Source of the DNA: Candidatus Methanomethylophilaceae archaeon
Lineage (GTDB): Archaea > Thermoplasmatota > Thermoplasmata > Methanomassiliicoccales > Methanomethylophilaceae
Assembly: GCA_017519045.1 (NCBI GenBank)
Contig: JAFWTC010000022.1
Location: 1 to 64,000, forward strand
DNA: 64,000 bases
Reading direction: 5' to 3'
Positions 1 through 64,000 of the stretch are shown piece after piece. The notes under the pieces are model-generated. The model worked only from the letters and a program-made list of their open reading frames with translations, was not told the origin of the DNA and searched no databases. A program made the translations under genes and the position numbers. Each line of letters starts with the position of its first letter. Positions within the stretch are counted from its first letter, which is position 1.

Positions 1-20
1 AACAGAGGGAGGATAAGAAG

Positions 21-94
21 TAGCCTCGTGCAGATTCGAACTGCAGTCGCAGGATCCAGAGTCCCGCATGATTGACCACTACACTACGAGGCTA
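21..94 (-). tRNA. tRNA-Gln (CTG)
   Basis: Folds as a cloverleaf on the minus strand. The 7-bp acceptor stem pairs TAGCCTC with GAGGCTA, the T loop is GTTCGAATC, and the anticodon loop CTCTGGA gives anticodon CTG, reading CAG. No CCA is encoded. TATA-like AT-rich sequence lies about 15-40 bases upstream (about 107-130), between this gene and the proposed CGA end of the winged-helix gene at 140. With the standard code that protein gene would run through this promoter and 3 bases into the tRNA. Confidence 0.93.
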
Positions 95-139
95 TCGAAC
101 CACCCGATTTATTCCTCGTTCTAAAAGTTTTCTATCAGG

Positions 140-466
140 TCGGCTGTCGTCATCGGCCTGATAGTACTCGTCCAACGTGTTTTGCTCCTGGTCTCCGTCC
201 AGCACGGACTTGATTCTCTTCAAGAGGAACGCGACCTCCTTCCCCTTGTCCGTGAGCATGTATGTCGTCGCAGGGTGGGGCTTCTCGACTTCCAAGACGC
301 TCAGCAGTCCCGCATCCGCCAGCATCGACGCCCTCTTTTTGATCTTGTCGTATCCGCTGCTGACGCGGAGGAGCTCTTTGGAATGCACCTCCTTCTTGTC
401 GAGGACCAGCAGCATTATCCCGGCCAGGTCGCTCTCGCAGAACAGCCACTTGTAGTCCGTCGGCAT
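140..466 (-). CDS. winged-helix transcriptional regulator (second gene of pair)
   Basis: A 108-residue protein starting at ATG 466 behind a GGAGGGG ribosome-binding site. Residues about 10-85 have the winged-helix pattern: helices, then a wing with TTYMLTDKGKEVAFLL as in MarR/PadR-like archaeal regulators, followed by an acidic tail. It is probably a DNA-binding repressor co-transcribed with its paralog at 466-807; the two align along their length. The first in-frame CGA is at 140-142. The conventional stop (TAG) is at 92-94, inside the tRNA-Gln gene, and that longer reading would cross the tRNA promoter. Ligand and targets are unknown; the GTAC-centred dyads at 838-902 are candidate operators. 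Confidence 0.75.
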
Positions 467-807
467 CGTTCCCCTCCGGACACCAGGGCCCTGACGGTCT
501 CTTCCAGGTCGTCATTGTCGATGTCGAAGGTGCCTTCGACGCACCTCTCCACCACGGTCTCCAGCGCCGCTATGAACTTTCCCCGTTCGGTCAGGACGTA
601 GCTGAACGACAGGCGCGGGGATTCAGTGTGATCCTTGATTACGAGCCCCATCTCCGACATGCGGTCGAGAGCCTCCTTCCTGGTGGTGAAGTTCCTGACC
701 ACATCTTCCAGGTCGGCGAGATTGCAATCCCCCTTTTCCAGAAGGGCGACTAAAAGGCTCTATCCGTTCCTGTCCAGAGCGGGCTTCGATTGGGCGTCCC
801 TCATGCC
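466..807 (-). CDS. winged-helix regulator with in-frame TAG codon
   Basis: Reading from ATG 807 gives a 113-codon winged-helix protein, a paralog of the downstream gene, but codon 16 (760-762) is TAG. It falls in the first helix: DRNG, then TAG, then SLLVALLEKG, aligned with DLAGIMLLVL in the paralog. No ATG, GTG or TTG lies between the TAG and residue 36, so a downstream start would delete the first helices. In a pyrrolysine-using archaeon the TAG could be read through; otherwise this is a broken gene. The 3' end reads GAACGATGCC: a CGA overlapping the ATG of the next gene, where a TGATG stop-start overlap would be expected. The conventional stop would be at 415-417. Confidence 0.6.
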
Positions 808-837
808 TGGTTCTAAATTAGTCGCAATAATTAGTTA

Positions 838-902
838 TTTTTGTACAAAAAGTCATATAAATACAAATTTGTACGAAAGTACAAATCTGTAGTTAAGTAC
901 AG
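838..902. promoter_or_regulatory. three tandem GTAC-centred dyads, candidate operators
   Basis: An AT-rich intergenic stretch upstream of the winged-helix pair holds three adjacent inverted repeats: TTTTTGTACAAAAA (838-851, perfect palindrome), ATTTGTAC-GAAA-GTACAAAT (867-886, perfect 8-bp arms) and CTGTA-GTTAAG-TACAG (887-902). A TATA-like CATATAAATAC lies among them (854-865). The arrangement fits cooperative binding of dimeric winged-helix proteins, so autoregulation of the 466-807 operon is the simplest inference. Confidence 0.6.
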
Positions 903-948
903 TTTTGTATTCGGAAGGGAGGCGGGCGGGGGCCCGTCCGCCATGGTT

Positions 949-1575
949 TCACTGGATCGCTTTCTTGACCTTCTCGTAGATCTCGTCGATGGAGCCGACG
1001 CCGTCGATGGTGACCAGCTTCTTCTTGGCGTAGTAGTAGCCGACGAGGGGCATGGTCTTCTCGCGGTAGGTCCTGAGCCTGTTGAGCACGGTGGCCTCGG
1101 TGTCGTCGTCCCTCTGGTAGAGCTCCGATCCGCATTTGTCGCAGACCCCGTCCTTCTTGGGAGGGTTGTGGACCAGGTGGTAGACGGCGTTGCAGGAGGG
1201 GCAGGAGCGCCTCATGGTGATCCTCTTGATGAGCTCCTCGTCCGCCACATCGAGGTTCAGGGCGATGTCCACGTCCATCTGCTCGGCGAGGGCGTCGGCC
1301 TGCTCGAGGGTCCTGGGGAACCCGTCCAGGATGACCTTGCCGTTCGCGGCGGCCATCTTCTCCTTCATGAGGCCGATGATCAGGTCGTTGGGGACGAGGG
1401 CGCCGGCGTCCATGTAGGTCTTCGCCTTCTTGCCGAGCTCGGTCTGGTTCTTCACGGCCTCGCGGAGCATGTCCCCGGTGGACAGCTTCACGTATCCGAA
1501 TTCGGAGCACAGCTTCTCGCCCTGGGTGCCTTTTCCGGACCCCGGGGGGCCGAGGAGGACAATGGTGGATTTCAT
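949..1575 (-). CDS. adk: adenylate kinase
   Basis: A 208-residue adenylate kinase (ATP + AMP = 2 ADP). The P-loop GPPGSGKGT is at residues about 7-15 and the AMP-binding STGDMLR and DGFPRT motifs follow. The LID domain has a four-cysteine zinc site (CPSC...CDKC), as in bacterial-type long adenylate kinases, which are also found in Thermoplasmatota. Start at ATG 1575; an in-frame upstream extension lacks family similarity. A TATA element (GTTTATATATC) about 25-30 bases upstream suggests an almost leaderless mRNA. It ends with TGA, and none of its arginines uses CGA. Confidence 0.95.
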   Translation of the reverse strand: MKSTIVLLGPPGSGKGTQGEKLCSEFGYVKLSTGDMLREAVKNQTELGKKAKTYMDAGALVPNDLIIGLMKEKMAAANGKVILDGFPRTLEQADALAEQMDVDIALNLDVADEELIKRITMRRSCPSCNAVYHLVHNPPKKDGVCDKCGSELYQRDDDTEATVLNRLRTYREKTMPLVGYYYAKKKLVTIDGVGSIDEIYEKVKKAIQ

Positions 1576-1593
1576 GCTTCGCCGAGTTGGTTC

Positions 1594-1605
1594 TGATATA
1601 TAAAC
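1594..1605 (-). promoter_or_regulatory. TATA box of adk
   Basis: GTTTATATATC on the minus strand about 25 bases before the adk ATG, the spacing expected for a near-leaderless archaeal transcript. Confidence 0.6.
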
Positions 1606-1704
1606 TGTCGACGGCCGGCATTCCGCCGTCCGCATCCCGGAGGCGTCCGTCCACGGGGAATCACCTATATACGCTTTCAATCATGGGCACCAACAGGTGT
1701 TCCA

Positions 1705-3138
1705 ATGGAACAGGAGATAATCGACCAGATTGAGAGGATCGTCGGAAAGGAGGGCTATTCCGTCGAGCCCGCCGTCCTGTACACGTACGGCTTCGACGCC
1801 TCCATCTTCCACAAGACCCCCGACATGGTGGTCCAGCCCAGGACGACCGAGCAGGTCTCCGAGATCATGAAGATCGCCAGCAGGCACAAGATTCCCGTGG
1901 TCCCGAGGGGATCCGGGACAGGCCTCTGCGGATCCGCCGTGCCCATAAGGGGCGGGATAGTCATGGCCATGCAGAGGATGAACAAGATCAAGAGGATCAG
2001 CGTCGCGGACCTCTGGGTCGACGTAGAGGCGGGCTGCATCTACAACGACCTCAACGCGGAGCTCGCCAAGTACGGATTCTTCTTCCCCCCGTCCCCCGGC
2101 TCGGCCGAGGCATGCCAGATAGGCGGGATGGTGGCCACCAACGCATCCGGCATGCGCGCGGTGAAGTACGGCGCCACCAGGGACTTCGTCCTGGGGCTGA
2201 CGTTCGTGAAGGCCGACGGGGAGATAGTGCGCTGCGGGACCAGGACGATCAAGGACGCGTCCGGGTATCAGCTGGCCCGCCTCATGTGCGGCTCCGAGGG
2301 CACCTTGGGAGTGATCACGGAGGTGACCCTCAAGCTCACCACCAAGCCCAAGAAGTCCGCCTCCTGCCTGTGCGGGTTCAACACCGTGGAGGACGCGGGA
2401 AGGTGCATATCCGCCATAATCGCCAAGCCGCTGATCCCGGCATCCTGCGAGCTCATGGACAGCGTGAGCATAACCGCCGTGAACAAAGCCCGCGGGAATC
2501 CCCTTCCTTCGTGCGGGGCGCTGTGCATCGTGGAGGTCGACGGGGAGACCGACGAGATCATCGACAGGGACCTCGCGATAGTCAAGGAGGTCGCCGAGTC
2601 CGTCGGAGCCGTCTCCGTCACGCCCACGAAGGACAAGGGCCTGATCGCCCAGTGGACTGACGCCAGGAAGTCCGTCATGACCTCCCTGTCCGCCCTGAAG
2701 CCCGGATGCGCCTCGGTGTCCCTGGCCGACGACATGGGGGTCCCCGTGTCGCAGGTGCCCAAGGCTGTCAAGGCGTTCCAGGAGATCGCCGAGAAGTACG
2801 ACGTGACCATAGCGACCTACGGCCATGCCTCCGACGGCAACCTCCACACCAAGATGGTCATAGACCCCACGGACAAGGACGAGTGGGACAGGGGCGTCAA
2901 GGCCGTCAACGAGATCTTCGACGTCTGCGTCGAGCTCGGGGGAACCGTCACCGGCGAGCACGGGGTGGGAATCTCCAAGGCCCCCAACTACATGAAGGAG
3001 AGGGCTTCGGAGCTTTCGTCCATCAAGGCCATCAAGAAGGCGATGGATCCCGACAACATCCTGAACCCCGGGAAGCTCGAGCAGTGGGCCGGACCTTTCC
3101 TCGGGAACCTCAGGTACCCCTGCAAGGAATACATGTGA
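1705..3138 (+). CDS. FAD-linked oxidase (GlcD / D-lactate dehydrogenase family)
   Basis: A 477-residue FAD-linked oxidase. The PCMH-type FAD-binding domain (residues about 40-215) contains PRGSGTGLCGSA and the GGMVATNASG segment; the C-terminal oxidase domain has the metal-site HASDGNLH and a terminal TGEHGVG motif. These enzymes oxidise 2-hydroxy acids such as lactate or glycolate. A TATA element (CCTATATAC, about 1666) precedes the ATG. The gene ends in TGA followed by a G/C hairpin and T-rich run. The natural electron acceptor cannot be told from sequence; a CCG-domain partner such as the one at 46027 is possible but unlinked here. Confidence 0.88.
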   Translation: MEQEIIDQIERIVGKEGYSVEPAVLYTYGFDASIFHKTPDMVVQPRTTEQVSEIMKIASRHKIPVVPRGSGTGLCGSAVPIRGGIVMAMQRMNKIKRISVADLWVDVEAGCIYNDLNAELAKYGFFFPPSPGSAEACQIGGMVATNASGMRAVKYGATRDFVLGLTFVKADGEIVRCGTRTIKDASGYQLARLMCGSEGTLGVITEVTLKLTTKPKKSASCLCGFNTVEDAGRCISAIIAKPLIPASCELMDSVSITAVNKARGNPLPSCGALCIVEVDGETDEIIDRDLAIVKEVAESVGAVSVTPTKDKGLIAQWTDARKSVMTSLSALKPGCASVSLADDMGVPVSQVPKAVKAFQEIAEKYDVTIATYGHASDGNLHTKMVIDPTDKDEWDRGVKAVNEIFDVCVELGGTVTGEHGVGISKAPNYMKERASELSSIKAIKKAMDPDNILNPGKLEQWAGPFLGNLRYPCKEYM

Positions 3139-3164
3139 GGGGGAATCCCCCCTCCAAACCTTTT
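3138..3164 (+). terminator. hairpin terminator after FAD-linked oxidase
   Basis: GGGGGAATCCCCCC hairpin followed by CCTTTTC, directly after the TGA of the oxidase gene. Confidence 0.55.
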
Positions 3165-3177
3165 CAAGCATTTTTGT

Positions 3178-3861
3178 TCAAATCGTGTAATAGAAGCTCA
3201 TGCGCATGAGGGCGATGAACTCGATGGCGCACACGGCGATCCCGGCGATCCAGATCCAGACGTTCCACTTGATGACCTTGGAGCCGTCCAGCGGAGGGAT
3301 CGGGATGAGGTTGAACAGGCCGAGGGAGGCGTTCAGGCTCGCGAGGAGGTAGAACGGCACGACCCAGACGCTTCCGTTCACCAGAAGGCTTCCGGCAAGG
3401 CCGACCGCCGCGAACACCATGTTCACCGCGGGCCCTGCTATGCTTATCTTCCCGTTGGTCTTGTTGTCCAGGTCTCCGGCGATCATGACCGCTCCAGGGG
3501 CGGCGAACAGGAATCCCGCCAGGGAGAGGACCAGCGTGAAGGCGAGGCCGGCGGGGAACATGCGGTATTCCGACCAGTATCCGCTTTTCTGGGCGGTGAT
3601 CTTGTGCCCCATCTCGTGGAGCAGGAAGCTTACCACCACCAGTCCGACGCAGGCGAGGAAGAGCCCGACGTAGGCCATGGCCCCCTCCCCGAACGTTGTC
3701 CGGAAGGCGGTCAGTATGAACGTGTTGTTCCTCGTCGCGAACATCAGCATGAACGCCAGGGACAGAACCGCCACGGAGATGGAGATGTCCCTGATCTCCG
3801 TCCTGCTGAAGCGTCCCGACGAAACCTTCCTGCCGAAATCCATGCGTGCCGATTCATTCAC
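3178..3861 (-). CDS. M50 (site-2 protease-like) membrane metallopeptidase
   Basis: A 227-residue multi-pass membrane protein. HEMGH (residues about 85-89) is the zinc-binding HExxH within a transmembrane helix, and NLIPIPPLDG (about 184-193) supplies the conserved NPxPPLDG-like third ligand motif of site-2 protease family M50. It probably cleaves membrane-anchored substrates within the bilayer. It is convergent with the oxidase gene and divergent from the gene at 3938. It ends with TGA and has no CGA codon. The substrate is unknown. Confidence 0.88.
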   Translation of the reverse strand: MNESARMDFGRKVSSGRFSRTEIRDISISVAVLSLAFMLMFATRNNTFILTAFRTTFGEGAMAYVGLFLACVGLVVVSFLLHEMGHKITAQKSGYWSEYRMFPAGLAFTLVLSLAGFLFAAPGAVMIAGDLDNKTNGKISIAGPAVNMVFAAVGLAGSLLVNGSVWVVPFYLLASLNASLGLFNLIPIPPLDGSKVIKWNVWIWIAGIAVCAIEFIALMRMSFYYTI

Positions 3862-3937
3862 TCATAGATAAAATCTGATATCCCGTCCCGTCCGGTTTGA
3901 TATACGTCGAGGGGCATATTCCCGGCGGTGCTTCGCA

Positions 3938-5863
3938 TTGTCCCAGAGAAACGTCGCTAACGGAAAGGTCCCCGCCGCATGGTGCGACTCCTGCGGCACC
4001 ATTCTTCTCGGAGACCGTTGCTCCGTCTGCGGCTCGTCCGGAAGGGAGTTCGAGATCAACAGCCCCGGAGACGTCAGGCCGTGCATGGGGGACAGCGTAG
4101 ACATGGTCCTCGGCCTTTTCAGCGAGGCGTTCGGCACGGACTCCCCGCTGAGGGGAAAGGCGATGTTCCTCAACAAGGTCCCCGGCGAGGATCGCGCCGA
4201 CGAGGTCGTCGCATTCGGTGCGGTCATAGCCGTCGTCAGGTTCGACCTCAGGCTGGACCGCATGGTCCTTGACCTCAGGCAGGCGGGCGCGGAGCTCTTC
4301 TCGGAGGAGGCCGTCAAGGGGGTGGTGCGCTTCGCAGGGATGTCCGGACACCTGAAAGGGAAGGCCATCCCGGGGCAGAACGTCACCGAGTGCATCGGGG
4401 AGTTCCGGGAGGGCGCCCCGCTGATACTCAAGAAGGGGTCCAAGATAGGGGCCGGGGTCGCGCTGGCATCCTCCGAGGGAATCAGGGATGCGGAGAAGGC
4501 CGTGAGGATCCGCGACATAGCCGTGCCTGAATGGACATTCGAATCCAAAGACGCGGACTTGTCCGATTTCGTGAGGTGCAACAGGGACCACGTCCGCCGC
4601 CTCGCCCGCCGTGGGGTCAGGGAGATAAAGGAGTTCATGAAGGGCTCCTGCGGAGGCCTCCCCGTCACGGTCTCATTCTCGGGCGGGAAGGACTCCCTCG
4701 CGGCCTACGGGCTCGCCCGCGAGGCGGTCGGAGACCTGGACCTGATGTATCTGGACACGGGGCTCGAGTTCCCCGAGACCGTCGGGTACGTCCGCCGCTT
4801 CGTCGAGAAGGAGGGCAGGAGGCTCCATGTCGCGTCCGGAGGCGACGGGTTCTGGAGCAACGTGGACGCGTTCGGGCCGCCGGCGAAGGATTTCAGATGG
4901 TGCTGCAAGGTCTGCAAGCTGGGCCCGGTCACGTCGATGATAGAGTCGGATTTCCCGAAGGGCACCGTCACCGTGGAGGGTAACCGCTGGCTGGAGTCCT
5001 ACGCCCGCTCGGGGATAGGCTTCGTCACCAGGAACCCTTTCGTCCCCAACCAGGTCAACTTGAATCCGATACGCTCGTGGCGCGCCGCGGACGTGTGGGC
5101 GTACATCCTCTATTCCGGCCTGGAATACAATCCGCTCTACGACAAGGACTTCGAGAGGATCGGGTGCTATCTGTGCCCCTCGTGCCTGTCCAGCGAGTGG
5201 AGGAACACCGGGAGGATACATCCCGAGCTGTATTCCCGTTGGGAGGATTACCTGAAGGATTACGCGAGGAGGTCCGGCCTCTCGGACGATTACGTCCGCA
5301 TGGGGTTCTGGAGGTGGAAGGTCCTTCCGCCCAAGATGGTCCAGCTGGCCGGGGACATGAACGTCAAGGCGGTTCCGGAATCGGGTTCCGGACCCTCGAT
5401 GGACGTCTTGAAAGGTGCCTCCCCATGCGCCGCCGGAGGGTACTCCGTCGAGGCGGTCGTCCACGTCAGGAGGAGCAGGGACTTCTCATACGTCGAGGAC
5501 GCGCTGCGCACGTTCGGGGACACCAAGTACTCCCCGGACTACGAGATCGCCATGCTCAGGACCCCCATAGGAAGGGCCAAGCTGTTCGGAGGAGGGCAGG
5601 TGTCCGTGACCGCCCCGGACGCGGGGAAGGCCAGGGAGGTCTTCTCGATGGCGGTCAAGGCGCTGGTCAGGGTGCAGATGTGCACCGAGTGCGGGATTTG
5701 CGCTAAGAGCTGTCGCAGGCGCGCCATCAGGATATCCGGCGGGATGAGGGTAGACCCCGATAGGTGCACCGCATGCGGCCGCTGCGAGGAGTCCTGCATG
5801 GTAATGCATTATTACGACAAGCTCATGGGCGGGACCTCGGGCGGTAAGGGTAAAATACGGCGA
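3938..5863 (+). CDS. PUA / PAPS-reductase-family / ferredoxin protein
   Basis: A 641-residue protein. In order: an N-terminal zinc ribbon (WCDSCGTIL...CSVCGSS, residues about 16-38), a PUA-like domain (about 110-190, ending ILKKGSKIGAGVALA), a PAPS-reductase/ATP-PPase domain with PP-loop SFSGGKDS (about 246) and several Cys motifs, and a two-cluster ferredoxin domain (CTECGICAKSC, CTACGRCEESC; about 585-625). Homologs occur in many methanogens; an RNA- or sulfur-related redox role is inferred, not shown. Start is TTG 3938, since no in-frame ATG precedes the zinc ribbon. The frame reaches two CGA codons in tandem at 5861-5866 and then, without a conventional stop, the membrane protein starting at ATG 5879. 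I read the first CGA as the stop. Confidence 0.8.
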
Positions 5864-5878
5864 CGATGTGGGCTTGGC

Positions 5879-6595
5879 ATGGATCTGATCTTCGGCCTCG
5901 CCATGGTCCTCGGGATAGGCCCCGCGCTGGCTCTCATGTACCTAGTGGTCAGGAACTATACTTATCCCAGGGTGGAGCAGCCGTTCTTCAGCGACCCCGC
6001 CTTCTTCGGCCTGTTCGTGGTCGGGCTGGTGATAGGCTCCGTTCTGTTTCTCGCGCTGACGACGTTCAGGTTCGCGTCGAACCCCATATACATGGTCCTG
6101 TTCGCGGCCGTCGAGATGATGGCCATACTGGTCGTCATGAACCTCCGGAGGTTCCGCGGCAAGTCCGACTCCGTGTTCTACGGGTACGGCCTGGGCCTCG
6201 GGATGGCCAGCGGCCTCGCGACCGGCATATGCTTCGTCACGGCGAACGCCGCCGAGTCGTTCGACGCCTCCGCGGTGGCCATCGTAGCGATATCCGTGTC
6301 GCTCTCCCTGATCCTCGGGGCCAGCGCCACCGACGTCGGGGAGGGGATAGCCAGAAACTACCCCAACCAGTACCTCCTGAAGGGGCTGATCCCGCTGGTG
6401 GCGTACAACCTGCTTCTGACCGTCGCCCTTCACGGAGGGGAGATGGGAGGCGTGATCGTGTACTACGCCTGCCTCGTCCTCATGGTGGTAATCTCGGCGC
6501 TCTACTTCTACCGCAACATGTACGTCAGGCTTCCCGGCGTCGTGAGGGACGTCCTCAAGATGGAGGGGAAGAAGCGCGACGTGCCCGGAAGGCGA
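5879..6595 (+). CDS. multi-pass membrane protein of unknown function
   Basis: A 238-residue very hydrophobic protein with about seven predicted membrane segments, starting at ATG 5879 (MDLIFGLAMVLGIGP). With the standard code it has no stop of its own: it is in frame with the reductase upstream and runs on to a TAG at 7055-7057 through 450 bases antisense to the zinc-ribbon gene. The only in-frame CGA after its start and before that run-on is at 6593-6595, 3 bases short of the convergent gene's end at 6599. It resembles PrsW-like membrane proteins in length and topology, but I see no catalytic EExxK motif and assign no function. Confidence 0.7.
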
Positions 6596-6598
6596 CGC

Positions 6599-7036
6599 TC
6601 AGGCCTTGTACCTGCCGGGCCTGACCTCGATGATCAGGCACCGGTCCAGCATCGCCGAGACCATCTTCTCCGCCTTGTCTCCGGCGATCTCGCGGACGTC
6701 CTCCATGGTGAACTCTCCCTTGAGCTCCGTGAGCCCCTCCGCGAGGATCTCCATCTTGGTCTCCAGCCCGGAGCAGCGCTCGTACCTGTAGACGAGCGTG
6801 GAATGGGGGTCCGCCTCGGCGATGCGCCCTTTCTTCGCGGAGGCGTCGTGAGGGACGAACCCGGACGCCTGCGCCAAGGCCTCCCTCACCGCCCCCTGGT
6901 CGTTGGATGTGAAGTATACCGTGGCCGCGGAGCTGTCCAGAGGGGTTCCGCAGTAGGGGCACCTGCTCGTCTTCTTCGACAGGTCCACGACCCTGGGGCG
7001 TCCGCACGACTCGCACTTGCACAGGCCGTAGGTCAT
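6599..7036 (-). CDS. zinc-ribbon protein, conserved archaeal hypothetical
   Basis: A 145-residue protein. The N-terminal zinc ribbon CKCESC...CPYCGTPL (residues about 6-32) is followed by an acidic helical domain and a short basic C-terminus. It resembles small archaeal DUF1922/DUF5817-type zinc-ribbon proteins that may bind nucleic acid; no activity can be assigned. Its ATG lies 4 bases after the proposed CGA stop of pdaD, so the two are probably co-transcribed. It ends in TGA at 6599. Confidence 0.75.
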   Translation of the reverse strand: MTYGLCKCESCGRPRVVDLSKKTSRCPYCGTPLDSSAATVYFTSNDQGAVREALAQASGFVPHDASAKKGRIAEADPHSTLVYRYERCSGLETKMEILAEGLTELKGEFTMEDVREIAGDKAEKMVSAMLDRCLIIEVRPGRYKA

Positions 7037-7040
7037 CAGA

Positions 7041-7514
7041 TCGCCTGTACTCGCTGAATACGAGCGCGGCCAGGCAGCATCCGTAATGGTCCATGGGGAT
7101 GGACAGCTCCTCGGTCAGGAACCGGGTCTCCTCGAACTCGGTCCTCCTCACGCGGGCCATCTCCGCCATCTTCCATCCCAGGATCTCCTTGAGGGACTCC
7201 GCCGAGCCGTGTATGTGGCCCTCGGCGACGTATCCTCCCTTCCCGTCCTTGCGGTACGCGTAGGCGATCCCGGCGGATATCGTCTCCCCCTCGCATCCGC
7301 GCATCTGGGCGAGGACGCAGTGGGTGACGGCGCCCATGGGCATCTTCTTCATCTCGGTCATCTCGGCGCCCTCCGGTATCACCGAGGACACCGACACCAG
7401 GTTCTGCTCGCCTATGCCGGCTTTGATGAGCGCTATGTCGAAGGCGTTGAGGTCGGAGACCTCGCTCACCGCGGAACTGCTGGTGATGAAGAATCTAGAG
7501 GGCACGAGCTCCAT
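7041..7514 (-). CDS. pdaD: pyruvoyl-dependent arginine decarboxylase
   Basis: A 157-residue PdaD-family proenzyme. It cleaves itself at a Ser-Ser pair (SVSS/VIPEGAE; residues 43-44) to form the pyruvoyl group that decarboxylates arginine to agmatine for polyamine synthesis. The SSSAVSE N-terminus, DLNAFD and the GCCLAALVF C-terminal strand are typical. The family normally ends within a few residues of that strand, and the first in-frame CGA (7041-7043) comes right after SEYR, 4 bases before the ATG of the zinc-ribbon gene. Conventional reading runs to 6555, about 160 residues of antisense-like sequence. Confidence 0.85.
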
Positions 7515-7633
7515 GGTGATGCCAACGGCAGGACGTTATTATCCTTGTCGGTCGCAGACGCCTCCGCCTCCGAAGCATCGGCACAGTGCTTTTTGAAGGT
7601 TAATTATAAATTTCCGGCATCCGTCTTGCAACC

Positions 7634-8008
7634 ATGGCAGATGACAAGTCTCGTCCATTGCTCATAACGATCATCGCTATACTATACTTCATCGCAGGAG
7701 TTCTGGGTGTCTTGGCAGGCATCCTGCTGTTGGTAGGCGGTGCCGCTGTCGGCGAACTGGCGCTGGGAGGAATGACCGGCGGTATTCTGGTGGTCATGGG
7801 CCTTATAAACCTGGTCATAGCAGGAGGATTCTGGAACGGCTGGAAGGCCATCTGGTATCTTGCAGTGATCTTCGGGTTCATCTCGATCATCCTTTGCGTG
7901 GTCGGCCTGTTCACCACCGGCGGCGTGTCGATCGTGGGCCTCATAATACAGGCTCTGCTCCTGTACTACATGTTCAGGCCCAACGTCAAGGAGTTCTTCG
8001 GAATCTGA
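7634..8008 (+). CDS. small four-helix membrane protein
   Basis: A 124-residue hydrophobic protein with four predicted transmembrane helices (about 9-35, 44-63, 72-90 and 97-115) and a short cytoplasmic-looking C-terminus. Glycine-rich helices resemble DUF-type archaeal integral membrane proteins. It ends with TGA and is followed by a G/C hairpin shared with the convergent PAC2 gene. No function can be assigned. Confidence 0.75.
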   Translation: MADDKSRPLLITIIAILYFIAGVLGVLAGILLLVGGAAVGELALGGMTGGILVVMGLINLVIAGGFWNGWKAIWYLAVIFGFISIILCVVGLFTTGGVSIVGLIIQALLLYYMFRPNVKEFFGI

Positions 8009-8015
8009 AGGACCG

Positions 8016-8050
8016 GAAACGGGGGGAAGGCCCCCATCTTTAATCTTTTC
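8016..8050. terminator. shared terminator hairpin between convergent genes
   Basis: GGGGGGAAGGCCCCC followed by ATCTTTAATCTTTT, in the 46-base gap between two convergent genes. Confidence 0.45.
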
Positions 8051-8054
8051 CGGG

Positions 8055-8780
8055 TCAGCCGTAGAAGGGCGAGTCGTCCACGGGCTGTTCCGGCGCCGTC
8101 AGGCGCTTGTTGATCTCCTCGGCCTCCTTCAGGAGCATGGACGTCCCGACCTTGAGCCCCGGGACTATCTTCGACATGGGCCCCATGACCTCGGCGGCGG
8201 ATCCCGGGTCGGGTATGCTCTGGTTCCCAGGAACCATTATGGAGATCACGCTGAACCCCGCCAGCGGCCCGTCGTAGAGCATGACTCCGGTGGTGCCGCG
8301 GACCATGCCGCTCTCCATCCTCGGGAGCCTTCCCTTCTTGATCATCTCGGCGGCGGACGGCCCCGAGCCGCACGCGCTCATCTTGTCGTCCTGGCTCATG
8401 CGGGGGACCCCTTCGAGGCACACGATCTCCTCGGTGCCTATGGAGCGCAGATAGTCCATGATCTCGTGGGCGACCTCGTAGCACTGGTCCGGCTTGGGGG
8501 CGTATTCCGAGAGGCAGACGACCACGTCCTTGCCCTTCTTGCCCCTCTTCTCCTTAGCCTTGTGCCCGTAGATCCTTATCGGCGGATAGGCGGAGCCTTC
8601 GTATATGAAGCAGTAAGGCGGCAGGTCGGACCCGGAAATCCCGGCGACGACCTTCATCTTCAGCTGCGACACGTAGTAGTTGGCCGCGATGGAGCTGACC
8701 AGCCCGCTGCTTGGAAAACCGACGATCGCGACAGGGCTTTCCAGTTCCATGTCGGCATATCTGACGGTCCTTATCATCAT
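8055..8780 (-). CDS. PAC2-family protein (proteasome assembly chaperone family)
   Basis: A 241-residue PAC2-family protein. The N-terminal VAIVGFPSSGLVSSIAANY and the following Rossmann-like segments match archaeal homologs of the proteasome assembly chaperone PAC2; YVPxxMxEx-like LEGVPRM and PGNQSI are also recognisable. In archaea the family is thought to help proteasome assembly, but direct evidence varies by lineage. It is divergent from the M16 peptidase gene, with an AT-rich promoter region between them. It ends with TGA. Confidence 0.8.
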   Translation of the reverse strand: MMIRTVRYADMELESPVAIVGFPSSGLVSSIAANYYVSQLKMKVVAGISGSDLPPYCFIYEGSAYPPIRIYGHKAKEKRGKKGKDVVVCLSEYAPKPDQCYEVAHEIMDYLRSIGTEEIVCLEGVPRMSQDDKMSACGSGPSAAEMIKKGRLPRMESGMVRGTTGVMLYDGPLAGFSVISIMVPGNQSIPDPGSAAEVMGPMSKIVPGLKVGTSMLLKEAEEINKRLTAPEQPVDDSPFYG

Positions 8781-8830
8781 GGCTCCGGGAACACGCTAAA
8801 TGTAATAATGTGTTTCGCGGTCGCCCTCGC

Positions 8831-10105
8831 ATGAGCGGTCACGAGATAACGGTCTCCAGGACCTCCGGCGGCATACCGGTGGTCACGGAGTCGGTCCCCG
8901 GAAGCCAGAGCGCCGGATACATGATTTGCGTCGCCACAGGGTCCCGCGACGAGACCGAGGGCATGTTCGGGATATCCCACCTCCTGGAGCACACGGTCTT
9001 CAGGGAGACTGGCACCAGGGACTCGTACCAGATGGCCAAGGAGATCGAGGGCGCCGGCGGAGAGATCAACGCATTCACCGGCAGGGAGATGACCGCGTTC
9101 TACGGAGTCACCATCAAGGAGACCGCCGAGGTCGCCATGGACATCGTCGGGGAGATAGTCGCAGACCCCAAGATAGACGAGGAGGACACCGAGCTAGAGA
9201 AGAAGATAGTCCTCCAGGAGTTCAGCATGGTCAAGAGCGAGCCCGAGACCTACATCCGCGACCTTTTCGAGTCCCAGCTCTGGAGGGGGCACCCCCTGTC
9301 CCAGGACGAGGGAGGTGACGAGAAGCTGGTCGCGAGGATGACCCATAAGGACCTCCGCGGATATTACGAGGAGAAGTACCTGATCCCCAATCTGGCGGTG
9401 GCCGCGGTGGGGGCCGTCGACCCGGGCGTCACCGCGGAGTGGGCCGAGGGGGCTCTGGACGGGCTGACGGGAGGCTCGAGGAACGTCCGCCGCGCCCCTG
9501 AGGCGCCCAGGTCAGGGTACAGGTTCGTCAATAACGACGCGGACCATTTCCAGATAGCCATGGGGTTCCCGTCGTATGGAGCGTCCCATCCCGACAGGAC
9601 GGCCGCGTCGATGCTGAGCGCGATTCTTGGGTCCGGGACCAGCTCCAGGCTGTTCCAGGCGGTGAGGGAGCGCAAGGCGCTGGTGTATTCCATATACAAT
9701 TCCGTGTCGCAATGCAGCGACGCCTCGTCCATGGCCACGTACATGTCCTGCACGGGGTCCAACGTCCGCGAGGCCCTGGGGACGGCGGCCTCCGAGATGT
9801 CCAGGCTCCTCCGCGAGGGCTTGGAGAAGGGCGAGCTGGAACGCGCCAAGAGGCTGGTGAAGGGAGCGAACGTCCGTGCAATGGAGTCCACCGAGAGCAG
9901 GCTCTACAGGCTCGGGGTGAACTACATGCTCAACGGGTCCGCCGAGCGTCTGGAAGACCGCCTGGCCAAGATAGACGCCGTCACCGAGGACGACGTCATG
10001 CGCGTGGCCCGGGACATCCTCAGGCCGGAGCGCCTGAACGTGGTGGTCCTCGGGACGGACGGCAAGAAGCCGGGCGACGTCGACCCTCTGGCGCTCGGCC
10101 TCTGA
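8831..10105 (+). CDS. M16 (insulinase-like) zinc peptidase
   Basis: A 424-residue peptidase M16 protein. The inverted zinc motif HLLEH (residues about 49-53) with a downstream glutamate defines the catalytic N-terminal half, and the second half has the M16 C-terminal fold with the R/Y substrate-binding region (SSRLFQAVRERKALVYSIY). Homologs are processing peptidases or partner peptidases. I chose ATG 8831 because the GTG at 8810 adds seven residues with no family match. About 25 arginines use no CGA. It ends with TGA 10103-10105, overlapping the 3' end of the convergent maturation-protease gene by 11 bases. Confidence 0.9.
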   Translation: MSGHEITVSRTSGGIPVVTESVPGSQSAGYMICVATGSRDETEGMFGISHLLEHTVFRETGTRDSYQMAKEIEGAGGEINAFTGREMTAFYGVTIKETAEVAMDIVGEIVADPKIDEEDTELEKKIVLQEFSMVKSEPETYIRDLFESQLWRGHPLSQDEGGDEKLVARMTHKDLRGYYEEKYLIPNLAVAAVGAVDPGVTAEWAEGALDGLTGGSRNVRRAPEAPRSGYRFVNNDADHFQIAMGFPSYGASHPDRTAASMLSAILGSGTSSRLFQAVRERKALVYSIYNSVSQCSDASSMATYMSCTGSNVREALGTAASEMSRLLREGLEKGELERAKRLVKGANVRAMESTESRLYRLGVNYMLNGSAERLEDRLAKIDAVTEDDVMRVARDILRPERLNVVVLGTDGKKPGDVDPLALGL

Positions 10106-10586
10106 GCTCCTTCAGGATGTGGAGCACGGCGGATTTCCCGCTCTCCACGGCGGCCTCGACCGCGGGGGTCATGGTCTCGCTCATGGTGCGGATGTCCTGG
10201 ACCTCCACGGCTACGAACCTGATCTCCTCAGGCATGATGCCCGGGTCCATCTGACGCCCTATCTTCACGGCGGTGGGCAGGTTGACGTCGTGGCATGACG
10301 CCCCCGCCACGGCCTCCTCGAAGTCGGCCTCTTTGAACAGGAGGACGGTGCCGGGATCGTACTTCATGGTCTGGATGGCGTCGACGATCACGGCGTATCT
10401 GTAGCCGTGGATGACCGGGAGGATGTCCAGCCCGCCCACGGCTTCCTGGCAGCAGTCCACCCCGGGAAGATTCAGGGCCTGTACCCCCTCGGATATCCTC
10501 AGACCGACGGCGTCGTCGCACATTATGGGGCTGCCGAGACCTACGACCACGGAGTCCGCATCGCGCTCGCAGAATCCTTTGCTCAT
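10095..10586 (-). CDS. hydrogenase maturation protease (HycI/HyaD family)
   Basis: A 163-residue Ni-Fe hydrogenase maturation endopeptidase. VVGLGSPIMCDDAVG near the N-terminus (residues about 11-25) carries the nickel-sensing acidic residue, and the later HDVNLP supplies a histidine ligand. The enzyme trims the large-subunit C-terminus after nickel insertion. Start at ATG 10586 behind GAGGAG. The first in-frame CGA, at 10095-10097, gives a length usual for the family; the conventional stop lies at 10020 after 25 further Arg/Pro-rich residues antisense to the M16 gene. It is divergent from the LysR-type regulator. Confidence 0.82.
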
Positions 10587-10665
10587 CGTCTCCTCATCCC
10601 GGGGGTCCGATAATACCGTTTCGTCCGCGCCATCCTTTAATTCGCGGGAGCGCCTCACGTCCGTC

Positions 10666-11466
10666 ATGAAGATAGCCGCGAAGGTGTCCCTGGAGGTGAA
10701 CGGCACGGCCGTCACCGCCCGCCAGCTCGAGGCCCTCCTTGCCGTCCAGGAGTGCGGCAGCCAGTCCGAGGCCGCCAGGCGGCTGGGCATCTCCGTGCCG
10801 GTCCTCCACAGGTACGTGGCCTCGGCGGAGGCCGCCGCAGGGACCGACCTCCTCAAGACGACCCCCTCGGGTTCCGTCCTGACGCCGGCGGGCCGGGAGC
10901 TGGCCGAGTACGCCCGCGCCATGTCCTACAGGTGCAGGGACGTCCGCGGGTTCACCGTCTGCTGCAGCCCGGTCATGGAGGACCTGATGCATTTCGCGGT
11001 ATCGTCGGCCAAGCTCACGAAGGCCTCCGTGGTCGTCTCCGACGACGAGAACAGCATATCCATGATGCTGGAGGGCCGTGCGGATTTCGCCCTCATCGAC
11101 GATCCCCTGTACCTTTTCGACCTGGAGGGCTTCGAGATGCAGGAGATAGGGTACATGGGGATGGTCCTCGTGGACAACGGGCCATCCTTCATCCGGTACA
11201 AGTACGGGGCGCAGAGGGTCGCGTTCATGTATCTTGATTCTTTAGACAGGGAGTATACCGTGGATGCCGAGACCCCCTCGGTCCAGGAGCTGCTGTCGTC
11301 CGGGAAGAGCTTCTTCGTGGACGAGTCGGTCCTGACCAGGCGGAACCTGCGCATCAAGAGCGCGGTGGACCCCAAGATGCTCCGCCATGCCGTCACGGCC
11401 ATCTACCGCAAGGAGACCCGCAACGTGTCCAGGCTGATGGTGGCCCTGGTCTCCAGGAATTTCCGA
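10666..11466 (+). CDS. LysR-type transcriptional regulator
   Basis: A 266-residue regulator starting at ATG 10666. An N-terminal helix-turn-helix (residues about 15-70, [35 protein letters not shown]) is followed by a periplasmic-binding-protein-like sensor domain. It resembles archaeal LysR/ModE-like regulators; the ligand may be an oxyanion but this is not shown. In-frame CGA at 11464-11466 (after SRNF) precedes five more codons and a TAA at 11482-11484, so under the CGA-stop reading the TAA would be a backup. A short AT-rich region then separates it from hdrC. Confidence 0.8.
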
Positions 11467-11515
11467 GGAATGTTTTACCTATAACGGTAATACATTTCCC
11501 GTTCTACCTGTCTGT

Positions 11516-11526
11516 ATTATATACGC
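11516..11526 (+). promoter_or_regulatory. TATA box of hdrCB
   Basis: TATTATATAC about 26-36 bases before the hdrC ATG at 11552. Confidence 0.55.
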
Positions 11527-11551
11527 TGTATCCGTTCCTCGTCTCGATACT

Positions 11552-12046
11552 ATGGTAACGCCCAACCCCGATTTTGCCAAAGAGATCGCCGCGGCCGGCG
11601 GTGAGGAAGTCAAGATGTGCTTCCAGTGCGGAACCTGCACCGCGGGCTGCCCCTCTGGCAGGCAGACCGCCTACAGGGTCAGGAAGCTCATGAGGATGGC
11701 TCAGCTCGGACTCAAGGAGCAGATCGTCAACAGCGAGGAGCTCTGACAGTGCAGCACCTGCTACACCTGCGTCGAGAGGTGCCCCCGCCAGGTCCCCATC
11801 GTCGACATCGTCATCGCCCTCAGGAACATCGCCGTCGCAGAGGGCCACATGTACGACAACCACAAGAAGACCGCCCAGAACCTCGCCAACTACGGACACA
11901 CCGTCCCCGTTCAGGACAAGATCTCCGCCCTCAGGAAGGAGCTGGGTCTCCCCGAGGTTCCCCCGACCGTTCTGGCCAACGCCGCCGCGAAAGCCGACCT
12001 GGACAAGATCCTCAAGGCCACCGGCTTCTGCAAGATCGTGGAGTGA
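11552..12046 (+). CDS. hdrC: heterodisulfide reductase subunit C with in-frame TGA
   Basis: A 164-codon HdrC with both 4Fe-4S motifs: [12 protein letters not shown] (residues about 23-34) and [12 protein letters not shown] (about 67-78). Codon 65 (11744-11746) is TGA, exactly between them, at the position where HdrC proteins have the conserved tryptophan of LWxCTTCYxC. Everything after it stays in frame to the TGA at 12044-12046 and matches HdrC. HdrC passes electrons to HdrB in CoM-S-S-CoB reduction, the last step of methanogenesis, so loss would be severe unless another copy exists. A TGG to TGA change, a sequencing error or recoding are all possible. hdrB follows 5 bases later. Confidence 0.82.
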
Positions 12047-12051
12047 TTACA

Positions 12052-12897
12052 ATGGCAAAATACGCGTTTTTCCTTGGATGCATCGCGCCCCTCAGATACC
12101 CTGGAATCGAGAAATCCACCAGGGAGGTCTGCAAGGCTCTCGGAATCGAGCTTGTCGACCTGACCGACGCCAGCTGCTGTCCCGCCCCCGGAGTCATCAG
12201 GGCCTTCAACAAGAAGACCTGGCTCGCGGCCGCCGCCAGGAACCTGGCTCTCGCCGAGAAGGCCGGGCTCCCTATAGTCACCATCTGCAACGGATGCTAC
12301 GGATCCCTCTTCGACGCCGCCCACGAGCTCAAGGAGAACCCCGAGCTCCTCGCCGACGTCAACAAGATCCTCGCCGAGATCGGAATGGAGTACAAGGGAA
12401 CCACCGTCGTCCGCCACTTCGCCGAGGTCCTCTACAACGACATCGGATGCGACGCCATCAAGGCGAAGATCACCAACCCGCTCGAGTACAAGGTCGCGGC
12501 GTTCTACGGATGCCACTTCCTCAAGCCCAGCGCGATCAAGGAGCTCGACGACCCCGAGAACCCCCACATCCTGGACGACCTCATCGAGGCCACCGGCGCC
12601 AAGAGCATGCCCAGGGCCAACAAGATGCTGTGCTGCGGGGCCGGAGGAGGACTCAAGGCCGCCTTCGGAGACGTCTCCAAGAAGTTCACCCAGACCAACC
12701 TGGAGAACATGAAGGCGTCCGGGGCCCAGTTCATCATCGACGTGTGCCCGTTCTGCCACCTGCAGTTCGACGGCTCCCAGAAGGACCTCGGATTCAACAT
12801 CCCCGTCCTCCACCTGTCCCAGCTCATGGGACTGGCCATGGGCATGAAGGCCGACGACCTCGCCCTCGCCGTCCACCAGACCCCCGTGGTCCTCTGA
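12052..12897 (+). CDS. hdrB: heterodisulfide reductase subunit B
   Basis: A 281-residue HdrB. It carries the two cysteine-rich CCG domains (CCPAPG...CNGCYGS in the first half; CCGAGGG...CPFCHLQ in the second) that hold the noncubane 4Fe-4S clusters reducing the CoM-S-S-CoB heterodisulfide. It starts at ATG 12052, 5 bases after hdrC, and ends with TGA and a strong terminator. HdrA and hydrogenase genes are not in this window. Codon use is strongly biased to C/G-ending codons, as expected for a highly expressed gene. Confidence 0.95.
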   Translation: MAKYAFFLGCIAPLRYPGIEKSTREVCKALGIELVDLTDASCCPAPGVIRAFNKKTWLAAAARNLALAEKAGLPIVTICNGCYGSLFDAAHELKENPELLADVNKILAEIGMEYKGTTVVRHFAEVLYNDIGCDAIKAKITNPLEYKVAAFYGCHFLKPSAIKELDDPENPHILDDLIEATGAKSMPRANKMLCCGAGGGLKAAFGDVSKKFTQTNLENMKASGAQFIIDVCPFCHLQFDGSQKDLGFNIPVLHLSQLMGLAMGMKADDLALAVHQTPVVL

Positions 12898-12906
12898 AAC
12901 CTGAAC

Positions 12907-12934
12907 GAGGGGGACTCCCCCTCTTTTTCTTTTA
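12907..12934 (+). terminator. terminator of hdrCB
   Basis: GAGGGGGACTCCCCCTC hairpin followed by TTTTTCTTTT, directly after hdrB. Confidence 0.7.
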
Positions 12935-12985
12935 CAATTTGTAACGCTCGGCAAACCATAAGAACGGTCCGGGCGATTATCCTGC

Positions 12986-14092
12986 GTGGACAGGGAGTCT
13001 CGCATCATACGTACCAGCGCCGTCGGGATAGTCGTCAACGTCCTTCTGTCGGCATTCAAGGCGTTCGTGGGAGTCGTGACCGGCTCCATAGCCGTCACCA
13101 TGGACGCGGTCAACAACATGACCGACGCCTTGTCCTCCGCGATCACCATAATCGGGACGAAGCTGTCTACGAAGAAGCCGGACCGCGAGCACCCTTACGG
13201 CTACGGCAGGATAGAGTACCTGAGCGCGATGGTCATCTCCGTCATCGTGCTCTACGCGGGAATCACCGCCTTGACGGAGTCGGTCGGGAAGATAATAGAC
13301 CCGGTCGTCCCCGATTATACCTTCCTGTCCCTCGTCATCATCGCGGTCGCGGTCGTAGTCAAGATTCTGCTGGGGCTGTATTTCAAGAAGGTCGGGAGGG
13401 AGGTCGGCTCCAAGTCCTTGACCGCCTCCGGCGTGGACGCGCTCATGGACTCGGCGGTCTCCGCCGCCACCCTGGTCGCGGCGTTCGTGTTCATCGGCAC
13501 GGGGCTGAGCCTGGAGGCGTGGCTGGGGGCGGTAATAGCGGTACTGGTTATACGCACCGGCATCGAACTGCTCAAAGACACGCTCTCGGACATCCTGGGG
13601 AGGAGGGTGCCGCCGGAAGAGTCCAAGGCGATAAAGGAGACCGTGTGCTCATTCGACGGCGTGCACGGCGCCTACGACCTCATCCTCCACAGCTATGGGC
13701 CGGACGTCTCCATAGGGTCGATACACATCGAGGTCTCCGAGGACATGACCGCGGGCGAGATAGACCTGCTCGAGCGCCGGATATTCGAGAAGGTCTTCAG
13801 GGAGAACCACGTCTATCTCACGGGGATAGGGATCTATTCCACGAACCATCAGGACGAGGAGGTCAAGGCCATATGCGACGACATCCGGGAGATCGCGGCG
13901 GGATACCCGGACGTGGTCCAGACCCATGGCCTGTTCGTGGACAAGGAGCGCAGGACGATAACCGTGGACACCGTGGTGTCGTTCGACTGCGACGACCGGG
14001 AAGCCGTCGCCGGCAGGATCAGGGAGGAGATACGCTCCAGGCATCCCGGGTACGCCGTCCAGGTCCAGATCGACTCCGATGTCAGCGATTGA
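12986..14092 (+). CDS. cation diffusion facilitator (CDF) transporter
   Basis: A 368-residue CDF metal transporter with six predicted transmembrane helices in the first 210 residues. The metal-site motifs [10 protein letters not shown] and [10 protein letters not shown] (helix 2) and DALMDS (helix 5) are present, followed by a cytoplasmic ferredoxin-like domain. It probably exports divalent metals such as Zn, Fe or Mn in exchange for protons. Start is GTG 12986. The C-terminal domain is longer than in minimal CDFs and seems duplicated. It ends with TGA. Confidence 0.9.
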
Positions 14093-14154
14093 TTCATCGC
14101 TCCTTCGACGAGGCCCGCGACATCTATTTGTATGCCACGTCGGCTGATATCTGC

Positions 14155-15114
14155 ATGGAGATCAAGGCCATCAAGTTCAGGAAGGACGGCTTCGCCACCC
14201 AGGCGTTCGCCTTCGGCGGAGAGGAGGGCGTCGAGCGCTTCGATCCGAACATGCGTTACAGGTCGGGCCTGACCAACTATCTCATCGATACTGGGGACGA
14301 GGTCATCCTGGTGGACACGGGGATCCCGGCCGGCACGCCGGAGGAGGTCCCTGACGAGAAGACCATGATATACACGGGCAGGGACATCTGTACCTACATG
14401 GAGGCCTTCTCCGCCCTGGGGTACAAGCCGGAGCAGGTGACCAAGATACTTCTGACCCATAAGCACAGCGACCACTCGGGAGAGCTGAAGTCCTTCCCGA
14501 ACGCCAGCATCTACGTCAACGAGGACGAGCTGGACGCGGAGGAGCTCAAGGGCATCCCGAACATCGTTCCCGTCAAGTTCACCGACGGCCCCTATTACAA
14601 CTTCCCAGAGAGCCAGAAGATTGCAGATGGAGTGTACTACATCAAGGCTAGGGGCCACACCAAGGGGAACAGCCTGGTGGTCGCGGAGAGCGACGGGCTG
14701 TTCTATATGATGCACGGCGACCTGACATACGTGGACGAGGCCTTGTACGCGAACAAGCTCTCGGTTGTATACGAGGATCTCCCTGCCGCCCGTACGACCA
14801 TGGACCGTGTCAGGGAGTTCATCATGCATCATCCGACGGTTTACCTCTCCACACACACTCCGCAGGGATACGAGAACCTCGAGGGAAGGAGGGTCGTGGA
14901 CCTGAACAACCAGCCCGAGACGATTCCACTGGGGGAGGTCACGTTCAAGACGTCCACCGGGAAGTACGTATGCTCCGTGTGCGGATACGTCTACGACCCC
15001 GCTGTCGGAGATCCTACCCGGGGAATCCCGCCTGGGACGGCCTTTGAGGACCTTCCCGACGATTGGCGCTGCCCCCGTTGCAAGAACCCTAAGAAGGTTT
15101 TCAACAAGGGCTGA
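14155..15114 (+). CDS. metallo-beta-lactamase-fold hydrolase with C-terminal rubredoxin
   Basis: A 319-residue fusion. Residues about 1-260 are a metallo-beta-lactamase domain with THKHSDHSG, the dinuclear metal motif HxHxDH. Residues about 268-319 are a rubredoxin ([10 protein letters not shown]...CPRCKNP) that holds one Fe(Cys)4 centre. High-molecular-weight rubredoxins of similar design accept electrons for NO or O2 reduction, but here no flavodoxin domain is present, so the partner and reaction are uncertain. Start at ATG 14155, chosen where homology begins, 62 bases after the CDF gene. Confidence 0.85.
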
Positions 15115-15393
15115 GCGTCCTTTAAGGCCGGTCGTCTTCGGAAAGGCGCCGGCCTCCTTTCATCATGACAATGCCTTTTTCACCTGCTTCTCCGCCCGAG
15201 TCCGGAACCGGCATTTTTCGGATAAATTTTTAATATATGCGGTACCATTTTTTTAAGGATATTATTATCCTTAAAGTGATAAAATAAAATGTCTGGCTAT
15301 CGGCGTTTCGAGGCTGCTTGGAAGATTGTCCTGTTTGAGAACGTTTTAATACCTTCAGCGGTTGGACGATGAACAGTAAAAGGAGCTGAACAA
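15115..15393. other. intergenic region upstream of S3Ae
   Basis: This 279-base stretch has a GGCCGG/CCGGCC hairpin (about 15124-15152) that may terminate the rubredoxin-fusion transcript, an AT-rich stretch with a perfect 10-bp dyad at 15252-15275, and a TATA-like GTTTTAATACC about 45-55 bases before the S3Ae start. A 26-codon reading frame from ATG 15289 ends in CGA TGA and is not called as a gene. Confidence 0.6.
15252..15275. promoter_or_regulatory. perfect 10-bp inverted repeat
   Basis: TTTAAGGATA-TTAT-TATCCTTAAA, a perfect dyad with a 4-base spacer inside AT-rich sequence. It could be an operator (iron-responsive regulators bind AT-rich dyads of this size) or a hairpin. No gene starts immediately after it. 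Confidence 0.5.
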
Positions 15394-16098
15394 ATGGCAC
15401 CGGCAAAGAAACCCAAGGCGTCGGCAGGCCGTAAGGTCAAGGACAAGTGGAAGGCGAAGGAGTGGTATAAGATCCACGCTCCTCGCATGTTCAACGAATC
15501 GGAGATCGGAGAGACCCCCTCTGCGGATCCCGAGTACGTCATCGGACGTACCGTCGAGGTCACCGTGCAGGACCTCACCGGAGACTTCTCCAAGATGCAC
15601 ATCAAGCTGAAGTTCAGGGTCGCATCCGTCGACGGATACGACGCGAAGACCGTCTTCATCGGTCACGACCTCACCAGCGACTACGTCAGGAGGCTGACCC
15701 GCAGAAGAAAGACCAAGACCGACCACGTCGTCGACATCGTCACCAAGGACGGCTTCGAGTACAGGATCAAGACCATGTCCATCGCCGAGAGGCGTATCCA
15801 GTCCTCCCAGGAAGAGGGCATGAGGGCCGTCATCGGCGAGACCCTCGTCCAGATCGGAAAGGAGAAGACCCTCTCCGAGATCGTCAAGGACATCGTCTCC
15901 GGAGACCTCGCCAAGGACCTGGCCAGGGCCTGCCGCGTGGTCATCCCCATCAAGAGGATCGAGATTCGCAAGTCCGAGGTCCTCAAGGCCGGAGAGGGAG
16001 AGCCCGAGTCCATCATGCCCGCGGTCGAGCCCGTGGCTGAGGAGGAGGCTCCCGCCGAGTCCGAGGAGGCCCCTGCGGCCGAGCCCGAGGCTGAGTGA
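15394..16098 (+). CDS. rps3ae: 30S ribosomal protein S3Ae (eS1)
   Basis: A 234-residue archaeal/eukaryal-type small-subunit protein eS1. The basic N-terminus (KVKDKWKAKEWYKIHAP), the GRTVEVTVQDLTGDFSKMH segment and RRRKTKTDHVVDIVTKDG are highly conserved. An acidic Ala/Glu-rich tail follows. A ribosome-binding site (AGGAG) precedes ATG 15394. It ends with TGA and a strong terminator. Confidence 0.96.
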   Translation: MAPAKKPKASAGRKVKDKWKAKEWYKIHAPRMFNESEIGETPSADPEYVIGRTVEVTVQDLTGDFSKMHIKLKFRVASVDGYDAKTVFIGHDLTSDYVRRLTRRRKTKTDHVVDIVTKDGFEYRIKTMSIAERRIQSSQEEGMRAVIGETLVQIGKEKTLSEIVKDIVSGDLAKDLARACRVVIPIKRIEIRKSEVLKAGEGEPESIMPAVEPVAEEEAPAESEEAPAAEPEAE

Positions 16099-16108
16099 GA
16101 AACCTAAA

Positions 16109-16130
16109 GGGGCCGTCGGCCCCCTTTTTA
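16109..16130 (+). terminator. terminator of S3Ae gene
   Basis: GGGGCCGTCGGCCCC hairpin followed by CTTTTTA, 10 bases after the stop. Confidence 0.7.
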
Positions 16131-16226
16131 TCCTTTATCTGATTATATTTTCCGGAATCGACGGACATCGAGGTTCCGCTCGGTTTATTTGGACAGCTTT
16201 AAGATAGATTGCCGTATGTCGGCTTG

Positions 16227-17978
16227 ATGGATGAGACCGCCCTTCTTACCAGCATAGCCCTGTTTACGCTGCTTTCAGGTTTCTGCTCCATCGTCTTCAA
16301 TAGGGCCAAGCTGCCTCCGCTGATCGGATATCTGACCGCCGGGATAGTCATCTCCAACGTCATCGACGTCAGCGAGACCGGGATGACGGCCGTCGAGCTC
16401 CTGTCGGACTTCGGCCTGGTGCTCCTGATGTTCTGCATCGGGCTGGAGATCAATCTCAAGAAGATCAAGAAACAGGGCAAGTTCGCCGTGCTGGTGGCCG
16501 TCGTACAGCTTCCTCTCATGGTCCTGGGCGGGATAATCGCGGGCGCCGCCATGGGGTTCAATCAGGTCCAGTCCATCGCTCTCGGCGCCATAATATCCGG
16601 ATCCAGCACGGCTGTGGTCATGGCCGTCCTCAAATCCCAGAACAAGCTCAACAGGGACCACATCGATATGCTGGTTCTGATAACGATCATGGAGGACATA
16701 GGGCAGGTCATCATACTGTCCATGCTGACCCCGGTTCTCGCAGGGTCGTCGATGGAGACGTCCGACCTGGTCGTCCTGATCACCACCATCGCGGCATTCA
16801 TGATCGCGAGCTTCGTTATCGGGCTCAAGTTCGAGGTGGTCCCGAAGCTGATGAACTGGATCACGGACCACGTTCCATGGGAGACCGCCATCGTCATGGC
16901 TGTGGGGATGGCGTTCGGCATGGCCCTTCTGGCGACCAAGGCCGGGCTGTCCATGGCAATCGGGTCGTTCCTGATGGGACTGCTGATGTCGCCGTCCAGG
17001 AAGGGCGAAGACATAAACGCCGCGATTGAGCCGATGAAGAGCCTCTTCATGGCCATGTTCTTCATATCGGTGGGGATGGAGGTGCGCCTAGGCACTTTGG
17101 CGGAGAACATCGCCATGGTCCTGGGCGTGTACGTCCTCTTCGCATCCCTCAAGACCAGCACCGTGTTCCTTGGCTACTGGATAGGGAGGCAGGACGGGAG
17201 GAACGGTTTCCTCTCGGCCGTCGGCCTCACCGCCATGGGAGAGTTCGCGTTCATCATAGCGAAGGAGGCGCTGGACTTCGGCGTGGTGGACGACGGCTTC
17301 TACACGTCCATCATAGGAGCGGCGCTGGTGTCGATGGTGTCCCTTCCCATACTCACGCGTTCTTCGGACAAGATCTGGAACAAGTTCGAGTCCGGCTGCC
17401 CTGCCTTCATGAGAAAGGGGATAGAGTCGGCTAACGGCTTCAGGGAGGATCTCTACTCGAGCATCGACTCGACCAACAAGAGGGCCAGGAAGACCCTGCG
17501 TCGCGGAATGACCTACGTGTACGTCGACGTGCTGTTGATCATTTTGATTGAAATCATATTCTACGCCGCCGTCCCGATGCTGAGCCCCGTGATGGACGAC
17601 ATGTACGGGGGCGGGGTGCACGCGTGGGATTTCGTCTTCGTCATGCTGAACTTTGTCGTCCTGATTCCGCCCATCTGGTACATGGTGGAAGGCCTGCGGC
17701 GTCTGGACAGGCTGATCGTCGACTGGTCCCGCGACATGGCCGACTGGAGCGGGAGAGGCAGGCCGAACGTCTATGCCGAGATGTTGGAGATCAGCACGTT
17801 CTCGGTGGTGGCCATCGTCGATCTGGCGCTGATAGTCATAATACCGAATCCTCTCACCTTGGCGGAGCATCTGTTCGTGGCCGTGGCCGCGGTGCTGATA
17901 GTCGTCATCCTGATATGCCGCCGCCGTAAGCGCAGGGCGGCGGCCATGAAGTCGTCGGAGTCGTCCGAAGAAGAACGA
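16227..17978 (+). CDS. CPA2-family cation:proton antiporter (KefB-like)
   Basis: A 583-residue membrane protein. Residues about 1-380 are a monovalent cation:proton antiporter-2 domain with 11-12 helices (SDFGLVLLMFCIGLEIN, GAIISGSSTAVV). A C-terminal part has two or more additional helices and a charged tail, longer than a plain KefB. Start ATG 16227 was preferred to TTG 16209. In-frame CGA at 17976-17978 lies two codons before TGA 17982-17984, so either end gives almost the same protein. tRNA-Met follows 36 bases later. Confidence 0.85.
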
Positions 17979-18014
17979 AATTGATATAAACCAGCATCCA
18001 ATCATCCGCCCAAG

Positions 18015-18119
18015 GCCGGGGTGGCTCAGCCTGGTGGAGCGTCGGACTCATAGGGTTCTGGTCAATAGACCTCTTCCAGGGAAATCCGAAGGTCATGGGT
18101 TCGAACCCCATTCCCGGCA
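18015..18119 (+). tRNA. tRNA with CAT anticodon (Met type), with intron
   Basis: Acceptor GCCGGG pairs with CCCGGC; the T loop is GTTCGAACC; discriminator A is followed by an encoded CCA (18120-18122). The anticodon is CAT, with an intron of about 31 bases (about 18053-18083) at the canonical 37/38 position. The sequence is unlike archaeal initiator tRNA, so it is elongator Met or the Ile-AUA isoacceptor. The convergent MFS gene read conventionally ends inside this tRNA at 18062. Confidence 0.88.
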
Positions 18120-18145
18120 CCATTCTTCATGATTTCTTTGCGTCC

Positions 18146-19312
18146 TCGAGCGCTTTCGAAACGGCGTCCGCCTTTGGAACACAGGATGAGATACAACAGG
18201 AGGGCGGCGGCTCCGATCCCGGCCATGGCGATGTAGCATCCCGAGTATCCGAGGGCGGAGGACGCCGCCCCGTTGGCCACAGGGCCGACGAAGTACGAGA
18301 GGTCGATGAAAACCTGGACCGTCGCCAGCGAGGCGCTTTGGCTTCTCGCGTCCAATCCCTCCACGGCCATGGCCTGGCTCGTCGCCTGGACGGATGCCAA
18401 GGCGAGCCCGATCAGGAACGCGGATGCCATCATCTGGATCCCGGACTGCGTCAAGCCCAGCAGGATCATGCCGGCCACATGGATCGTCAGCATGGGGATC
18501 ATGACCCGGTCCGGCCCGGAAGAATCATATCCTCTCATCACGGCGACCCTGCTGACCACGGTCGCCGCCGACAGGACGATGTAGAACGCTGCCGCGTAGT
18601 CCTCCAGCCCCTTCTCCATTCCGTACGGCGCTATGAACGTCAGCACCCCGGAGTAGGACACCAGGAACACGAAGGTCACCGCGGATATCGGCAGCGCCCT
18701 CCGGACCGCCGGCGTCGGGCGCGGACCGGCGGACGTTTCGATCCCGGTCTTCCCGTCCTTACCCATCCCGAGGGCCGACACGGCGGACAGGGCTGAAGCG
18801 GTCAGGCCTATCAGGAACACGTCCCTGTACAGGCCGGCGTTCACCATGTGGATGCTCATGAACGGCCCCACGGCGCTGGCCAGGCTGTAGCTGAGGGTGA
18901 AGTATCCCATCCCTCTGCCGCGAAGCCCCGGGGGGAGGTCCGCGGATATGCGGGAGAACACGCACAGCTCCGCGACGCCGTACGTGAATCCCTGGGCCAG
19001 TCCGGCTACGCAGATGGCGCCCATGTCGTCCGTGAGGAGGCAGACGGCCGAGAGCGCGGTGCCGGCGGCCATCGAGCCGACGCAGAGCCGGTTGGGGCCG
19101 ATCTCCCAGATGCGGCTGCCGAGGACCGCCCGTCCGGCTATGTCGCCGATTATGAAGACTCCCGCTACCACGCCTGCCACGGTGGCGTCGGTTCCTAGGA
19201 CCTCCATGCTGTACGAAGGGACGGCGGTAAAGCGGACGAAGAACACCACCGTCATGAAGAAGCATGACGCGGCCGCCGACAGGAAGCGGCCGGTGACGAT
19301 GCCTTCGCCCAT
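18146..19312 (-). CDS. MFS transporter
   Basis: A 388-residue major facilitator protein with about 12 transmembrane helices and the MFS loop signature GRAVLGSRIWEIGPNR between helices 2 and 3. Substrate unknown. Start ATG 19312, 11 bases after the methyltransferase gene, so the two form an operon. The first in-frame CGA (18146-18148) leaves 26 bases to the tRNA-Met gene. With the standard code the protein would run across the tRNA, ending in NGVRTHDLRISLEEVY, which is simply translated tRNA. Confidence 0.82.
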
Positions 19313-19323
19313 GGGAAGGGGGT

Positions 19324-20334
19324 TCAGAGCTCGCGATAGCGGGCCAGCGCCTGAAGGTTCTCGTTGGGGGTCAGGGGAGGAACCCCGCACTCGGGCGTCA
19401 CGAAGTCGAATCCCAGCTCCGCGGAGCGCTTGGCCTCGGCGACCACGTCGGAGGGTCCTTTCGAGAGCAGGGTCTCGATGGGGTTGATCGCGCCCAGGCT
19501 CAGGGTCTTGCCTCCGATGAGGTCCAGATAGGCCTGCGGGTCCGAGGAGACCTCCAAGGATATGCCGTCCTGCCCGAGGGAGGCCAGCCTATCGGCCACC
19601 TCCATGGTCCCGCCGCAGCTGTGGGTGGTGCAGAAGGATCCCTTTTGGGCGCCTTTGATGACCTGGGGCAGGTACGGCTCGAATACGGAGTCGAAATACT
19701 CGGGGGGAGTCAGCTCCGAGGACGCCTCCTCGATGACCATGACGCAGTCCGTCGCCTCCGACAGCGCGCCTGCATATCCGACGAGATGGGGGGTGACCGC
19801 CTTCAGCCACGCGTCAACCCTGTCCGGCTCCATCATGAGGGTCATCAGCACGTTCTCCATGCCCAGCAGGTTGTTGATGCAGGCCATGGGGCCGTTCATT
19901 CCCGCTACGAGGAACAAGTCCTCCTCTTTGGCGAGGATGCCGGCGGCGTCCAGGACAGTCTTGACCCTCCGGCTCTCCAAGAATTCCGCAGGGGAGGCCA
20001 GGTCTCCGGGCACGTCCGTGATGTCCCCGTCACCGCGGAACCTGGAGCCGGCGACCGACGGCTGGGAGGACTTGTTCCCCGGATTAATCTTGCATCCGAA
20101 GGCATCAGCGTCCACCGTGATGCAGAAAGGGACGCGGACGGTGGCGAACCCGAACATCTTGTTGGTCTGCAGGGCAAGGCGGGCCATCTTCTCCGTATCG
20201 AAGTTGGCGTCGGGCCATTCCGTCCCGCACGCGTCCATCTGTCCGACCGTTCCCGTCTGGGTGAAGATGGCCGGAGGGTGGGCGTCGCCGCCTTTGTCGT
20301 CGAAGACCTTGACTATCTCGTCCTTGGAGTTCAT
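19324..20334 (-). CDS. MtaA/MtbA-type methylcobamide:CoM methyltransferase (URO-D fold)
   Basis: A 336-residue member of the uroporphyrinogen decarboxylase fold, like methylcobamide:coenzyme M methyltransferases MtaA and MtbA, which move the methyl group from a corrinoid protein to coenzyme M. The zinc ligands appear as THSCGGTME (His-x-Cys, residues about 232-240) with a second cysteine in VTPECGVPP near the C-terminus. Start ATG 20334, with TATA (CTATAAAAC) about 15 bases upstream. It is followed by an MFS transporter, which might import a methylated substrate; that link is inference. Confidence 0.85.
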   Translation of the reverse strand: MNSKDEIVKVFDDKGGDAHPPAIFTQTGTVGQMDACGTEWPDANFDTEKMARLALQTNKMFGFATVRVPFCITVDADAFGCKINPGNKSSQPSVAGSRFRGDGDITDVPGDLASPAEFLESRRVKTVLDAAGILAKEEDLFLVAGMNGPMACINNLLGMENVLMTLMMEPDRVDAWLKAVTPHLVGYAGALSEATDCVMVIEEASSELTPPEYFDSVFEPYLPQVIKGAQKGSFCTTHSCGGTMEVADRLASLGQDGISLEVSSDPQAYLDLIGGKTLSLGAINPIETLLSKGPSDVVAEAKRSAELGFDFVTPECGVPPLTPNENLQALARYREL

Positions 20335-20344
20335 GGGTTGCAAT

Positions 20345-20356
20345 GTTTTATAGAGT
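20345..20356 (-). promoter_or_regulatory. TATA box of methyltransferase-MFS operon
   Basis: CTCTATAAAAC on the minus strand, about 11-22 bases before ATG 20334. It is close, suggesting a short leader or a slightly downstream real start. Confidence 0.45.
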
Positions 20357-20457
20357 TTAAAAATGCCTAGAGGAGATGCTCCAATCGGATCCTCCCGGGT
20401 TCCTCAACCCGGACGCTTTCCTCCATCCTGACGGAGATGAATGACCTCTGCGATTCT

Positions 20458-20466
20458 GTTTATAGC
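20458..20466 (+). promoter_or_regulatory. TATA box of ArsA-type ATPase cluster
   Basis: GTTTATAGC about 25 bases before ATG 20488, consistent with a leaderless transcript. Confidence 0.45.
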
Positions 20467-20487
20467 CAGAACGCGGTTCACGTCCCG

Positions 20488-21654
20488 ATGAGGCTCATCA
20501 TATACACGGGAAAGGGGGGCGTGGGGAAGACGTCGGCCTCCGCGGCCACCGCATACAGGCTGTCCAGGCTCGGATACCGTACCATACTGGTGAGCGCGGA
20601 CTCGGCCCATTCCCTGGGGGATTCCCTGGGCGTCGATCTGGGCAAGTCCATCACGAATGTGGCCGAGAACTTCGACGCCCTCGAGATCGACATAATACAC
20701 GAGATGTACTCACGCTGGAACGACATACAGCAGTACGTCTCCGCCTTCATGCTGTCCCAGGGGATGGGCGACATATCCGCGGAGGAGATGGCGATCTTCC
20801 CGGGGATGGAGATGATCTCCGCCCTGTTCTACCTGAACACCTTCAGCAAGTCGGGAGAGTACGACGTCGTGGTCCTGGACACGGCTCCGACGGGGGAGAC
20901 GCTCAGGCTTCTGAGCTTCCCGGACGTGTCCAACTGGTATTTGGACAGGATGTTCTCCATGGTCAGGAAGATGATAGGCGTGGCCCGCGCCACCGTCGGA
21001 AGGGTGATGGACATGCCTCTGCCGTCCAAGCAGGTCATGGACTCCTTGGAGGACATCAAGAGGAACATGAGGGATGTGAAGGCCATCCTGGAGGACTCCG
21101 AGAAGACCACGGTGAGGCTCGTCCTGAATCCCGAGCACATGGTCATTAAGGAGACCATGCGCGCCTACACCTACCTATGCCTGTACAACAAGAACGTCGA
21201 GGCCCTGGTGGTCAACAGGATGGTCCCGCCAGAGGCGGACGACGGATTCCTCGCCGAGAAGCTGAAGGAGCAGGAGGCCCATATGGAGGAGATCCACAAC
21301 GTGTTCGACCCGCTTACCATGAAGCGCTGCTACATGATGAGGACGGAGCTCAGGGGCCTCGACAAGCTCGACCAGATGGCCGAGATGCTCTTCGGCGACG
21401 AGGACCCGGCCACGGTATACGCCTCCGAGAGCCCCATGTCGTTCAGGACGGTGGACGGGGTGGACGAGCTGGTGATGAAGATGCCGTTCGTCGACAAGAG
21501 CGAGGTGGAGCTGTTCAGGATAGACTCCTCCATGATCATGGTGCACGTGGGGAGCCAGAAGCGCAGCATACAGCTGCCGGACACGCTCACGCGCGCGGAG
21601 ATCGCCGGGGCATCCTTCAAGGACGGAAACCTGGTTATAAAGTTCAAGAGGCGA
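20488..21654 (+). CDS. ArsA/Get3-family ATPase
   Basis: A 388-residue ArsA/TRC40-like ATPase. The deviant P-loop GKGGVGKT (residues about 8-15), the Switch I DSAHSLGD and the Switch II DTAPTGETLRLLSFP are intact. The C-terminal part ends in a small beta domain (SIQLPDTL...GNLVIKFKR) as in ArsA proteins with a C-terminal Hsp20-like module. Start ATG 20488 follows TATA GTTTATAG by about 25 bases; ATG 20437 would put coding sequence over that promoter. The first in-frame CGA, right after KFKR at 21652-21654, is one base before the next gene's ATG. Conventional stop would be at 21831, out-of-frame over the next gene. Confidence 0.85.
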
Positions 21655-21655
21655 G

Positions 21656-22108
21656 ATGATGGAACACAGCGAAGAGGAGATAGCGAGGTTCGTGTCCGAG
21701 AACAGGGACCTGATAGAGATGATGATGGACAGGGCCGAGAAGAGGCGCGAGGACGACTACGAGCGTCTACGCGACAGGCTGGACGGAGACGTCCTCAGGG
21801 CCAGGAACAGGATGGACAGGGACGTCCATAGAGCTGAGGACACGTTCCGCGATGTGTTCGAGGCGTTCGCCGACCCGGAGGTCCAGAGGCATTTCGTCAC
21901 CATGGGGATGAATTTTGTCATGGGGATGTCGGCGCTGATGCAGAGGATGCCGGGCCCGGACTATCTGAAGAGCACGGCGTCCGATTTCGAGTCGGGGTGG
22001 AGGAAGGCCGCATGCGGCGTCAACCGCGACTGCGAGGTCAGGAAGCGCAAGATCGACATCGATGGCGGCGCCGTGAAGGTGCCCATCGAAGACTCGGAGA
22101 GCGAGCGA
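21656..22108 (+). CDS. helical charged protein, unknown
   Basis: A 150-residue protein that I do not recognise. It begins with an acidic and basic helical region rich in Glu, Arg and Asp (residues about 1-75) with coiled-coil character, then a Met-rich hydrophobic patch (FVTMGMNFVMGMSALMQRM), and a C-terminal part with two cysteines. It starts 1 base after the CGA that ends the ArsA-type ATPase, so it may be a partner of that ATPase; Met-rich patches are found in proteins binding hydrophobic helices (inference). In-frame CGA (22106-22108) overlaps the ATG of the AMMECR1 gene as CGATG; conventional stop is 22136-22138. Confidence 0.7.
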
Positions 22109-22701
22109 TGGACATCGAGCAAGGCAAGGCGGCCGTGAGGTTCGCCCGCTCCGCGGTGGAGGCGGAGGTCTCCCGCTCGGAGGTCGGAAAGGCTCCGGAA
22201 GGTCCTGGATTCTCCGATCCCCGGGGGGCGTTCGTCACCATGAACACCTATCCTGGTGGAAGCCTGAGGGGGTGCATCGGATACCCCTATCCGGTCATGC
22301 CGCTGGCCAAGGCCATAGAGGAGTCCGCGAGGTCCGCCTGCCACGACCCCCGCTTCCCGGACCTGTCGCCGGAGGAGACCGACGGGATAGTGGTGGAGGT
22401 GACGGTGCTTACCGTCCCCGAGGCCATTCCCCCCATGCCTCCTGACGTGATCGCCGAGTCGATCCGCATCGGGCGCGACGGTCTCATGCTGGAGCTGGCG
22501 GGATGCCGCGGGCTCTTCCTTCCTCAGGTCCCCGTGGAGCAGGGGTGGGACGTCCAGGAGTACCTGGGCTTCCTGTCCATGAAGGCAGGCCTTCCGTACG
22601 GGGCCTGGAGGGACCCCCGCGCCAGGCTGTCCAGGTTCGAGGGTGAAATCTTCTCCGAGACGTCCCCGCGCGGCGACGTCGTGAGGAGGGATGCGGAGTG
22701 A
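22108..22701 (+). CDS. AMMECR1-domain protein
   Basis: A 197-residue AMMECR1-family protein with the signature LRGCIG (residues about 53-58) and LPQVPVEQGWDVQEYLGFL near the C-terminus. The family is conserved in archaea and eukaryotes; its biochemical role is unsettled, though association with radical-SAM AmmeMemoRadiSam proteins suggests a modification role. The start overlaps the preceding CGA, and its TGA overlaps the GTG of dihydroorotase (GTGA). Confidence 0.9.
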   Translation: MDIEQGKAAVRFARSAVEAEVSRSEVGKAPEGPGFSDPRGAFVTMNTYPGGSLRGCIGYPYPVMPLAKAIEESARSACHDPRFPDLSPEETDGIVVEVTVLTVPEAIPPMPPDVIAESIRIGRDGLMLELAGCRGLFLPQVPVEQGWDVQEYLGFLSMKAGLPYGAWRDPRARLSRFEGEIFSETSPRGDVVRRDAE

Positions 22702-23963
22702 CCTTCGACCTGGTGGTCCGGGGGAGCGTCTACGTCGACGGCCGGGTCTCCTACCGCGAGATAGGCGTGGAGGACGGGAGGATAGCCTACGTGGGCAGGA
22801 GCGCCGGCCGCGCTGACAGGCGCATCGACGTCGGCCCCGGGAAGACCGTCCTTCCAGGATTCACGGACCCCCACGTGCATTTCAGGGACCCCGGGATGAC
22901 GCACAAGGAGGACTTCTCCACCGGGACCCTGTCCGCAGCCTACGCCGGGGTGACGTGCATCCTGGACATGCCGAACACGCTCCCCCCAGTCGTCGACCTC
23001 GGCACGTTCAAGGCCAAGAAGGACGCGGTCCGCGGAAGGGCCCACGTCGATTACGGGCTGTTCGCGGCCGTGACCGCCGGATGCGATCCGTCGCCTTTGG
23101 CTCCGCTGGTACCAGGATTCAAGCTGTTCATGGGATCCACGACGGGAGAAATACTCCTGAACGACGACGCCGACCTGGTTCCGGCCGTCACGCGCGTCCT
23201 GGCCACCGGCAAGCGCATGAGCGTCCACGCCGAGGACGACTCCATGATCTCGAAGTCCGACGCCGGATGCACCCGCGACCATCTGCGCAACCGCCCTTCC
23301 TCCGCGGAGCTGAGCGCGATAGGGAGGCTGGCCTCCAGGTTCTCCGGGTCCAGGATCAACATCTGCCACATCACCACGGCGGAGGGCCTGGATGCGGCAA
23401 GGTCCGCCGGATTCACGACCGAGGTCACGCTCCATCACCTGCTGTTCGACGTCGACCGCTGTCCCGGCGCCGAGTACAAGGTGAACCCGCCCATCAGGGA
23501 GCCGTCGGCCCGCGAGGCCCTCTATCGCAGGTTCACGGCCGGCGACATAGCGATGTTCGGCTCCGACCACGCCCCCCACACCGTCGAGGAGAAGGCCCGC
23601 GGGTTCAAGGAGGCTCCCGGAGGCATCCCCGGCGTCGAGACCACCGTCCCGATCGCGATGGAGATGGTCCGCAGGGGCGAGATCCCCCTGTCCATGGCCG
23701 TGAGGATGGGCGCGGAGGCCCCTGCCGAGGCGTTCTCGATGAGGAAGGGAAGGATAGCGGAAGGGTATGACGCGGACCTGTGCGTATTCGACCTCCGCTC
23801 GTCCTCGGAGATAGACGTCGGAAGGCTCCACAGCAGATGCGGGCACTCCCCTTACGGCGGGTTCAGGGCGGTATTCCCCGATACGGTAATAATCAGGGGA
23901 GAGGTTCAGGTCGACGGCGGCGAGTTCTGCGGAGAGCGCCTAGGATGTGACGTTTGTGGCCGA
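22698..23963 (+). CDS. pyrC: dihydroorotase
   Basis: A 421-residue class I dihydroorotase that interconverts carbamoyl-aspartate and dihydroorotate in pyrimidine synthesis. Metal-site motifs DPHVHFRDPGMTHKE (residues about 56-70), the ICHITTAE histidine and GSDHAPH are present. In class I enzymes a lysine is often the carbamylated bridge. Start GTG 22698 overlaps the AMMECR1 TGA. The first in-frame CGA is at 23961-23963, close to the family's usual C-terminus, overlapping the next gene (GTG 23947) by 17 bases. Conventional reading would extend 150 residues over that gene to 24416. Confidence 0.88.
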
Positions 23964-25071
23964 TTACGAAGTCGATTATTCGGAAGTCGCGGGAAGGAAG
24001 GTCGATTGCCCCGAGGGATGCGGGATGTGCTGCCTCTGCCAGCCCGAGGTTCTGCCCGAGGAGAGGCAGTTCTTCAAGGCCAGCCATCCGCGCTCTCTGG
24101 TCAAGGTCAGGGACCCCGAGCCCCATACCGCCCTAGCGCTGAAGAAGGGGTGCGGTTCCTGCGTCTTCCTGAACGGCAGGCGCTGCGACGTCTACGAGCA
24201 CCGCACCGCGTATTGCAGGCAGTTCCCGTACCACCTGTACGCCAGCGACCGTCTGAAGGTCGAGCTGGACCTCTCCTGCAGGGGGGTCTGGACCGGAACC
24301 GGCAACGACGCGCTGGCGGAGGCGAAGGACCTCGTGGCGAGGGCTTCGGACAGGATAGTGGCCGCATTGGAGCAGTCCAAGGCGGTATACCGCGAGTTCT
24401 ACGCCAACTGCCGTGAGAGCGGGGTGATGTCCGATCCGTCCAGGATACGCATGACGGTGTCCGAGAACGCCTCCATGTTCACGGACCTGGCCTATCTCAG
24501 CCGCATAATGGACATGGTCGAGATAGAGCCGGTCATGTCGCTGTCCGGGCTTCAGCCGGAGACGCGTCTGGACCTGCCCTCGCTGGAGGAGGCCGGCCGC
24601 GAGCTCGCCATGGACTCCATGTCCTCGGACGATCCGCTCAACGTCCCGGTCTATTGCGACGGGAAATGGAACTGGAACATGTTCATGGCCTCCAACGGGA
24701 GGATCAGGTGGAACGTCATGGACGACGAGGGGGACCTGCACGAGATGGGCTCGGCCGACGCCGGCGAGATCGCCCTCAGGGTCCCCGACGCGGAGGGATC
24801 GAAGGTCCTGTCCGGCTATGTGGGGACGTTGAACGGCAGGGACAGCTTCCTCGGCAACGTGTTCTCCATGATGGATCTGAACGAATACAGGGACGACATG
24901 GCCAACGCGTACTACGGCTGCCTGTCCGTGAGCGTGATGGACCTGCTGTGGAGGATGTCCATGCTCGACCATTTCATGGGCGTCGGGAACGGCGCCGAAG
25001 GGATGAGGGAGGCCGTTATATTCTACGACATGGACCGCTTGGACGCTCCGACGATAGGGGCCTTCGTCTGA
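23947..25071 (+). CDS. YkgJ-like zinc/iron-chelating domain protein
   Basis: A 374-residue protein whose first 110 residues form a YkgJ/UPF0153 cysteine cluster (CPEGCGMCCLCQPE...CGSCVFL...CDVYEHRTAYCRQFPY), which binds a metal or Fe-S centre. The remaining 260 residues are a mixed acidic domain I do not recognise. Start is GTG 23947. It is last in the ArsA-AMMECR1-pyrC cluster and ends with TGA. No arginine uses CGA. Confidence 0.75.
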   Translation: MTFVADYEVDYSEVAGRKVDCPEGCGMCCLCQPEVLPEERQFFKASHPRSLVKVRDPEPHTALALKKGCGSCVFLNGRRCDVYEHRTAYCRQFPYHLYASDRLKVELDLSCRGVWTGTGNDALAEAKDLVARASDRIVAALEQSKAVYREFYANCRESGVMSDPSRIRMTVSENASMFTDLAYLSRIMDMVEIEPVMSLSGLQPETRLDLPSLEEAGRELAMDSMSSDDPLNVPVYCDGKWNWNMFMASNGRIRWNVMDDEGDLHEMGSADAGEIALRVPDAEGSKVLSGYVGTLNGRDSFLGNVFSMMDLNEYRDDMANAYYGCLSVSVMDLLWRMSMLDHFMGVGNGAEGMREAVIFYDMDRLDAPTIGAFV

Positions 25072-25263
25072 CGATGAAGGGCGGCCTCGCAGCATTTGAC
25101 ATACTAATAGGGAGACAGATACGTTCTTATATTGATTCCAGTATCGGCACTTTATAGCGGTCCACGGCACGTGAAGCGCTCGGCATTGTCGCTGAGAAGC
25201 CGTCGAGACCAGCCGTCTAGGACGGCATCAAGCGTCACGATTCATCACAAGGAGTGAGTTATC
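25072..25263. other. intergenic region upstream of L37e-purF
   Basis: 192 bases holding AT-rich promoter-like sequence (TTCTTATATTG about 25121-25131 and CTTTATAGC about 25149-25157) and the AAGGAG ribosome-binding site before ATG 25264. I see no reading frame or RNA gene in it. Confidence 0.5.
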
Positions 25264-25434
25264 ATGGGAACCGGAACAGCCGCTCAGGGAAGGCACAACA
25301 AGCACAAGACCCACATCCCCTGCCGCAGGTGCGGAAAGCGCTCTTACCACATCAGGAAGGGCGTCTGCGCCTCCTGCGGTTACGGGAAGACCACGACCCT
25401 CAGGTCCTACGCTTGGGCGAAACTCCGCAACTGA
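25264..25434 (+). CDS. rpl37e: 50S ribosomal protein L37e
   Basis: A 56-residue zinc-ribbon ribosomal protein: [18 protein letters not shown] followed by [10 protein letters not shown] and CASCGYG, then a basic tail ending AWAKLRN. Start at ATG 25264 behind AAGGAG. It ends with TGA 8 bases before purF. Confidence 0.94.
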
Positions 25435-25441
25435 AAGGGAT

Positions 25442-26827
25442 ATGATGTCGGGGCCGAAGCACAGCTGTGGTGTCGTCGGGATAGCCGCTGATTCGGATGT
25501 CGCGAACGCGCTGTATACGGCCTTGATGATCATCCAGCATCGCGGTCAGGAGAGCGCGGGGATCTCCGTCTACGACGGAGCCGCGATCGAGACCGTCAAA
25601 GGCGACGGCCTGGTCGATGTGGCCATACCCAAAGACAAGCTTGCCACGCTCGACGGGAAAGTCGGGATAGGGCACGTCAGATATGCTACGACCGGTTCCA
25701 AGGGATACATCAATGCGCAGCCCCTGACGGTCAAGACCGCCTTCGGGATGCTTTCCGTCGCCCATAACGGCGACGTCACCAATTATCTCTCCCTCAGGGA
25801 GAAGTACATGAGGGAGGGGAGGACCTTCCTCACCGACTCGGACAGCGAGCTCATACTCAAGCTGATCAGCAAGCACATGGCAGTCACCGACGACCCCGTC
25901 GGCTCGATCCGCTCCGCCATGGGCGAGATGGACGGCGCCTATTCTCTTGCCGTCCTGATGAACGACAGGCTGTTCGCAGTCAGGGACCCCTACGGATTCA
26001 GGCCCCTCTGCCTCGGAAAGGTGTACGGAGGATACATGATATGCTCCGAAAGCACGGCCATAGACGCTTTGAAGGGGGAGTTCGTGAGGGACATCGAGCC
26101 CGGCGAAATCTGCGAGGTCACCAAGGACGGCTACAAGGTCTATCCGATGGAGCGCGACCACCCCCGCGCCCGCTGCATGTTCGAGTGGGTCTATTTCGCC
26201 AGGCCGGACTCGGTCATCGACGGGAGGGAGGTCTATGACGTCCGCAGGAGCATCGGGAAGATCCTGGCGAGGGAGTGCCCCGCCGACGTCGATCTGGTCA
26301 TGCCTATACCGGACTCGGGACGCGCCCATGCCATCGGGTACGCGCTGGCCGCCGGAATACCTTATGAAGAGGGATTCATGAAGAACCGCTTCGCCGGCAG
26401 GACGTTCATCCTGCCCGAGCAGAAGATGAGGGAGGCCGCTGTCTCCACCAAGATGATCCCCATCAAGAGCACGGTGTCTGGCAAGCGCATTATGATCATC
26501 GACGACAGCATCGTCAGGGGGACGACGTTGAAGATCCTCGTCTCCATGCTTCGCGACGCAGGCGCCAAGGAGGTCCACGTCCGCATAGGAAGCCCTCCGA
26601 TAGTCGCCCCGTGCTATTACGGCGTCGACATGAAGACCAGGGACCAGTTCATCGCCAACCATTACTCGATTGATGGGATTCGCGAGCAGATAGGCGCGGA
26701 CAGCCTCGGCTACATAAGCATCGAGGGGCTGGTCGAGGCCATCGGGTTCAAGGCCGACGATCTCTGCCTGGCTTGCACCAACGGCAAGTACCCCACCCGT
26801 ATCGAGGGCGAGGAGTACAGGTTCTGA
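25442..26827 (+). CDS. purF: amidophosphoribosyltransferase
   Basis: A 461-residue PurF, first committed step of purine synthesis (PRPP + glutamine to phosphoribosylamine). The mature N-terminal nucleophile cysteine is in KHSCGVVGI after a short propeptide. The glutaminase domain has RGQESAGI and GHVRYATTG. The phosphoribosyltransferase motif IIDDSIVRGTT (residues about 352-362) binds PRPP. It ends with TGA, 53 bases before tRNA-Ala. Confidence 0.95.
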   Translation: MMSGPKHSCGVVGIAADSDVANALYTALMIIQHRGQESAGISVYDGAAIETVKGDGLVDVAIPKDKLATLDGKVGIGHVRYATTGSKGYINAQPLTVKTAFGMLSVAHNGDVTNYLSLREKYMREGRTFLTDSDSELILKLISKHMAVTDDPVGSIRSAMGEMDGAYSLAVLMNDRLFAVRDPYGFRPLCLGKVYGGYMICSESTAIDALKGEFVRDIEPGEICEVTKDGYKVYPMERDHPRARCMFEWVYFARPDSVIDGREVYDVRRSIGKILARECPADVDLVMPIPDSGRAHAIGYALAAGIPYEEGFMKNRFAGRTFILPEQKMREAAVSTKMIPIKSTVSGKRIMIIDDSIVRGTTLKILVSMLRDAGAKEVHVRIGSPPIVAPCYYGVDMKTRDQFIANHYSIDGIREQIGADSLGYISIEGLVEAIGFKADDLCLACTNGKYPTRIEGEEYRF

Positions 26828-26880
26828 AGCCGGCTTCAATAGTAACATTTATTAACCATGATAATATCATGGGTCTTGCT

Positions 26881-26953
26881 GGGCAGGTAGATCAGTTGGA
26901 AGATCGTTACCTTGGCATGGTAGAGGCCGCGAGTTCGAATCTCGCCCTGTCCA
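26881..26953 (+). tRNA. tRNA-Ala (GGC)
   Basis: Acceptor GGGCAGG pairs with CCTGTCC and includes the G3:U70 pair that identifies alanine tRNA. Anticodon loop TTGGCAT gives GGC, reading GCC. T loop GTTCGAATC. CCA is not encoded. Confidence 0.93.
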
Positions 26954-27026
26954 CCTTTCTTCTTTCATTTCGACTCTGACGGCGCATCCGTCTCCATCGT
27001 CCGATTTCCAGGATGCGATTGCCCAG

Positions 27027-30000
27027 TCATTCCTCGTATTCCCTCTTGTACAATTTGCGGTGACGGAGCACCATGTACGTCGCCATGACGACGGAGGCTG
27101 CGATGAACGCGATCGCCAAAGCGAGGGCGTTCTTCTCCACCCATCCCTCCTCGGGGACCGCTCCGGTCTGATCCTTGGTCACGTCCAGCCTGTTGAGGCT
27201 CCTCTCGACGACCTTCCCGTCCTTGTTCGTCACTGAGAGGCCGATCTTCTCCAACTGTATCTCCAGGGCGTCCCCCCTCTTGAGGTCCACAGACGCCTTC
27301 CTGACGTCGATCTCCGCATCGCCGTAGGAGTCCAGGACCGTGGTCCCGTCCTTGCCGTACAACGTCATTCCGCTTGACGACATGAGCAGCCTGGCTTCTG
27401 CGCTGAAATCGTCGTTCTTGATCGCCGGGACTATAGCGAGTATGCCCTGCTCCTTTGGATCATACCCGTCAACGTGCAGGGCTCCGTTCGTCAGGGAGAC
27501 GACGGAATCCTCGCTGACCATTTTGAATTCGATGTCGTAGTATTCGAAAGACATCGTCCAGGGCATGAACAGGTTCACGGAGAATCCCACGTCCTTTCCG
27601 AAATCGGCCTCGAATCCTCCTGAGACCTCGTCGGTGCTGCACGTGAGACGGACGATCCCGTTCTCGCCGTTCACGACGGTGTTGTCCGAGAGCACCAGGG
27701 AATGTCCGATGGATGTGACCTTGCCGACGAGAGATGTGACGTCATTGTACTCGGAGTATCCGATGGAGAGGACGACGTTCACGTATTTCGGAGAGGTTTC
27801 CGACATCTTCTCGTTGGTAAGCGAGATGAACTCCTTCTCTTTGCCGTATTCCAAGCGGATGCTCTCGTTGGACAGGGTGACCTCCGCATGCGTCTCCTCG
27901 GAGAAATCCACCCCGTAAAGGAACGCGTCTATGCATTCCGTAAGGGACCCTTGGGAGACCATGACGATCTCGGAGGATCCGGAGCGGATGCTGACCGTTC
28001 CCTTCTTCAGGTCCATGGACGTGGCCATGTCCTCGAACGTCAGAGACATCACGTTCTGCCCGACCGCGCTCTTGCTCAAGGCGGCGCCCAGCCCGGAGAC
28101 GAGGATTTCGTATTCCCCGTCCGCATCGATGTCTAGGGAGGCGTGCGAGGCGCCGATGTCCATGCTGTCGCCGCAGTCCAGAAGCTGCTGGACGGTCAGG
28201 GTCCCTTCCCTTTCGATGATGTCGTAGGCGGCTCCGATGTCGAATCCGCCCACATCGGACGAAAGGTCGTCCAGGACTGCCTTCAGTTGGGACGACTTGC
28301 TCGTGGAATACGGGATGCTCAGGAACCTTCCGGAGGATTCTCCGTCGATATGGGCCTCCACGACGGTAGTGTACCCGGAGGCGTCCAGCCTTCCGCTGAC
28401 AGTGGTCTGGTCGTTGTAAGAGGAATGGATCATCCTCAGGTCGAGACGGACCGGGGATCCGGCAGGATCGTCTTTAGACGTGAACGACAGGGAGTATGAT
28501 CCGCCGTCCTTGTCCACCCTTAGGTCGAGCCATCCGCTCTTCAGGGACAGATCTGCGTCGGCGTCCTTCTCGAACTTCATGCCGTCGAGGACCAGGTCCA
28601 CCAGCTCCGAGAACTCGACGTCCGAGGACAGCGACAATTCGGTGGATGCGGCCCGGATGTCTACCGCCATATCCTCGAGGGGGACGGAGGCCTTGGCATT
28701 CTCCATGACGAAGGCGATGACCGCCAGCCCGTCCACGTTCCTGGAGAGGCCGGCGCTGGCATCGTCCAACACGACATCGGATTCGCCGTCCCCGTCCCAT
28801 TCCACTTCCGCATGTCTCGTAGAGAGCTCTATCGAATCGCAATGGTCGAGTACCTGCTGGATGCTTAGCCCTCCATCATCGTAGACCTGCAGGAGGTACG
28901 ATATCTCCAGTCCCTTGACGTCAAGGGCGGGGCCGTTTGCCATGAGGCGGAGGTCGTCCCCTTTCAGCGGCAGTTTCCCGCGATGCAGGCCGCGGCTCTC
29001 GAATTCCAATACGTATCCTTCGGCGTCGGCATCCAAGTCCAGAAGGGTCTTCGAAGCGGCCTCGACGTTCTGCAGGGATGCCTTCAAGGTCATAACGGAT
29101 GTGCCCGGGCCGCCGTCCTCCGAAAGTGACAGGGAAACGGATTCGCTGGAATAGGACATGACGGCCCATGTCAGGAAAGCCTCGGCATCCATACGGACGT
29201 CGGATTCGAACTCCAGTCCGTTCTCGATGATGTCCGCGATTTCGGAGAACGGCGCATCGGATGCGAAGTTCGCCTTCACGGAGGAGGATTCCAGCTCCAT
29301 TGCGCCGTCCTCCACGTCAGCGGACAGGGACAGGCGGCTCGATTCGAATTGAAACGAGCTTTCCGGAACTGTTCCGATTCTCAGCACCGGCCTCTCGGCG
29401 TTCAGGGTGAGATTTTTATCTCCATCAGTATGGACGTCCAGGCCCTTCGCGGCGAACTCCAAGGACTTGCAGCAGTCCAGCATCTCGGGGGCGATCGTCC
29501 CCTTGTCGTCGTAGATGGAGGCTATGGCGCCCAAGTCTGCCTCCGATACGTTCAGGGACGGGCCGGAAGCGGTCAGGTCGAGGCTGCCGTCAGCGCTCGT
29601 GGCCTTGGCGGTCATTACATGTTCCTCGGCCTTCACGTTCAAATCGAGAAGCGTTCTGGAGGATGCCTTGTAATACGACAAGGATGCGGCGACGGTCACA
29701 AGCGATTCTTGATCCGCTTCCGAGACCGATATCGACGCGGTCTCCCCGGAGTAGGTAGCTTCAAGATCATCCAAGCTCGCCTCCATTGACATCTTCGCAT
29801 CATATCCGAGCTTGAGCCCGTCCTTGAAGACGGCCAGAAGGTCGCTGAACGGCGCTCCTGAAGTCAGATGGGCGGACGACGCCCCCGCGCTGACATCCAG
29901 CACCCCGTCGTCGAAGGGGGCATGGGCCGTAAGCGAGCCGCATTTCGCCGAGGCGGTGTACCTGCCGGAAGAATCTGTCTTTACCTCAGCAGATGCGAAC

Positions 30001-33000
30001 TCGAACCTGAGATCTCCACGTTCGAATTCGGCGGAGGAGGCTTTCGCGGTTACGCTTTCCGCGTTGTCCAGAAGCGTGGCGATATCGAAGTCCTTCGACT
30101 CGAGCATGGGGCGTATCGCTTCCAGGTTCACGTCCTCGAGCTTCAGCTCCGGGTCGGATGCGGACGCCTCCATATCCGCGCTCTTTGCCGACACCTCGTA
30201 TCCTAGGGCGGACAGCCCGGCGTCCAGAACCGACTTGGACCATCTTTCGGAGTGCTCGAGAGATAGCTCCACGGACAGGACGGAGGACTCGCTCCCTGAG
30301 ACCACGATGCCGGTGGACCCGGCCGCATAGTCGGCTTCGGCGCCGGCAAGCTCTGCATCCAGGTCGATTGATGCGTCGGAATCGAATTCGAAGCCGTTTT
30401 CGTAGATCTTCTGTAGCTTTTCGAACGTCAGGTCGGATGAGAGGGATGCCTTTGCGGATGCCGCTTTCAGCTCCAACCTGCCGTCATCCGTCGGAACGGA
30501 AACGGACAGGCGGCCCGAGGCGAGCTTCAAGGAGCTTCCGGGATTCGACCTCGTTTCCAAGGTCAGTTCCTCGGCATTCAGGCTGACGTCCTTCTCTCCG
30601 GTCGTCAAGACCTCTAGGCTTGAGGTGGAGATTCCAAGGGATCTGCAGGAGTCCAGCATCTTCAGGGTGAACGTTCCGCTCTCATCGTAAGCGGAGATGA
30701 TCGCATCCAGGTCTGCCTCCGTCGCCTCGATATGCGGGTCGGACGCATCCACATTGGTCGAACCGTCTCCGGAGTCATTCGCTTCCATGGTGACGTCGTA
30801 TCCGTCGGCGTCCAGTTTCAGATCCAACAGCGTTCTGGAATCGGCTTCGACATGTTTCAGAGACGCCTCGACAGTCGCCACGGACGTGCCTGTTCCGCCT
30901 TTTTCAACGAGCGACAAGGATACGGATTCGCTGGAATAGGACACGGCGGCCCCTGTTAGTAAAGCCTCGGCATCCATCCCGACGTCGGATTCGAACTTCA
31001 GTCCGTTCTTGAACGCATCCAGGACGGTTCTGAACGAAGAGTCGGAGGTGAAGCGGGCAGATACGGCCCCGGCATCGGCATCCAGCATTCCATTGTCGGA
31101 AGGGACGTGCGCCGAGAGGGATCCGCATTCCGCCGAGGCCGTGTACCTGCCGGAGGAGTCTGTCTTTATCTCAGCAGACGCGAGTTCGACCCTAAGGTCG
31201 CTGCGCTCCAATTCGGCGGAGGAGGCCTTCACAGTCACGCTTTCCGTATTGTCCAGAATCGTGGCGATGTCGAAGTCACCGGATTCGACCATGGGGCGGA
31301 CGGCATCCGCGTCCATGTCCTTCAGTTCCAATTCCGGATCGGATGCTGACATTTCCAGGTCGTTCTTCGCGCTCTTCACCGAAATCCCGTACCCGGGGGC
31401 GGACAGCTCCGCGCTCAGCAGCGTCTTCGCCCATCTTTCGGAGTGCTCGAACGACAGCTCTGCAAACAGGGCTGACGGCTCTTCCCCCGAGATCACTACA
31501 TGCGCGGCGTCGCTGTCATAGTCCAGATGCGCTCCCGTCAGGCGCGCCTCGACGTCTATGCTAGCATCCGAGTCGAATTCGAAGCCGTCGTCATAGGCCT
31601 CTTGGAGCTTCTTGAAAGACTGGTCGGAGGAGAGGGACAACGATACGGACGCGGCTTTCGCCTCGAAATCGCCGCCCTCTATCGGAACCGCGATGTCAAT
31701 ACGGCCGGAATTGACGGAAACGCTGTGCCTTACGGTCGAATTCGATTCTATCCTCAAGTCTTTGAATGTCGCGTGGACGTCGTCGTAGTCCACCGCGGCG
31801 GATTCCGCTGCCACTACGATCCTTTCCGTGCCGTCCATTATGTCGGCGGGACCGATCTGTTTTGCTTCCTCGTGGATCCTGGCGAGGTCCATGTCCTCCA
31901 GAGTAGCTTCCGGATTGGACAGGACGATATTCAGAGACGATCCCTTTTCGTAATCGTGCACTTCGACGGTGATCCTGTATCCCGAAGCGGAGAAGTCTCC
32001 GTCCAGAAGGGTGGAGTCTTTGTAGGTCGTGTGCCTGACCGACAGGTCCAGCTCCATCGCAACCGCGGCGGAGGAGGTCTTCTTGCCGATGATGGAGACG
32101 GACTTGTCCGTTCCGGAGTAGTCGATGTCGACGCCATCGGTCTTCGCCTGCAGCGTCATCTCGGAATCGGCGGTGATCCTCGAGCCCGATTTCAGCGCAT
32201 CGATATATTCTGCAAGGGATCCGTCGGTCGAGAGGTATATCGTGGTTCTGCCGACATCGGCTTTTAGCGTCCCGTCTTCGAGCGCCATCGTTCCTTTGAG
32301 GCCATCGATGCTCAGAGTCAGGGTGCTCATCATTCTGCCGTCCTCCTCGAGGACCACGTCCAGGCCCCTCACGGCCATCTCGCGGCCGTCCTTGGCGTAG
32401 ACGGCGGAGGATATGTACGAATGGAGGCGCTGGCAGTTGTCCAGGAGCAGTTGGACGTCCATCGTCCCGGTTCTGGAGATTGCCTCGTACAGCCCTTTCA
32501 GGTCGAGGTTGTCGATCTCCAGCTCCAATCCGGATGCGTCCAAGCTTGAAGGAGCCCCGTCGAACGGTTCGATTTCTACTCTTATATTGGATACGGAGAC
32601 GTCCAGGTCCATCATGAGCGAGCTGCTCAGGCCGAACGAATCTATCACCAGCTCGGACGTGGAGATCTTGTAGCGGCCGTTCTCGTCCGTCCATTGGATC
32701 GTCAGGATATAGGACGTCGATCCGTTCCTTTTCATCACGACGGATGCGTCGGAGACGCCCTTCGTCGTCCCTTCGGCCAGGTTCTCGATCTTCACGGAGC
32801 GGGCGGTCACGTCGACCTCCTCGATGAGATCGGACGCGTCCGGCTCGGAATCGCCGGAGATTTCTGAATCTAGAATCTTGAACAGCACCGTCAGGTCGAA
32901 GGCCAGGCTCCAATCGATGTCGTCCACGGAGGTTCTGCTTTGGAGGGCGCCGTTCAAGCTTCTCTCGAAGACGGCATTGCCGATGTGCGAGGAGACGTGA

Positions 33001-33809
33001 AGGGTTCCGTCGTCGTCCAGGGACGAGTCCAGCCTGTCGAATCCAGACCAGAGGGAGGATCTGGTCAGGCCGCTCTCCTGGTAATGGGTGGACGTCTTCA
33101 CGCTTGAGACGTTCATGTCCTTGACGTAGACGTGTCCTTGCCCCTCGTCCTTGAGATAGAACGCCAGGTCTAGGGCATCCCCTGGGTCGTTCGACACCAT
33201 CGTCAAGGAGCTGGAGCTGACCAGCTTGTTTCCGTCGTACTTGTCCCTGGTAAGAGTCAGCTCGGAGAACCCCGTCTTGACGTCGGCGGTCCCCGGTCCG
33301 AACCTGACGAGGATGTTCGGGTCTTGCAAGGTCAGGGCGGAGTTTCCGTACGTCGCATGGACGCCATGGTCGGATCCGGAAGGCTCGAAGCCGAGGCTCA
33401 ACGTGCCGGAAAGGGGCTTGAAATCCAGCCTTATGGTTCCTTCGAACGTGATCGCGACGTCCTCCGTGGATTTCGGAAGCGTCACCGTGCCAATCGACAG
33501 CGGCCTTCCGCCTTCGAACACGACGCTCCCACCGGAGCTGGATATCGATGCCGACCCTATGGCGGCCATCTTGGAGCCTTGTCCGATCTCCAGCGTATGA
33601 TCCCGGATGTCGACGCTCGCTCCGTCGAGAATCAGTATGTCGGAGCCGCCCTCAATACGCAGGTCGCCGTCCAGGGCGGTGTCGCCCTTGACGATGACGA
33701 TTCCGTCTTCCGACGTTATGTCCGCATTCGCTTGTTCGAACGCGGCGGGCACGGCCGCCATCAGGGCCGTGGCAATCATCGCAATCAGGATCGCATGGAC
33801 TGTCCTCAT
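27027..33809 (-). CDS. giant repeat-containing surface protein, C-terminally anchored
   Basis: A 2,260-residue protein with an N-terminal signal peptide (about residues 1-29), a beta-rich segment, then about ten degenerate repeats of about 198 residues (595 bp). Each has recognisable pieces such as DLELDALK/EFDSDASID, SERWAKTLL, LDNCESVTVKASSAE and SDSSFRTVLDAFKNGL. It ends in one transmembrane helix (ALALAIAFIAASVVMATYMVL) and a basic cytoplasmic tail, so it is probably displayed outside the cell. Strongly acidic (Asp/Ser-rich). Its ATG overlaps the TGA of the MFS gene upstream (ATGA). It contains no CGA codon in 2,260 codons. Adhesion or a cell-envelope role is plausible but unproven. Confidence 0.85.
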   Translation of the reverse strand: MRTVHAILIAMIATALMAAVPAAFEQANADITSEDGIVIVKGDTALDGDLRIEGGSDILILDGASVDIRDHTLEIGQGSKMAAIGSASISSSGGSVVFEGGRPLSIGTVTLPKSTEDVAITFEGTIRLDFKPLSGTLSLGFEPSGSDHGVHATYGNSALTLQDPNILVRFGPGTADVKTGFSELTLTRDKYDGNKLVSSSSLTMVSNDPGDALDLAFYLKDEGQGHVYVKDMNVSSVKTSTHYQESGLTRSSLWSGFDRLDSSLDDDGTLHVSSHIGNAVFERSLNGALQSRTSVDDIDWSLAFDLTVLFKILDSEISGDSEPDASDLIEEVDVTARSVKIENLAEGTTKGVSDASVVMKRNGSTSYILTIQWTDENGRYKISTSELVIDSFGLSSSLMMDLDVSVSNIRVEIEPFDGAPSSLDASGLELEIDNLDLKGLYEAISRTGTMDVQLLLDNCQRLHSYISSAVYAKDGREMAVRGLDVVLEEDGRMMSTLTLSIDGLKGTMALEDGTLKADVGRTTIYLSTDGSLAEYIDALKSGSRITADSEMTLQAKTDGVDIDYSGTDKSVSIIGKKTSSAAVAMELDLSVRHTTYKDSTLLDGDFSASGYRITVEVHDYEKGSSLNIVLSNPEATLEDMDLARIHEEAKQIGPADIMDGTERIVVAAESAAVDYDDVHATFKDLRIESNSTVRHSVSVNSGRIDIAVPIEGGDFEAKAASVSLSLSSDQSFKKLQEAYDDGFEFDSDASIDVEARLTGAHLDYDSDAAHVVISGEEPSALFAELSFEHSERWAKTLLSAELSAPGYGISVKSAKNDLEMSASDPELELKDMDADAVRPMVESGDFDIATILDNTESVTVKASSAELERSDLRVELASAEIKTDSSGRYTASAECGSLSAHVPSDNGMLDADAGAVSARFTSDSSFRTVLDAFKNGLKFESDVGMDAEALLTGAAVSYSSESVSLSLVEKGGTGTSVATVEASLKHVEADSRTLLDLKLDADGYDVTMEANDSGDGSTNVDASDPHIEATEADLDAIISAYDESGTFTLKMLDSCRSLGISTSSLEVLTTGEKDVSLNAEELTLETRSNPGSSLKLASGRLSVSVPTDDGRLELKAASAKASLSSDLTFEKLQKIYENGFEFDSDASIDLDAELAGAEADYAAGSTGIVVSGSESSVLSVELSLEHSERWSKSVLDAGLSALGYEVSAKSADMEASASDPELKLEDVNLEAIRPMLESKDFDIATLLDNAESVTAKASSAEFERGDLRFEFASAEVKTDSSGRYTASAKCGSLTAHAPFDDGVLDVSAGASSAHLTSGAPFSDLLAVFKDGLKLGYDAKMSMEASLDDLEATYSGETASISVSEADQESLVTVAASLSYYKASSRTLLDLNVKAEEHVMTAKATSADGSLDLTASGPSLNVSEADLGAIASIYDDKGTIAPEMLDCCKSLEFAAKGLDVHTDGDKNLTLNAERPVLRIGTVPESSFQFESSRLSLSADVEDGAMELESSSVKANFASDAPFSEIADIIENGLEFESDVRMDAEAFLTWAVMSYSSESVSLSLSEDGGPGTSVMTLKASLQNVEAASKTLLDLDADAEGYVLEFESRGLHRGKLPLKGDDLRLMANGPALDVKGLEISYLLQVYDDGGLSIQQVLDHCDSIELSTRHAEVEWDGDGESDVVLDDASAGLSRNVDGLAVIAFVMENAKASVPLEDMAVDIRAASTELSLSSDVEFSELVDLVLDGMKFEKDADADLSLKSGWLDLRVDKDGGSYSLSFTSKDDPAGSPVRLDLRMIHSSYNDQTTVSGRLDASGYTTVVEAHIDGESSGRFLSIPYSTSKSSQLKAVLDDLSSDVGGFDIGAAYDIIEREGTLTVQQLLDCGDSMDIGASHASLDIDADGEYEILVSGLGAALSKSAVGQNVMSLTFEDMATSMDLKKGTVSIRSGSSEIVMVSQGSLTECIDAFLYGVDFSEETHAEVTLSNESIRLEYGKEKEFISLTNEKMSETSPKYVNVVLSIGYSEYNDVTSLVGKVTSIGHSLVLSDNTVVNGENGIVRLTCSTDEVSGGFEADFGKDVGFSVNLFMPWTMSFEYYDIEFKMVSEDSVVSLTNGALHVDGYDPKEQGILAIVPAIKNDDFSAEARLLMSSSGMTLYGKDGTTVLDSYGDAEIDVRKASVDLKRGDALEIQLEKIGLSVTNKDGKVVERSLNRLDVTKDQTGAVPEEGWVEKNALALAIAFIAASVVMATYMVLRHRKLYKREYEE
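27027..33809 (-). repeat. tandem ~595-bp coding repeats, with ~1.19-kb higher-order copies
   Basis: Matching blocks recur at a spacing near 595 bp. For example GTGTACCTGCCGGA occurs near 29955 and 31141 (about 1,186 apart), GGAGTGCTCGA near 30250 and 31440, and AGCCTCGGCATCCAT near 29179 and 30964 (about 1,785 apart). Some alternate units are more alike than neighbours, suggesting duplication of two-unit blocks. The clearest copies lie between about 28.5 and 32.2 kb. Confidence 0.7.
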
Positions 33810-35320
33810 AGGGTCTTCCTCCTTCCGACCAGTAAAAGGGCCGTGGGTATCGCGACGATGACGAAGATCGCCGATCCGTACAGCAGGGCCTGGGCCATTC
33901 CCTCGGCGTAGACCTTCGCTATCTGGTCCGTCAGGCCCGGAAGCAGCTTCAGGAGCTCTTTGAGAGGGGTTATCAAGAGGTTTGCGAGGGTGCTGTCCGC
34001 AGGGATCTCGAACGGGAGTATCTCGTTCCAGTGCTCCAGGAAGGCGCTGAGCCTGGCCGTCATGTGCTGGTCCGTGACGTATTGGTAGAAGTTGTATCCG
34101 AGCCAAAGGGCGGCGGTGCGGGCCATTATGGCGAATCCCACGTATGCGCAGTTGTCGTCCTCGGTGGTCCTGTTCTGGATCGTGGCATTTAGCATGGAGA
34201 CCAGGCACCCTATGGCCAGGCCCAGGAGGTAAAGATGGATCGCGAACACGAAAGAGGGGTCGTCTTCCTGCACCAGCATCATCGACAGGAGGGCTATCGG
34301 CGTCAGGATGATGCTCAGCAGGAACCATATCAGGTGGCCGGTCCTGTCTATCTTCTTCGATATGGTTATGGCCGTGGTCGCCGCCCCCAGGACCAGGACG
34401 ATGAAGAACGGGGCCGCCTCCAGTATGGACATCTGGTAGGTGAAGAACGCTATCTTTATCATGGACCCCACCGCGGCCATGTCTATCATCCCCAGCAGGA
34501 TGATGAATATCAGGGACGCGGCGATGAGCCTCTTGTTGTCCAGCCTGCGATGGATGACGGAGTTCAGGTTGACGGTCTCCACCAGCACCAGCGCGACGAT
34601 GAGCATGCATAGGAAGGCGACCCCCATTAGGGCCTCCATGCTGAACACCCCCCAGTCGAGGTACAGCTTCTGGAGGAAATACACGAAGAACCCGACGAGG
34701 ACCATCATGATGATCGATCCGGGGTAGTCAGCCTTCTTCTTGCTCGGCTCCCCCTTGGACAGGAACTGGAGGGAGGGGTAGGTCACTATGGCCTGGAGCG
34801 CGGCCATCGCCCAGAAGGTGAGCTCCCAGCCCATCCCGTCGATTATGGCCTTCCCTAGGAACACGCCCACCAGCATCCCCAGCCCGAAGCCCAGGGACAT
34901 TATCCCGTTCGCGAGGTAGCGGAACTTGTGGTTCGGGACGTCGTAGTATATCTGCGCGATGCAGACGATTATGATTATGCCGGCGCCGAAGCCTTCGACG
35001 ATGCGGAAGAATATGAAGGCGCTCATGTCCGTGCTCATGGCGCATGCTATGGAGCCCATGATGAACAGCACGGACCCCAGGAGGTACGGCTTCTTCCGTC
35101 CCATGCTGTCGATGATGCTGGCGAACAGCCCCATCGCCGCGCATTCCCCGCCGACGAAAGCGGGGAAGGTCCAGGCGTAGCCCTTGGTGGGGAACGAGTT
35201 GAGATCGATCATGAGGTCCAGCGACAGTATCTGGGTGAACGTCGCCGGGACGCACACTATGAAGGTGCTGAACGACAGGAGCCACAGGCCCGGCATCGCT
35301 TTCTTGATTTCCGCATCCAT
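33806..35320 (-). CDS. MFS transporter (sugar-porter-like)
   Basis: A 504-residue MFS protein with about 12 helices plus a long C-terminal loop. The signatures DSMGRKKPYLLGS after helix 2 and the FRIVEGFGAG helix 4 segment are typical. Start ATG 35320 preferred to TTG 35326. It overlaps the giant surface-protein gene by 4 bases (ATGA), so they are translationally coupled and likely act together, for example in uptake or export at the cell surface (inference). It ends with TGA. Confidence 0.85.
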   Translation of the reverse strand: MDAEIKKAMPGLWLLSFSTFIVCVPATFTQILSLDLMIDLNSFPTKGYAWTFPAFVGGECAAMGLFASIIDSMGRKKPYLLGSVLFIMGSIACAMSTDMSAFIFFRIVEGFGAGIIIIVCIAQIYYDVPNHKFRYLANGIMSLGFGLGMLVGVFLGKAIIDGMGWELTFWAMAALQAIVTYPSLQFLSKGEPSKKKADYPGSIIMMVLVGFFVYFLQKLYLDWGVFSMEALMGVAFLCMLIVALVLVETVNLNSVIHRRLDNKRLIAASLIFIILLGMIDMAAVGSMIKIAFFTYQMSILEAAPFFIVLVLGAATTAITISKKIDRTGHLIWFLLSIILTPIALLSMMLVQEDDPSFVFAIHLYLLGLAIGCLVSMLNATIQNRTTEDDNCAYVGFAIMARTAALWLGYNFYQYVTDQHMTARLSAFLEHWNEILPFEIPADSTLANLLITPLKELLKLLPGLTDQIAKVYAEGMAQALLYGSAIFVIVAIPTALLLVGRRKTL

Positions 35321-35419
35321 CTGCAACCGGATGATTATCGCGAACGGCTTATTATAATTAATAATGGGGAAAGAACGGAAAAGCGGAAGGCGGGCCTATG
35401 CGCGGTCAGGGCGGCGTAA

Positions 35420-35443
35420 GGAGGGGGATGGCCCCCCGAAGTT
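35420..35443 (-). terminator. terminator after dapB
   Basis: GGGGGGCCATCCCCCTC on the minus strand directly after the dapB TGA, with no long T run. Confidence 0.35.
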
Positions 35444-36244
35444 TCACTGGAGGACGTCGGACATGTCGTAGACGACGCCCTTCTTCTGGGAGACCACCCA
35501 CTTGGCGGCCATGACGGCACCGCCGACGAAGATCTCCCTTGAGTGGGCCTGATGGCGGATCTCGATGCGCTCGGAGTTTCCGATGAACATCACCGTGTGG
35601 TCTCCGACGATGTCTCCGCCCCTGATCGAATGGATTCCGATCTCCTTTCCGCGGGGGCAGACGCCGTTCCTTCCGCAGACCAGGTCCTTGCCGCCCATCT
35701 CCTTGCTGATGATCTCGGCCGCGGTCATGGCGGTCCCGCTGGGAGCGTCCTTCTTCTGGTTGTGGTGCGCCTCTATGATCTCGACGTCGTAGTCGTTCCC
35801 GAGGTACGACGCAGCGTTCCTTATCAGCTTGAAGAACACGCCCACGCCGATGGAGTAGTTGGACGAGATGACTGCCGCCACCTTGTTCCTGGCCACGGCC
35901 TCGATTATGGACGTCCTCTGCTCGGCGGAGAGCCCGGTGGTCCCGATGATCAGGTTGACGCCCGCCGCCGCGGCGACCGGGGCGTTGGCGGCGGTGGCAG
36001 GCGCGACGGTGAAGTCGATCAGGACCTCGGTGCCGGAGCTCTTCAGCACGGCCGCCAGGTCCTTGGGGTCCGACACGGGGACGCCGATCGCCCCAGCGCC
36101 GGCCACTTCGCCGATGTCCTTCCCCACGTTGACCAGGTCGAAGGCGGCGGAGATCGTCATCCCTTCTGTCGCCAGCACGCGGCGCACTATCAGGGTGCCC
36201 ATCCTTCCGCAGGCTCCGACGAGGGCGACCTTGGTGTCGGTCAC
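35444..36244 (-). CDS. dapB: 4-hydroxy-tetrahydrodipicolinate reductase
   Basis: A 266-residue DapB of the diaminopimelate/lysine pathway. The dinucleotide motif VGACGRMGTLI is at residues about 7-17; the family motifs EIIEAHHNQKKDAPSGTA (catalytic His, Lys) and GIHSIRGGDIVGDH follow. Start GTG 36244. It ends with TGA. Confidence 0.93.
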   Translation of the reverse strand: MTDTKVALVGACGRMGTLIVRRVLATEGMTISAAFDLVNVGKDIGEVAGAGAIGVPVSDPKDLAAVLKSSGTEVLIDFTVAPATAANAPVAAAAGVNLIIGTTGLSAEQRTSIIEAVARNKVAAVISSNYSIGVGVFFKLIRNAASYLGNDYDVEIIEAHHNQKKDAPSGTAMTAAEIISKEMGGKDLVCGRNGVCPRGKEIGIHSIRGGDIVGDHTVMFIGNSERIEIRHQAHSREIFVGGAVMAAKWVVSQKKGVVYDMSDVLQ

Positions 36245-36308
36245 AGCCCTCCCTCCCAGGTCGTTGAATAATGATGGTTTTCCATGGCCCTTGTAATAGG
36301 AGGCGTCG

Positions 36309-37268
36309 TTAAACCGTTTTCTGTCCTTCTGTCGCGGAGGGGCGTATGACCGCTCCGGGAATCCAGGGGACGTCCCCGTCCAGCGTCGTCTGCGTCATGC
36401 CGTCCTTCGGGATCCCGTTCCCGCAGGGGTCGCGGAGGTAGAAGATGTTCTTGTTGCCGCATCCGGTGCTGAAGACGATGTTGTCCTCCTCCATGCGCCG
36501 GAGTATGCGCCTCACGTACTGCACCGAGAACATCGTGCTGTCTGCGATGGTGCTCGCGGACGCTCCTCTGCAAGCGCTGATGACGCTGACTATCTTCTTC
36601 GTCTTGGCCTCATAGCTGCAGGAGATGGAGCTTATCGCCGGAAGGTCCATGGTGAACGACCTCTCGTCGAAGGAGGCCATCGGCAGCTCCGGGGTCATCT
36701 TGTAGCGTTGCCTTATCGATGTGATCCCGTTCCCGTGGAACGAGAAGCCCTCAAGCATGCGGAAGACCTTGGCCATCTCGCGGTTGCGGATGTTCCCGAG
36801 GTCCTCGAACGTCGGCCTGTCAGGGGTCCAGATCCCTCCGGGCGACGTGATCCTCAGGCTGTTCCTGTCGGCTTTCACGGTCACCTGCCCCTCGTCCTCG
36901 TAGTCGCGGTGCACGTACGCGTTCACCATTGCCTCCCTCACGACGGCGCGGGGGAACCTCTCGACGGCGTACTTGTTGTCGGAGCGGCTTTTCCCGAGGC
37001 GCTCCAGGATCCCGAGGGCGTCGTAGTACTGCTTTATCACCGGGCCGTCGAGGACCACCGCGCAGCCGTTGTCCATCACCAGCCTCGTGCTCCAAGGGCA
37101 TTCGTCGGAGAGCATCAGGCCGAGGTTGCTGTAGCCGTCATCCGTCCTTATGTTCGTCACGCTCGCGTAGTTGGCGCGGATCCTTCCCCAGACGACGTCG
37201 TTCAGAAGCCCGAACGTCAGGTCCTGGTCAGGAGAACTGAGGCGGTCGAATGATTGATTCATGACCAT
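36309..37268 (-). CDS. ATP-binding transcriptional regulator (RecG-C/AlbA_2-like)
   Basis: A 319-residue protein. The HATPase_c_4 domain motif REAMVNAYVHRDYEDEGQVTV (residues about 111-131) and ITSPGGIWTPDRP are typical of Schlafen/AlbA_2-type regulators, with a C-terminal winged-helix-like part (ASTIADSTMFSVQYVRRILRRMEEDN). It may be an ATP-dependent regulator. No N-terminal AlbA_2 nuclease domain is obvious, so the protein may be shortened. It ends with TAA (36309-36311). Confidence 0.72.
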   Translation of the reverse strand: MVMNQSFDRLSSPDQDLTFGLLNDVVWGRIRANYASVTNIRTDDGYSNLGLMLSDECPWSTRLVMDNGCAVVLDGPVIKQYYDALGILERLGKSRSDNKYAVERFPRAVVREAMVNAYVHRDYEDEGQVTVKADRNSLRITSPGGIWTPDRPTFEDLGNIRNREMAKVFRMLEGFSFHGNGITSIRQRYKMTPELPMASFDERSFTMDLPAISSISCSYEAKTKKIVSVISACRGASASTIADSTMFSVQYVRRILRRMEEDNIVFSTGCGNKNIFYLRDPCGNGIPKDGMTQTTLDGDVPWIPGAVIRPSATEGQKTV

Positions 37269-37401
37269 GATTTCGTCGAAGAACGATTTATGCTGGATAC
37301 GAGTGATTTAAGGTTGTTAGTACAGGTCTGGATGCGTGGTTACACTTCTGATAGCGACCCGATAAATACCTTCCAGACTGATTCACCGGCCGGTGAACCA
37401 A

Positions 37402-37803
37402 ATGGTAGCGATACCCAAAGAAGTTCTGGACATCATCAAGCCCGAGTCTGTGAAAACCCTGGTGACCGTCGATGCCGCCGGCCAGCCCCATGCGGTCGTC
37501 TGCGGAAGCATCATGGCCTGCCCCGTCGACGCCAGCAAGGTCATCGTCGGAGAGATCCTCATGAAGAGGGCCGCCGCCAACCTCGCCGCGACCAAGAAGG
37601 CCGCGATGGTGATCACCGCCGGAATGACCTCCTACGAGCTCGTCCTCAAGAACCCCGTCCGCATAACCTCCGGCCCCGCATTCGACCAGATGAACGCCGG
37701 CCTCGCCGCGATCAAGCTCCACGCCAACGCCGTCTGGGCCTTCGACGTCGACGCCGTGTACAACGAGAGCGCCGGACCCGCCGCCGGAACCAAGATAGCT
37801 TGA
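37402..37803 (+). CDS. PPOX-type flavin-nucleotide-binding protein
   Basis: A 133-residue split-barrel flavin-binding protein of the pyridoxamine 5'-phosphate oxidase class. It begins MVAIPKEVLDIIKPESVKTLVTVDAAGQPHAV, the strand pattern of the FMN-binding barrel. Many methanogen homologs bind FMN or F420; the substrate cannot be told. Start ATG 37402. It ends with TGA. Confidence 0.78.
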   Translation: MVAIPKEVLDIIKPESVKTLVTVDAAGQPHAVVCGSIMACPVDASKVIVGEILMKRAAANLAATKKAAMVITAGMTSYELVLKNPVRITSGPAFDQMNAGLAAIKLHANAVWAFDVDAVYNESAGPAAGTKIA

Positions 37804-37867
37804 AACCATCGCCGTCTCCCCGGAGGCGGCCCTTTCACCAACTTATTATCAGATTAACCCGTACGCG

Positions 37868-38479
37868 ATGCCGATGGACGAGACGCAGATAATCGACTGG
37901 CTCCAGGCGTACCTTCCGCAGATCATCCTCCTGCTGGGAGGGCTGCTCGCGGTATGCATCGCCCTGGCCTATGCCAAGGACAAGGACGGGGGCAAGTACA
38001 AGGCCCTCATGGCCGTCGGATTCCTGTTCGGCGTGGCCATGCTCTTCGAAGCACTCACGATGTACACGACATGGCGTACCATCACGGCGATCCTGGTCGC
38101 CTTGACCGCCTACACCCTGATAATCAGACCGTTCCGCAACGTCAACTTCTCCGTGATAGCGGCGATGATCGTGGTCGCGTTCGTCTACATATGGCTGGCC
38201 TCGTTCGACGGATACTCCCTGTTTGGGGCGATCGACCTGACGTTCCTGTCCCAGGGATGGGTCCGCATAATAGTGTCGTTCATCGCCGGCGCCATAATGT
38301 ACGGGATCTGCAGCTTCGCCGAGGCGATAGTCAAGTTCTTCGGGAAGCTGCTGAACTGCTGGCCCATCCTATTCATCCTGGGACTGGTCTGCATCGCTGA
38401 GGCGGTTCTGATGTTCATGGGATACGGTTCCCTGATCGATTACCTGAGCGTGCCGGAGTCGCTAAAACTAAACCTTTAA
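37868..38479 (+). CDS. six-helix membrane protein
   Basis: A 203-residue very hydrophobic protein with about six transmembrane helices and a charged loop after helix 1 (AKDKDGGKYK). ATG 37868 and ATG 37874 are both possible starts. No conserved motif is recognised. It ends with TAA and is followed by tRNA-Arg. Confidence 0.7.
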   Translation: MPMDETQIIDWLQAYLPQIILLLGGLLAVCIALAYAKDKDGGKYKALMAVGFLFGVAMLFEALTMYTTWRTITAILVALTAYTLIIRPFRNVNFSVIAAMIVVAFVYIWLASFDGYSLFGAIDLTFLSQGWVRIIVSFIAGAIMYGICSFAEAIVKFFGKLLNCWPILFILGLVCIAEAVLMFMGYGSLIDYLSVPESLKLNL

Positions 38480-38508
38480 ATGATAGTAGACGATGGCGGA
38501 CTCAGAGT

Positions 38509-38583
38509 GGGCTCGTGGCTTAGCCAGGATATAGCGCTGGCCTTCTAAGCCAGACGCCCCGGGTTCGAATCCCGGCGGGCCCG
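38509..38583 (+). tRNA. tRNA-Arg (TCT)
   Basis: Acceptor GGGCTCG pairs with CGGGCCC, discriminator G, then encoded CCA (38584-38586). The anticodon arm CTGGC-CTTCTAA-GCCAG gives TCT, reading AGA. It is the only arginine tRNA in the window; none with anticodon TCG (for CGA) is present here. Confidence 0.92.
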
Positions 38584-38632
38584 CCAAGGATGCATCACCC
38601 CGGTGATGACGCATTCAAGGAAGGAAATCACC

Positions 38633-38740
38633 ATGAAGAGAGGCTCACGCGCCTGGAAGAAACGCGGCAACCAGCGTTGGAAGTGGCGCAAGAAGAAGAT
38701 GAGAAGAAGAAAGAGAGCAGCGAAGATGCGCAAGAAGTGA
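38633..38740 (+). CDS. rpl41e: 50S ribosomal protein L41e
   Basis: A 35-residue protein, MKRGSRAWKKRG followed by RWKWRKKKMRRRKR and ending KMRKK, about two-thirds Lys/Arg. This matches the L41e pattern of a single basic helix. Start ATG 38633 behind AAGGAA. It has 11 arginines encoded by AGA, CGC or CGT and none by CGA. It lies between two tRNA genes, which may make it easy to miss. Confidence 0.72.
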   Translation: MKRGSRAWKKRGNQRWKWRKKKMRRRKRAAKMRKK

Positions 38741-38763
38741 TCGCGACTCGCTATCACACTCAA

Positions 38764-38935
38764 GGGGGTATAGGCTAACCTGGCAGACTGGTGGGCTCCA
38801 GTTATTGAGAGTGATTGTAAATGGGTTTGCTGACAGTTGATGAATAACTGGAGCGATGACTCATTTAATTCCGCGGGAGGTAGCTCCTCCCGTAGTGGAA
38901 ACCCGCTGACGAGGGTTCAAATCCCTCTGCCCCCA
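38764..38935 (+). tRNA. tRNA-Trp (CCA) with box C/D-bearing intron
   Basis: Exon 1 is about 38764-38801 and exon 2 about 38901-38935. The acceptor GGGGGTA pairs with TGCCCCC. The anticodon loop CTCCAG carries CCA (Trp), interrupted after position 37 by a 99-base intron. The GTTCAAATC T loop is intact. CCA is not encoded. In many Euryarchaeota the tRNA-Trp intron guides its own 2'-O-methylation. Confidence 0.9.
38802..38900 (+). ncRNA. tRNA-Trp intron, candidate box C/D guide RNA
   Basis: The intron contains GTGATTG (C-like), CTGA (D'-like), TTGATGA (C'-like) and GATGA elements spaced as in the archaeal tRNA-Trp intron C/D RNA, plus a long hairpin CGGGAGG/CCTCCCG near the 3' splice site. In other archaea this RNA directs methylation of C34 and U39 of its own pre-tRNA; here that is inferred. 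Confidence 0.55.
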
Positions 38936-39039
38936 CCTGCGCATCTCCGATGGCTCTTTCGGGCACCTTCGTGTGCCTCCCAACTTTTTAAATTCTTTTT
39001 TTTGAATTATGAATTCCCCTACGTCAGGTCGTAGGAAAT

Positions 39040-39066
39040 AGAAAAGAAAGGCGGGGGAGGCCCCCC
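39040..39066 (-). terminator. terminator directly after CGA end of UPF0210 gene
   Basis: On the minus strand the CGA at 39067-39069 is immediately followed by GGGGGGCCTCCCCC and then TTTCTTTTC, a hairpin plus T-rich tract. Confidence 0.65.
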
Positions 39067-40431
39067 TCGGTTTTTGAAGCTGTGTATGGGCGCGGGGATC
39101 CTTCCGCCGCGGTTCACGAAATCGGCGCAGCCGTACTTGTTGACGGGCATTATGCGGGCCTCTCCGAGAAGCCCTCCGAACTCCGCCACCTCTCCGACGC
39201 CCTTCCCAATCACGGGGATGACCCTGACGGCGGTCGTCTTCTGGTTGACCATGCCTATGGCCATCTCGTCCGCGATGATTCCGGATATCGTGGATGCGGG
39301 GGTGTCGCCGGGGATCGCTATCATGTCGAGCCCCACGGAGCATACGCACGTCATGGCCTCCAGCTTCTCCAGGGTGAGCGCGCCGATCGCGGCCGCCTCG
39401 GCCATGGAGCTGTCCTCGCTCACGGGGATGAAGGCGCCGCTCAGTCCTCCGACGTAGGATGAGGCCATCACGCCGCCCTTCTTGACCTGGTCGTTGAGTA
39501 TGGCCAAGGCGGCGGTGGTTCCGGGCGCCCCCGCGTACTCCATCCCCATCTCGTGGATGATGTCCGCTATGCTGTCGCCCACGGCGGGCGTCGGCGCCAG
39601 GGAGAGGTCCACGATTCCGAACGGGACCCCCAGCCTCCTCGAGGCCTCCTTCGCATACAGCTGGCCTATCCTCGTTATCTTGAACGCCGTCTTCTTTATC
39701 GTCTCGCAGAGGACCTCGAAGCCTTCTCCCCTCACCTGCGAGAGCGCGTTCTTCACCACTCCGGGTCCGCTCACGCCCACGTTCAGGACGCAGTCCGCTT
39801 CGGTGACCCCGTTGAACGCGCCGGCCATGAAGGGATTGTCGTCGGCGGGATTGCAGAACACCACGAGCTTGGCGCATCCCAGGGAGTCCCTGTCCTTGGT
39901 GCGCTCCGCGGTCTTCAGAACCGTCTCGCCCATGATCCTCACGGCGTCCATGTTGATCCCGGCCTTGGTGGAGCCGAGGCTCACGGAGGAGCAGACCCTC
40001 TCGGTGCGGGCCAGCGCCTCCGGTATGGAGGCAATGAGGTTCTCGTCGGCGGGCGTCATCCCCTTCTGGACCAGTGCGGAGAAGCCTCCGATGAAGTTGA
40101 CGCCGACGTCCTTCGCGGCCGCGTCCAGGGCCTCCGCGATCCTGACGAACCCTTCCGGGCCCTTGCAGGCGGAGCCGCCTATCAGAGCCGCAGGGGTGAT
40201 GGATATCCTCTTGTTGATCACGGGCACCCCGAACTCCAGCCCGATGTCGTCGCCGACGGACACCAGGTCCTTGGCGCGGTCGGTGATCTTCGAATAGACG
40301 TTGTCGCAGAGCGAGTCCAGGTCGGGGGAGATGCAGTCCAGCAGGCTGATCCCCATGGTTATGGTCCTGACGTCGAGGTTCTCGTGCAGGATCATGTCGT
40401 TGGTCTCAAGGACCTCTTTCAGCTCGATCAT
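39067..40431 (-). CDS. UPF0210 (PFL/DUF711) family protein
   Basis: A 454-residue UPF0210 protein, a pyruvate-formate-lyase-like fold of unknown reaction often encoded beside an ACT-domain protein (UPF0237), as here. It ends in [13 protein letters not shown] and the family commonly ends at the equivalent PAPxxSLKN. The next codon is CGA (39067-39069), followed at once by a terminator. Conventional reading adds 16 Pro-rich residues coded by the terminator itself, to TGA 39019. Start ATG 40431, 10 bases after the ACT gene. No CGA occurs inside 454 codons. Confidence 0.88.
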
Positions 40432-40441
40432 GAGGCCACCC

Positions 40442-40714
40442 TCGGATCCTGTACATCATGTCGAAGATGTCCTCGCGCTGGGCCTTGATTACGCATCCGA
40501 TCTCGCGCCCGACCGCGTCCAGCCCCTCCGACATGGATGCGAACGTGCCCGAGTAGCCGTCCATGTCGACTATCATCATCATGTTGATGAACTCCTGGAC
40601 CGTGGTCTGCTTGATGTCCAGTATGTTTATGCCGTTCTCGGCGAAATAGGTGCAGACCGCGGCTATCAGCCCCACCCTGTCCTTACCCGTTAAGGTCACT
40701 ATCACTCTGTTCAT
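40442..40714 (-). CDS. ACT-domain protein (UPF0237)
   Basis: A 90-residue single ACT domain of the UPF0237 family: [31 protein letters not shown] and a C-terminus DIFDMMYRI. Family members usually end at this MxRI, 90-91 residues long. The next codon is CGA (40442-40444). Conventional reading would add 12 residues over the start of the UPF0210 gene to TGA 40406-40408. ACT domains bind small ligands, usually amino acids; it may regulate the operon or its UPF0210 partner. Confidence 0.85.
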
Positions 40715-40718
40715 TAGA

Positions 40719-42281
40719 TCGCCTTCCAGATCCCGACTGTCTCATGAGGGCGTACTCCAGCGAGTCCTTCAGGGCCGCCAGGCTCGCCCCGATTATGTTG
40801 ACGGAGACCCCGACCGTGGTCCATTCCTCCCTTCCGTCGGTGGACTTTATCAGCACGCGGACGCCCGTGCTGGTGCCGGAGCCCTCGTCCAGCACCCTGA
40901 CTTTGTAATCAGTCAGCCTGACGTCCTCGAGCTCGGGGAAGAAGCATCCCAGGCCTTTGCGCAGGGCGTTGTCCAGCGCGTTCACGGGTCCGTTCCCGTC
41001 CGCAGCGGTGTGCGCCGTCCTGCCGTTCCTGTCGGTGACCTTGATGCTGGCCTCCGATTCGGTCCCCTCGTTGCGGTCGTCGGTGTAGACCCTGAACCCG
41101 GTCACGTCGAACATCGGCTCCATCTCGCCCCTGAGCCTCTTGACCAGGAGCTCGAAGCTCGCATCCGCGCCCTCGAACTGGTAGCCGCGGAACTCCAGGT
41201 CCTTCACGGCGCTTACGATCGCCTCCTTGTCGTCGCCCTGTTCCAAGCCGAGGCGCCCCAGCTTCTCGGTGATGCTGGCCCTTCCGGCCATGTCTGACAC
41301 CAGGATCCTGCGGACGTTCCCTACGGACGCCGGGTCTACGTGCTCATACGTGCGGGGGTCCTTCGATAGCGCGGACACGTGCACCCCTCCCTTGTGGGCG
41401 AAGGCGCGACCGCCTACGTACGGCATGCCCGGGTTGGGGACCATGTTGGCCACCTCCCCCACGTACCTGGACAGGTCCGTGACCGTGCTCGGGTCGATGC
41501 CCCCCAGGTCCATCCCCATCTTGAGGGACAGGTTGGGGACCAGGGCGCACAGGTTGGCGTTCCCGCACCTCTCCCCGATGCCGTTGACGGTCCCCTGGAC
41601 CATGGAGCATCCTGCCTCCACGGCGGCCAGGGAGCAGGCCGTGGCCAGGTCCGAATCGTTGTGGCAGTGGATTCCCAGAGGGATCCCGAGTTCTTCCGAC
41701 GCCTCTCCGACGGCCCTGCGGACCATGTCGGGCAGGCTGCCGCCGTTGGTGTCGCACAGCACCGCCCATTCCGCTCCAGCCTCCTCCGCGGCTTGTACAG
41801 CTTCGATGGCATATCCGGGGTTCGAGGCGAACCCGTCGAAGAAGTGCTCCGCGTCGAACAGGACCCTCTTCCCCGCATCCTTCAGGAACGAGACGCTGTC
41901 CCTTATCAGGCGGACGTTGTCATCGAGCCCTATCTCCAAGGCCTCCCTGACATGGAAGTCCCACGTCTTTCCGAATATGCAGCACCATTCCGATCCGCAT
42001 CCGGCCAGCGCCTTGAGGCCCGCGTCCTCGTCCGCTGGAACGCCCGGGCGGCAGGTGCTCCCGAAGGCCACCAGCTTCGATCCGGACAGGCGCAGCTTCG
42101 ATGCGCGGGAGAAGAACTCGTCGTCCTTCGGGTTGGATCCCGGCCAGCCCCCTTCGATGAAGTCGGCTCCGAAGGCGTCCAGCCTCCTGGCTATGTCGAT
42201 CTTGTCGCCGCATGAGAATGAGACGCCCTCGGTCTGGGCGCCGTCCCTGAGCGTGGTGTCGTAGACGTAGACTCTCTTCAT
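40719..42281 (-). CDS. cimA: (R)-citramalate synthase / 2-isopropylmalate synthase-like
   Basis: A 520-residue CimA-type enzyme. The HMGL-like TIM barrel has TTLRDGAQTEGVSF (residues about 9-22) and GIHCHNDSDLA; the C-terminal domain is LeuA-allosteric-like. It condenses pyruvate with acetyl-CoA to citramalate for isoleucine in many methanogens. Start ATG 42281, 1 base after the CGA of homoserine dehydrogenase. In-frame CGA at 40719-40721 lies 4 bases before the ACT gene's ATG. Conventional stop is 40683-40685, 12 codons into the next gene. Confidence 0.85.
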
Positions 42282-42282
42282 C

Positions 42283-43284
42283 TCGTCCCTTCGTCCTTCT
42301 CTCGAGTATCGCCATCAGGTCGCTGAGGATGGCCGACGCCGTCTCCGCGCGTCCCGCGCCCCTTCCGGACACGGTGACGGGACCGGCGAGGTCCGTGACG
42401 ATCTGGGCGGTGTTCAAGGTGCCGGATATGCTGAGCGGGTGCCCCTTGGGGATCAGCCTGGGCCCGACCTCGAGCCTGCTGTCGCTCACCTCGCCTATGA
42501 GCCTTATGACCATGTTGCGGGAGGCTGCCATTGACACGGCCTCCTCGGTTATCGACGTTATGCCGGTGATCTTGATGTCATTGAAGGTGACGTTCCTGCC
42601 GAACACCGCGTTGGCTAGTATGGCGACCTTGCATGCGCTGTCGTAGCCCTCGATGTCGTTGGTCGGGTCGGTCTCGGCGTATCCCAGCTGCTGGGCCTCC
42701 TTCAGCGCCTGGTCGAAGGGCTGGCCCTTGTCCATCTTGCTGAGGATGTAGTTGCAGGTTCCGTTGAATATCCCGCGTATGGAGACTATCTTCTCCCCCA
42801 TGAGGTTCTCGGCGCACAGGTTCAGTATGGGCATGGCGCCTCCCACCGAGCCTTCAAACCTTAGCATGCACCCGTTCTTCTGGGCGAGTTCCGTAAGCTC
42901 GGCGTACTTCAGCGCCAAGGGCCCCTTGTTCACGGTTATGACGTCCTTGCCGCGCTTCAAGGCGGAGATGATGTTGCCCAGCCCCGCGCCGCCGGTCTTG
43001 ACGTCGGTCGGGCTGACCTCCACGAGCACGTCGTAGTCGGCCTTCGCCAGGACTTCGGCCGGATCGGTGTAGCCCTTGTCGCCGACGGTGCGCTTCTCCT
43101 TCTTCCTGGCCACGAGGGCGAGGGGGTCCAGGCCCGCGGGGTCGCACACGTACGTGCGGGAGTCCATCGCGCCGGTTATCGACACGTCCTGCCCGAACCT
43201 GTCCTTGATCATCTTCCCTTTGGACGCCAGAACCTCGGCGAACCCCTGGCCGACCGTGCCGAATCCGCATATGAAGACCTTCAT
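42283..43284 (-). CDS. hom: homoserine dehydrogenase
   Basis: A 333-residue homoserine dehydrogenase (aspartate semialdehyde to homoserine). NAD(P)-binding GFGTVGQG (residues about 7-14), catalytic region KGPLALKYAEL, and GIFNGTCNYIL and DIEGYDSACK motifs are clear. Single-domain type without ACT; the ACT regulator is the next gene upstream, 1 base away. The CGA at 42283-42285 is directly followed by G and the ATG of cimA (CGAGATG). Conventional reading continues 121 codons over cimA to 41920. Confidence 0.92.
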
Positions 43285-43285
43285 C

Positions 43286-43798
43286 TCACACGCCCCTCAC
43301 GTAGGTGATGCCGGATTCGCGGCACCTCTTGTCGAGGAATTGGTCCATCATGTCGAGGTCCTCCTCGCTGCGGGTCTTGACCGCCAGCATCGCGGTGCGT
43401 CCGGAGTCCGCGCCCTTGGAGGAGTACCTGACGTCCGTGGCCTCCAGGTTTATCATCCCTCCGGCCTCCTTCATCAGGTCCTCGATCATCCCTCCGTCGA
43501 AGTCCCCTATCAACATGTACTCCATCGTGTACGTCTGGTAGACGGAGCCCAGCCTTGCGATGATGATGTCCTTCGACCTCCAGACGTCCTTGAGCCTGCA
43601 CAGCTGGTCCTTGCTCTCGACTTCGAAGGTCACGTTGATGCATATCCTGTGATTGACGATCTTCTCGCGGTTGTGGACGACCTCCAGGATATTCCCGTCC
43701 AGCAGGGATATGGGCTCCAGGGAGCCTACCAGCTGTCCGGGATGGTCTTTGACGAACAGTTCAGCGTTGACGATCATCTTCGCACCGAATGCGACCAC
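43286..43798 (-). CDS. ACT-domain regulator paired with homoserine dehydrogenase
   Basis: A 170-residue protein with ACT-like domain features (AELFVKDHPGQLVGSLEPISLLDGNI) and a second regulatory segment with MIEDLMKEAGG. Its TGA is 1 base before the ATG of hom, so it is most likely the separate threonine-sensing subunit of aspartate-family control (inference). Starts GTG 43798 and ATG 43777 are both possible; a TATATA-like element (TTATTATAGG) about 15 bases before the GTG leaves this open. Confidence 0.78.
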   Translation of the reverse strand: MVAFGAKMIVNAELFVKDHPGQLVGSLEPISLLDGNILEVVHNREKIVNHRICINVTFEVESKDQLCRLKDVWRSKDIIIARLGSVYQTYTMEYMLIGDFDGGMIEDLMKEAGGMINLEATDVRYSSKGADSGRTAMLAVKTRSEEDLDMMDQFLDKRCRESGITYVRGV

Positions 43799-43842
43799 AT
43801 CGCCGAATCCTATAATAATCTGTACTATTAGGAACAGAGAAG

Positions 43843-43926
43843 CGCCGAGGGGGAGATTTGAACTCCCGAGGGAAAATTCCCACGAGCTTTCCAGGCTCGC
43901 GCCTTACCGGGCTGGACCACCTCGGC
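43843..43926 (-). tRNA. tRNA-Ser (GGA)
   Basis: 84 bases with the long variable arm of serine tRNA. Acceptor GCCGAGG pairs with CCTCGGC, anticodon arm CGAGC-CTGGAAA-GCTCG gives GGA, reading TCC. T loop GTTCAAATC. A TATA element (AGTATTAATT, 43951-43960) lies about 25-30 bases upstream. Confidence 0.92.
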
Positions 43927-43950
43927 TTCGGACTGGGGAACTGGTGATTG

Positions 43951-43960
43951 AATTAATACT
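43951..43960 (-). promoter_or_regulatory. TATA box of tRNA-Ser
   Basis: AGTATTAATT, about 25-34 bases before the tRNA-Ser 5' end. It lies in the gap between the tRNA and the CGA end of the nitrilase gene; conventional reading of that gene would run through it. Confidence 0.5.
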
Positions 43961-43975
43961 TTTCTCTAACCAGCC

Positions 43976-44734
43976 TCGATACCATTCCACGTCGCGGCGG
44001 AAGTCGTCGAGATGGCGCCTTTCCTTCCTGGACCGTTCCAGCTCGTCCGTGTCTATGGTCATCATCGCCGTCCCGACGCCGTCGCACTCCGCCACGGTGC
44101 GTCCGAACGGGTCCAATCCGCGGGAGCATCCATGCATCTCCAGCCCGGCCATCGGCCCGACGTTGTTGACGTAGGCGAGGTAGGTCACGTTCTCCAGCGC
44201 CCTGGCGGGGAGGACCTTGTCCACGAAGGGCTTGGACTGGACTCCGGACGCGGCGCAGCACAGGTTCACCGACGACCCGGCAAGGGAGCGGCCGTGGAGG
44301 ACCTCCGGGAAGAACACGTCGTAGCAGATGCAGAGTCCGAACCTCACCCCGTGGTACGATCCCAGGGCGGGACGCATTCCGGGCGTGAAGCCGTCCTCGG
44401 AATAGGCGCCGAACCTGGCCAGATGGGCCTTGTCGTAGCGGGAGTCCCCGTCCGGCGACAGGAACAGGAGGCTGTTGGTCACGCCCTCGTCCGTCCATCC
44501 GGGCGATCCGACCGCCGCGGCCTTGTCCATGTCCCTGCAGGCGTCGGAGACGATCCCGACGGCCGTCTCCACCCTGTCCTCCAGCCCTTCCAGAGGGGCG
44601 CCGTATCCTGTCATGAACATCTCCGGGAGGACGACGACGTCCGCACGGCCCATGAGCTTCACCACTGTTTCAGCGTTCCTCTCCGGTTCGCCCATCTCCG
44701 GACGTATCTGGCAAAGGAGCAGTCCGACCTTCAT
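43976..44734 (-). CDS. carbon-nitrogen hydrolase (nitrilase superfamily)
   Basis: A 252-residue nitrilase-superfamily enzyme with the Glu-Lys-Cys triad: PEMFMTGY (Glu, residues about 37-44), DKAHLARFG (Lys) and CICYDVFFPEV (Cys). Probably an amidase on a small amide. Start ATG 44734 preferred to ATG 44764. The family ends with a motif like LxDRRPDLY; here it is DDFRRDVEWY followed by CGA (43976-43978). Conventional reading adds 24 residues, crosses the tRNA-Ser promoter and ends inside that tRNA at 43904. Confidence 0.87.
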
Positions 44735-44817
44735 GGGGGCGCCATGCGCCTCCGCGTATTTCATCGGACCGCCCGGCCTGCGGACATCTTATAAGATTGT
44801 ACGCCGATGGGGTCGCG

Positions 44818-45603
44818 ATGGCCGGAGTCAGCATACCCAACATCACCTCGGAGGACGTCCAGGGGCTCCTCGGATTCATTAGGAAGACCATAAAGGACAT
44901 CGGGTGCGACGGTGTCGTGATAGGGATCAGCGGAGGAATCGACTCCGCCGTTGTCACGAAGCTGTGCGCGGACGCCATCGGGGCTGACAAGGTCCTCAAC
45001 GTGTTCATGCCGTCCCGCGTGACTCCTGCGGAGGACTACAAGACCACCGCAGAGTTATGCGCGATGTTCGGCACCGAATACAAGGTCATCGACATCCAGC
45101 CCGCGGTTGACGCATTGGCCGCCGTCCTGCTCTCGGGCAAGGAGACACCCCTGGAGCGCGGGAACATATCCGCCAGGTGCAGGATGATCGTGCTCTACAA
45201 CCTGGCGAAGAAGAGGAACAGCGTGGTGATGGGCACGTCCAACCAGAGCGAGCTCATGATGGGGTACTTCACCAAGTTCGGCGACGGCGCCTGCGACGTC
45301 ACTCCGCTCGCGAACATGTACAAGACCGAGGTCAGGCAGATCGCAGCGATGATAGGGATCCCGGAGGCCATAATAGCCAAGCCGCCGTCGGCGGGACTCT
45401 GGGAGGGCCAGACCGACGAGTCCGAGATGGGCATAAAGTACGCCGATTTGGACAGGATCCTGTATTCCATGGAGCAGGACCGCACGGACGCCCAGATAGA
45501 GTCCGACACTGGGATACCCAGGGACGTCGTGGCGGGCATCCGCGCCCAGGTGGACTCCATGGAGCACAAGAGGCTTCCGCCCATCCGTCCCGACGATTTC
45601 TGA
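44818..45603 (+). CDS. nadE: NH3-dependent NAD+ synthetase
   Basis: A 261-residue NAD+ synthetase (deamido-NAD + NH3 + ATP to NAD+). The PP-loop GISGGIDSAVV (residues about 36-46) and the conserved SELMMGYFTKFGD and PPSAGLWEGQTDE segments are present. No glutaminase domain. Start ATG 44818. It ends with TGA 8 bases before the convergent HMA gene. Confidence 0.93.
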   Translation: MAGVSIPNITSEDVQGLLGFIRKTIKDIGCDGVVIGISGGIDSAVVTKLCADAIGADKVLNVFMPSRVTPAEDYKTTAELCAMFGTEYKVIDIQPAVDALAAVLLSGKETPLERGNISARCRMIVLYNLAKKRNSVVMGTSNQSELMMGYFTKFGDGACDVTPLANMYKTEVRQIAAMIGIPEAIIAKPPSAGLWEGQTDESEMGIKYADLDRILYSMEQDRTDAQIESDTGIPRDVVAGIRAQVDSMEHKRLPPIRPDDF

Positions 45604-45610
45604 AGGAGAA

Positions 45611-45847
45611 TCGCTGGATCCTCTTCACGTTCACGTCGCCCTGGGCCTTCTCCGCGCTTCTGACGACCTCCGAGGCCACGCTCTCCTCGCATCCGTCCTC
45701 GCAGTCTATTATGAAGCGCTTGGTCACGAACATGAGGCAGGCGCCTTTCACTCCCGGGAACCTCTGGATGTGGGCCTCGATCTTGTCGGCGCAATCCTGG
45801 CATTCCAGGCCGTCCATGTAGAACACCATCTTCATGCCGAAGTGCAT
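45611..45847 (-). CDS. heavy-metal-associated (HMA) domain protein
   Basis: A 78-residue protein similar to HMA metallochaperone domains: MDGLECQDCADKIEAHIQRFPGVKGACLMF with the CxxC metal motif, then a second strand set. ATG 45847 and ATG 45835 are possible starts; TATA (CTATACG) about 15-22 bases upstream favours the first. The first in-frame CGA (45611-45613) ends it 7 bases from the convergent nadE stop. Conventional reading runs to 45332, 270 bases antisense to nadE. Confidence 0.75.
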
Positions 45848-45897
45848 GGGCGACGGGCGTATAGCCTTGTCGAAGGATGGATGAGGGGAAGAAATAG

Positions 45898-45970
45898 TGC
45901 TCACGACGGGATTCGAACCCGTGTTGAAGCCTCGAGAGGGCTTCATGATTGGCCACTACACCACATGAGC
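45898..45970 (-). tRNA. tRNA-Glu (CTC)
   Basis: Acceptor GCTCATG pairs with CGTGAGC. Anticodon arm AAGCC-CTCTCGA-GGCTT gives CTC, reading GAG. T loop GTTCGAATC. CCA not encoded. Confidence 0.9.
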
Positions 45971-46026
45971 AGTAAACATCCGATATCATGGTTATATTTA
46001 TGCTTTTTTGTCAATCGCCGATCATG

Positions 46027-47013
46027 TCAGTCCCAGGAGCCGTCCGATGGCTTGTTCTTGTGGAATCTGAGCGTGCCGCGGTCGCCGGCGGCCATCGCTA
46101 CCAGCTCGGCTATGTGGACGGCGGGGACGCCCCCATCGCGGCCTTCGTACCTCACGAGGCACATCGGGCAGCCCACGACCGCGACGTCCGCCTTCGAGCA
46201 TTCGGCCTCGCGCTCGTCCATGAGGGCCTCGGACACGGGCGAGTACTTCCCGCAGCATCCCATGGACGTGTTCACGACCTCGCATCCCAGGGCCTCCACG
46301 ATCGCCCTCATCTCGCCTTTGAACTCCATCGCGGAGCATCCGGGCTCTATCGCCACCTTCGGAGGATCATCGAAGCGGGGGAGCTTGTCCAGCTTCTCGG
46401 CGAGGAACGGGATCACGTGCACCGCGTCCACTCCCGACTCCGTCAGCTCCTCGCTGCATCCTGCGCACAGGGTCACCAGGTCCTTTCCTCCGGCCCTCTC
46501 GCCCATGCCGCTCTTGTATCCGTACCGTTCGTGATCGGACATCTCGCGGAACTGGAGGGGATGCATGCAGCACGTGTTGCCAGGAAGCTCGGCGCACTTG
46601 ACGCCTGCCGCCTTCATGCATGCCGCGGCGGCGTATTCGACGTACGGGACCTTGCACTTCACGACGCATCCGGGCATGATGTAGGTGTCGTCGCCCGTCC
46701 ATTCCGGCACCAGCCCGCTTCCAGGCGGATCCGGCAGCGGCATGGCGTATCCCGTATCGCGGAAGTCCCTGGAGACATGGACCCCTTTCGCCAGACACAG
46801 CAGGTCCTGCATGACCCTGAACGGGTCGCTCCTTCTGCATGCTCTCGAGCAGTTCCCGCACGTTATGCATTGGAGGATGGCGTCGTCGTTGCCTATCATG
46901 ATCTCCATGGGGTCGCAGCCGCCATGCTTAAAGGACGGACAGACTTTGGAGCATTTCCCGCAGCCTATGCACCTTCTGCGGAGGGCGTCGATCTCTTCCC
47001 GGAGGGGGTCCAT
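46027..47013 (-). CDS. 4Fe-4S ferredoxin / CCG-domain oxidoreductase (HdrD-like)
   Basis: A 328-residue protein. Two 4Fe-4S motifs (CIGCGKCSKVCP and CITCGNCSRAC, residues about 15-60) are followed by two CCG domains (CCMHP...CAGCSEE and CCGKYSP...CPMCLVR), the layout of HdrD-like or GlcF-like electron-transfer proteins. It may serve a flavin dehydrogenase such as GlcD; no partner gene adjoins it. Divergent from nikR; a TTAATAA dyad lies between them. Confidence 0.87.
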   Translation of the reverse strand: MDPLREEIDALRRRCIGCGKCSKVCPSFKHGGCDPMEIMIGNDDAILQCITCGNCSRACRRSDPFRVMQDLLCLAKGVHVSRDFRDTGYAMPLPDPPGSGLVPEWTGDDTYIMPGCVVKCKVPYVEYAAAACMKAAGVKCAELPGNTCCMHPLQFREMSDHERYGYKSGMGERAGGKDLVTLCAGCSEELTESGVDAVHVIPFLAEKLDKLPRFDDPPKVAIEPGCSAMEFKGEMRAIVEALGCEVVNTSMGCCGKYSPVSEALMDEREAECSKADVAVVGCPMCLVRYEGRDGGVPAVHIAELVAMAAGDRGTLRFHKNKPSDGSWD

Positions 47014-47057
47014 GCCTCGGCATCCGCGAGACCGTATAAAGGCGTGGCGAGGGATGG

Positions 47058-47086
47058 TTAATAATCAATTAGCAAAATGTTATTAA
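47058..47086. promoter_or_regulatory. TTAATAA-N15-TTATTAA dyad, candidate NikR operator
   Basis: TTAATAA (47058-47064) and its perfect complement TTATTAA (47080-47086) are separated by 15 bases, in the divergent promoter between the CCG protein and NikR. NikR binds inverted half-sites separated by about 15-16 bases. Confidence 0.55.
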
Positions 47087-47096
47087 TTGACGAGGC

Positions 47097-47492
47097 ATGA
47101 CCGGGGCCATGGGCATAACGAGCGTGTCTCTTCCGGAGGAGAGCCTCAAGGATCTGGCGAGGATAGAGGAGGCGTACGGGCTCCGCGGGAGATCCGAGGC
47201 GGTCCGCGCATCCATTTCCGCGGCCATCGCGGAGATAAAGGAGGCTGAGGACCTCCAGGGCGCCGTGGAAGGCGTCCTGGTGATAGTCCGCAGGAACCAT
47301 GACGACCCCTGGATGATCCGTCTCCAGGCTCGCTATGAACAGGCTATAAAGACGCAGATGCATTCCCATCTGAGGGATCGCAAGTGCCTCGAGGTAATGG
47401 TCCTGTCATGCGACGCTTCGGATTTGTCTTCCATGATGCGCGACATAAGGTCCGAAGGCAAGGCCGATTATGTCAAGTTCGTCCGTAGCCGA
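47097..47492 (+). CDS. nikR: nickel-responsive regulator NikR
   Basis: A 131-residue NikR. An N-terminal ribbon-helix-helix (ITSVSLPEESLKDLARIEEAYGLRGRSEAVRASI) is followed by an ACT-like metal domain with the nickel ligands His in RRNHDDP and His-Ser-His...Cys in MHSHLRDRKCLEV. It represses nickel uptake when nickel is abundant. The first in-frame CGA is 47490-47492, after YVKFVRS; the conventional stop at 47541 adds 16 residues. Starts 47097 and 47109 are both possible. Confidence 0.88.
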
Positions 47493-47574
47493 CGGCTGTG
47501 GCAGCATGGATGGAAATGCCTGCCTACACATCTTTATCTATGAGTAAAGCAATGGTCGTGCCAGAAGGGATTAT

Positions 47575-49446
47575 ATGAGTAACGGCTCACAAGGGGATGA
47601 AGGTGGCCGCTTAAAGAGTAAGATAGTGAACTTGTTTGGCGGCAAGCATGCCGGAGGCAACAATATCCTGGGTGGGGTCATGAGGATCGGAGGCGTGAAG
47701 AACAGCCTCCCGGCTCGTGAGTTGGATTCCTCCCAGTACGATATCGTTGGCAACGACGGCGCCGAGGTGTTTCTCAGCAAGGATGTTGTGCCTTACACCG
47801 AGGTCATATATAACAGAAAATGCGAGCTCGATCGCGACGAAGGCTACACCAAGGTCAGTTCGTCCTCCAACCGCAAAGGCGGCGAGAGCAAGAAGGTCAC
47901 CGGCAGGACGATAGTCCAGGAGGATGGCGCCGGGACGGCTTCGGACGTTTTAGCCAAAGATCCCGGAGCATCGTCGGACGCGGTGTCCATCCGCATGGAG
48001 GACATCGCCCCGATGGTTGCGGACGATGCGTTAACGGAAGAAGCGACTCCGAAGGGTCCTTCGGACAGGCAGACCCGCGCCGAGATGTTCGGGGACGAGA
48101 CGCCTGAGGAAGAACCAGAGGCCGTGTCCGACGTTCCGGACGCTCCCATAATAGAGACGTCGTCCGACGTCGTGGTCTACGTCCCGGCGAAATCCACCGG
48201 TCTAAGGTGCGTCGATCCGCTTCCGGTCTCGAAGGCCATGGCGGATGAAGCCCCGGCGGAGGGTTCGGAGGACATCGTCGACGGTTCCGATTCGTTGTTC
48301 GTGATATCCGAACCCGTTCCGGATTCGGGCACGGTCACCTCTGATGATACGGCCGGAGACGTTCCGGCAGCGGCCGATAAGGTCGCAGTGGATGCGCCTG
48401 CCGTTGAATCCACTGTCGAGGATGCCCCCGAGGAGGTTCCGGCGCAGGTCGTCGAAGTTGCTGCGGAAACAGTCCCTGACGAGGTCACTGCGAATAAGAA
48501 CGTCGTTGGCGAGAAGCTTGCGGTCGAAGACGTCGTAAAAGAGATTCCTGCCGATACAGCGGAGGAATCAGAGACTACGGATCAGGATTACGTCAAAGAC
48601 GTCATGAAGGAAATGACGGACGAGAAGTCTCTGGAGCAAGAGGCCGCGCTCATTGCCGCGATAGGCGACGTCATCAGCACCAGCCACAATGAGGATGCAG
48701 TCGTGAACAGCGAGGACAGCGTTCCCATCAAGATGGATGCAGTTCCCGTCCCTGACACGGCGCCCACTTCTGTGGAGTCGACGACCGTCGAGCCTGATTC
48801 GACCGTGGCCGCCGGTTCCGAAGTCTGTGCTGAAGAGAAGATCAAGCCTTTGATCAAAGGGGTCGAAGTCGATGATTACGTTCCGTGCGCCAACAGGTCC
48901 GATGTCACCAAGGCTGTCGTTCCTGGGAAGGAAACGATCATTCCCACCTCCGCCACCGTCAGCTGGGACAGCCTCAGCGGTATGTCCGATCCTGTGTTCA
49001 CCAACCGTCGCCGCAGGGGGATGTCATATAAGGACGGGACTTTGGTGAGTTCCGAAGTGAAGGGCCCCTTGGACGACTTCGACAAGAGTCAGGCCGAGCG
49101 TGTCAGAAGGGCCACCGCGACGATTACCCGCACGGAGAAGAAGGCTGTCGAGGAGAAGAAGGAGCCGAAGATCTCAGAGCTGGTCCGTCCGTCCGCCCGC
49201 AAACCTATCATGGCTCCTCTTGAGATCAAGGACGAGGTCGTGGATGTAATGCGTCTGGCGGTTCCCAACATAGTCTCCGAGGAGTTCGGGGCGGAGGACC
49301 TGTCGGAGGCGCCAGACGACGGAATCGAGGCGCTTTGCGCCCAGGCCCTGAGCAACGTCTGCGCGGTTCCCTCTGACGGATGTCCGGCGGTGTTCTCCTT
49401 CGGAGGCTCAGAGTCCGCGTTCGGCGGCATAAGATTCCTCTTCTGA
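47575..49446 (+). CDS. acidic low-complexity protein of unknown function
   Basis: A 623-residue protein I do not recognise. The first 100 residues include MSNGSQGDEGGRLKSKI and a Gly-rich stretch; residues about 120-420 are rich in Glu, Asp, Val, Pro and Ala with no hydrophobic segment, typical of intrinsically disordered protein. The last 200 residues are more ordered, with a basic Arg-rich part (TNRRRRGMSYKDG) and an acidic C-terminus ending RFLF. Codon use is less C/G-biased than in neighbours. Start ATG 47575 lies in AT-rich sequence. It ends with TGA and a terminator hairpin. Confidence 0.75.
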   Translation: MSNGSQGDEGGRLKSKIVNLFGGKHAGGNNILGGVMRIGGVKNSLPARELDSSQYDIVGNDGAEVFLSKDVVPYTEVIYNRKCELDRDEGYTKVSSSSNRKGGESKKVTGRTIVQEDGAGTASDVLAKDPGASSDAVSIRMEDIAPMVADDALTEEATPKGPSDRQTRAEMFGDETPEEEPEAVSDVPDAPIIETSSDVVVYVPAKSTGLRCVDPLPVSKAMADEAPAEGSEDIVDGSDSLFVISEPVPDSGTVTSDDTAGDVPAAADKVAVDAPAVESTVEDAPEEVPAQVVEVAAETVPDEVTANKNVVGEKLAVEDVVKEIPADTAEESETTDQDYVKDVMKEMTDEKSLEQEAALIAAIGDVISTSHNEDAVVNSEDSVPIKMDAVPVPDTAPTSVESTTVEPDSTVAAGSEVCAEEKIKPLIKGVEVDDYVPCANRSDVTKAVVPGKETIIPTSATVSWDSLSGMSDPVFTNRRRRGMSYKDGTLVSSEVKGPLDDFDKSQAERVRRATATITRTEKKAVEEKKEPKISELVRPSARKPIMAPLEIKDEVVDVMRLAVPNIVSEEFGAEDLSEAPDDGIEALCAQALSNVCAVPSDGCPAVFSFGGSESAFGGIRFLF

Positions 49447-49460
49447 TCCCTTTGAAACCC

Positions 49461-49495
49461 GAGCGGGACGTCATGTCCCGCCTTCTCCTTTTTCT
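49461..49495 (+). terminator. terminator after acidic protein gene
   Basis: GGCGGGACATGACGTCCCGC-type hairpin followed by TCTCCTTTTTCTTCC. Confidence 0.5.
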
Positions 49496-49537
49496 TCCTT
49501 GCGATAGTGTTTTTTAAGAGAATAGGCTACGAGTGGC

Positions 49538-50833
49538 ATGGAGTTCGTGCTGCAGCTGCTGCTTACCATGGCGGTGCTCTTCGTGGCCTCACGCATAGGG
49601 TCCATCGTAGTGAGCAGATTCGGTCTGCCTGGACTGATAGGCGAGATCGTGATGGGAATCGTCATCGCCAACATAACGATAGGCGATTGGTCCCTGTTCT
49701 CGTTCTTGGACATAACCATTCCCGGTCCCGGCCAGGAGTTTTCCGAAGGCAGTCACGTTTACACCGTGATCAGGGTGTTCGCAGAGCTCGGAGTGATATT
49801 CCTTCTGTTCACCGTGGGTTTGGAGACCAACGTCAAGGACCTTTTAGGTTCAGGCAAGGCGGCGCTATTGGCCGCAGTGCTTGGAGTGGTGCTCCCCTTC
49901 ATCGCAGGGCTCGCCATAATCATGGCCTCCGACGGCGAGATGAGCCACGCCCTGTTCATGGGAGCGGCGATGGTTGCGACGTCCGTGGGGATAACGGCCC
50001 GCATCATCAAGGACATGAAGCTCATGGACACCCGCGAGGCCCGCATAATAATAGCCGCCGCGGTGATAGACGACGTGCTGGGAATGATCGTCCTGGCCAT
50101 AGTCAAGGGCGTGGCCGATTCCGGGGAGGTGTCCATAGTTGACATCGCCTCCATCACGCTTCAGGCCGTCGCCTTCGTCATCGCCGTGATACTGGTCTGC
50201 AAGTACCTGATCCCCCGCATCTATGCCTTCTTCCAGAAGAGGCACGACGCGGCTGTCAACGCCGGGAAGGTCCCCCATTCCTCCAACAAGCTCGTCCTTG
50301 CGATCATCGTCTGCCTGCTCATGGCTGCGTTCGCCGAGTACATCGGACTGGCCGCGATCATCGGGTCGTTCCTTGCAGGCATGCTCTTCGCGGAGCATGC
50401 GTGGGAGTGGGACCTTGAGCGCAAGATGGAGTCGATCACCACCTTCTTCATCTCGTTCTTCTTCCTCAACGTCGGGTTCCAGGTGGACATTTCCACTCTG
50501 ACGGACGGGTACATCATCGTTCTGACCCTGATCATCATCGTGGTCGCATTGGTGACCAAGTTCATCGGATGCGGATTCGGAGCCAAGATGGGGGACAAGA
50601 GCCTGGACAAAGCCGGAAGGAACATCATAGGGGTCGGAATGATGCCCAGGGGAGAGGTCGGAATAATCGTGGCTTCGATAGGGCTGTCGTCCGGAGCCAT
50701 GTCCCCGGATCTTTACGCCGTGGTTGTTCTGATGTCCGTCATGACCACCATAATAGCTCCTCCGATACTCTCCAAGCTCTTCAGGAAGAAGTACAAGGAG
50801 GAGTACGTAATCCTCGGAGAAGACAGGATATGA
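49538..50833 (+). CDS. CPA2-family cation:proton antiporter
   Basis: A 431-residue antiporter with 12-13 transmembrane helices and the Na+/H+ exchanger-2 motifs FLLFTVGLETNVKDLLGSG and GAAMVATSVGITARI, DDVLGMIVLA in the ion-binding helix. It likely exchanges Na+ or K+ for H+. No regulatory domain follows. Start ATG 49538. It ends with TGA. It is distinct from the larger antiporter at 16227. Confidence 0.88.
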   Translation: MEFVLQLLLTMAVLFVASRIGSIVVSRFGLPGLIGEIVMGIVIANITIGDWSLFSFLDITIPGPGQEFSEGSHVYTVIRVFAELGVIFLLFTVGLETNVKDLLGSGKAALLAAVLGVVLPFIAGLAIIMASDGEMSHALFMGAAMVATSVGITARIIKDMKLMDTREARIIIAAAVIDDVLGMIVLAIVKGVADSGEVSIVDIASITLQAVAFVIAVILVCKYLIPRIYAFFQKRHDAAVNAGKVPHSSNKLVLAIIVCLLMAAFAEYIGLAAIIGSFLAGMLFAEHAWEWDLERKMESITTFFISFFFLNVGFQVDISTLTDGYIIVLTLIIIVVALVTKFIGCGFGAKMGDKSLDKAGRNIIGVGMMPRGEVGIIVASIGLSSGAMSPDLYAVVVLMSVMTTIIAPPILSKLFRKKYKEEYVILGEDRI

Positions 50834-50837
50834 AACC

Positions 50838-50862
50838 ATGGGCCGGGCATCGGCCCTTTCCC
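50838..50862 (+). terminator. terminator after antiporter gene
   Basis: GGGCCGGGCATCGGCCC hairpin then TTTCCCTATTT. Confidence 0.45.
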
Positions 50863-50979
50863 TATTTGGTTTCGATATGTTGCTATGGGCTTCCAGCATT
50901 CGCTCGAATCGTTGCAGATACCAAGGCAGGATATCGGGTTTGAAAAAGGAGATTCCGGCCGAAGCCGGAGATCCAGCTC

Positions 50980-51144
50980 TCAGAGCGGGAACAGGGTGTT
51001 GGCGAGCAGGACCACGACGACGACAGCTATGGCTATCCCGATGACGGTCCTGGGGCTTATCTTGATTCCCTTGTCATCCTCCGTGTCGAAGTACCTCATG
51101 AGGCCTGCGGAGGACTGGAATCCCGTGTCGTTTTTCTTTGCCAT
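50980..51144 (-). CDS. secG: Sec61-beta / SecG preprotein translocase subunit
   Basis: A 54-residue archaeal Sec61-beta: MAKKNDTGFQSSAGLMRYFDTEDDKG, then the single transmembrane helix VIGIAIAVVVVVLLANTLF. Start ATG 51144; an upstream in-frame extension has no similarity. It forms part of the SecYE translocon. It ends with TGA. Confidence 0.88.
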   Translation of the reverse strand: MAKKNDTGFQSSAGLMRYFDTEDDKGIKISPRTVIGIAIAVVVVVLLANTLFPL

Positions 51145-51233
51145 GGAACCGCATTCGGGGATGCTTATATAATCTTTTTTCGGGGGAACGAAGATCGATT
51201 CCTGCTCGGTCCAAGCTCCGTACACCGAAAACG

Positions 51234-51244
51234 TCTTTTATAAG
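51234..51244 (+). promoter_or_regulatory. TATA box of lysS
   Basis: CTTTTATAAG centred about 28 bases before ATG 51269, supporting that start and a leaderless mRNA rather than the ATG at 51251. Confidence 0.5.
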
Positions 51245-51268
51245 AGATAGATGAACGCCTTGATTAGA

Positions 51269-52813
51269 ATGCACTGGGCAGATGTTGTGGCGCAGGAAAT
51301 AATCGACAATTACGATCATCCGCTGATAGCGACCGGCATCAGCCCTACCGGCATCATACACGTCGGGAGCCTGAGGGAGGCCATCACCGGGGAGTCGGTC
51401 CGCAGCGCCGTCGAGTCCAAAGGCAAGGAGGCCAGGCTCATCTACCTCATCGACTCCTTCGATCCCCTCAGGAGAAGGTACGACTTCCTTCCGGAGGAGT
51501 TCGAGAAGTACGTCGGCAAGCCCATCTCCAGGATCCCTTGCCCGTGCGGCAAGCACAGGAACTACGCCCATCACTTCGTCCAGCCCTTCCTGGACGCCGT
51601 CAAGTCCCTGGACGTCAACTGCGAGATCATATGGACCCATGAGCTGTATGCAGCCGGGATGTTCACCGAGTGCATCGACAAGGCGTTCACCAAGAGGGAG
51701 GAGGTAATCAGGATACTCCACGAGGTCACCGGCAAGGAGGCCAAATCCGACTACGCCCCGTTCAATCCCGTCTGCGAGAACTGCGGAAGGTTCGCCAACC
51801 CGGTCTTCGACACCTACGAGTTCCCCTTCGTGGAGTATGACTGCCCCTGCGGCCATCACGGGACCTGCGACATCAGGTCCGGGGAGGGAAAGCTCACATG
51901 GAGGCTGGAGTGGCCGGCCAAGTGGACGATATTCGGCACCTCCGCCGAGCCCTTCGGCAAGGACCATGCCGCCGCAGGCGGATCCTACGACTCCGGAAAG
52001 AGGATAGTCTCCGAAATCTACGGCGGGAAGGCCCCGATACCGATCCCTTACGAGTTCGTCCAGCTGAAAGGCGTCGGTCAGATGCACAAGTCGCTGGGAT
52101 GCCCCGTCACCGGCCTGGACGCCATCAACATGACTCCTCCGGAGGTCTTGAACTACATGTTCCTGAGGGTCATGCCCTCCAAGACCATCGACTACGATTC
52201 CGGCCTTGGCATCTTGGACATGGCGGACGAGTACGACAGGATGGAGGCCAAGTACTTCTCCGGGTCATGGACGGAGTCAGAGGAGAACTCCATCGACGCG
52301 TACGTCATCGCCCAGCACAACCACGTGCCCAAGTCCCTGCCCCTTCAGATACCCTATAGGCACCTGGTCAGCATCGTGCAGATGGCGTCCAATTTCAAGG
52401 AGGTCCTGGAAGTCCTATCGAGGACCGTCGACCTCTCCAAAGCCACCGACGAGGATCTCCACAGGCTCGCCCGCAGGTGCGAGTGCGTCAGATACTGGCT
52501 CAACGGGTTCGCCCCCGACAGCGTCAAGTTCTCCGTCCTCCAGTCCATTCCGGACACGATGCAGCTCTCCATCACGGAGAAGGTGTTCTTCCAGGCTCTC
52601 GTCAGGAGGATGAACGACTGCTCCTGGGACGCCGATGAGATCAACGGCATCGTGGCCCAGATAGCTAAGGAGAACCCTATCGGATCCAAGGGCGCATACA
52701 AGGCCCTGTATAAGATCTTCATAGGGAAGGAGGCCGGACCCAGGCTCGGATTCTTCCTCTCCAGCATGGACAAGAAGTTCGTCATAAACAGGCTGGTCCA
52801 GGCCAGCGTTTGA
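51269..52813 (+). CDS. lysS: lysyl-tRNA synthetase, class I
   Basis: A 514-residue class I LysRS, the archaeal form. The HIGH-like motif is TGISPTGIIHVGSLREA (residues about 22-38), the KMSKS-like motif is GQMHKSLG near residue 270, and the CENCGR...CPCGHHG zinc cluster lies between. Start ATG 51269 gives MHWADVV, the usual family start. It ends with TGA and a terminator. Confidence 0.94.
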   Translation: MHWADVVAQEIIDNYDHPLIATGISPTGIIHVGSLREAITGESVRSAVESKGKEARLIYLIDSFDPLRRRYDFLPEEFEKYVGKPISRIPCPCGKHRNYAHHFVQPFLDAVKSLDVNCEIIWTHELYAAGMFTECIDKAFTKREEVIRILHEVTGKEAKSDYAPFNPVCENCGRFANPVFDTYEFPFVEYDCPCGHHGTCDIRSGEGKLTWRLEWPAKWTIFGTSAEPFGKDHAAAGGSYDSGKRIVSEIYGGKAPIPIPYEFVQLKGVGQMHKSLGCPVTGLDAINMTPPEVLNYMFLRVMPSKTIDYDSGLGILDMADEYDRMEAKYFSGSWTESEENSIDAYVIAQHNHVPKSLPLQIPYRHLVSIVQMASNFKEVLEVLSRTVDLSKATDEDLHRLARRCECVRYWLNGFAPDSVKFSVLQSIPDTMQLSITEKVFFQALVRRMNDCSWDADEINGIVAQIAKENPIGSKGAYKALYKIFIGKEAGPRLGFFLSSMDKKFVINRLVQASV

Positions 52814-52820
52814 ACTTTGC

Positions 52821-52842
52821 GGGGGAGCAATCCCCTGTTTTA
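52821..52842 (+). terminator. terminator of lysS
   Basis: GGGGGAGCAATCCCC followed by TGTTTTAAA, directly after the lysS stop. Confidence 0.55.
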
Positions 52843-52867
52843 AATCATAGTTAGTAGATTGGGCCGC

Positions 52868-53050
52868 ATGCGCCCCATCATAATGTTCGCGGCCATGGCG
52901 CTGGCCGGATTCGTCGTCATGACCATAGCGGCGTGCGATTACATCGCTAACGTGGGCCCGTACGATACCGTGGCGTTCATCGCGGGAGCAGTCGTGACCG
53001 CGGTCGGGTATTACATGACGGTCAAGACAATGAGGGCGGAGAGTGAGCGA
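52868..53050 (+). CDS. small two-helix membrane protein
   Basis: A 60-residue hydrophobic protein with two predicted membrane helices (about 2-22 and 33-53) and a charged C-terminus. Start ATG 52868. The first in-frame CGA is at 53048-53050, 4 bases before the ATG of the HD-domain gene. Conventional reading would run to 53428 over that gene. No function is recognised. Confidence 0.6.
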
Positions 53051-53054
53051 TCGG

Positions 53055-54194
53055 ATGCCAGCGCTGAACGCCGATTTCCTCTCCCTGTTCCTCGAAGCCG
53101 CCAACATGCACCGGTGGAACGACCACATACGTCCGCTAGATCTTACCGAGCTGGACAAGCAGGCGCACAAGGCGGCCATAGCCTGGATCCTCGGAAAGTA
53201 CGAGGAGAGCGCCGGGAACCGCGTGGATTGGAGGAAGATCATCGAGCATACGCTGTTCTCGTTCGTCCAGAGGTCTGTGCTGACCGACCTCAAGCCGCAG
53301 GTGTTCTACAAGATCACTTCAGAGAGGGCAGAGCAGGTCAGCGCATTCGTGATATCCGAGGTGGAGCGCATCGTGCCTGGATTCGAACCGGGCCTGATGT
53401 CCCGTTTCAAGGAGTACCTGGCTTCTGATCTCGATTCGCCGGAGGACGACATCGTCCGCGCCGCGCATTACCTGGCCACCCGTTGGGAATTCGACCTAAT
53501 CTACGAGTCCAACCGTTCGCTGTACGGGATAGACCGCACGCGCAGGGAGATCTCGGAGCAGATCGGCCAGTATATACACCTGGCCGGGGTGAGCGAGATC
53601 CTGACCGCGGGAGGCGCCTTCGACTTCCTTGACCTCGTGGGGCAGCTTCGCTTCCAGCAGCGCTGGGCGAGGACCCCTCGCGTACCCAAGACCACAGTGC
53701 TGGGGCATTCCCTCATGGTGGCCGACTCCGTCTATCTTCGCGACCTCGATGCGGGCGCCGACGACAGGACGGTCTACAACGACTTCTACACCGCCCTCTT
53801 CCACGACCTCCCGGAGGTCTTGACGAAGGACGTGATAAGCCCCATAAAGACGAGCATAGACGGTCTTGCTGACATTCTGGAGGAGTACGAGCACGAGCAG
53901 GTGGAGTCGACGATAATACCGCTTCTGAGACCGGAATGGCATGACGAGTTCCGCTTCATGGTTTTCGATCCGTTCTCCGACAGGAACGACGGGCGTTTCG
54001 GTCCCCGCAACGGATATTCGATAAAGACCTGCGACCTTCTGGCCGCATACATCGAGGCTCTGGTGTCCAGACGCTACGGCATCTCGTCCCAGTCGTTGAA
54101 GGTCGGCGAGAATCAGCTCCGTCAGAAATTGATGGGCAGAAAGGGTTTCGACGTAAAGGGTTTGGTCGAGGCCTTGGACCGCCTCGAGGTCTGA
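53055..54194 (+). CDS. HD-domain phosphohydrolase (YfbR-like)
   Basis: A 379-residue protein with two HD-like parts. The recognisable C-terminal half has GHSLMVADSV and the HD motif ALFHDLPEVLTKDVISPIK (residues about 237-260), as in YfbR-type 5'-deoxynucleotidases and related HD proteins. Metal-dependent nucleotide or phosphoester hydrolysis is likely; the substrate is unknown. Start ATG 53055. It ends with TGA at 54192-54194, adjacent to convergent serS. Confidence 0.82.
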   Translation: MPALNADFLSLFLEAANMHRWNDHIRPLDLTELDKQAHKAAIAWILGKYEESAGNRVDWRKIIEHTLFSFVQRSVLTDLKPQVFYKITSERAEQVSAFVISEVERIVPGFEPGLMSRFKEYLASDLDSPEDDIVRAAHYLATRWEFDLIYESNRSLYGIDRTRREISEQIGQYIHLAGVSEILTAGGAFDFLDLVGQLRFQQRWARTPRVPKTTVLGHSLMVADSVYLRDLDAGADDRTVYNDFYTALFHDLPEVLTKDVISPIKTSIDGLADILEEYEHEQVESTIIPLLRPEWHDEFRFMVFDPFSDRNDGRFGPRNGYSIKTCDLLAAYIEALVSRRYGISSQSLKVGENQLRQKLMGRKGFDVKGLVEALDRLEV

Positions 54195-55466
54195 TCAGCG
54201 TCTGCCGATGGTCTCCTGTCCCCTCATGTAGGGCCTCAGGACCTCGGGGACGGTCACGGTGCCGTCCTTGTTCTGATAGTTCTCCAGGATGGCGACCATG
54301 GTCCTCGGAAGGGCCAGGCCGGACCCGTTGAGGGTGTGGATGAACTCGCTCTTCAGGTGGGGCTCGGGCCTGTACTTTATCCTGGCCCTCCTGGCCTGGA
54401 AGTCCGTGAAGTTGGACACGGACGAGGCCTCGAGCCATGCGTCCTTGCCGGGGGCATAGAGTTCCAGGTCGTAGCATTTGGAGCAGGAGAAGCTCATGTC
54501 CCCGGTGCAGAGGAGCAGGACCCTGTAGGGGAGGTCGAGTCCGTTGATGATGTCCTCGGCGTTCTTCCTGAGCTCCTCCAGCCTCGCATAGGAGTTCTCG
54601 GGGAGAACGAAGTTGACCATCTCCACCTTGTTGAACTCGTGGACCCTGATGATCCCCTTGGTGTCAGCATGCTTGCCGACCTCGCGCCTGAACGAGGGCA
54701 GGTACGCGGTGTAGTATATGGGGAGCTGGGACTTGTCCAGGATCTCGTCCTGGAGGAGGTTCGTCACTGGGACCTCCGCGGTGGGGTTGAGGAACATGTC
54801 GTCCCTCTCGAGGTAGTACATGTCGTCCTTCAGGTTGGGGTACTGCCCGGTGCCTATCACCGCGTTCTTGTTGACCACGACCGGGGGGAATATCTCGGTG
54901 TAGCCCTGGTCCTGGTGCATGTCCAGGAAGTAGTTGACCAGCGCGCGCTCGAGCCTGGCTCCGTCTCCCTTGAGGCAATAGAATCCGCTTCCGGCGACCT
55001 TGGCGCCCCTCTCGAAGTCGATGATGTCCAGGTCCTCGGCGATCTCCCAGTGCTCCTTGGGCTTGAATCCGAAGGTCCTCCTCCTTCCGGCCTCGTAGAC
55101 GACCACGTTGTCGTTCTCGTCCTTTCCGAGGGGGACGGACTCGTGGGGGATGTTCGGGATGTTCAGGACGCAGTCCTGCCTTATCTCTTCGAGCTCCGCC
55201 ATGCGGTCGTCGTTCGCCTTAATCTTCTCGGAGACTTCGCGCATCTCGGCGATCTTGGCATCCTTCTCCGCCCCTTTGGGCATCTTGGAAATCTGCAGGG
55301 AGACCTCGTTCCTGACCTTCCTCAGGCGGTTGTTCTCCCCGGTGAGGCTCCTCCACTCACCGTCTGCGTCCAGGAACCTGTCCAATATGGCGGTGTCCTT
55401 GTTCCTGTTCTGAAGCATCGTCCTGATCATCTCAGGGTTCGACCTTATCACGTTGATGTCGAGCAT
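54195..55466 (-). CDS. serS: seryl-tRNA synthetase
   Basis: A 423-residue SerRS of the common (bacterial/eukaryal-like) form. The N-terminal coiled-coil arm (residues about 25-105) is followed by the class II core with motif 2 FRREVGKHADTKGIIRVHEF and motif 3 near GSGLALPRTMVAILE. The methanogen-specific rare SerRS is not the type seen here. It ends with TGA. Confidence 0.95.
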   Translation of the reverse strand: MLDINVIRSNPEMIRTMLQNRNKDTAILDRFLDADGEWRSLTGENNRLRKVRNEVSLQISKMPKGAEKDAKIAEMREVSEKIKANDDRMAELEEIRQDCVLNIPNIPHESVPLGKDENDNVVVYEAGRRRTFGFKPKEHWEIAEDLDIIDFERGAKVAGSGFYCLKGDGARLERALVNYFLDMHQDQGYTEIFPPVVVNKNAVIGTGQYPNLKDDMYYLERDDMFLNPTAEVPVTNLLQDEILDKSQLPIYYTAYLPSFRREVGKHADTKGIIRVHEFNKVEMVNFVLPENSYARLEELRKNAEDIINGLDLPYRVLLLCTGDMSFSCSKCYDLELYAPGKDAWLEASSVSNFTDFQARRARIKYRPEPHLKSEFIHTLNGSGLALPRTMVAILENYQNKDGTVTVPEVLRPYMRGQETIGRR

Positions 55467-55476
55467 TTGATCACTG

Positions 55477-55770
55477 TCGGAATTTCTTCTGCGAAAGCGA
55501 GGTCCAGGTCCTCTTGTCGGTCAGCACGAGTACGCCTCCGCGTACGTCCACGACCACGGACCCCGTCGCCTCTGCTATGGCCTCGGCCACGGTCTTCGCC
55601 CCGTCCTCGGAATTGGACAGGACCTTGACCTTGATCACCCTGTTCTTCTTGAGCTGGGTCGAGATTTCCTCGAACACCCCCTGGTCCAGCCCGTCCTTTC
55701 CCACGTGGACGGTGGGGCTGAGGTCCACGGCCCTCCTCATGAGTTCCTTTCTCGCGTCCTTCTCAGTCAT
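55477..55770 (-). CDS. YhbY/CRM-domain RNA-binding protein
   Basis: A 97-residue YhbY family protein. DLSPTVHVGKDGLDQGVFEEI, then the basic LKKNRVIKVKVL, is the CRM (CRS1-YhbY) RNA-binding fold. In bacteria YhbY binds the pre-50S ribosome. Start ATG 55770. CGA at 55477-55479 is two codons before TGA 55471-55473. The first base of its ATG overlaps the TGA of the Rpr2 gene (55767). Confidence 0.82.
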
Positions 55771-56087
55771 TTTCTCTGCTCCTTGAGGTACGGCGTGCGA
55801 CGGATCTCGCCGCACATCCCGCAGGTCGTGACCACCTTGTGTCCCGACAGCCTGACGGTGCAGTTCACGCCAGGCATCATGGGCGCCAGACAGCGTTTGC
55901 AGTAGCGCCTGTCCTTAGGCATCTTGACGCGGGTCTTCATGCCGATGCGCCTCGCGAGGTCCACGTATCTGCGGGCCCTGTCGGGACGGTCTGAGCGTAT
56001 CGCCTCCTCGGACAGGTCCAGAAGACGCGATATGCGGGCGGACCCGATATCCTGCACGGTCCTTTGAGAGAGGTGCCTCCTCGACAT
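55767..56087 (-). CDS. rnp4: RNase P protein subunit Rpr2/Rpp21
   Basis: A 106-residue Rpr2/Rpp21 homolog, zinc-ribbon protein of archaeal RNase P that helps process tRNA 5' ends. The two CxxC pairs are CKRCLAPMMPG (residues about 63-73) and CGMCGEIRRTPY. Start ATG 56087. It ends with TGA overlapping the ATG of the YhbY gene (ATGA). Confidence 0.88.
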   Translation of the reverse strand: MSRRHLSQRTVQDIGSARISRLLDLSEEAIRSDRPDRARRYVDLARRIGMKTRVKMPKDRRYCKRCLAPMMPGVNCTVRLSGHKVVTTCGMCGEIRRTPYLKEQRK

Positions 56088-56135
56088 GTGTCGTGCCGGC
56101 CCACGGTACCCATCTATAAAAGGGGTTCGATGTGC

Positions 56136-57149
56136 TCATTCTATGTTCGGGAGGGCCGACGGCATCGACAGGAGCAGGTCCCTGATGTCCTTCTCTTCGC
56201 CGGAGAACTCTGATTTGGCCTCCACGTACGTCTTCCAAAGGAACACGAAATAGTCATGGAATGCCATGACGCAGGAGTCCCAGGAGTCCTTCGTCACCCT
56301 GATCCCCAGGGGGTCGTACCTGAGCGTCCATGTGTTCCTGGAAGCGTCGTGGTACGGGACCGCGGCCACGGCGTTGAGGAGGGGTATGTCCCTGTCGGAG
56401 GAGATCATCCTCAGGAATTTCACGATGCTGAGCTCCTCGATCCAGTCGATTCCGTCGATCCCGGTGATCATGTCGTCGGAGTTGCGCCTGATGCTTCCGC
56501 GGACCAGCACGACCTTGTCCCCCGAGAGCCTGCGGGCGGTGTCCGTCGGCACGGCCTTGGACAGGGTTACCGGCACGGCCGTCATGGAGTTCCTGAAGAG
56601 CCAGCGGTTCTTCTTCGGGTCCTGGAAGAGGGAGCCTATCGCGAATCCCCTGAAGTTGTTCCCCTTCTTGACGTACTCCTGCAGCTTGTCGCGCTTGAGC
56701 TTCCTGAACTCCTCCATCTCGCCCTGCCCGTCCTTCCCGTATTTGAGGACGTGCCCGGCCAGATGGTCGTTCAGGGCTATGAGGTCGCGGGCCACGTTTC
56801 CGCGCTCGAAGGGATCGGTGAACTCGGTGTCCATCCAGGCGCCGGTGCCTCCCTGCCCGAAGAAGCTCAGCGTCTTGCAGAGCTTCGCCATGGCGTCGTC
56901 GATCAGCACGTCGGCGTGGTCGGCTGGCCTGGTTCCGATCCCGCCGGACGACTGGCCTCCGGTCTTGAGTATGAATTTGTCGAGGATGGAGTCGGGAATC
57001 CCGTTCTGCAGCCTGAGGTCGGTGCGGATCATGTCCCTTCCGATATCTGTCAGAAGGTTCTGTATGTCGACGATGGTCTGACCGGCAACGGCTATCGCTA
57101 TTCCCTCGCTCTCGTCTTCCGCTACTACCTTGAAGTTGAACGGCTGCAT
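56136..57149 (-). CDS. conserved hypothetical protein
   Basis: A 337-residue soluble protein I do not recognise. It begins MQPFNFKVVAEDESEGIAIAVAGQTIVDIQ, looks mixed alpha/beta, and contains several conserved-looking stretches (FGQGGTGAWMDTEFTDPFERGNVARDLIALNDHLAG, and WLFRNSMTAVPVTL), but no motif I can name. It ends with TGA. Divergent from L10e. In-frame CGA is absent in 337 codons. Confidence 0.65.
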   Translation of the reverse strand: MQPFNFKVVAEDESEGIAIAVAGQTIVDIQNLLTDIGRDMIRTDLRLQNGIPDSILDKFILKTGGQSSGGIGTRPADHADVLIDDAMAKLCKTLSFFGQGGTGAWMDTEFTDPFERGNVARDLIALNDHLAGHVLKYGKDGQGEMEEFRKLKRDKLQEYVKKGNNFRGFAIGSLFQDPKKNRWLFRNSMTAVPVTLSKAVPTDTARRLSGDKVVLVRGSIRRNSDDMITGIDGIDWIEELSIVKFLRMISSDRDIPLLNAVAAVPYHDASRNTWTLRYDPLGIRVTKDSWDSCVMAFHDYFVFLWKTYVEAKSEFSGEEKDIRDLLLSMPSALPNIE

Positions 57150-57349
57150 CGTTGGGCGTATGCGTTCATCAGATAATAACGATTGGGAATGGTTCCCCTT
57201 TTCTACCAGTTATTATTATCGTATATGGGGCAGAATCCCGTGAAAGACGAAACCCTTATATCGGGGATGGTAATCAGACCCCAGTATAGCCGGGGTAGCA
57301 GTCCTGTCTTGACCGTTGCCCTAGACGCATTCCGATCAAGGTGGTATAA
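57150..57349. other. divergent promoter region upstream of L10e
   Basis: 200 bases of AT-rich sequence with an imperfect dyad (GATAATAAC about 57171-57179 and GTTATTATTATC about 57208-57219), a TATA element CCTTATATCG (about 57254-57263) for L10e, and GGTGG before ATG 57350. I see no gene here. Confidence 0.5.
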
Positions 57350-57868
57350 ATGGTTAGAAAGCCCGCTTCCATGTACAGGCAGATCAAAGGACAGGCGTAC
57401 ACCCGCCGCGAATATATGGGTGGAGTCCCTGCGAGCAGGGTAAGCCAGTATGAGATGGGGAACCTCAAGGCCGACTTCCCCGTCGTTCTCACCCTCAGGG
57501 TCGAGAACCGCGTCCAGGTCAGGCACATCTCCATCGAGGCCGGCCGTATCGCGGCCAACAAGGTCCTCAACGGACAGATCGGGACGGCCAACTATCACAT
57601 GACCGTCAGGGCGTTCCCCCATGTGGTCCTCAGGGAGAACAAGCTCGCCACCGGCGCAGGAGCGGACCGTGTGTCCAGCGGAATGCGTCAGGGGTTCGGC
57701 AAGACTGTAGGGACTGCGGCTAGGCTCGAGCGCAACCAGGCGATCCTGACCGTTCGCGTTCCCGCCGAGAAGGCCGTCATAGCCAAGGACGCCCTCTGGA
57801 GGGCCTCCATGAAGTTCCCTTCCCCCTGCTACATCGACGTGGAGAAGGGCGCCGAGCTCATAAGGTAA
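57350..57868 (+). CDS. rpl10e: 50S ribosomal protein L10e (uL16)
   Basis: A 172-residue archaeal uL16. The N-terminus MVRKPASMYRQIKGQAYTRREYMGGVP and later GADRVSSGMRQGFGKTVGTAAR are characteristic. It is a core large-subunit protein near the peptidyl-transferase region. Start ATG 57350. It ends with TAA (57866-57868) directly before the dph2 ATG. Confidence 0.95.
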   Translation: MVRKPASMYRQIKGQAYTRREYMGGVPASRVSQYEMGNLKADFPVVLTLRVENRVQVRHISIEAGRIAANKVLNGQIGTANYHMTVRAFPHVVLRENKLATGAGADRVSSGMRQGFGKTVGTAARLERNQAILTVRVPAEKAVIAKDALWRASMKFPSPCYIDVEKGAELIR

Positions 57869-58852
57869 ATGTTCGATTTCGAACTGGACCGCGCAGCAGC
57901 GTGGATAAGCGACGGGGGGTTTTCCTCCGTCGCGCTTCAATTTCCCGAAGGCCTCAAGGTAAGGGCCGAAGAGGTCGCCGGCATTCTCTCCGACAGGACC
58001 GGCGCCGAGATGATAATCGTCGGATACCAATGTTACGGGGCATGCGATCTTTTCGACTACAAGGGCGTCGCCGACGCCTTGATCCATTATGGACATTCTC
58101 CGATACCGTGCCTCGGCTCCGACCCCAATGTCCTCTACGTGGAGTCCCGCTCGGATGCGAGGATCGGCCCGGAGGTGATGGAATCGCTGAAGGCGCTTCC
58201 GGAGAGGGTCGGAATCCTGGCCGCGGTGCAGTACATCGGTCTGATCCCGGGGGCAAAAGCCATGCTGGAGGCGTCCGGCAGGAAGGTCCTCGTGGGGACC
58301 GGGGACGGCCGCATCTGCCATCCCGGGCAGGTCCTCGGATGCAACTGCACGGCCGCGGAGTCCGTGTCCTCGGATGTGGACGCCTTCCTTTTCATCGGGG
58401 AGGGCGACTTCCATCCTCTGGCCGCCGTCCTGGGGGCGGGGAGGGACGTCCTGGTCCTGAATCCCGTGAGCGGGGAGGTCCGGGACATGTCGCCGTTGAG
58501 GGACAGGATTCTCAGGAGAAGGTTCATGGCCATACAGTCGGCCAGGTCCGCCAGGAGCTTCCTGGTGATCGTCTGCACTAAGGCCGGCCAGAGGCGTGAC
58601 GCGGAGGCCGACCGCATCGTCCGTCTGCTTCGCGCCGACGGGAGGAAGGCGTTCAAGGTCCTGATGGAGGAGGTCACGCCCGCCGCCCTCATGGCGTACA
58701 GGGCGGACGCCTACGTGAACACCGGATGTCCCCGCATCGCCATGGACGACTCCGCCACGTATTCCAAGCCCATGCTCACCGTGACGGAGGCTGAGATCCT
58801 CCTGGGGCAGAGGGATTGGGACGGATACGAGTTCGACCAGATAAGGTCGTGA
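57869..58852 (+). CDS. dph2: diphthamide biosynthesis enzyme Dph2
   Basis: A 327-residue archaeal Dph2, the noncanonical radical-SAM enzyme that builds a 3-amino-3-carboxypropyl group on the histidine of elongation factor 2. Three dispersed cysteines (CYGACD, CNCTA, CPRIAMDD) hold the 4Fe-4S cluster, one per repeated domain. It follows L10e immediately (no gap) and may share its promoter. It ends with TGA. Confidence 0.92.
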   Translation: MFDFELDRAAAWISDGGFSSVALQFPEGLKVRAEEVAGILSDRTGAEMIIVGYQCYGACDLFDYKGVADALIHYGHSPIPCLGSDPNVLYVESRSDARIGPEVMESLKALPERVGILAAVQYIGLIPGAKAMLEASGRKVLVGTGDGRICHPGQVLGCNCTAAESVSSDVDAFLFIGEGDFHPLAAVLGAGRDVLVLNPVSGEVRDMSPLRDRILRRRFMAIQSARSARSFLVIVCTKAGQRRDAEADRIVRLLRADGRKAFKVLMEEVTPAALMAYRADAYVNTGCPRIAMDDSATYSKPMLTVTEAEILLGQRDWDGYEFDQIRS

Positions 58853-58868
58853 ACGGCAAATTGGCTTG

Positions 58869-58878
58869 TTTTTATATC
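58869..58878 (+). promoter_or_regulatory. TATA box of mtxX-queDCE
   Basis: TTTTTATATC centred about 25 bases before ATG 58899. Confidence 0.5.
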
Positions 58879-58898
58879 TGAAACTGCATGGGCGGGAC

Positions 58899-59642
58899 AT
58901 GTTCACTACGGAGACTCTGCTCTCCTCGAACCTGCCGGACGTAGTCGTCGGCATAGGCCGCGGTACAGACAGCGGCAACGTCGAGAGGAGCGTCCTCGCA
59001 ACGCGCGGGCACGACGTAAGGATATACGACGACCCGGAGGAGCTGGCGGGGGACCTCGCCTCAGGCGCCATAGACGCGGCGATTCGCGGGGACATGTCCT
59101 CGTCGGTCCTTCTTCCCATAGTCAAGAAGAAGCTCGGGCTTAAGGCTCTGGAGAGGGTGGTGTTTATGGAGCCGCCCAGCCAGAAGATGTTCATCCTCGC
59201 GCCGGTCGGAATCGACGAGGGATGGTCCAACGACCAGAGGTTCAAGCTCGCCGTCGGATCCGCGAAGCTCGCCAAGAGGGTGGGGATGGGCTCCAAGATC
59301 GCCGTGATGTCCGGAGGCAGATGCGAGGACGTCGGCAGATGCAAGGTCGTGGACAAGTCGATCGAGAGCGCCAGGACGATAGCCAAGAGGCTTTGCGAGG
59401 CCGGATACGAGGCCTATCATTCTCAGATTTTGATAGAGGACGCCGTGAGGGACGCGGACATAATAATCGCCCCGGAGGGGATCACCGGGAATATAATCTT
59501 CAGGTCCCTGCACTTCATCGGCGGGGTCCATGCGCTGGGAGCGCCCGTGGTGAACTCCGGCAAGGTCTTCATAGACACGTCCCGCGTGAAGGTCGACTAC
59601 AGGGACTCCATCGCGTTGGCGATGAGGCTCACGGAGGAATGA
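58899..59642 (+). CDS. mtxX: methanogenesis marker protein 4 (MtxX)
   Basis: A 247-residue MtxX-like protein with a phosphotransacetylase-like fold. [17 protein letters not shown] at the N-terminus and [25 protein letters not shown] toward the C-terminus are typical of methanogenesis marker protein 4; its exact role in methanogens is unsettled. ATG 58899 is preferred because the upstream in-frame sequence is a TATA box. Its TGA overlaps the queD start (ATGA). Confidence 0.85.
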
Positions 59643-60118
59643 TCATGATACTAGAGATAGATGGGGGATATTCCGGAATAAAGTTCTCCGCATGCCATTT
59701 CATACCCAGGCACGAGAAGTGCTCCAGGCTGCACGGGCATTCCTACATAGTCCGTCTCCGCCTGGACGGCGACATCGGCGAGGACGGGATGATAATGGAT
59801 TTCGTCATACTGAAGAGGAAGCTCAGGGAGATGATCGAGGAGTTCGACCACAGGACCCTGATCCCGTCCAAGTCCAAGGAGGTCTCGGTCTCGGTGACTG
59901 ATTCGTCCGTGGAGGTCGTATCAGGATGCAAGAGGTACGTCTTCCCCAGGGAGGACGTCGCCCTCCTGGACGTTCCCACGACCACCGCGGAGGAGATGTG
60001 CAGGATGATGACCCTCCGCATGGCGTCTGAGATCGACTTCCCGCCCAACGTCAGGTCCGTGTCGGTCGGCCTCGACGAGGAGAGGGGCCAGACCGCATGG
60101 TACACGGAGGCCCTCCGA
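59639..60118 (+). CDS. queD: 6-carboxytetrahydropterin synthase
   Basis: A 159-residue QueD/6-PTPS family protein. Zinc ligands are the His residues in SACHFIPRHEKCSRLHGHSY, and ETTAEEMCRMM-like sequence with a catalytic glutamate follows. In archaea the enzyme makes 6-carboxytetrahydropterin for the preQ0 base of archaeosine. Starts at ATG 59639 (overlapping the mtxX TGA) or ATG 59645. It ends CTC CGA TGA; the CGA at 60116-60118 overlaps the queC ATG as CGATG, so either end is nearly the same. Confidence 0.88.
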
Positions 60119-60789
60119 TGAAGGCGGTGGTCCTCCTTTCCGGAGGGCTGGACTCCACCACCACTTTGGCCCAGGCGCTCGCGGACGGGTGCGAGGTCGT
60201 CGCCTTGAGCTTCAGGTACGGCCAGAGGCACACGAAGGAGCTGTCCTCTGCCGAGAACGTCTGCAGGCATTACGGGGTCCGCCACATAATCGTCGATCTG
60301 GACCTCAGCTCCTTCCGTTCGGCGCTCACCCGCCCCGACATAGACGTTCCCATGGACCGCGAGGGGAAGCTGGACGAGAGCATCCCCATCACCTACGTCC
60401 CTGCCAGGAACATAATCTTCCTCAGCGTGGCCGCGGGGCTCTGCGAGTCCGTGGACGCCGACAGGATATACATAGGCGCGAACGCCGTGGATTACTCCGG
60501 ATACCCGGATTGCCGTCCCGAGTTCTTCGACGCGTACGAGAGGATGATAGCCGTGGGCACCAAGGCCGGGGTCGAGGGCCGTCCGATCAAGGTGATGACT
60601 CCGATAATGCATGATTCCAAGGCCGACATAGTGCGCCGCGGCAAGGAGTTGGGAGCGCCCTTGCATCTCACGTGGTCCTGCTACAACGGCGGGGAGAAGG
60701 CGTGCGGCCACTGTGACTCGTGCAGGCTGAGGCTCAAGGGCTTCGAAGAGGCCGGATACAAGGACGAGATAGAGTATGAGGATCTGCGA
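60118..60789 (+). CDS. queC: 7-cyano-7-deazaguanine synthase
   Basis: A 223-residue QueC making preQ0 from 7-carboxy-7-deazaguanine. The PP-loop LSGGLDSTTTL (residues about 7-17) and a C-terminal zinc site (CYNGGEKACGHCDSCRLR) are clear. The first in-frame CGA at 60787-60789, after IEYEDL, gives the usual family length and overlaps the queE start by 14 bases. Conventional reading runs on to 61017 over queE. Confidence 0.92.
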
Positions 60790-61402
60790 GTTGTTCCTTT
60801 CCATACAGGGCGAAGGCCTCATGATGGGGGTCCCGACGTTCTTCATAAGGTCCGTCGGATGCAACCTGTCCTGTTCCTGGTGCGACACCGGGTATTCCAT
60901 GTCCGGCGGGGAGGAGATGTCCGTGGAGGAGATCATGCGCCGGGTCGGCGACTGCGCCCACGTGTGCGTCACCGGAGGCGAGCCCATGCTCCAGCCAGAC
61001 ATAACGGATCTGCTTGATGCGCTCGTCCGTGCGGGCAAGCACACGGTGCTGGAGACCAACGGGGCGACCGATCTGTCCAAGGTTCCCGACGACCGCCTGG
61101 TCATGATAAGCATGGACATCAAGTGCCCCTCGTCGGGTATGACCGACAGGATGCTGCTTTCCAATCTCGCGTATCTTTCCGGCAAGGACCAGCTGAAGTT
61201 CGTCATCGCCGACGACCGCGACTTCGACTTCGCGGTCGGATTCCTGAGGGACAATGAAGTGAAGGCCAATGTCGTCTTCACCCCGGTCGGAGGCGTGGAC
61301 AGGCTGGAGTGGCTCGTTTCGCGCGTCCTGGAGTCCAAGGCCGACGTACGCGTCCTGCCTCAGCTCCATAAGGTGATATGGGGCGACCGCAGAGCGGTGC
61401 GA
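60776..61402 (+). CDS. queE: 7-carboxy-7-deazaguanine synthase
   Basis: A 208-residue QueE, a radical-SAM enzyme. The cluster motif CNLSCSWCDTG (CxxxCxxC type with this family's variant spacing; residues about 29-39) and CVTGGEPMLQ are present, with RVLPQLHKVIWG near the C-terminus. It converts 6-carboxytetrahydropterin to CDG. The first in-frame CGA is at 61400-61402, after GDRRAV, 6 bases from the convergent gene's end. Conventional reading runs to 61765. Confidence 0.9.
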
Positions 61403-61408
61403 CCCCGT

Positions 61409-61759
61409 TCAAGCGTTCGTCTCGAAGGACCTTCTGCGTTCGAGCCTTCTCATGAAGTCCTTGACGCAGTCCTCCACGGTGCCGTCCTCGTCAGGCGACA
61501 CCCGGATTCCCGCCTTCTCAAGGATTTCGGCTCCGTGCATCCCGATCCCTCCGGTGAGGACCGCCTCGACGTTCCCGAGGGAGACTATGGCTTCAGCCAC
61601 AGCCACTCCCGCGCCGGAAAGCGAATCCTTGAACTCGTTCACTATGACGCGGTAGTCCAGGGTGTCCGAGTCGACCAGCAGGAAGAAGGGGGCGTGGCCG
61701 AAGTCGTCGGCCACATAGGAGTCCAGGGACTCCCCTTCGGATACCGCCAGGATCATCAT
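61409..61759 (-). CDS. NifX/NafY-type iron-molybdenum cofactor domain protein
   Basis: A 116-residue protein of the dinitrogenase Fe-Mo cofactor biosynthesis (NifX/NifB C-terminal) fold: MILAVSEGESLDSYVADDFGHAPFFLLVD, then GAGVAVAEAIVSLGNVEAVLTGGIGMHG. Such small proteins carry or chaperone metal clusters, often with a Mrp/NBP35 protein, as here. ATG 61759 (or 61756). Its ATG overlaps the CGA end of the Mrp gene. It ends with TGA. Confidence 0.82.
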   Translation of the reverse strand: MMILAVSEGESLDSYVADDFGHAPFFLLVDSDTLDYRVIVNEFKDSLSGAGVAVAEAIVSLGNVEAVLTGGIGMHGAEILEKAGIRVSPDEDGTVEDCVKDFMRRLERRRSFETNA

Positions 61760-62583
61760 CGGTGATCGACCGTCTTGATGATCTTCTCGGCGATGTCCTT
61801 GAACGCCTTGGCGGACGCCGAGTCGGGGCGGTCGAGCACTATCGGGACCCCCCTGTCCCCGCAGTCCACGACTCCGGGCTCTATGGGGACGCGTCCGAGG
61901 AACTGGACGTTCATCTCCTTGGCGGTGGCCTCTCCGCCTCCGCTCTTGAATATGTCGGTGATCTCGCCGCAGTGGGGGCATACGAAGCCGCTCATGTTCT
62001 CGATGATTCCGATGATGGGGATGTGGGCCTCCGCTCCGAACACCAGGGACTTCCTGCTGTCCAGGAGGGCCACGTCCTGAGGCGTGGTGACGATGACCAT
62101 CCCGTCGGCCTTGGGGATGAGCTGCACGATGGAGAGGGCCTCGTCCCCGGTTCCAGGAGGCATGTCGATCACCAGGTAGTCCAGCTCGCCCCAGTTCACG
62201 TCCTCTATGAACTGCTTGATGGCGCTCATCTTCACGGGTCCGCGCCACATTACAGGGGTGTCCTTGCTCTGGAGGAGGAACGCCATGGACATGAGCTTCA
62301 GGGAAGGGGGGACGTCCACGGGAATCAGCTTCTCGTTCTCCACCATGAGGCCCTGGTCCTCGACTCCGAACATCTTGGGGATGTTGGGCCCGGTGATGTC
62401 TATGTCCATCACGCCGGTCTTGTATCCCTTCATGGAGAGTGAGAGCGCGAGGTTCGAGGATACGGTGCTCTTCCCGACGCCTCCTTTTCCGCTCATGACG
62501 ATGACGACGTGCTTGATGCCCTTCAGCGTGTCCTGGATCTTGGTCTCTTCCTGGATGCTCTCTTCGGTGAGTAACGGTGACAT
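61759..62583 (-). CDS. Mrp/NBP35-type Fe-S cluster carrier ATPase
   Basis: A 274-residue P-loop ATPase. Deviant Walker A GKGGVGKST (residues about 34-42), DIDITGPNIPKMFG and the C-terminal CPHC motif (VCPHCGE) that holds a bridging 4Fe-4S cluster. It transfers clusters to apo-proteins. Start ATG 62583. Reading ends GATCACCGATGATG: CGA (61759-61761), overlapping the NifX ATG, then TGA (61756-61758), so the two ends are one codon apart. Confidence 0.92.
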
Positions 62584-62742
62584 TTGCGAATCCTCTGCCT
62601 TCGGTATCCTCCATCGCACTTTTAATGTTGTCATATGGCCCCTTCATTGCGAGGCTTTCGACGGGCCGTTCTGAATGTAGGCTGCGACGTGCCGTATCTG
62701 GCCGACATAATGTTTAATTCGGCTGGCTCCCATCCAGGACCG

Positions 62743-63594
62743 ATGGCTGACACTGTAAAGGACTACATGGTTCCGAGGGAGAAGGTCCGTTTCGTGACTC
62801 CGGATATGACTGTGGAGGACGTCAGGCAGGCGCTGATGAACTCCAGCTTCCACGGGTTCCCGATAGTCGAGAACGACTATCTCCTGGGATTCGTCACGGC
62901 CAAGGACCTCCTACGGTGCATCGACAGGCCCAACGAGAGGATCAGGAACGTGATCAGGTCCGGGTCGTTCTGCGCCACGCCTTCGATGTCGATCAGCGAC
63001 GCCACCCGCATCCTCTTCCGCTACGGGATCAGGAACCTCCCGGTGGTCGACGAGAACACGAAGAAGGTCGTCGGCATCATCTCCAACATAGACGTCGTCA
63101 GGTCCCACATCGAGAAGACCCGCCAGAGCAAGGTGGAGTCCGTCAAGGCCTTCCTGGAGAAGTACAACGACGTGAAGATAAGGGTCATGCCGGGGATAGT
63201 CAAGGTTCCGATTGAGGAGGTGATACCCACTCAGAAGGAGGTCTACCTCGACGAGCTCGCCGGGAGGCAGTACGAGCTGAAGAGGGGCCTAAACGAGCCT
63301 CTGATCATGATAAAGAGGCGCAACGGGTACCTTCTCGTGGACGGCCACCACCGCGTCATGGCGGCCAAGGAGCTGGGCTACAAGGAGCTCAGGGCGACGG
63401 TACTGGTCCCGAACGACCTTGACGTGAAGTTGGGCCTGGAGAAGACCGCCGAGCGCTGGGGCCTGAAGTCGCTGGACGACGTTGTCATAAAGAACGATGC
63501 GAAGCACCCGTTCATGGAGGCCGCCACGATGCTCCTGCCCAGCGAGCAGGCGGACGGGATAAACCAGAGGCTGATGAAGAGCGAGAACAGCCGA
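62743..63594 (+). CDS. CBS-pair and ParB-like nuclease domain protein
   Basis: A 283-residue protein. Residues about 1-125 carry two CBS domains (DYMVPREKVRFVTPDMTVEDVRQAL; ATPSMSISDATRILFRYGIRNLPVVD), which bind adenosyl nucleotides. Residues about 150-215 contain a ParB-like segment with LIMIKRRNGYLLVDGHHRVMAAKELG, as in ParB/sulfiredoxin-fold proteins. Known in methanogens as possible regulators; mode of action uncertain. Start ATG 62743. The first in-frame CGA (63592-63594) follows KSENS; conventional TAG at 63697-63699 adds 34 Arg-rich residues. Confidence 0.82.
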
Positions 63595-63705
63595 AGGCCC
63601 TTCGGCGCTCCTCTCCGGGGCTGCATCGGCCGTCGACGTCCTTTCCAATTCAGGCGCATCGAATCCGACAACAATTCTCGGCCATCGTCGGTGAAATAGA
63701 AAAAA

Positions 63706-63722
63706 GAGGGGTCTCCCCCTCG
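63706..63722. terminator. shared terminator hairpin
   Basis: GAGGGGTCTCCCCCTC with an A-rich stretch on one side, between the convergent CBS/ParB gene and ppsA. Confidence 0.5.
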
Positions 63723-63730
63723 ATGTTTGC

Positions 63731-64000
63731 TCAGAGCCTGTTCCTGAGGTTCCTAAGGTCCCTGAGGATGATCTTCTGCTCGGCGGAGGCGATTATCCTC
63801 TTGGTCTTGATGAACGTGTCAGGGTTCAGGGAGATGCAGTCGATCCCCTGCTCCACCAGAAACTCGGTGAATTCGGGGTATACCGAGGGACCCTGGCCGC
63901 AGATGCTCACGAACTTGCCGTTCTCGTGGGCGACCTTGATGAGGTGCGCTATGGCCCTCTTGACCCCCTCGTTCCTTTCGTCGAAGTATCCCATGCGGCC
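63731..64000 (-). CDS. ppsA: phosphoenolpyruvate synthase, 3' part
   Basis: The last about 90 residues of a PEP synthase (pyruvate + ATP to PEP + AMP + Pi), cut by the window edge. [41 protein letters not shown] is the conserved C-terminal end of the PEP-binding TIM barrel, including the catalytic cysteine (ICGQ). The frame is open to position 64000. It ends with TGA. Confidence 0.9.

Follow-up and report, generated by a model that had tools for sequence, protein, structure and literature searches.

The codon CGA, which specifies arginine in almost all life, very probably acts as a genuine translation stop in the gut methanogen studied here (Methanomethylophilaceae) and in its relatives, i.e. 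a sense codon has been turned into a stop codon, most likely one read by the archaeal release factor aRF1. As far as genome sequences can tell, genes terminate at CGA, their interiors are almost free of it, and a single copy is fixed in the gene for aRF1.

The window denotes the whole stretch of DNA that was analysed (64,000 nucleotides). Positions 3938-7057 on its forward strand form a single open frame of 1,039 codons under translation table 11, terminated by TGA. The CGA codons of this frame are numbers 642 and 643 (5861-5866), 886 (6593-6595), 907, 1014, and 1024. The tandem pair and the first single CGA mark the joints of the frame, exactly where the first-pass annotation had put them, and the last three all fall into the run-on tail. 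The span is composed of the following features:

3938..5866 (+): PAPS-reductase/4Fe-4S protein gene (PRK13795-like, 641 codons), ended by tandem CGA CGA; supported by NF010366, by the homologue at locus L295, and by a separate frame in congeners
5861..5866 (+): tandem in-frame CGA, inferred stop
5879..6595 (+): gene for a small membrane protein (238 codons, then CGA); 30 of 31 congeners have an orthologue, which in most adjoins the reductase in a frame of its own
6593..6595 (+): single in-frame CGA at which the membrane-protein gene is inferred to stop; the ends of homologues differ by no more than a few residues
6596..7057 (+): non-genic antisense run-on that contains another three CGA
6599..7036 (-): zinc-ribbon protein gene (DUF5817-like; weak match, E 2.7e-5), TGA end
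7041..7514 (-): pyruvoyl-dependent arginine decarboxylase gene (PF01862), CGA end at 7041-7043

The reductase matches the NCBIfam model NF010366 (PRK13795) with residues 14-632 of the 641 preceding the first CGA (E 3.5e-196); the model is matched over its full length, yet the score of 653 bits stays below the curated cut-off of 745. PAPS_reduct and 4Fe-4S domains are detected in this first gene. A PUA domain, likewise attributed to it, could not be substantiated, as Pfam gave no match. The membrane-protein gene starts with the ATG at 5879 and belongs to no family in Pfam or NCBIfam, and the convergent zinc-ribbon frame ends at 6599. Both forward genes contain many other arginine codons and not a single CGA upstream of the joints.

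The comparison with separate homologues, proposed along with the two-gene reading, came out in its favour. Every one of the 31 genus genomes has the reductase, 29 of them at full length, and 30 also encode the membrane protein; in most of them the two genes are same-strand neighbours in different open frames, so that a family of natural fusions is ruled out. Only this genome, among the 31 congeners compared, has both genes in one frame (1,061 residues in that comparison). The reductase homologue of L295 ends with TAA at offset 0 from the CGA of this genome's gene and is followed by the membrane protein. The C-terminus of the membrane-protein homologues ('...MEGKKRDDIPRMK*', against '...MEGKKRDVPGR-CGA' in this genome) ends consistently across the relatives. 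Separate frames in congeners, a standard stop at the aligned position, and agreeing C-termini together confirm, at the level of sequence comparison, that the apparent fusion consists of a PRK13795-type reductase gene and a small membrane-protein gene, each ended by CGA, plus an antisense run-on. The earlier reading had recognised these two forward-strand genes and had missed that the span also has a third CGA-ended gene, which lies on the opposite strand and encodes arginine decarboxylase: PF01862 covers its residues 4-153 (profile positions 1-160 of 161), and its first CGA is codon 158.

Further genes of the window are predicted to end with CGA:

20437..21654 (+): ArsA/GET3-type ATPase gene; PF17886 (HSP20 domain) reaches residue 403 of 405
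22698..23963 (+): dihydroorotase gene; PRK01211 covers residues 7-417 of 421; run-on to the next standard stop 150 codons
39067..40431 (-): PRK05313/DUF711 gene; NF003700 covers residues 2-454 of 454 (profile 2-452 of 452)
40719..42281 (-): citramalate synthase gene; TIGR00977 covers residues 4-516 of 520
42283..43284 (-): homoserine dehydrogenase gene; NF004912 covers residues 1-331 of 333 (profile 4-341 of 343); run-on 120 codons
60118..60789 (+): QueC gene; PF06508 covers residues 2-212 of 223
60776..61402 (+): QueE gene; TIGR04349 covers residues 1-206 of 208; run-on 120 codons

For several of these, curated protein models stop at or near the CGA, a line of evidence independent of the relatives. 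A frame of 2,527 codons at 27027-34610 (-) contains CGA only within its first 236 codons; its real start therefore probably lies after codon 236.

The use of CGA as a gene end was assessed in about 1.88 Mb of the same genome, gathered in stretches. Coding segments were called by codon scoring in which CGA was given a weight of zero and was thus unable to shape the gene calls. When frames were split at CGA, the ends of 1,302 coding pieces were TGA (866), CGA (332), TAA (66), and TAG (38). Coding segments contain 0.27 CGA per 1,000 codons, compared with 25 per 1,000 for the background. A CGA is reached before a standard stop in 329 of 1,286 segments; 291 of these 329 first in-frame CGAs lie between -10 and +30 codons from the end of the coding signal. 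The mean coding score falls from +0.40 before CGA to -0.78 after it, with 192 of 210 values below zero thereafter. Past each of ten control rare codons the mean remains above zero (+0.05 to +0.35); the two smallest values belong to TTA (+0.18 to +0.05) and CCA (+0.25 to +0.19), which also start lower. Since the coding signal persists past these, mere rarity of CGA is ruled out as an explanation. For 18 CGA-ended genes, 172 comparisons with the standard stops of homologues were made, and in 167 the stop is at most five codons away from the CGA. By these measures CGA ends about a quarter of the genes and is nearly purged from gene interiors. Most of the CGAs inside segments are joints of tandem genes recognised by eye (enolase, thymidylate kinase, hydantoinase, and three nitrogenase-like pairs). 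The latter are three paralogous pairs of NifH-like and NifD-like genes, as judged by eye, with a CGA as their in-frame joint (codon 278 in the scored segment) (G000:C66:23350, C15:5909, and C11:21447).

A few single observations from the same genome can be added. In a CobQ-like frame, a CGA at G000:C39:17700-17702 (-) replaces the Gln of the CGGYQMMG motif (CGGY-CGA-MMG), which is either a nonsense mutation, an assembly error, or odd decoding. A tRNA-Pyl(CUA) gene is present at G000:C8:64703-64776 (-), and some of the 38 TAG-ended coding pieces may reflect pyrrolysine codons. Two small contigs (L080 and L081; G000:C48 and C49) have zero G+C and were probably masked as N.

The notion that CGA still denotes arginine, that it is just rare, and that the long frame is a true fusion can draw on the openness of this frame under table 11 and on the tRNA-Arg(UCG) gene of this genome. 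Against the separate genes of the congeners, the genome-wide drop of the coding signal past CGA, and the homologues' stops at the same positions, it has practically no standing.

The surroundings of the CGA ends bear on how termination might be achieved. CGA overlaps the ATG of the next gene by one base, as CGATG, in 66 of 332 cases, compared with TGATG in 42 of 866 TGA stops. T occupies position +4 after 142 of 332 CGA stops, and the flanking preference at the 332 ends is weak, at most 0.41 bits per position and partly due to the CGATG overlaps. A second, standard stop follows within ten codons after 121 of 332 CGA and 235 of 866 TGA ends. Conversion of CGA to UGA in the mRNA by C-to-U editing, followed by ordinary termination, would account for the fact that a single base, the edited one, separates CGA from TGA, the commonest stop, and would be compatible with the ordinary recognition motifs of aRF1. 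Such editing would have to act on 332 sites with only a weak flanking preference, and no mRNA C-to-U editing system is known in archaea; DNA alone cannot exclude editing, which we nevertheless regard as very improbable. Hardly better placed is the idea that CGA is an unassigned, hungry codon at which ribosomes stall until freed by the rescue machinery, without release catalysed by aRF1. It would suit the degenerate or missing tRNA-Arg(UCG) described below and the slight excess of nearby standard stops after CGA; it sits poorly with a quarter of the genes, core metabolism included, ending this way, with the 66 CGATG overlaps, which suggest normal termination and reinitiation, and with the location of the conserved CGA in aRF1 and in no rescue factor. 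Should editing or stalling take the place of direct recognition, as either could, the genomic conclusions would remain unchanged.

Relatives were surveyed at 80 aRF1 loci obtained by a scan of genome contigs, which were searched by tblastn with the proteins of this genome. Within the genus, CGA-ended genes account for 5 of 16 at L292, 5 of 19 at L294, 8 of 12 at L370, 2 of 12 at L302, and 2 of 16 at L300, and only two CGA occur among the aligned arginine codons of the genus loci. Outside the genus, L333 (COG_1) has 3 of 11, and single cases were found in L349 and L360. CGA-ended genes recur in the COG_1/UBA78 lineage. At the Methanoplasma loci and others, CGA is used as arginine. The presence of CGA-ended genes in independent assemblies (L292, L294, L370, and L333) rules out assembly or sequencing error. 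L339 (UBA593) shows no CGA among 246 aligned arginine codons, and CGG is its main arginine codon (141 of 246).

The aRF1 gene of this genome (G000:C4:6367-7563) contains a lone in-frame CGA, which occupies a conserved arginine position (codon 68 of the matched region). Of the 27 genus genomes that cover the site, 26 share this lone CGA; G079 alone differs, with CGC at the position and an aRF1 gene that is itself CGA-ended. At 34 loci the genes around aRF1 are free of CGA (none among 7,214 arginine codons), and 32 of these have exactly one CGA in aRF1, although these loci share ancestry and statistics on them overstate independence. The position is codon 68 throughout the genus (except L370/G079) and in L321 and L328, codon 15 in the COG_1/UBA78 clade and L329, codon 40 in L318 and L330, and codon 1 in L319. 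Synonymous sites beside the CGA are constrained in the genus ([GT]CT CGA CTN), and the frame is unchanged past the codon, i.e. there is no +1 frameshift. In L370, the relative richest in CGA stops (8 of 12), the aRF1 CGA is lost.

From this pattern it is inferred, with good but not high confidence, that the aRF1 CGA serves as a feedback switch. It might instead be a relic or a pausing site in an organism where CGA is otherwise a stop. This finds some ground in the richness of aRF1 in CGA even with CGA as an ordinary arginine codon: its CGA share is then 7.2%, versus 2.3% in neighbouring genes, and outgroups of the order have 67/705 in aRF1 versus 61/1426 in the neighbours. Part of the association between aRF1 and CGA therefore predates stop use. 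In the aRF1 genes of L114-L143 and L292-L371, CGA was seen two- to threefold above the neighbours even where it means arginine. The retention of CGA in aRF1 while 7,214 neighbouring arginine codons were purged of it, the constrained synonymous context, and its disappearance in the most CGA-stop-rich relative make a relic or pausing site unlikely, if still worth serious consideration. The aRF1 CGA is conserved even in lineages where CGA stops are scarce, which suggests that sensitivity of aRF1 to CGA preceded the takeover of the codon.

That aRF1 is the reader of CGA is likewise an inference, for which we have fairly strong confidence and no peptide, Ribo-seq, or biochemical data. A change in codon reading by the release factor is usual in sense-to-stop codes and not strictly required. 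Among the known codon-reading motifs of aRF1, no single change tracks CGA use; NIRS replaces the near-invariant NIKS motif only in this genome (G000) and in G085. A second class-1 factor was rejected as a candidate, as the other matches in this genome are weak, below the cut-off, and resemble a match found in most congeners.

The competing decoder would be tRNA-Arg(UCG). This genome has tRNA-Arg genes with the anticodons GCG, CCG, CCU, UCU, and UCG, and the last, still being present, should compete at every CGA, which counts against termination there. Pair 31-39 of its anticodon stem is broken (A.A or C.A) in all 19 genus genomes where the tRNA was found and intact (C-G or U-A) in the nine outside genomes with a readable stem. 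Two pattern searches did not find the tRNA in 12 genus genomes, some of them complete, where it could have escaped detection through an intron or a diverged T-loop. A rule linking absence of the aRF1 CGA to loss of this tRNA had to be discarded: G079 fits, G024 retains the tRNA, which is missing from several genomes that do have the aRF1 CGA.

In the proposed mechanism, aRF1, as the sole release factor, would terminate translation at CGA, aided by the weakened or lost tRNA-Arg(UCG). At its own CGA, termination would compete with reading as arginine (by a reader that is unidentified where tRNA-Arg(UCG) is lacking), and aRF1 would thereby limit its own synthesis, as bacterial RF2 does via an in-frame UGA. 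In bacteria, prfB (RF2) contains this UGA together with a +1 frameshift (PMC12421855, PMC13245932), and bacteria with high UGA use lose the motif (PMC12421855). In both systems the release-factor gene includes, early and in frame, a single example of the stop read by its product, and this internal stop is lost where that stop is heavily used (L370 for CGA). In aRF1, however, the codon is CGA and the frame continues, so that readthrough as arginine is needed. As RF2 and aRF1 are unrelated, the parallel is one of logic and not of homology. Autoregulation by readthrough is also described for plant eRF1 (Nyiko et al., 2017, as described in PMC11062462). This likewise concerns a factor of the eRF1/aRF1 family and a contest of termination and readthrough on its own mRNA, but involves the terminal stop and NMD, unlike the internal CGA of archaeal aRF1.

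Other deviating codes offer partial parallels. Sense-to-stop changes are known for UCA/UCG in mitochondria of sphaeroplealean green algae and for UUR in those of Pycnococcus (PMC6821328). There, too, a codon has disappeared from coding sequences and been given a new role as a stop, and its tRNA is lost, but these organelle genomes contain only a few genes and rely on an RF1-type factor, whereas the archaeon has a cellular genome, hundreds of CGA-ended genes, and aRF1. Codetta inferred sense-to-sense reassignments of CGA, CGG, and AGG in bacteria and no amino-acid change in archaea (PMC8629427); the labile codons are again arginine codons, but a codon turned into a stop would appear there only as uninferred. 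Transfer RNAs with 4-bp anticodon stems occur in organisms with altered stop meaning (PMC13092985). Here as well, the stem is shortened where stop meaning is altered; the top pair is open in that paper's focus set, whereas in tRNA-Arg(UCG) it is the bottom pair 31-39, for which there are no functional data. Nothing relevant on a CGA stop code in prokaryotes was found in the literature searched, which left most subscription papers and preprints outside its coverage, and priority is unproven.

Changes from stop to sense are frequent, and changes from one sense meaning to another are also known. In the literature found, sense-to-stop changes are reported only from mitochondria (PMC6821328). With somewhat more than even confidence, we propose that these methanogens are the first case, outside organelles, of cellular genomes with a sense codon turned into a general stop, and that their aRF1 both reads CGA and controls its own synthesis through one retained CGA. 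If true, sense-to-stop change would extend to free-standing genomes, and the rule that class-1 release factors require U at the first position would be challenged. Automatic annotation of these methanogens, gut members included, would contain hundreds of false fusions and wrong C-termini. The lineages would also preserve living intermediate stages, from CGA as arginine, through CGA purged except in aRF1 and CGA as a minor stop, to CGA as the main stop, which would make the order of events in the takeover of a codon testable.

Follow-up and report, generated by a model that had tools for sequence, protein, structure and literature searches.

The codon CGA, which encodes arginine elsewhere, most probably serves as a translation stop in a genus-level clade of Methanomassiliicoccales that holds the MAG UBA71, and the CGATG strings at its gene junctions are then one-nucleotide overlaps by which neighbouring genes are coupled. 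A probability of roughly 0.88 is assigned to this reading. A fuller account, in which CGA is the fourth stop codon of a cellular genome, dominant in SIG8, with a loosened aRF1 throttled by the CGA retained in its own gene, is regarded as rather likely. The window, a stretch of 64,000 nucleotides, represents contig C16 of a genome (G000) of 86 contigs, about 1.9 Mb and about 60% GC. Its aRF1 is nearest to aRF1s from MAGs of the Methanomassiliicoccales; the clade includes UBA71, SIG7, SIG8 and RGIG6908. A match to pyrrolysyl-tRNA synthetase (PylS) lies above the curated cut-off. The compared genomes are largely MAGs; the genome sample comprises 902 kb of stretches from G000, in which genes were called with a home-made caller.

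Four junctions in the window read CGATG, and the positions given for them in an earlier note on this DNA were confirmed. They join a winged-helix pair (CGA at 466..468, minus strand; next start at 466), the ArsA-neighbour and AMMECR1 (22106..22108, plus; start at 22108), queD and queC (60116..60118, plus; start at 60118), and Mrp and a NifX-like gene (61759..61761, minus; start at 61759). In all four strings CGA is in the frame of the upstream gene, and the phase is that of a TGATG or ATGA overlap. The standard code makes 4-nt ATGA overlaps of queD/queC and Mrp/NifX (CGA directly followed by TGA); with it the winged-helix pair overlaps by 52 nt, with the upstream ORF continuing 16 codons to a TAA at 415, and the ArsA-neighbour and AMMECR1 overlap by 31 nt. 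The note's proposal that CGATG stands where TGATG would be usual held up, while the ATGA overlap also contained in two of the four had been overlooked. That all four are ordinary ATGA overlaps was considered and rejected, since this holds for only two and a phase-matched null reveals a real excess. When genes were called with four stops, the one-nucleotide stop-start overlaps of the window were exactly these four, all of them CGATG.

Comparison with relatives bears out that CGATG sits where TGATG is expected. At the Mrp/NifX junction TGATG is present in G017, G004, G019 and G016 (as CTGATG); the window has CGATG, as does G001, the relative closest to it. At queD/queC, CTCTGATG is found in G013, G014, G006, G004 and G002, where the window has CTCCGATGA; in G007 the string is CTCCGATG, and the upstream frame continues for 193 nt. 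In relatives the orthologue of the ArsA-neighbour also terminates in a TGA close to the CGA. Because relatives carry TGATG at orthologous junctions, CGA occupies the position of a stop codon, and the CGATG joints would be true one-nucleotide stop-start overlaps if CGA acts as a stop.

The same pattern was followed across the 902 kb sample. Where genes overlap by 5-150 nt in the same phase and the downstream start is ATG, CG precedes that ATG in 9 of 32 cases (28%), compared with 35 of 1558 same-phase ATGs within genes (2.2%), giving a binomial P of ~3e-8. Against all ATG starts of the genome, 11% of which have CG before them, P = 0.006. The earlier note's judgement that chance explains such overlaps poorly is thus upheld, and the comparison of CGATG with TGATG that it proposed, made with CGA called as a stop, returned 19 CGATG and 11 TGATG one-nucleotide overlaps. 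The genus is also represented by a complete genome, G013, in which only 2 such CG-preceded overlaps occur in 400 kb and TGATG is more frequent.

CGA is enriched at gene 3' ends 8.6-fold in G000 (next codon 3.05) and 7.2-fold in G013 (next codon 2.5), and no other codon accumulates there to a comparable degree. A neutral orthologue test was also applied, restricted to genes of relatives that end in a standard stop and lack CGA close to the end, in which the choice of start is irrelevant. At 160 positions where the G013 orthologue stops, G000 has TGA 102 times, CGA 19 times, TAA 4 times and any other codon at most 3 times; at the stops of G006 orthologues, it has TGA 93 times and CGA 13 times. 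The probability of CGA occurring so often at orthologous stop positions in G000 is ~1e-22. The reverse test, in G013 and G006, gave no CGA signal (0-1 CGA; 1 in ~170). When the genes of the 902 kb were called anew with CGA as a stop, the number of overlaps >20 nt dropped to 6 from 49, genes stayed intact, and coverage changed from 0.895 to 0.882. When each of 12 control codons was called as a stop instead, 21-45 such overlaps remained and, except for TTA (875 genes vs 806), each added >100 genes. These results refute chance, base composition or a gene-calling artefact as the source of the pattern: CGATG is indeed a common 5-mer in a genome of 60% GC, and the start choices do come from a home-made caller, but the phase-matched null is far below the observed share, the orthologue test is independent of start choice, and no control codon yielded the same result. 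Under the CGA-stop call, at most 206 of 861 genes end in CGA; from the orthologue test the share is 12-15%.

The four-stop call gives the window 66 genes, of which 26 have CGA as their last codon, among them ArsA, queD, queC, queE and Mrp. In several, CGA falls at the very residue where the orthologue has TGA: 7041..7043 (minus; ..LVFSEYR; run-on 161 codons), 11464..11466 (plus; ..LVSRNF), 23961..23963 (plus; ..CDVCG; run-on 150 codons) and 47490..47492 (plus; ..KFVRS). The same applies, with both G013 and G006, to 39067..39069 (minus; ..HSFKN) and 40442..40444 (minus; ..MMYRI). The CGA of queE (61400..61402, plus; ..IWGDRRAV; run-on 120 codons) aligns with the TGA of G013, and that of a 641-aa ORF (5861..5863, plus; run-on 397 codons) with the TAA of its G013 orthologue. 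In the ArsA gene (20437-21654) CGA lies at 21652..21654 (plus), 2 codons past the end of the ArsA_HSP20 domain, and the run-on would extend 58 codons, across the next gene. Similarly, queC (223 aa) ends in CGA at 60787..60789 (plus), the homology of relatives' QueC ends at residue 222, and the run-on of 75 codons would cross queE. At 55477..55479 (minus), G013 also has CGA at the end position of the gene, with TGA one codon later. Four more ends follow from the four-stop gene call: the second winged-helix gene at 140..142 (minus), with a run-on of 15 codons into the edge of a tRNA-Gln; 40719..40721 and 42283..42285 (both minus), which remove overlaps of 32 nt and 362 nt, respectively; and 63592..63594 (plus), with a run-on of 34 codons.

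Three further features of the window were observed. An in-frame TAG at 760-762 (minus; ..LDRNG-TAG-SLLVALLEKGD..), which follows the start of the upstream winged-helix gene by about 15 codons, is a candidate pyrrolysine codon because the genome has PylS. A 105-nt match to a tRNA model at 18015-18119 (plus), absent from the ARAGORN output, is probably an intron-containing tRNA. The longest ORF by far, of ~2260 aa, lies at 27027-33809 (minus).

The use of CGA differs widely between members of the genus. In SIG8 (locus L386), CGA closes about 7 of 8 orthologous genes near aRF1, exactly where TGA stands in relatives (5 CGA vs 1 TGA under a stricter filter), whereas RGIG6908, Tb.RUG.172 and a few others have CGA ends at lower rates. 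CGA ends are rare in G013 and G006, account for about 12-24% of genes in the genome of the window, and predominate among the genes compared in SIG8. As in known changes from sense to stop, CGA at 3' ends stands exactly at the stops of homologues (19 of 160 in G000, 5 of 7 in SIG8).

The codon is also missing from gene interiors. Many apparent interior CGAs belong to shadow-frame ORFs, which were filtered by third-position divergence; with these removed, a true-frame comparison of G000 with G013 (36,307 codons) leaves one clear interior CGA, in aRF1. Around aRF1, 21 samples of the genus contain 0 CGA in ~85,900 aligned interior codons (~5,090 of them arginine codons), compared with 42 CGA in ~55,100 at 16 sister-genus loci. 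The genomes thus establish, at the level of codon use, that CGA is placed at gene ends and purged from gene interiors, with the aRF1 codon as the one exception. Outside the genus, L336 (SIG6) and L342 (RGIG5541) show no interior CGA in ~4,000 codons. In these two loci the CGA of aRF1 is likewise found only at the arginine codon that holds it in the genus, and the trait there may reflect either an older origin or two origins. In the sister genome L351 (UBA593), CGG makes up most of the arginine codons (133 of 229), in places where AGG is the codon of its relatives.

These distributions leave little room for loss of stops by drift, in which CGA would still encode arginine, TGA would have changed to CGA at many ends, and the proteins would carry tails to the next stop. 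Such a change takes one transition, G000 still has a tRNA-Arg(UCG), and some run-ons measure just 0-5 codons. However, drift would not purge CGA from interiors across the genus, nor replace stops by CGA only and not by TGG, AGA or GGA, which neighbour TGA as well. The run-ons past CGA in G000 average 88 codons (maximum 663), 115 of 206 would overlie the next gene by >20 nt, and SIG8 would need to have lost the stop in nearly all of the compared genes. Drift was dropped on the 3'-end accumulation, the neutral orthologue test and the interior purge, and is scarcely credible.

In the genome of the window, the tRNA-Arg anticodons are TCT, CCT, GCG, CCG and TCG. Its tRNA-Arg(UCG), at C55:11590-11663 on the minus strand (L205), shows an A.A mismatch at 31.39, together with a short variable loop. 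This anticodon-stem pair is broken in all tRNA-Arg(UCG) copies of the genus that were read (A.A or C.A), and the sister-genus stretches matching this tRNA have G39. BLAST and pattern searches, which may overlook a gene split by an intron, found no tRNA-Arg(UCG) in SIG8, SIG9, SIG3, G006, G002, G008, G011, G012 and G015. Because the gene persists in G000, though with the 31.39 mismatch, CGA may be ambiguous there. It could also be argued that CGA is unassigned, with ribosomes stalling and being rescued by a Pelota/ABCE1-type pathway instead of released by aRF1. This would suit the species in which the tRNA was not found and a purge that is genus-wide, even where CGA hardly serves as a stop. Against it, stalling at every seventh gene end, and in SIG8 at nearly every compared gene, would be costly, coupling at the CGATG overlaps requires ordinary termination, and the invariant CGA of aRF1 suggests aRF1 itself as the sensor. 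An unassigned CGA is accordingly unlikely, and termination at CGA by aRF1 is the reading that is retained.

The sole clear interior CGA of G000 corresponds to Arg81 of human eRF1. In 20 named records of the genus and in G000, aRF1 contains exactly one CGA, at this position, and its flanks are invariant wherever covered (T before, CT after). In sister genera any arginine codon is used at the Arg81 equivalent and CGAs are scattered elsewhere. The single exception within the genus is SIG8 (L386), whose aRF1 has CGC at this position and whose aRF1 gene itself ends in ..CGATG. The invariant aRF1 codon and, within the reach of the searches, the tRNA pattern are read directly from the sequences; termination at CGA by aRF1, and control by the factor of its own synthesis through the in-frame CGA, are inferences. 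The frame is unchanged after the CGA of aRF1. Species apparently lacking tRNA-Arg(UCG) keep this codon, and therefore reading it as arginine there needs another tRNA.

Editing of mRNA from CGA to UGA (C-to-U), with termination as at UGA, would leave the same codon-level signature, and CGA does stand exactly at UGA positions. To our knowledge, no such C-to-U editing is known in archaeal mRNA. Editing would, moreover, have to strike every CGA except that of aRF1, and it explains the loss of the tRNA less simply; it is very unlikely.

The equivalent of human Arg68 is Met in the aRF1 of the family. In simulations of eRF1, the substitution Arg68Ala lowered the penalty for C at the first position from ~6 to 1-2 kcal/mol (PMC5681627). 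Met at this position cannot alone explain a trait of the genus, since it is family-wide. The replacement of NIKS by NIRS (K63R) as a cause was weakened, as it occurs only in G000 and Tb.RUG.20, and SIG8 and RGIG6908 are without it.

The best-supported account of these observations is a route of codon capture toward stop. The single release factor of the family, aRF1, would have lost the arginine that rigidifies the NIKS loop (Arg68 of human eRF1, here Met), weakening its rejection of C at the first position. CGA would then have been purged from gene interiors, and its reader, tRNA-Arg(UCG), would have decayed or been lost. Subsequently, the exchange of TGA for CGA at gene ends would have been free, harmless because CGA had been purged inside genes and the tRNA had decayed or disappeared. 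The in-frame CGA of aRF1 must be read through as arginine, and it probably limits synthesis of the factor in a manner like that of RF2.

The likeness to RF2 can be specified. Bacterial RF2 is autoregulated by an in-frame UGA (review PMC5009743). As in RF2, a release-factor gene contains a conserved early in-frame copy of a codon at which the factor terminates or, for aRF1, would terminate, followed by C. RF2 needs a +1 frameshift, whereas the frame of aRF1 is continuous past the CGA, so that read-through with arginine is required; aRF1 may thus be controlled in a manner like that of RF2 without belonging to the same class, because there is no frameshift.

Changes from sense to stop have been reported from organelles. 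AGA and AGG are stops in vertebrate mitochondria. UCA and UCG serve as stops in mitochondria of Sphaeropleales (PMC6821328), and UUA/UUG became stops in Marsupiomonadales mitochondria and UUA/UCA in peDinoflagellate plastids; the plastid case, on record since 2025, is described as the first outside mitochondria (PMC12574857). The present case shares with these a codon gone from interiors and found only at 3' ends. In the organelles the cognate tRNA is also missing or decayed and the release factor altered near its codon-reading site; here tRNA-Arg(UCG) was not found in SIG8, G006 and others but is present with the 31.39 mismatch in G000 and others, and Met at the Arg68 position is family-wide. 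The present case differs in that the genome is a cellular archaeal one of about 1.9 Mb with an eRF1-type factor, and in that the codon is CGA, a first-base change from UGA. Arginine codons have also been reassigned in bacteria, CGA/CGG to Trp or Gln and AGG to Met (Shulgina and Eddy 2021, PMC8629427). There too a rare arginine codon shifts its meaning after near-disappearance, but the codons become amino acids and the CGA/CGG cases occur in low-GC genomes, unlike the ~60% GC found here. The pyrrolysine UAG code of Methanomassiliicoccales (PMC4153887, PMC9499178) belongs to the same order and likewise sets a tRNA against aRF1 at one codon; UAG there passes from stop to sense, the direction opposite to that of CGA.

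In the open-licence literature, no change from sense to stop was found in a cellular genome, nor any change of CGA to stop, and a report outside it is possible; within that literature, the known sense-to-stop changes are confined to tiny organelle genomes. Codetta, the program of Shulgina and Eddy used in a large screen of genetic codes, by its own statement cannot detect such changes (PMC9825746). With CGA as a stop, the annotation of many genes in these gut methanogens would contain spurious C-terminal tails or overlaps. The genus offers a graded series within one clade, from CGA unused through occasional and common to dominant, which makes it possible to test in what order codon capture, tRNA decay and the change of the release factor took place.
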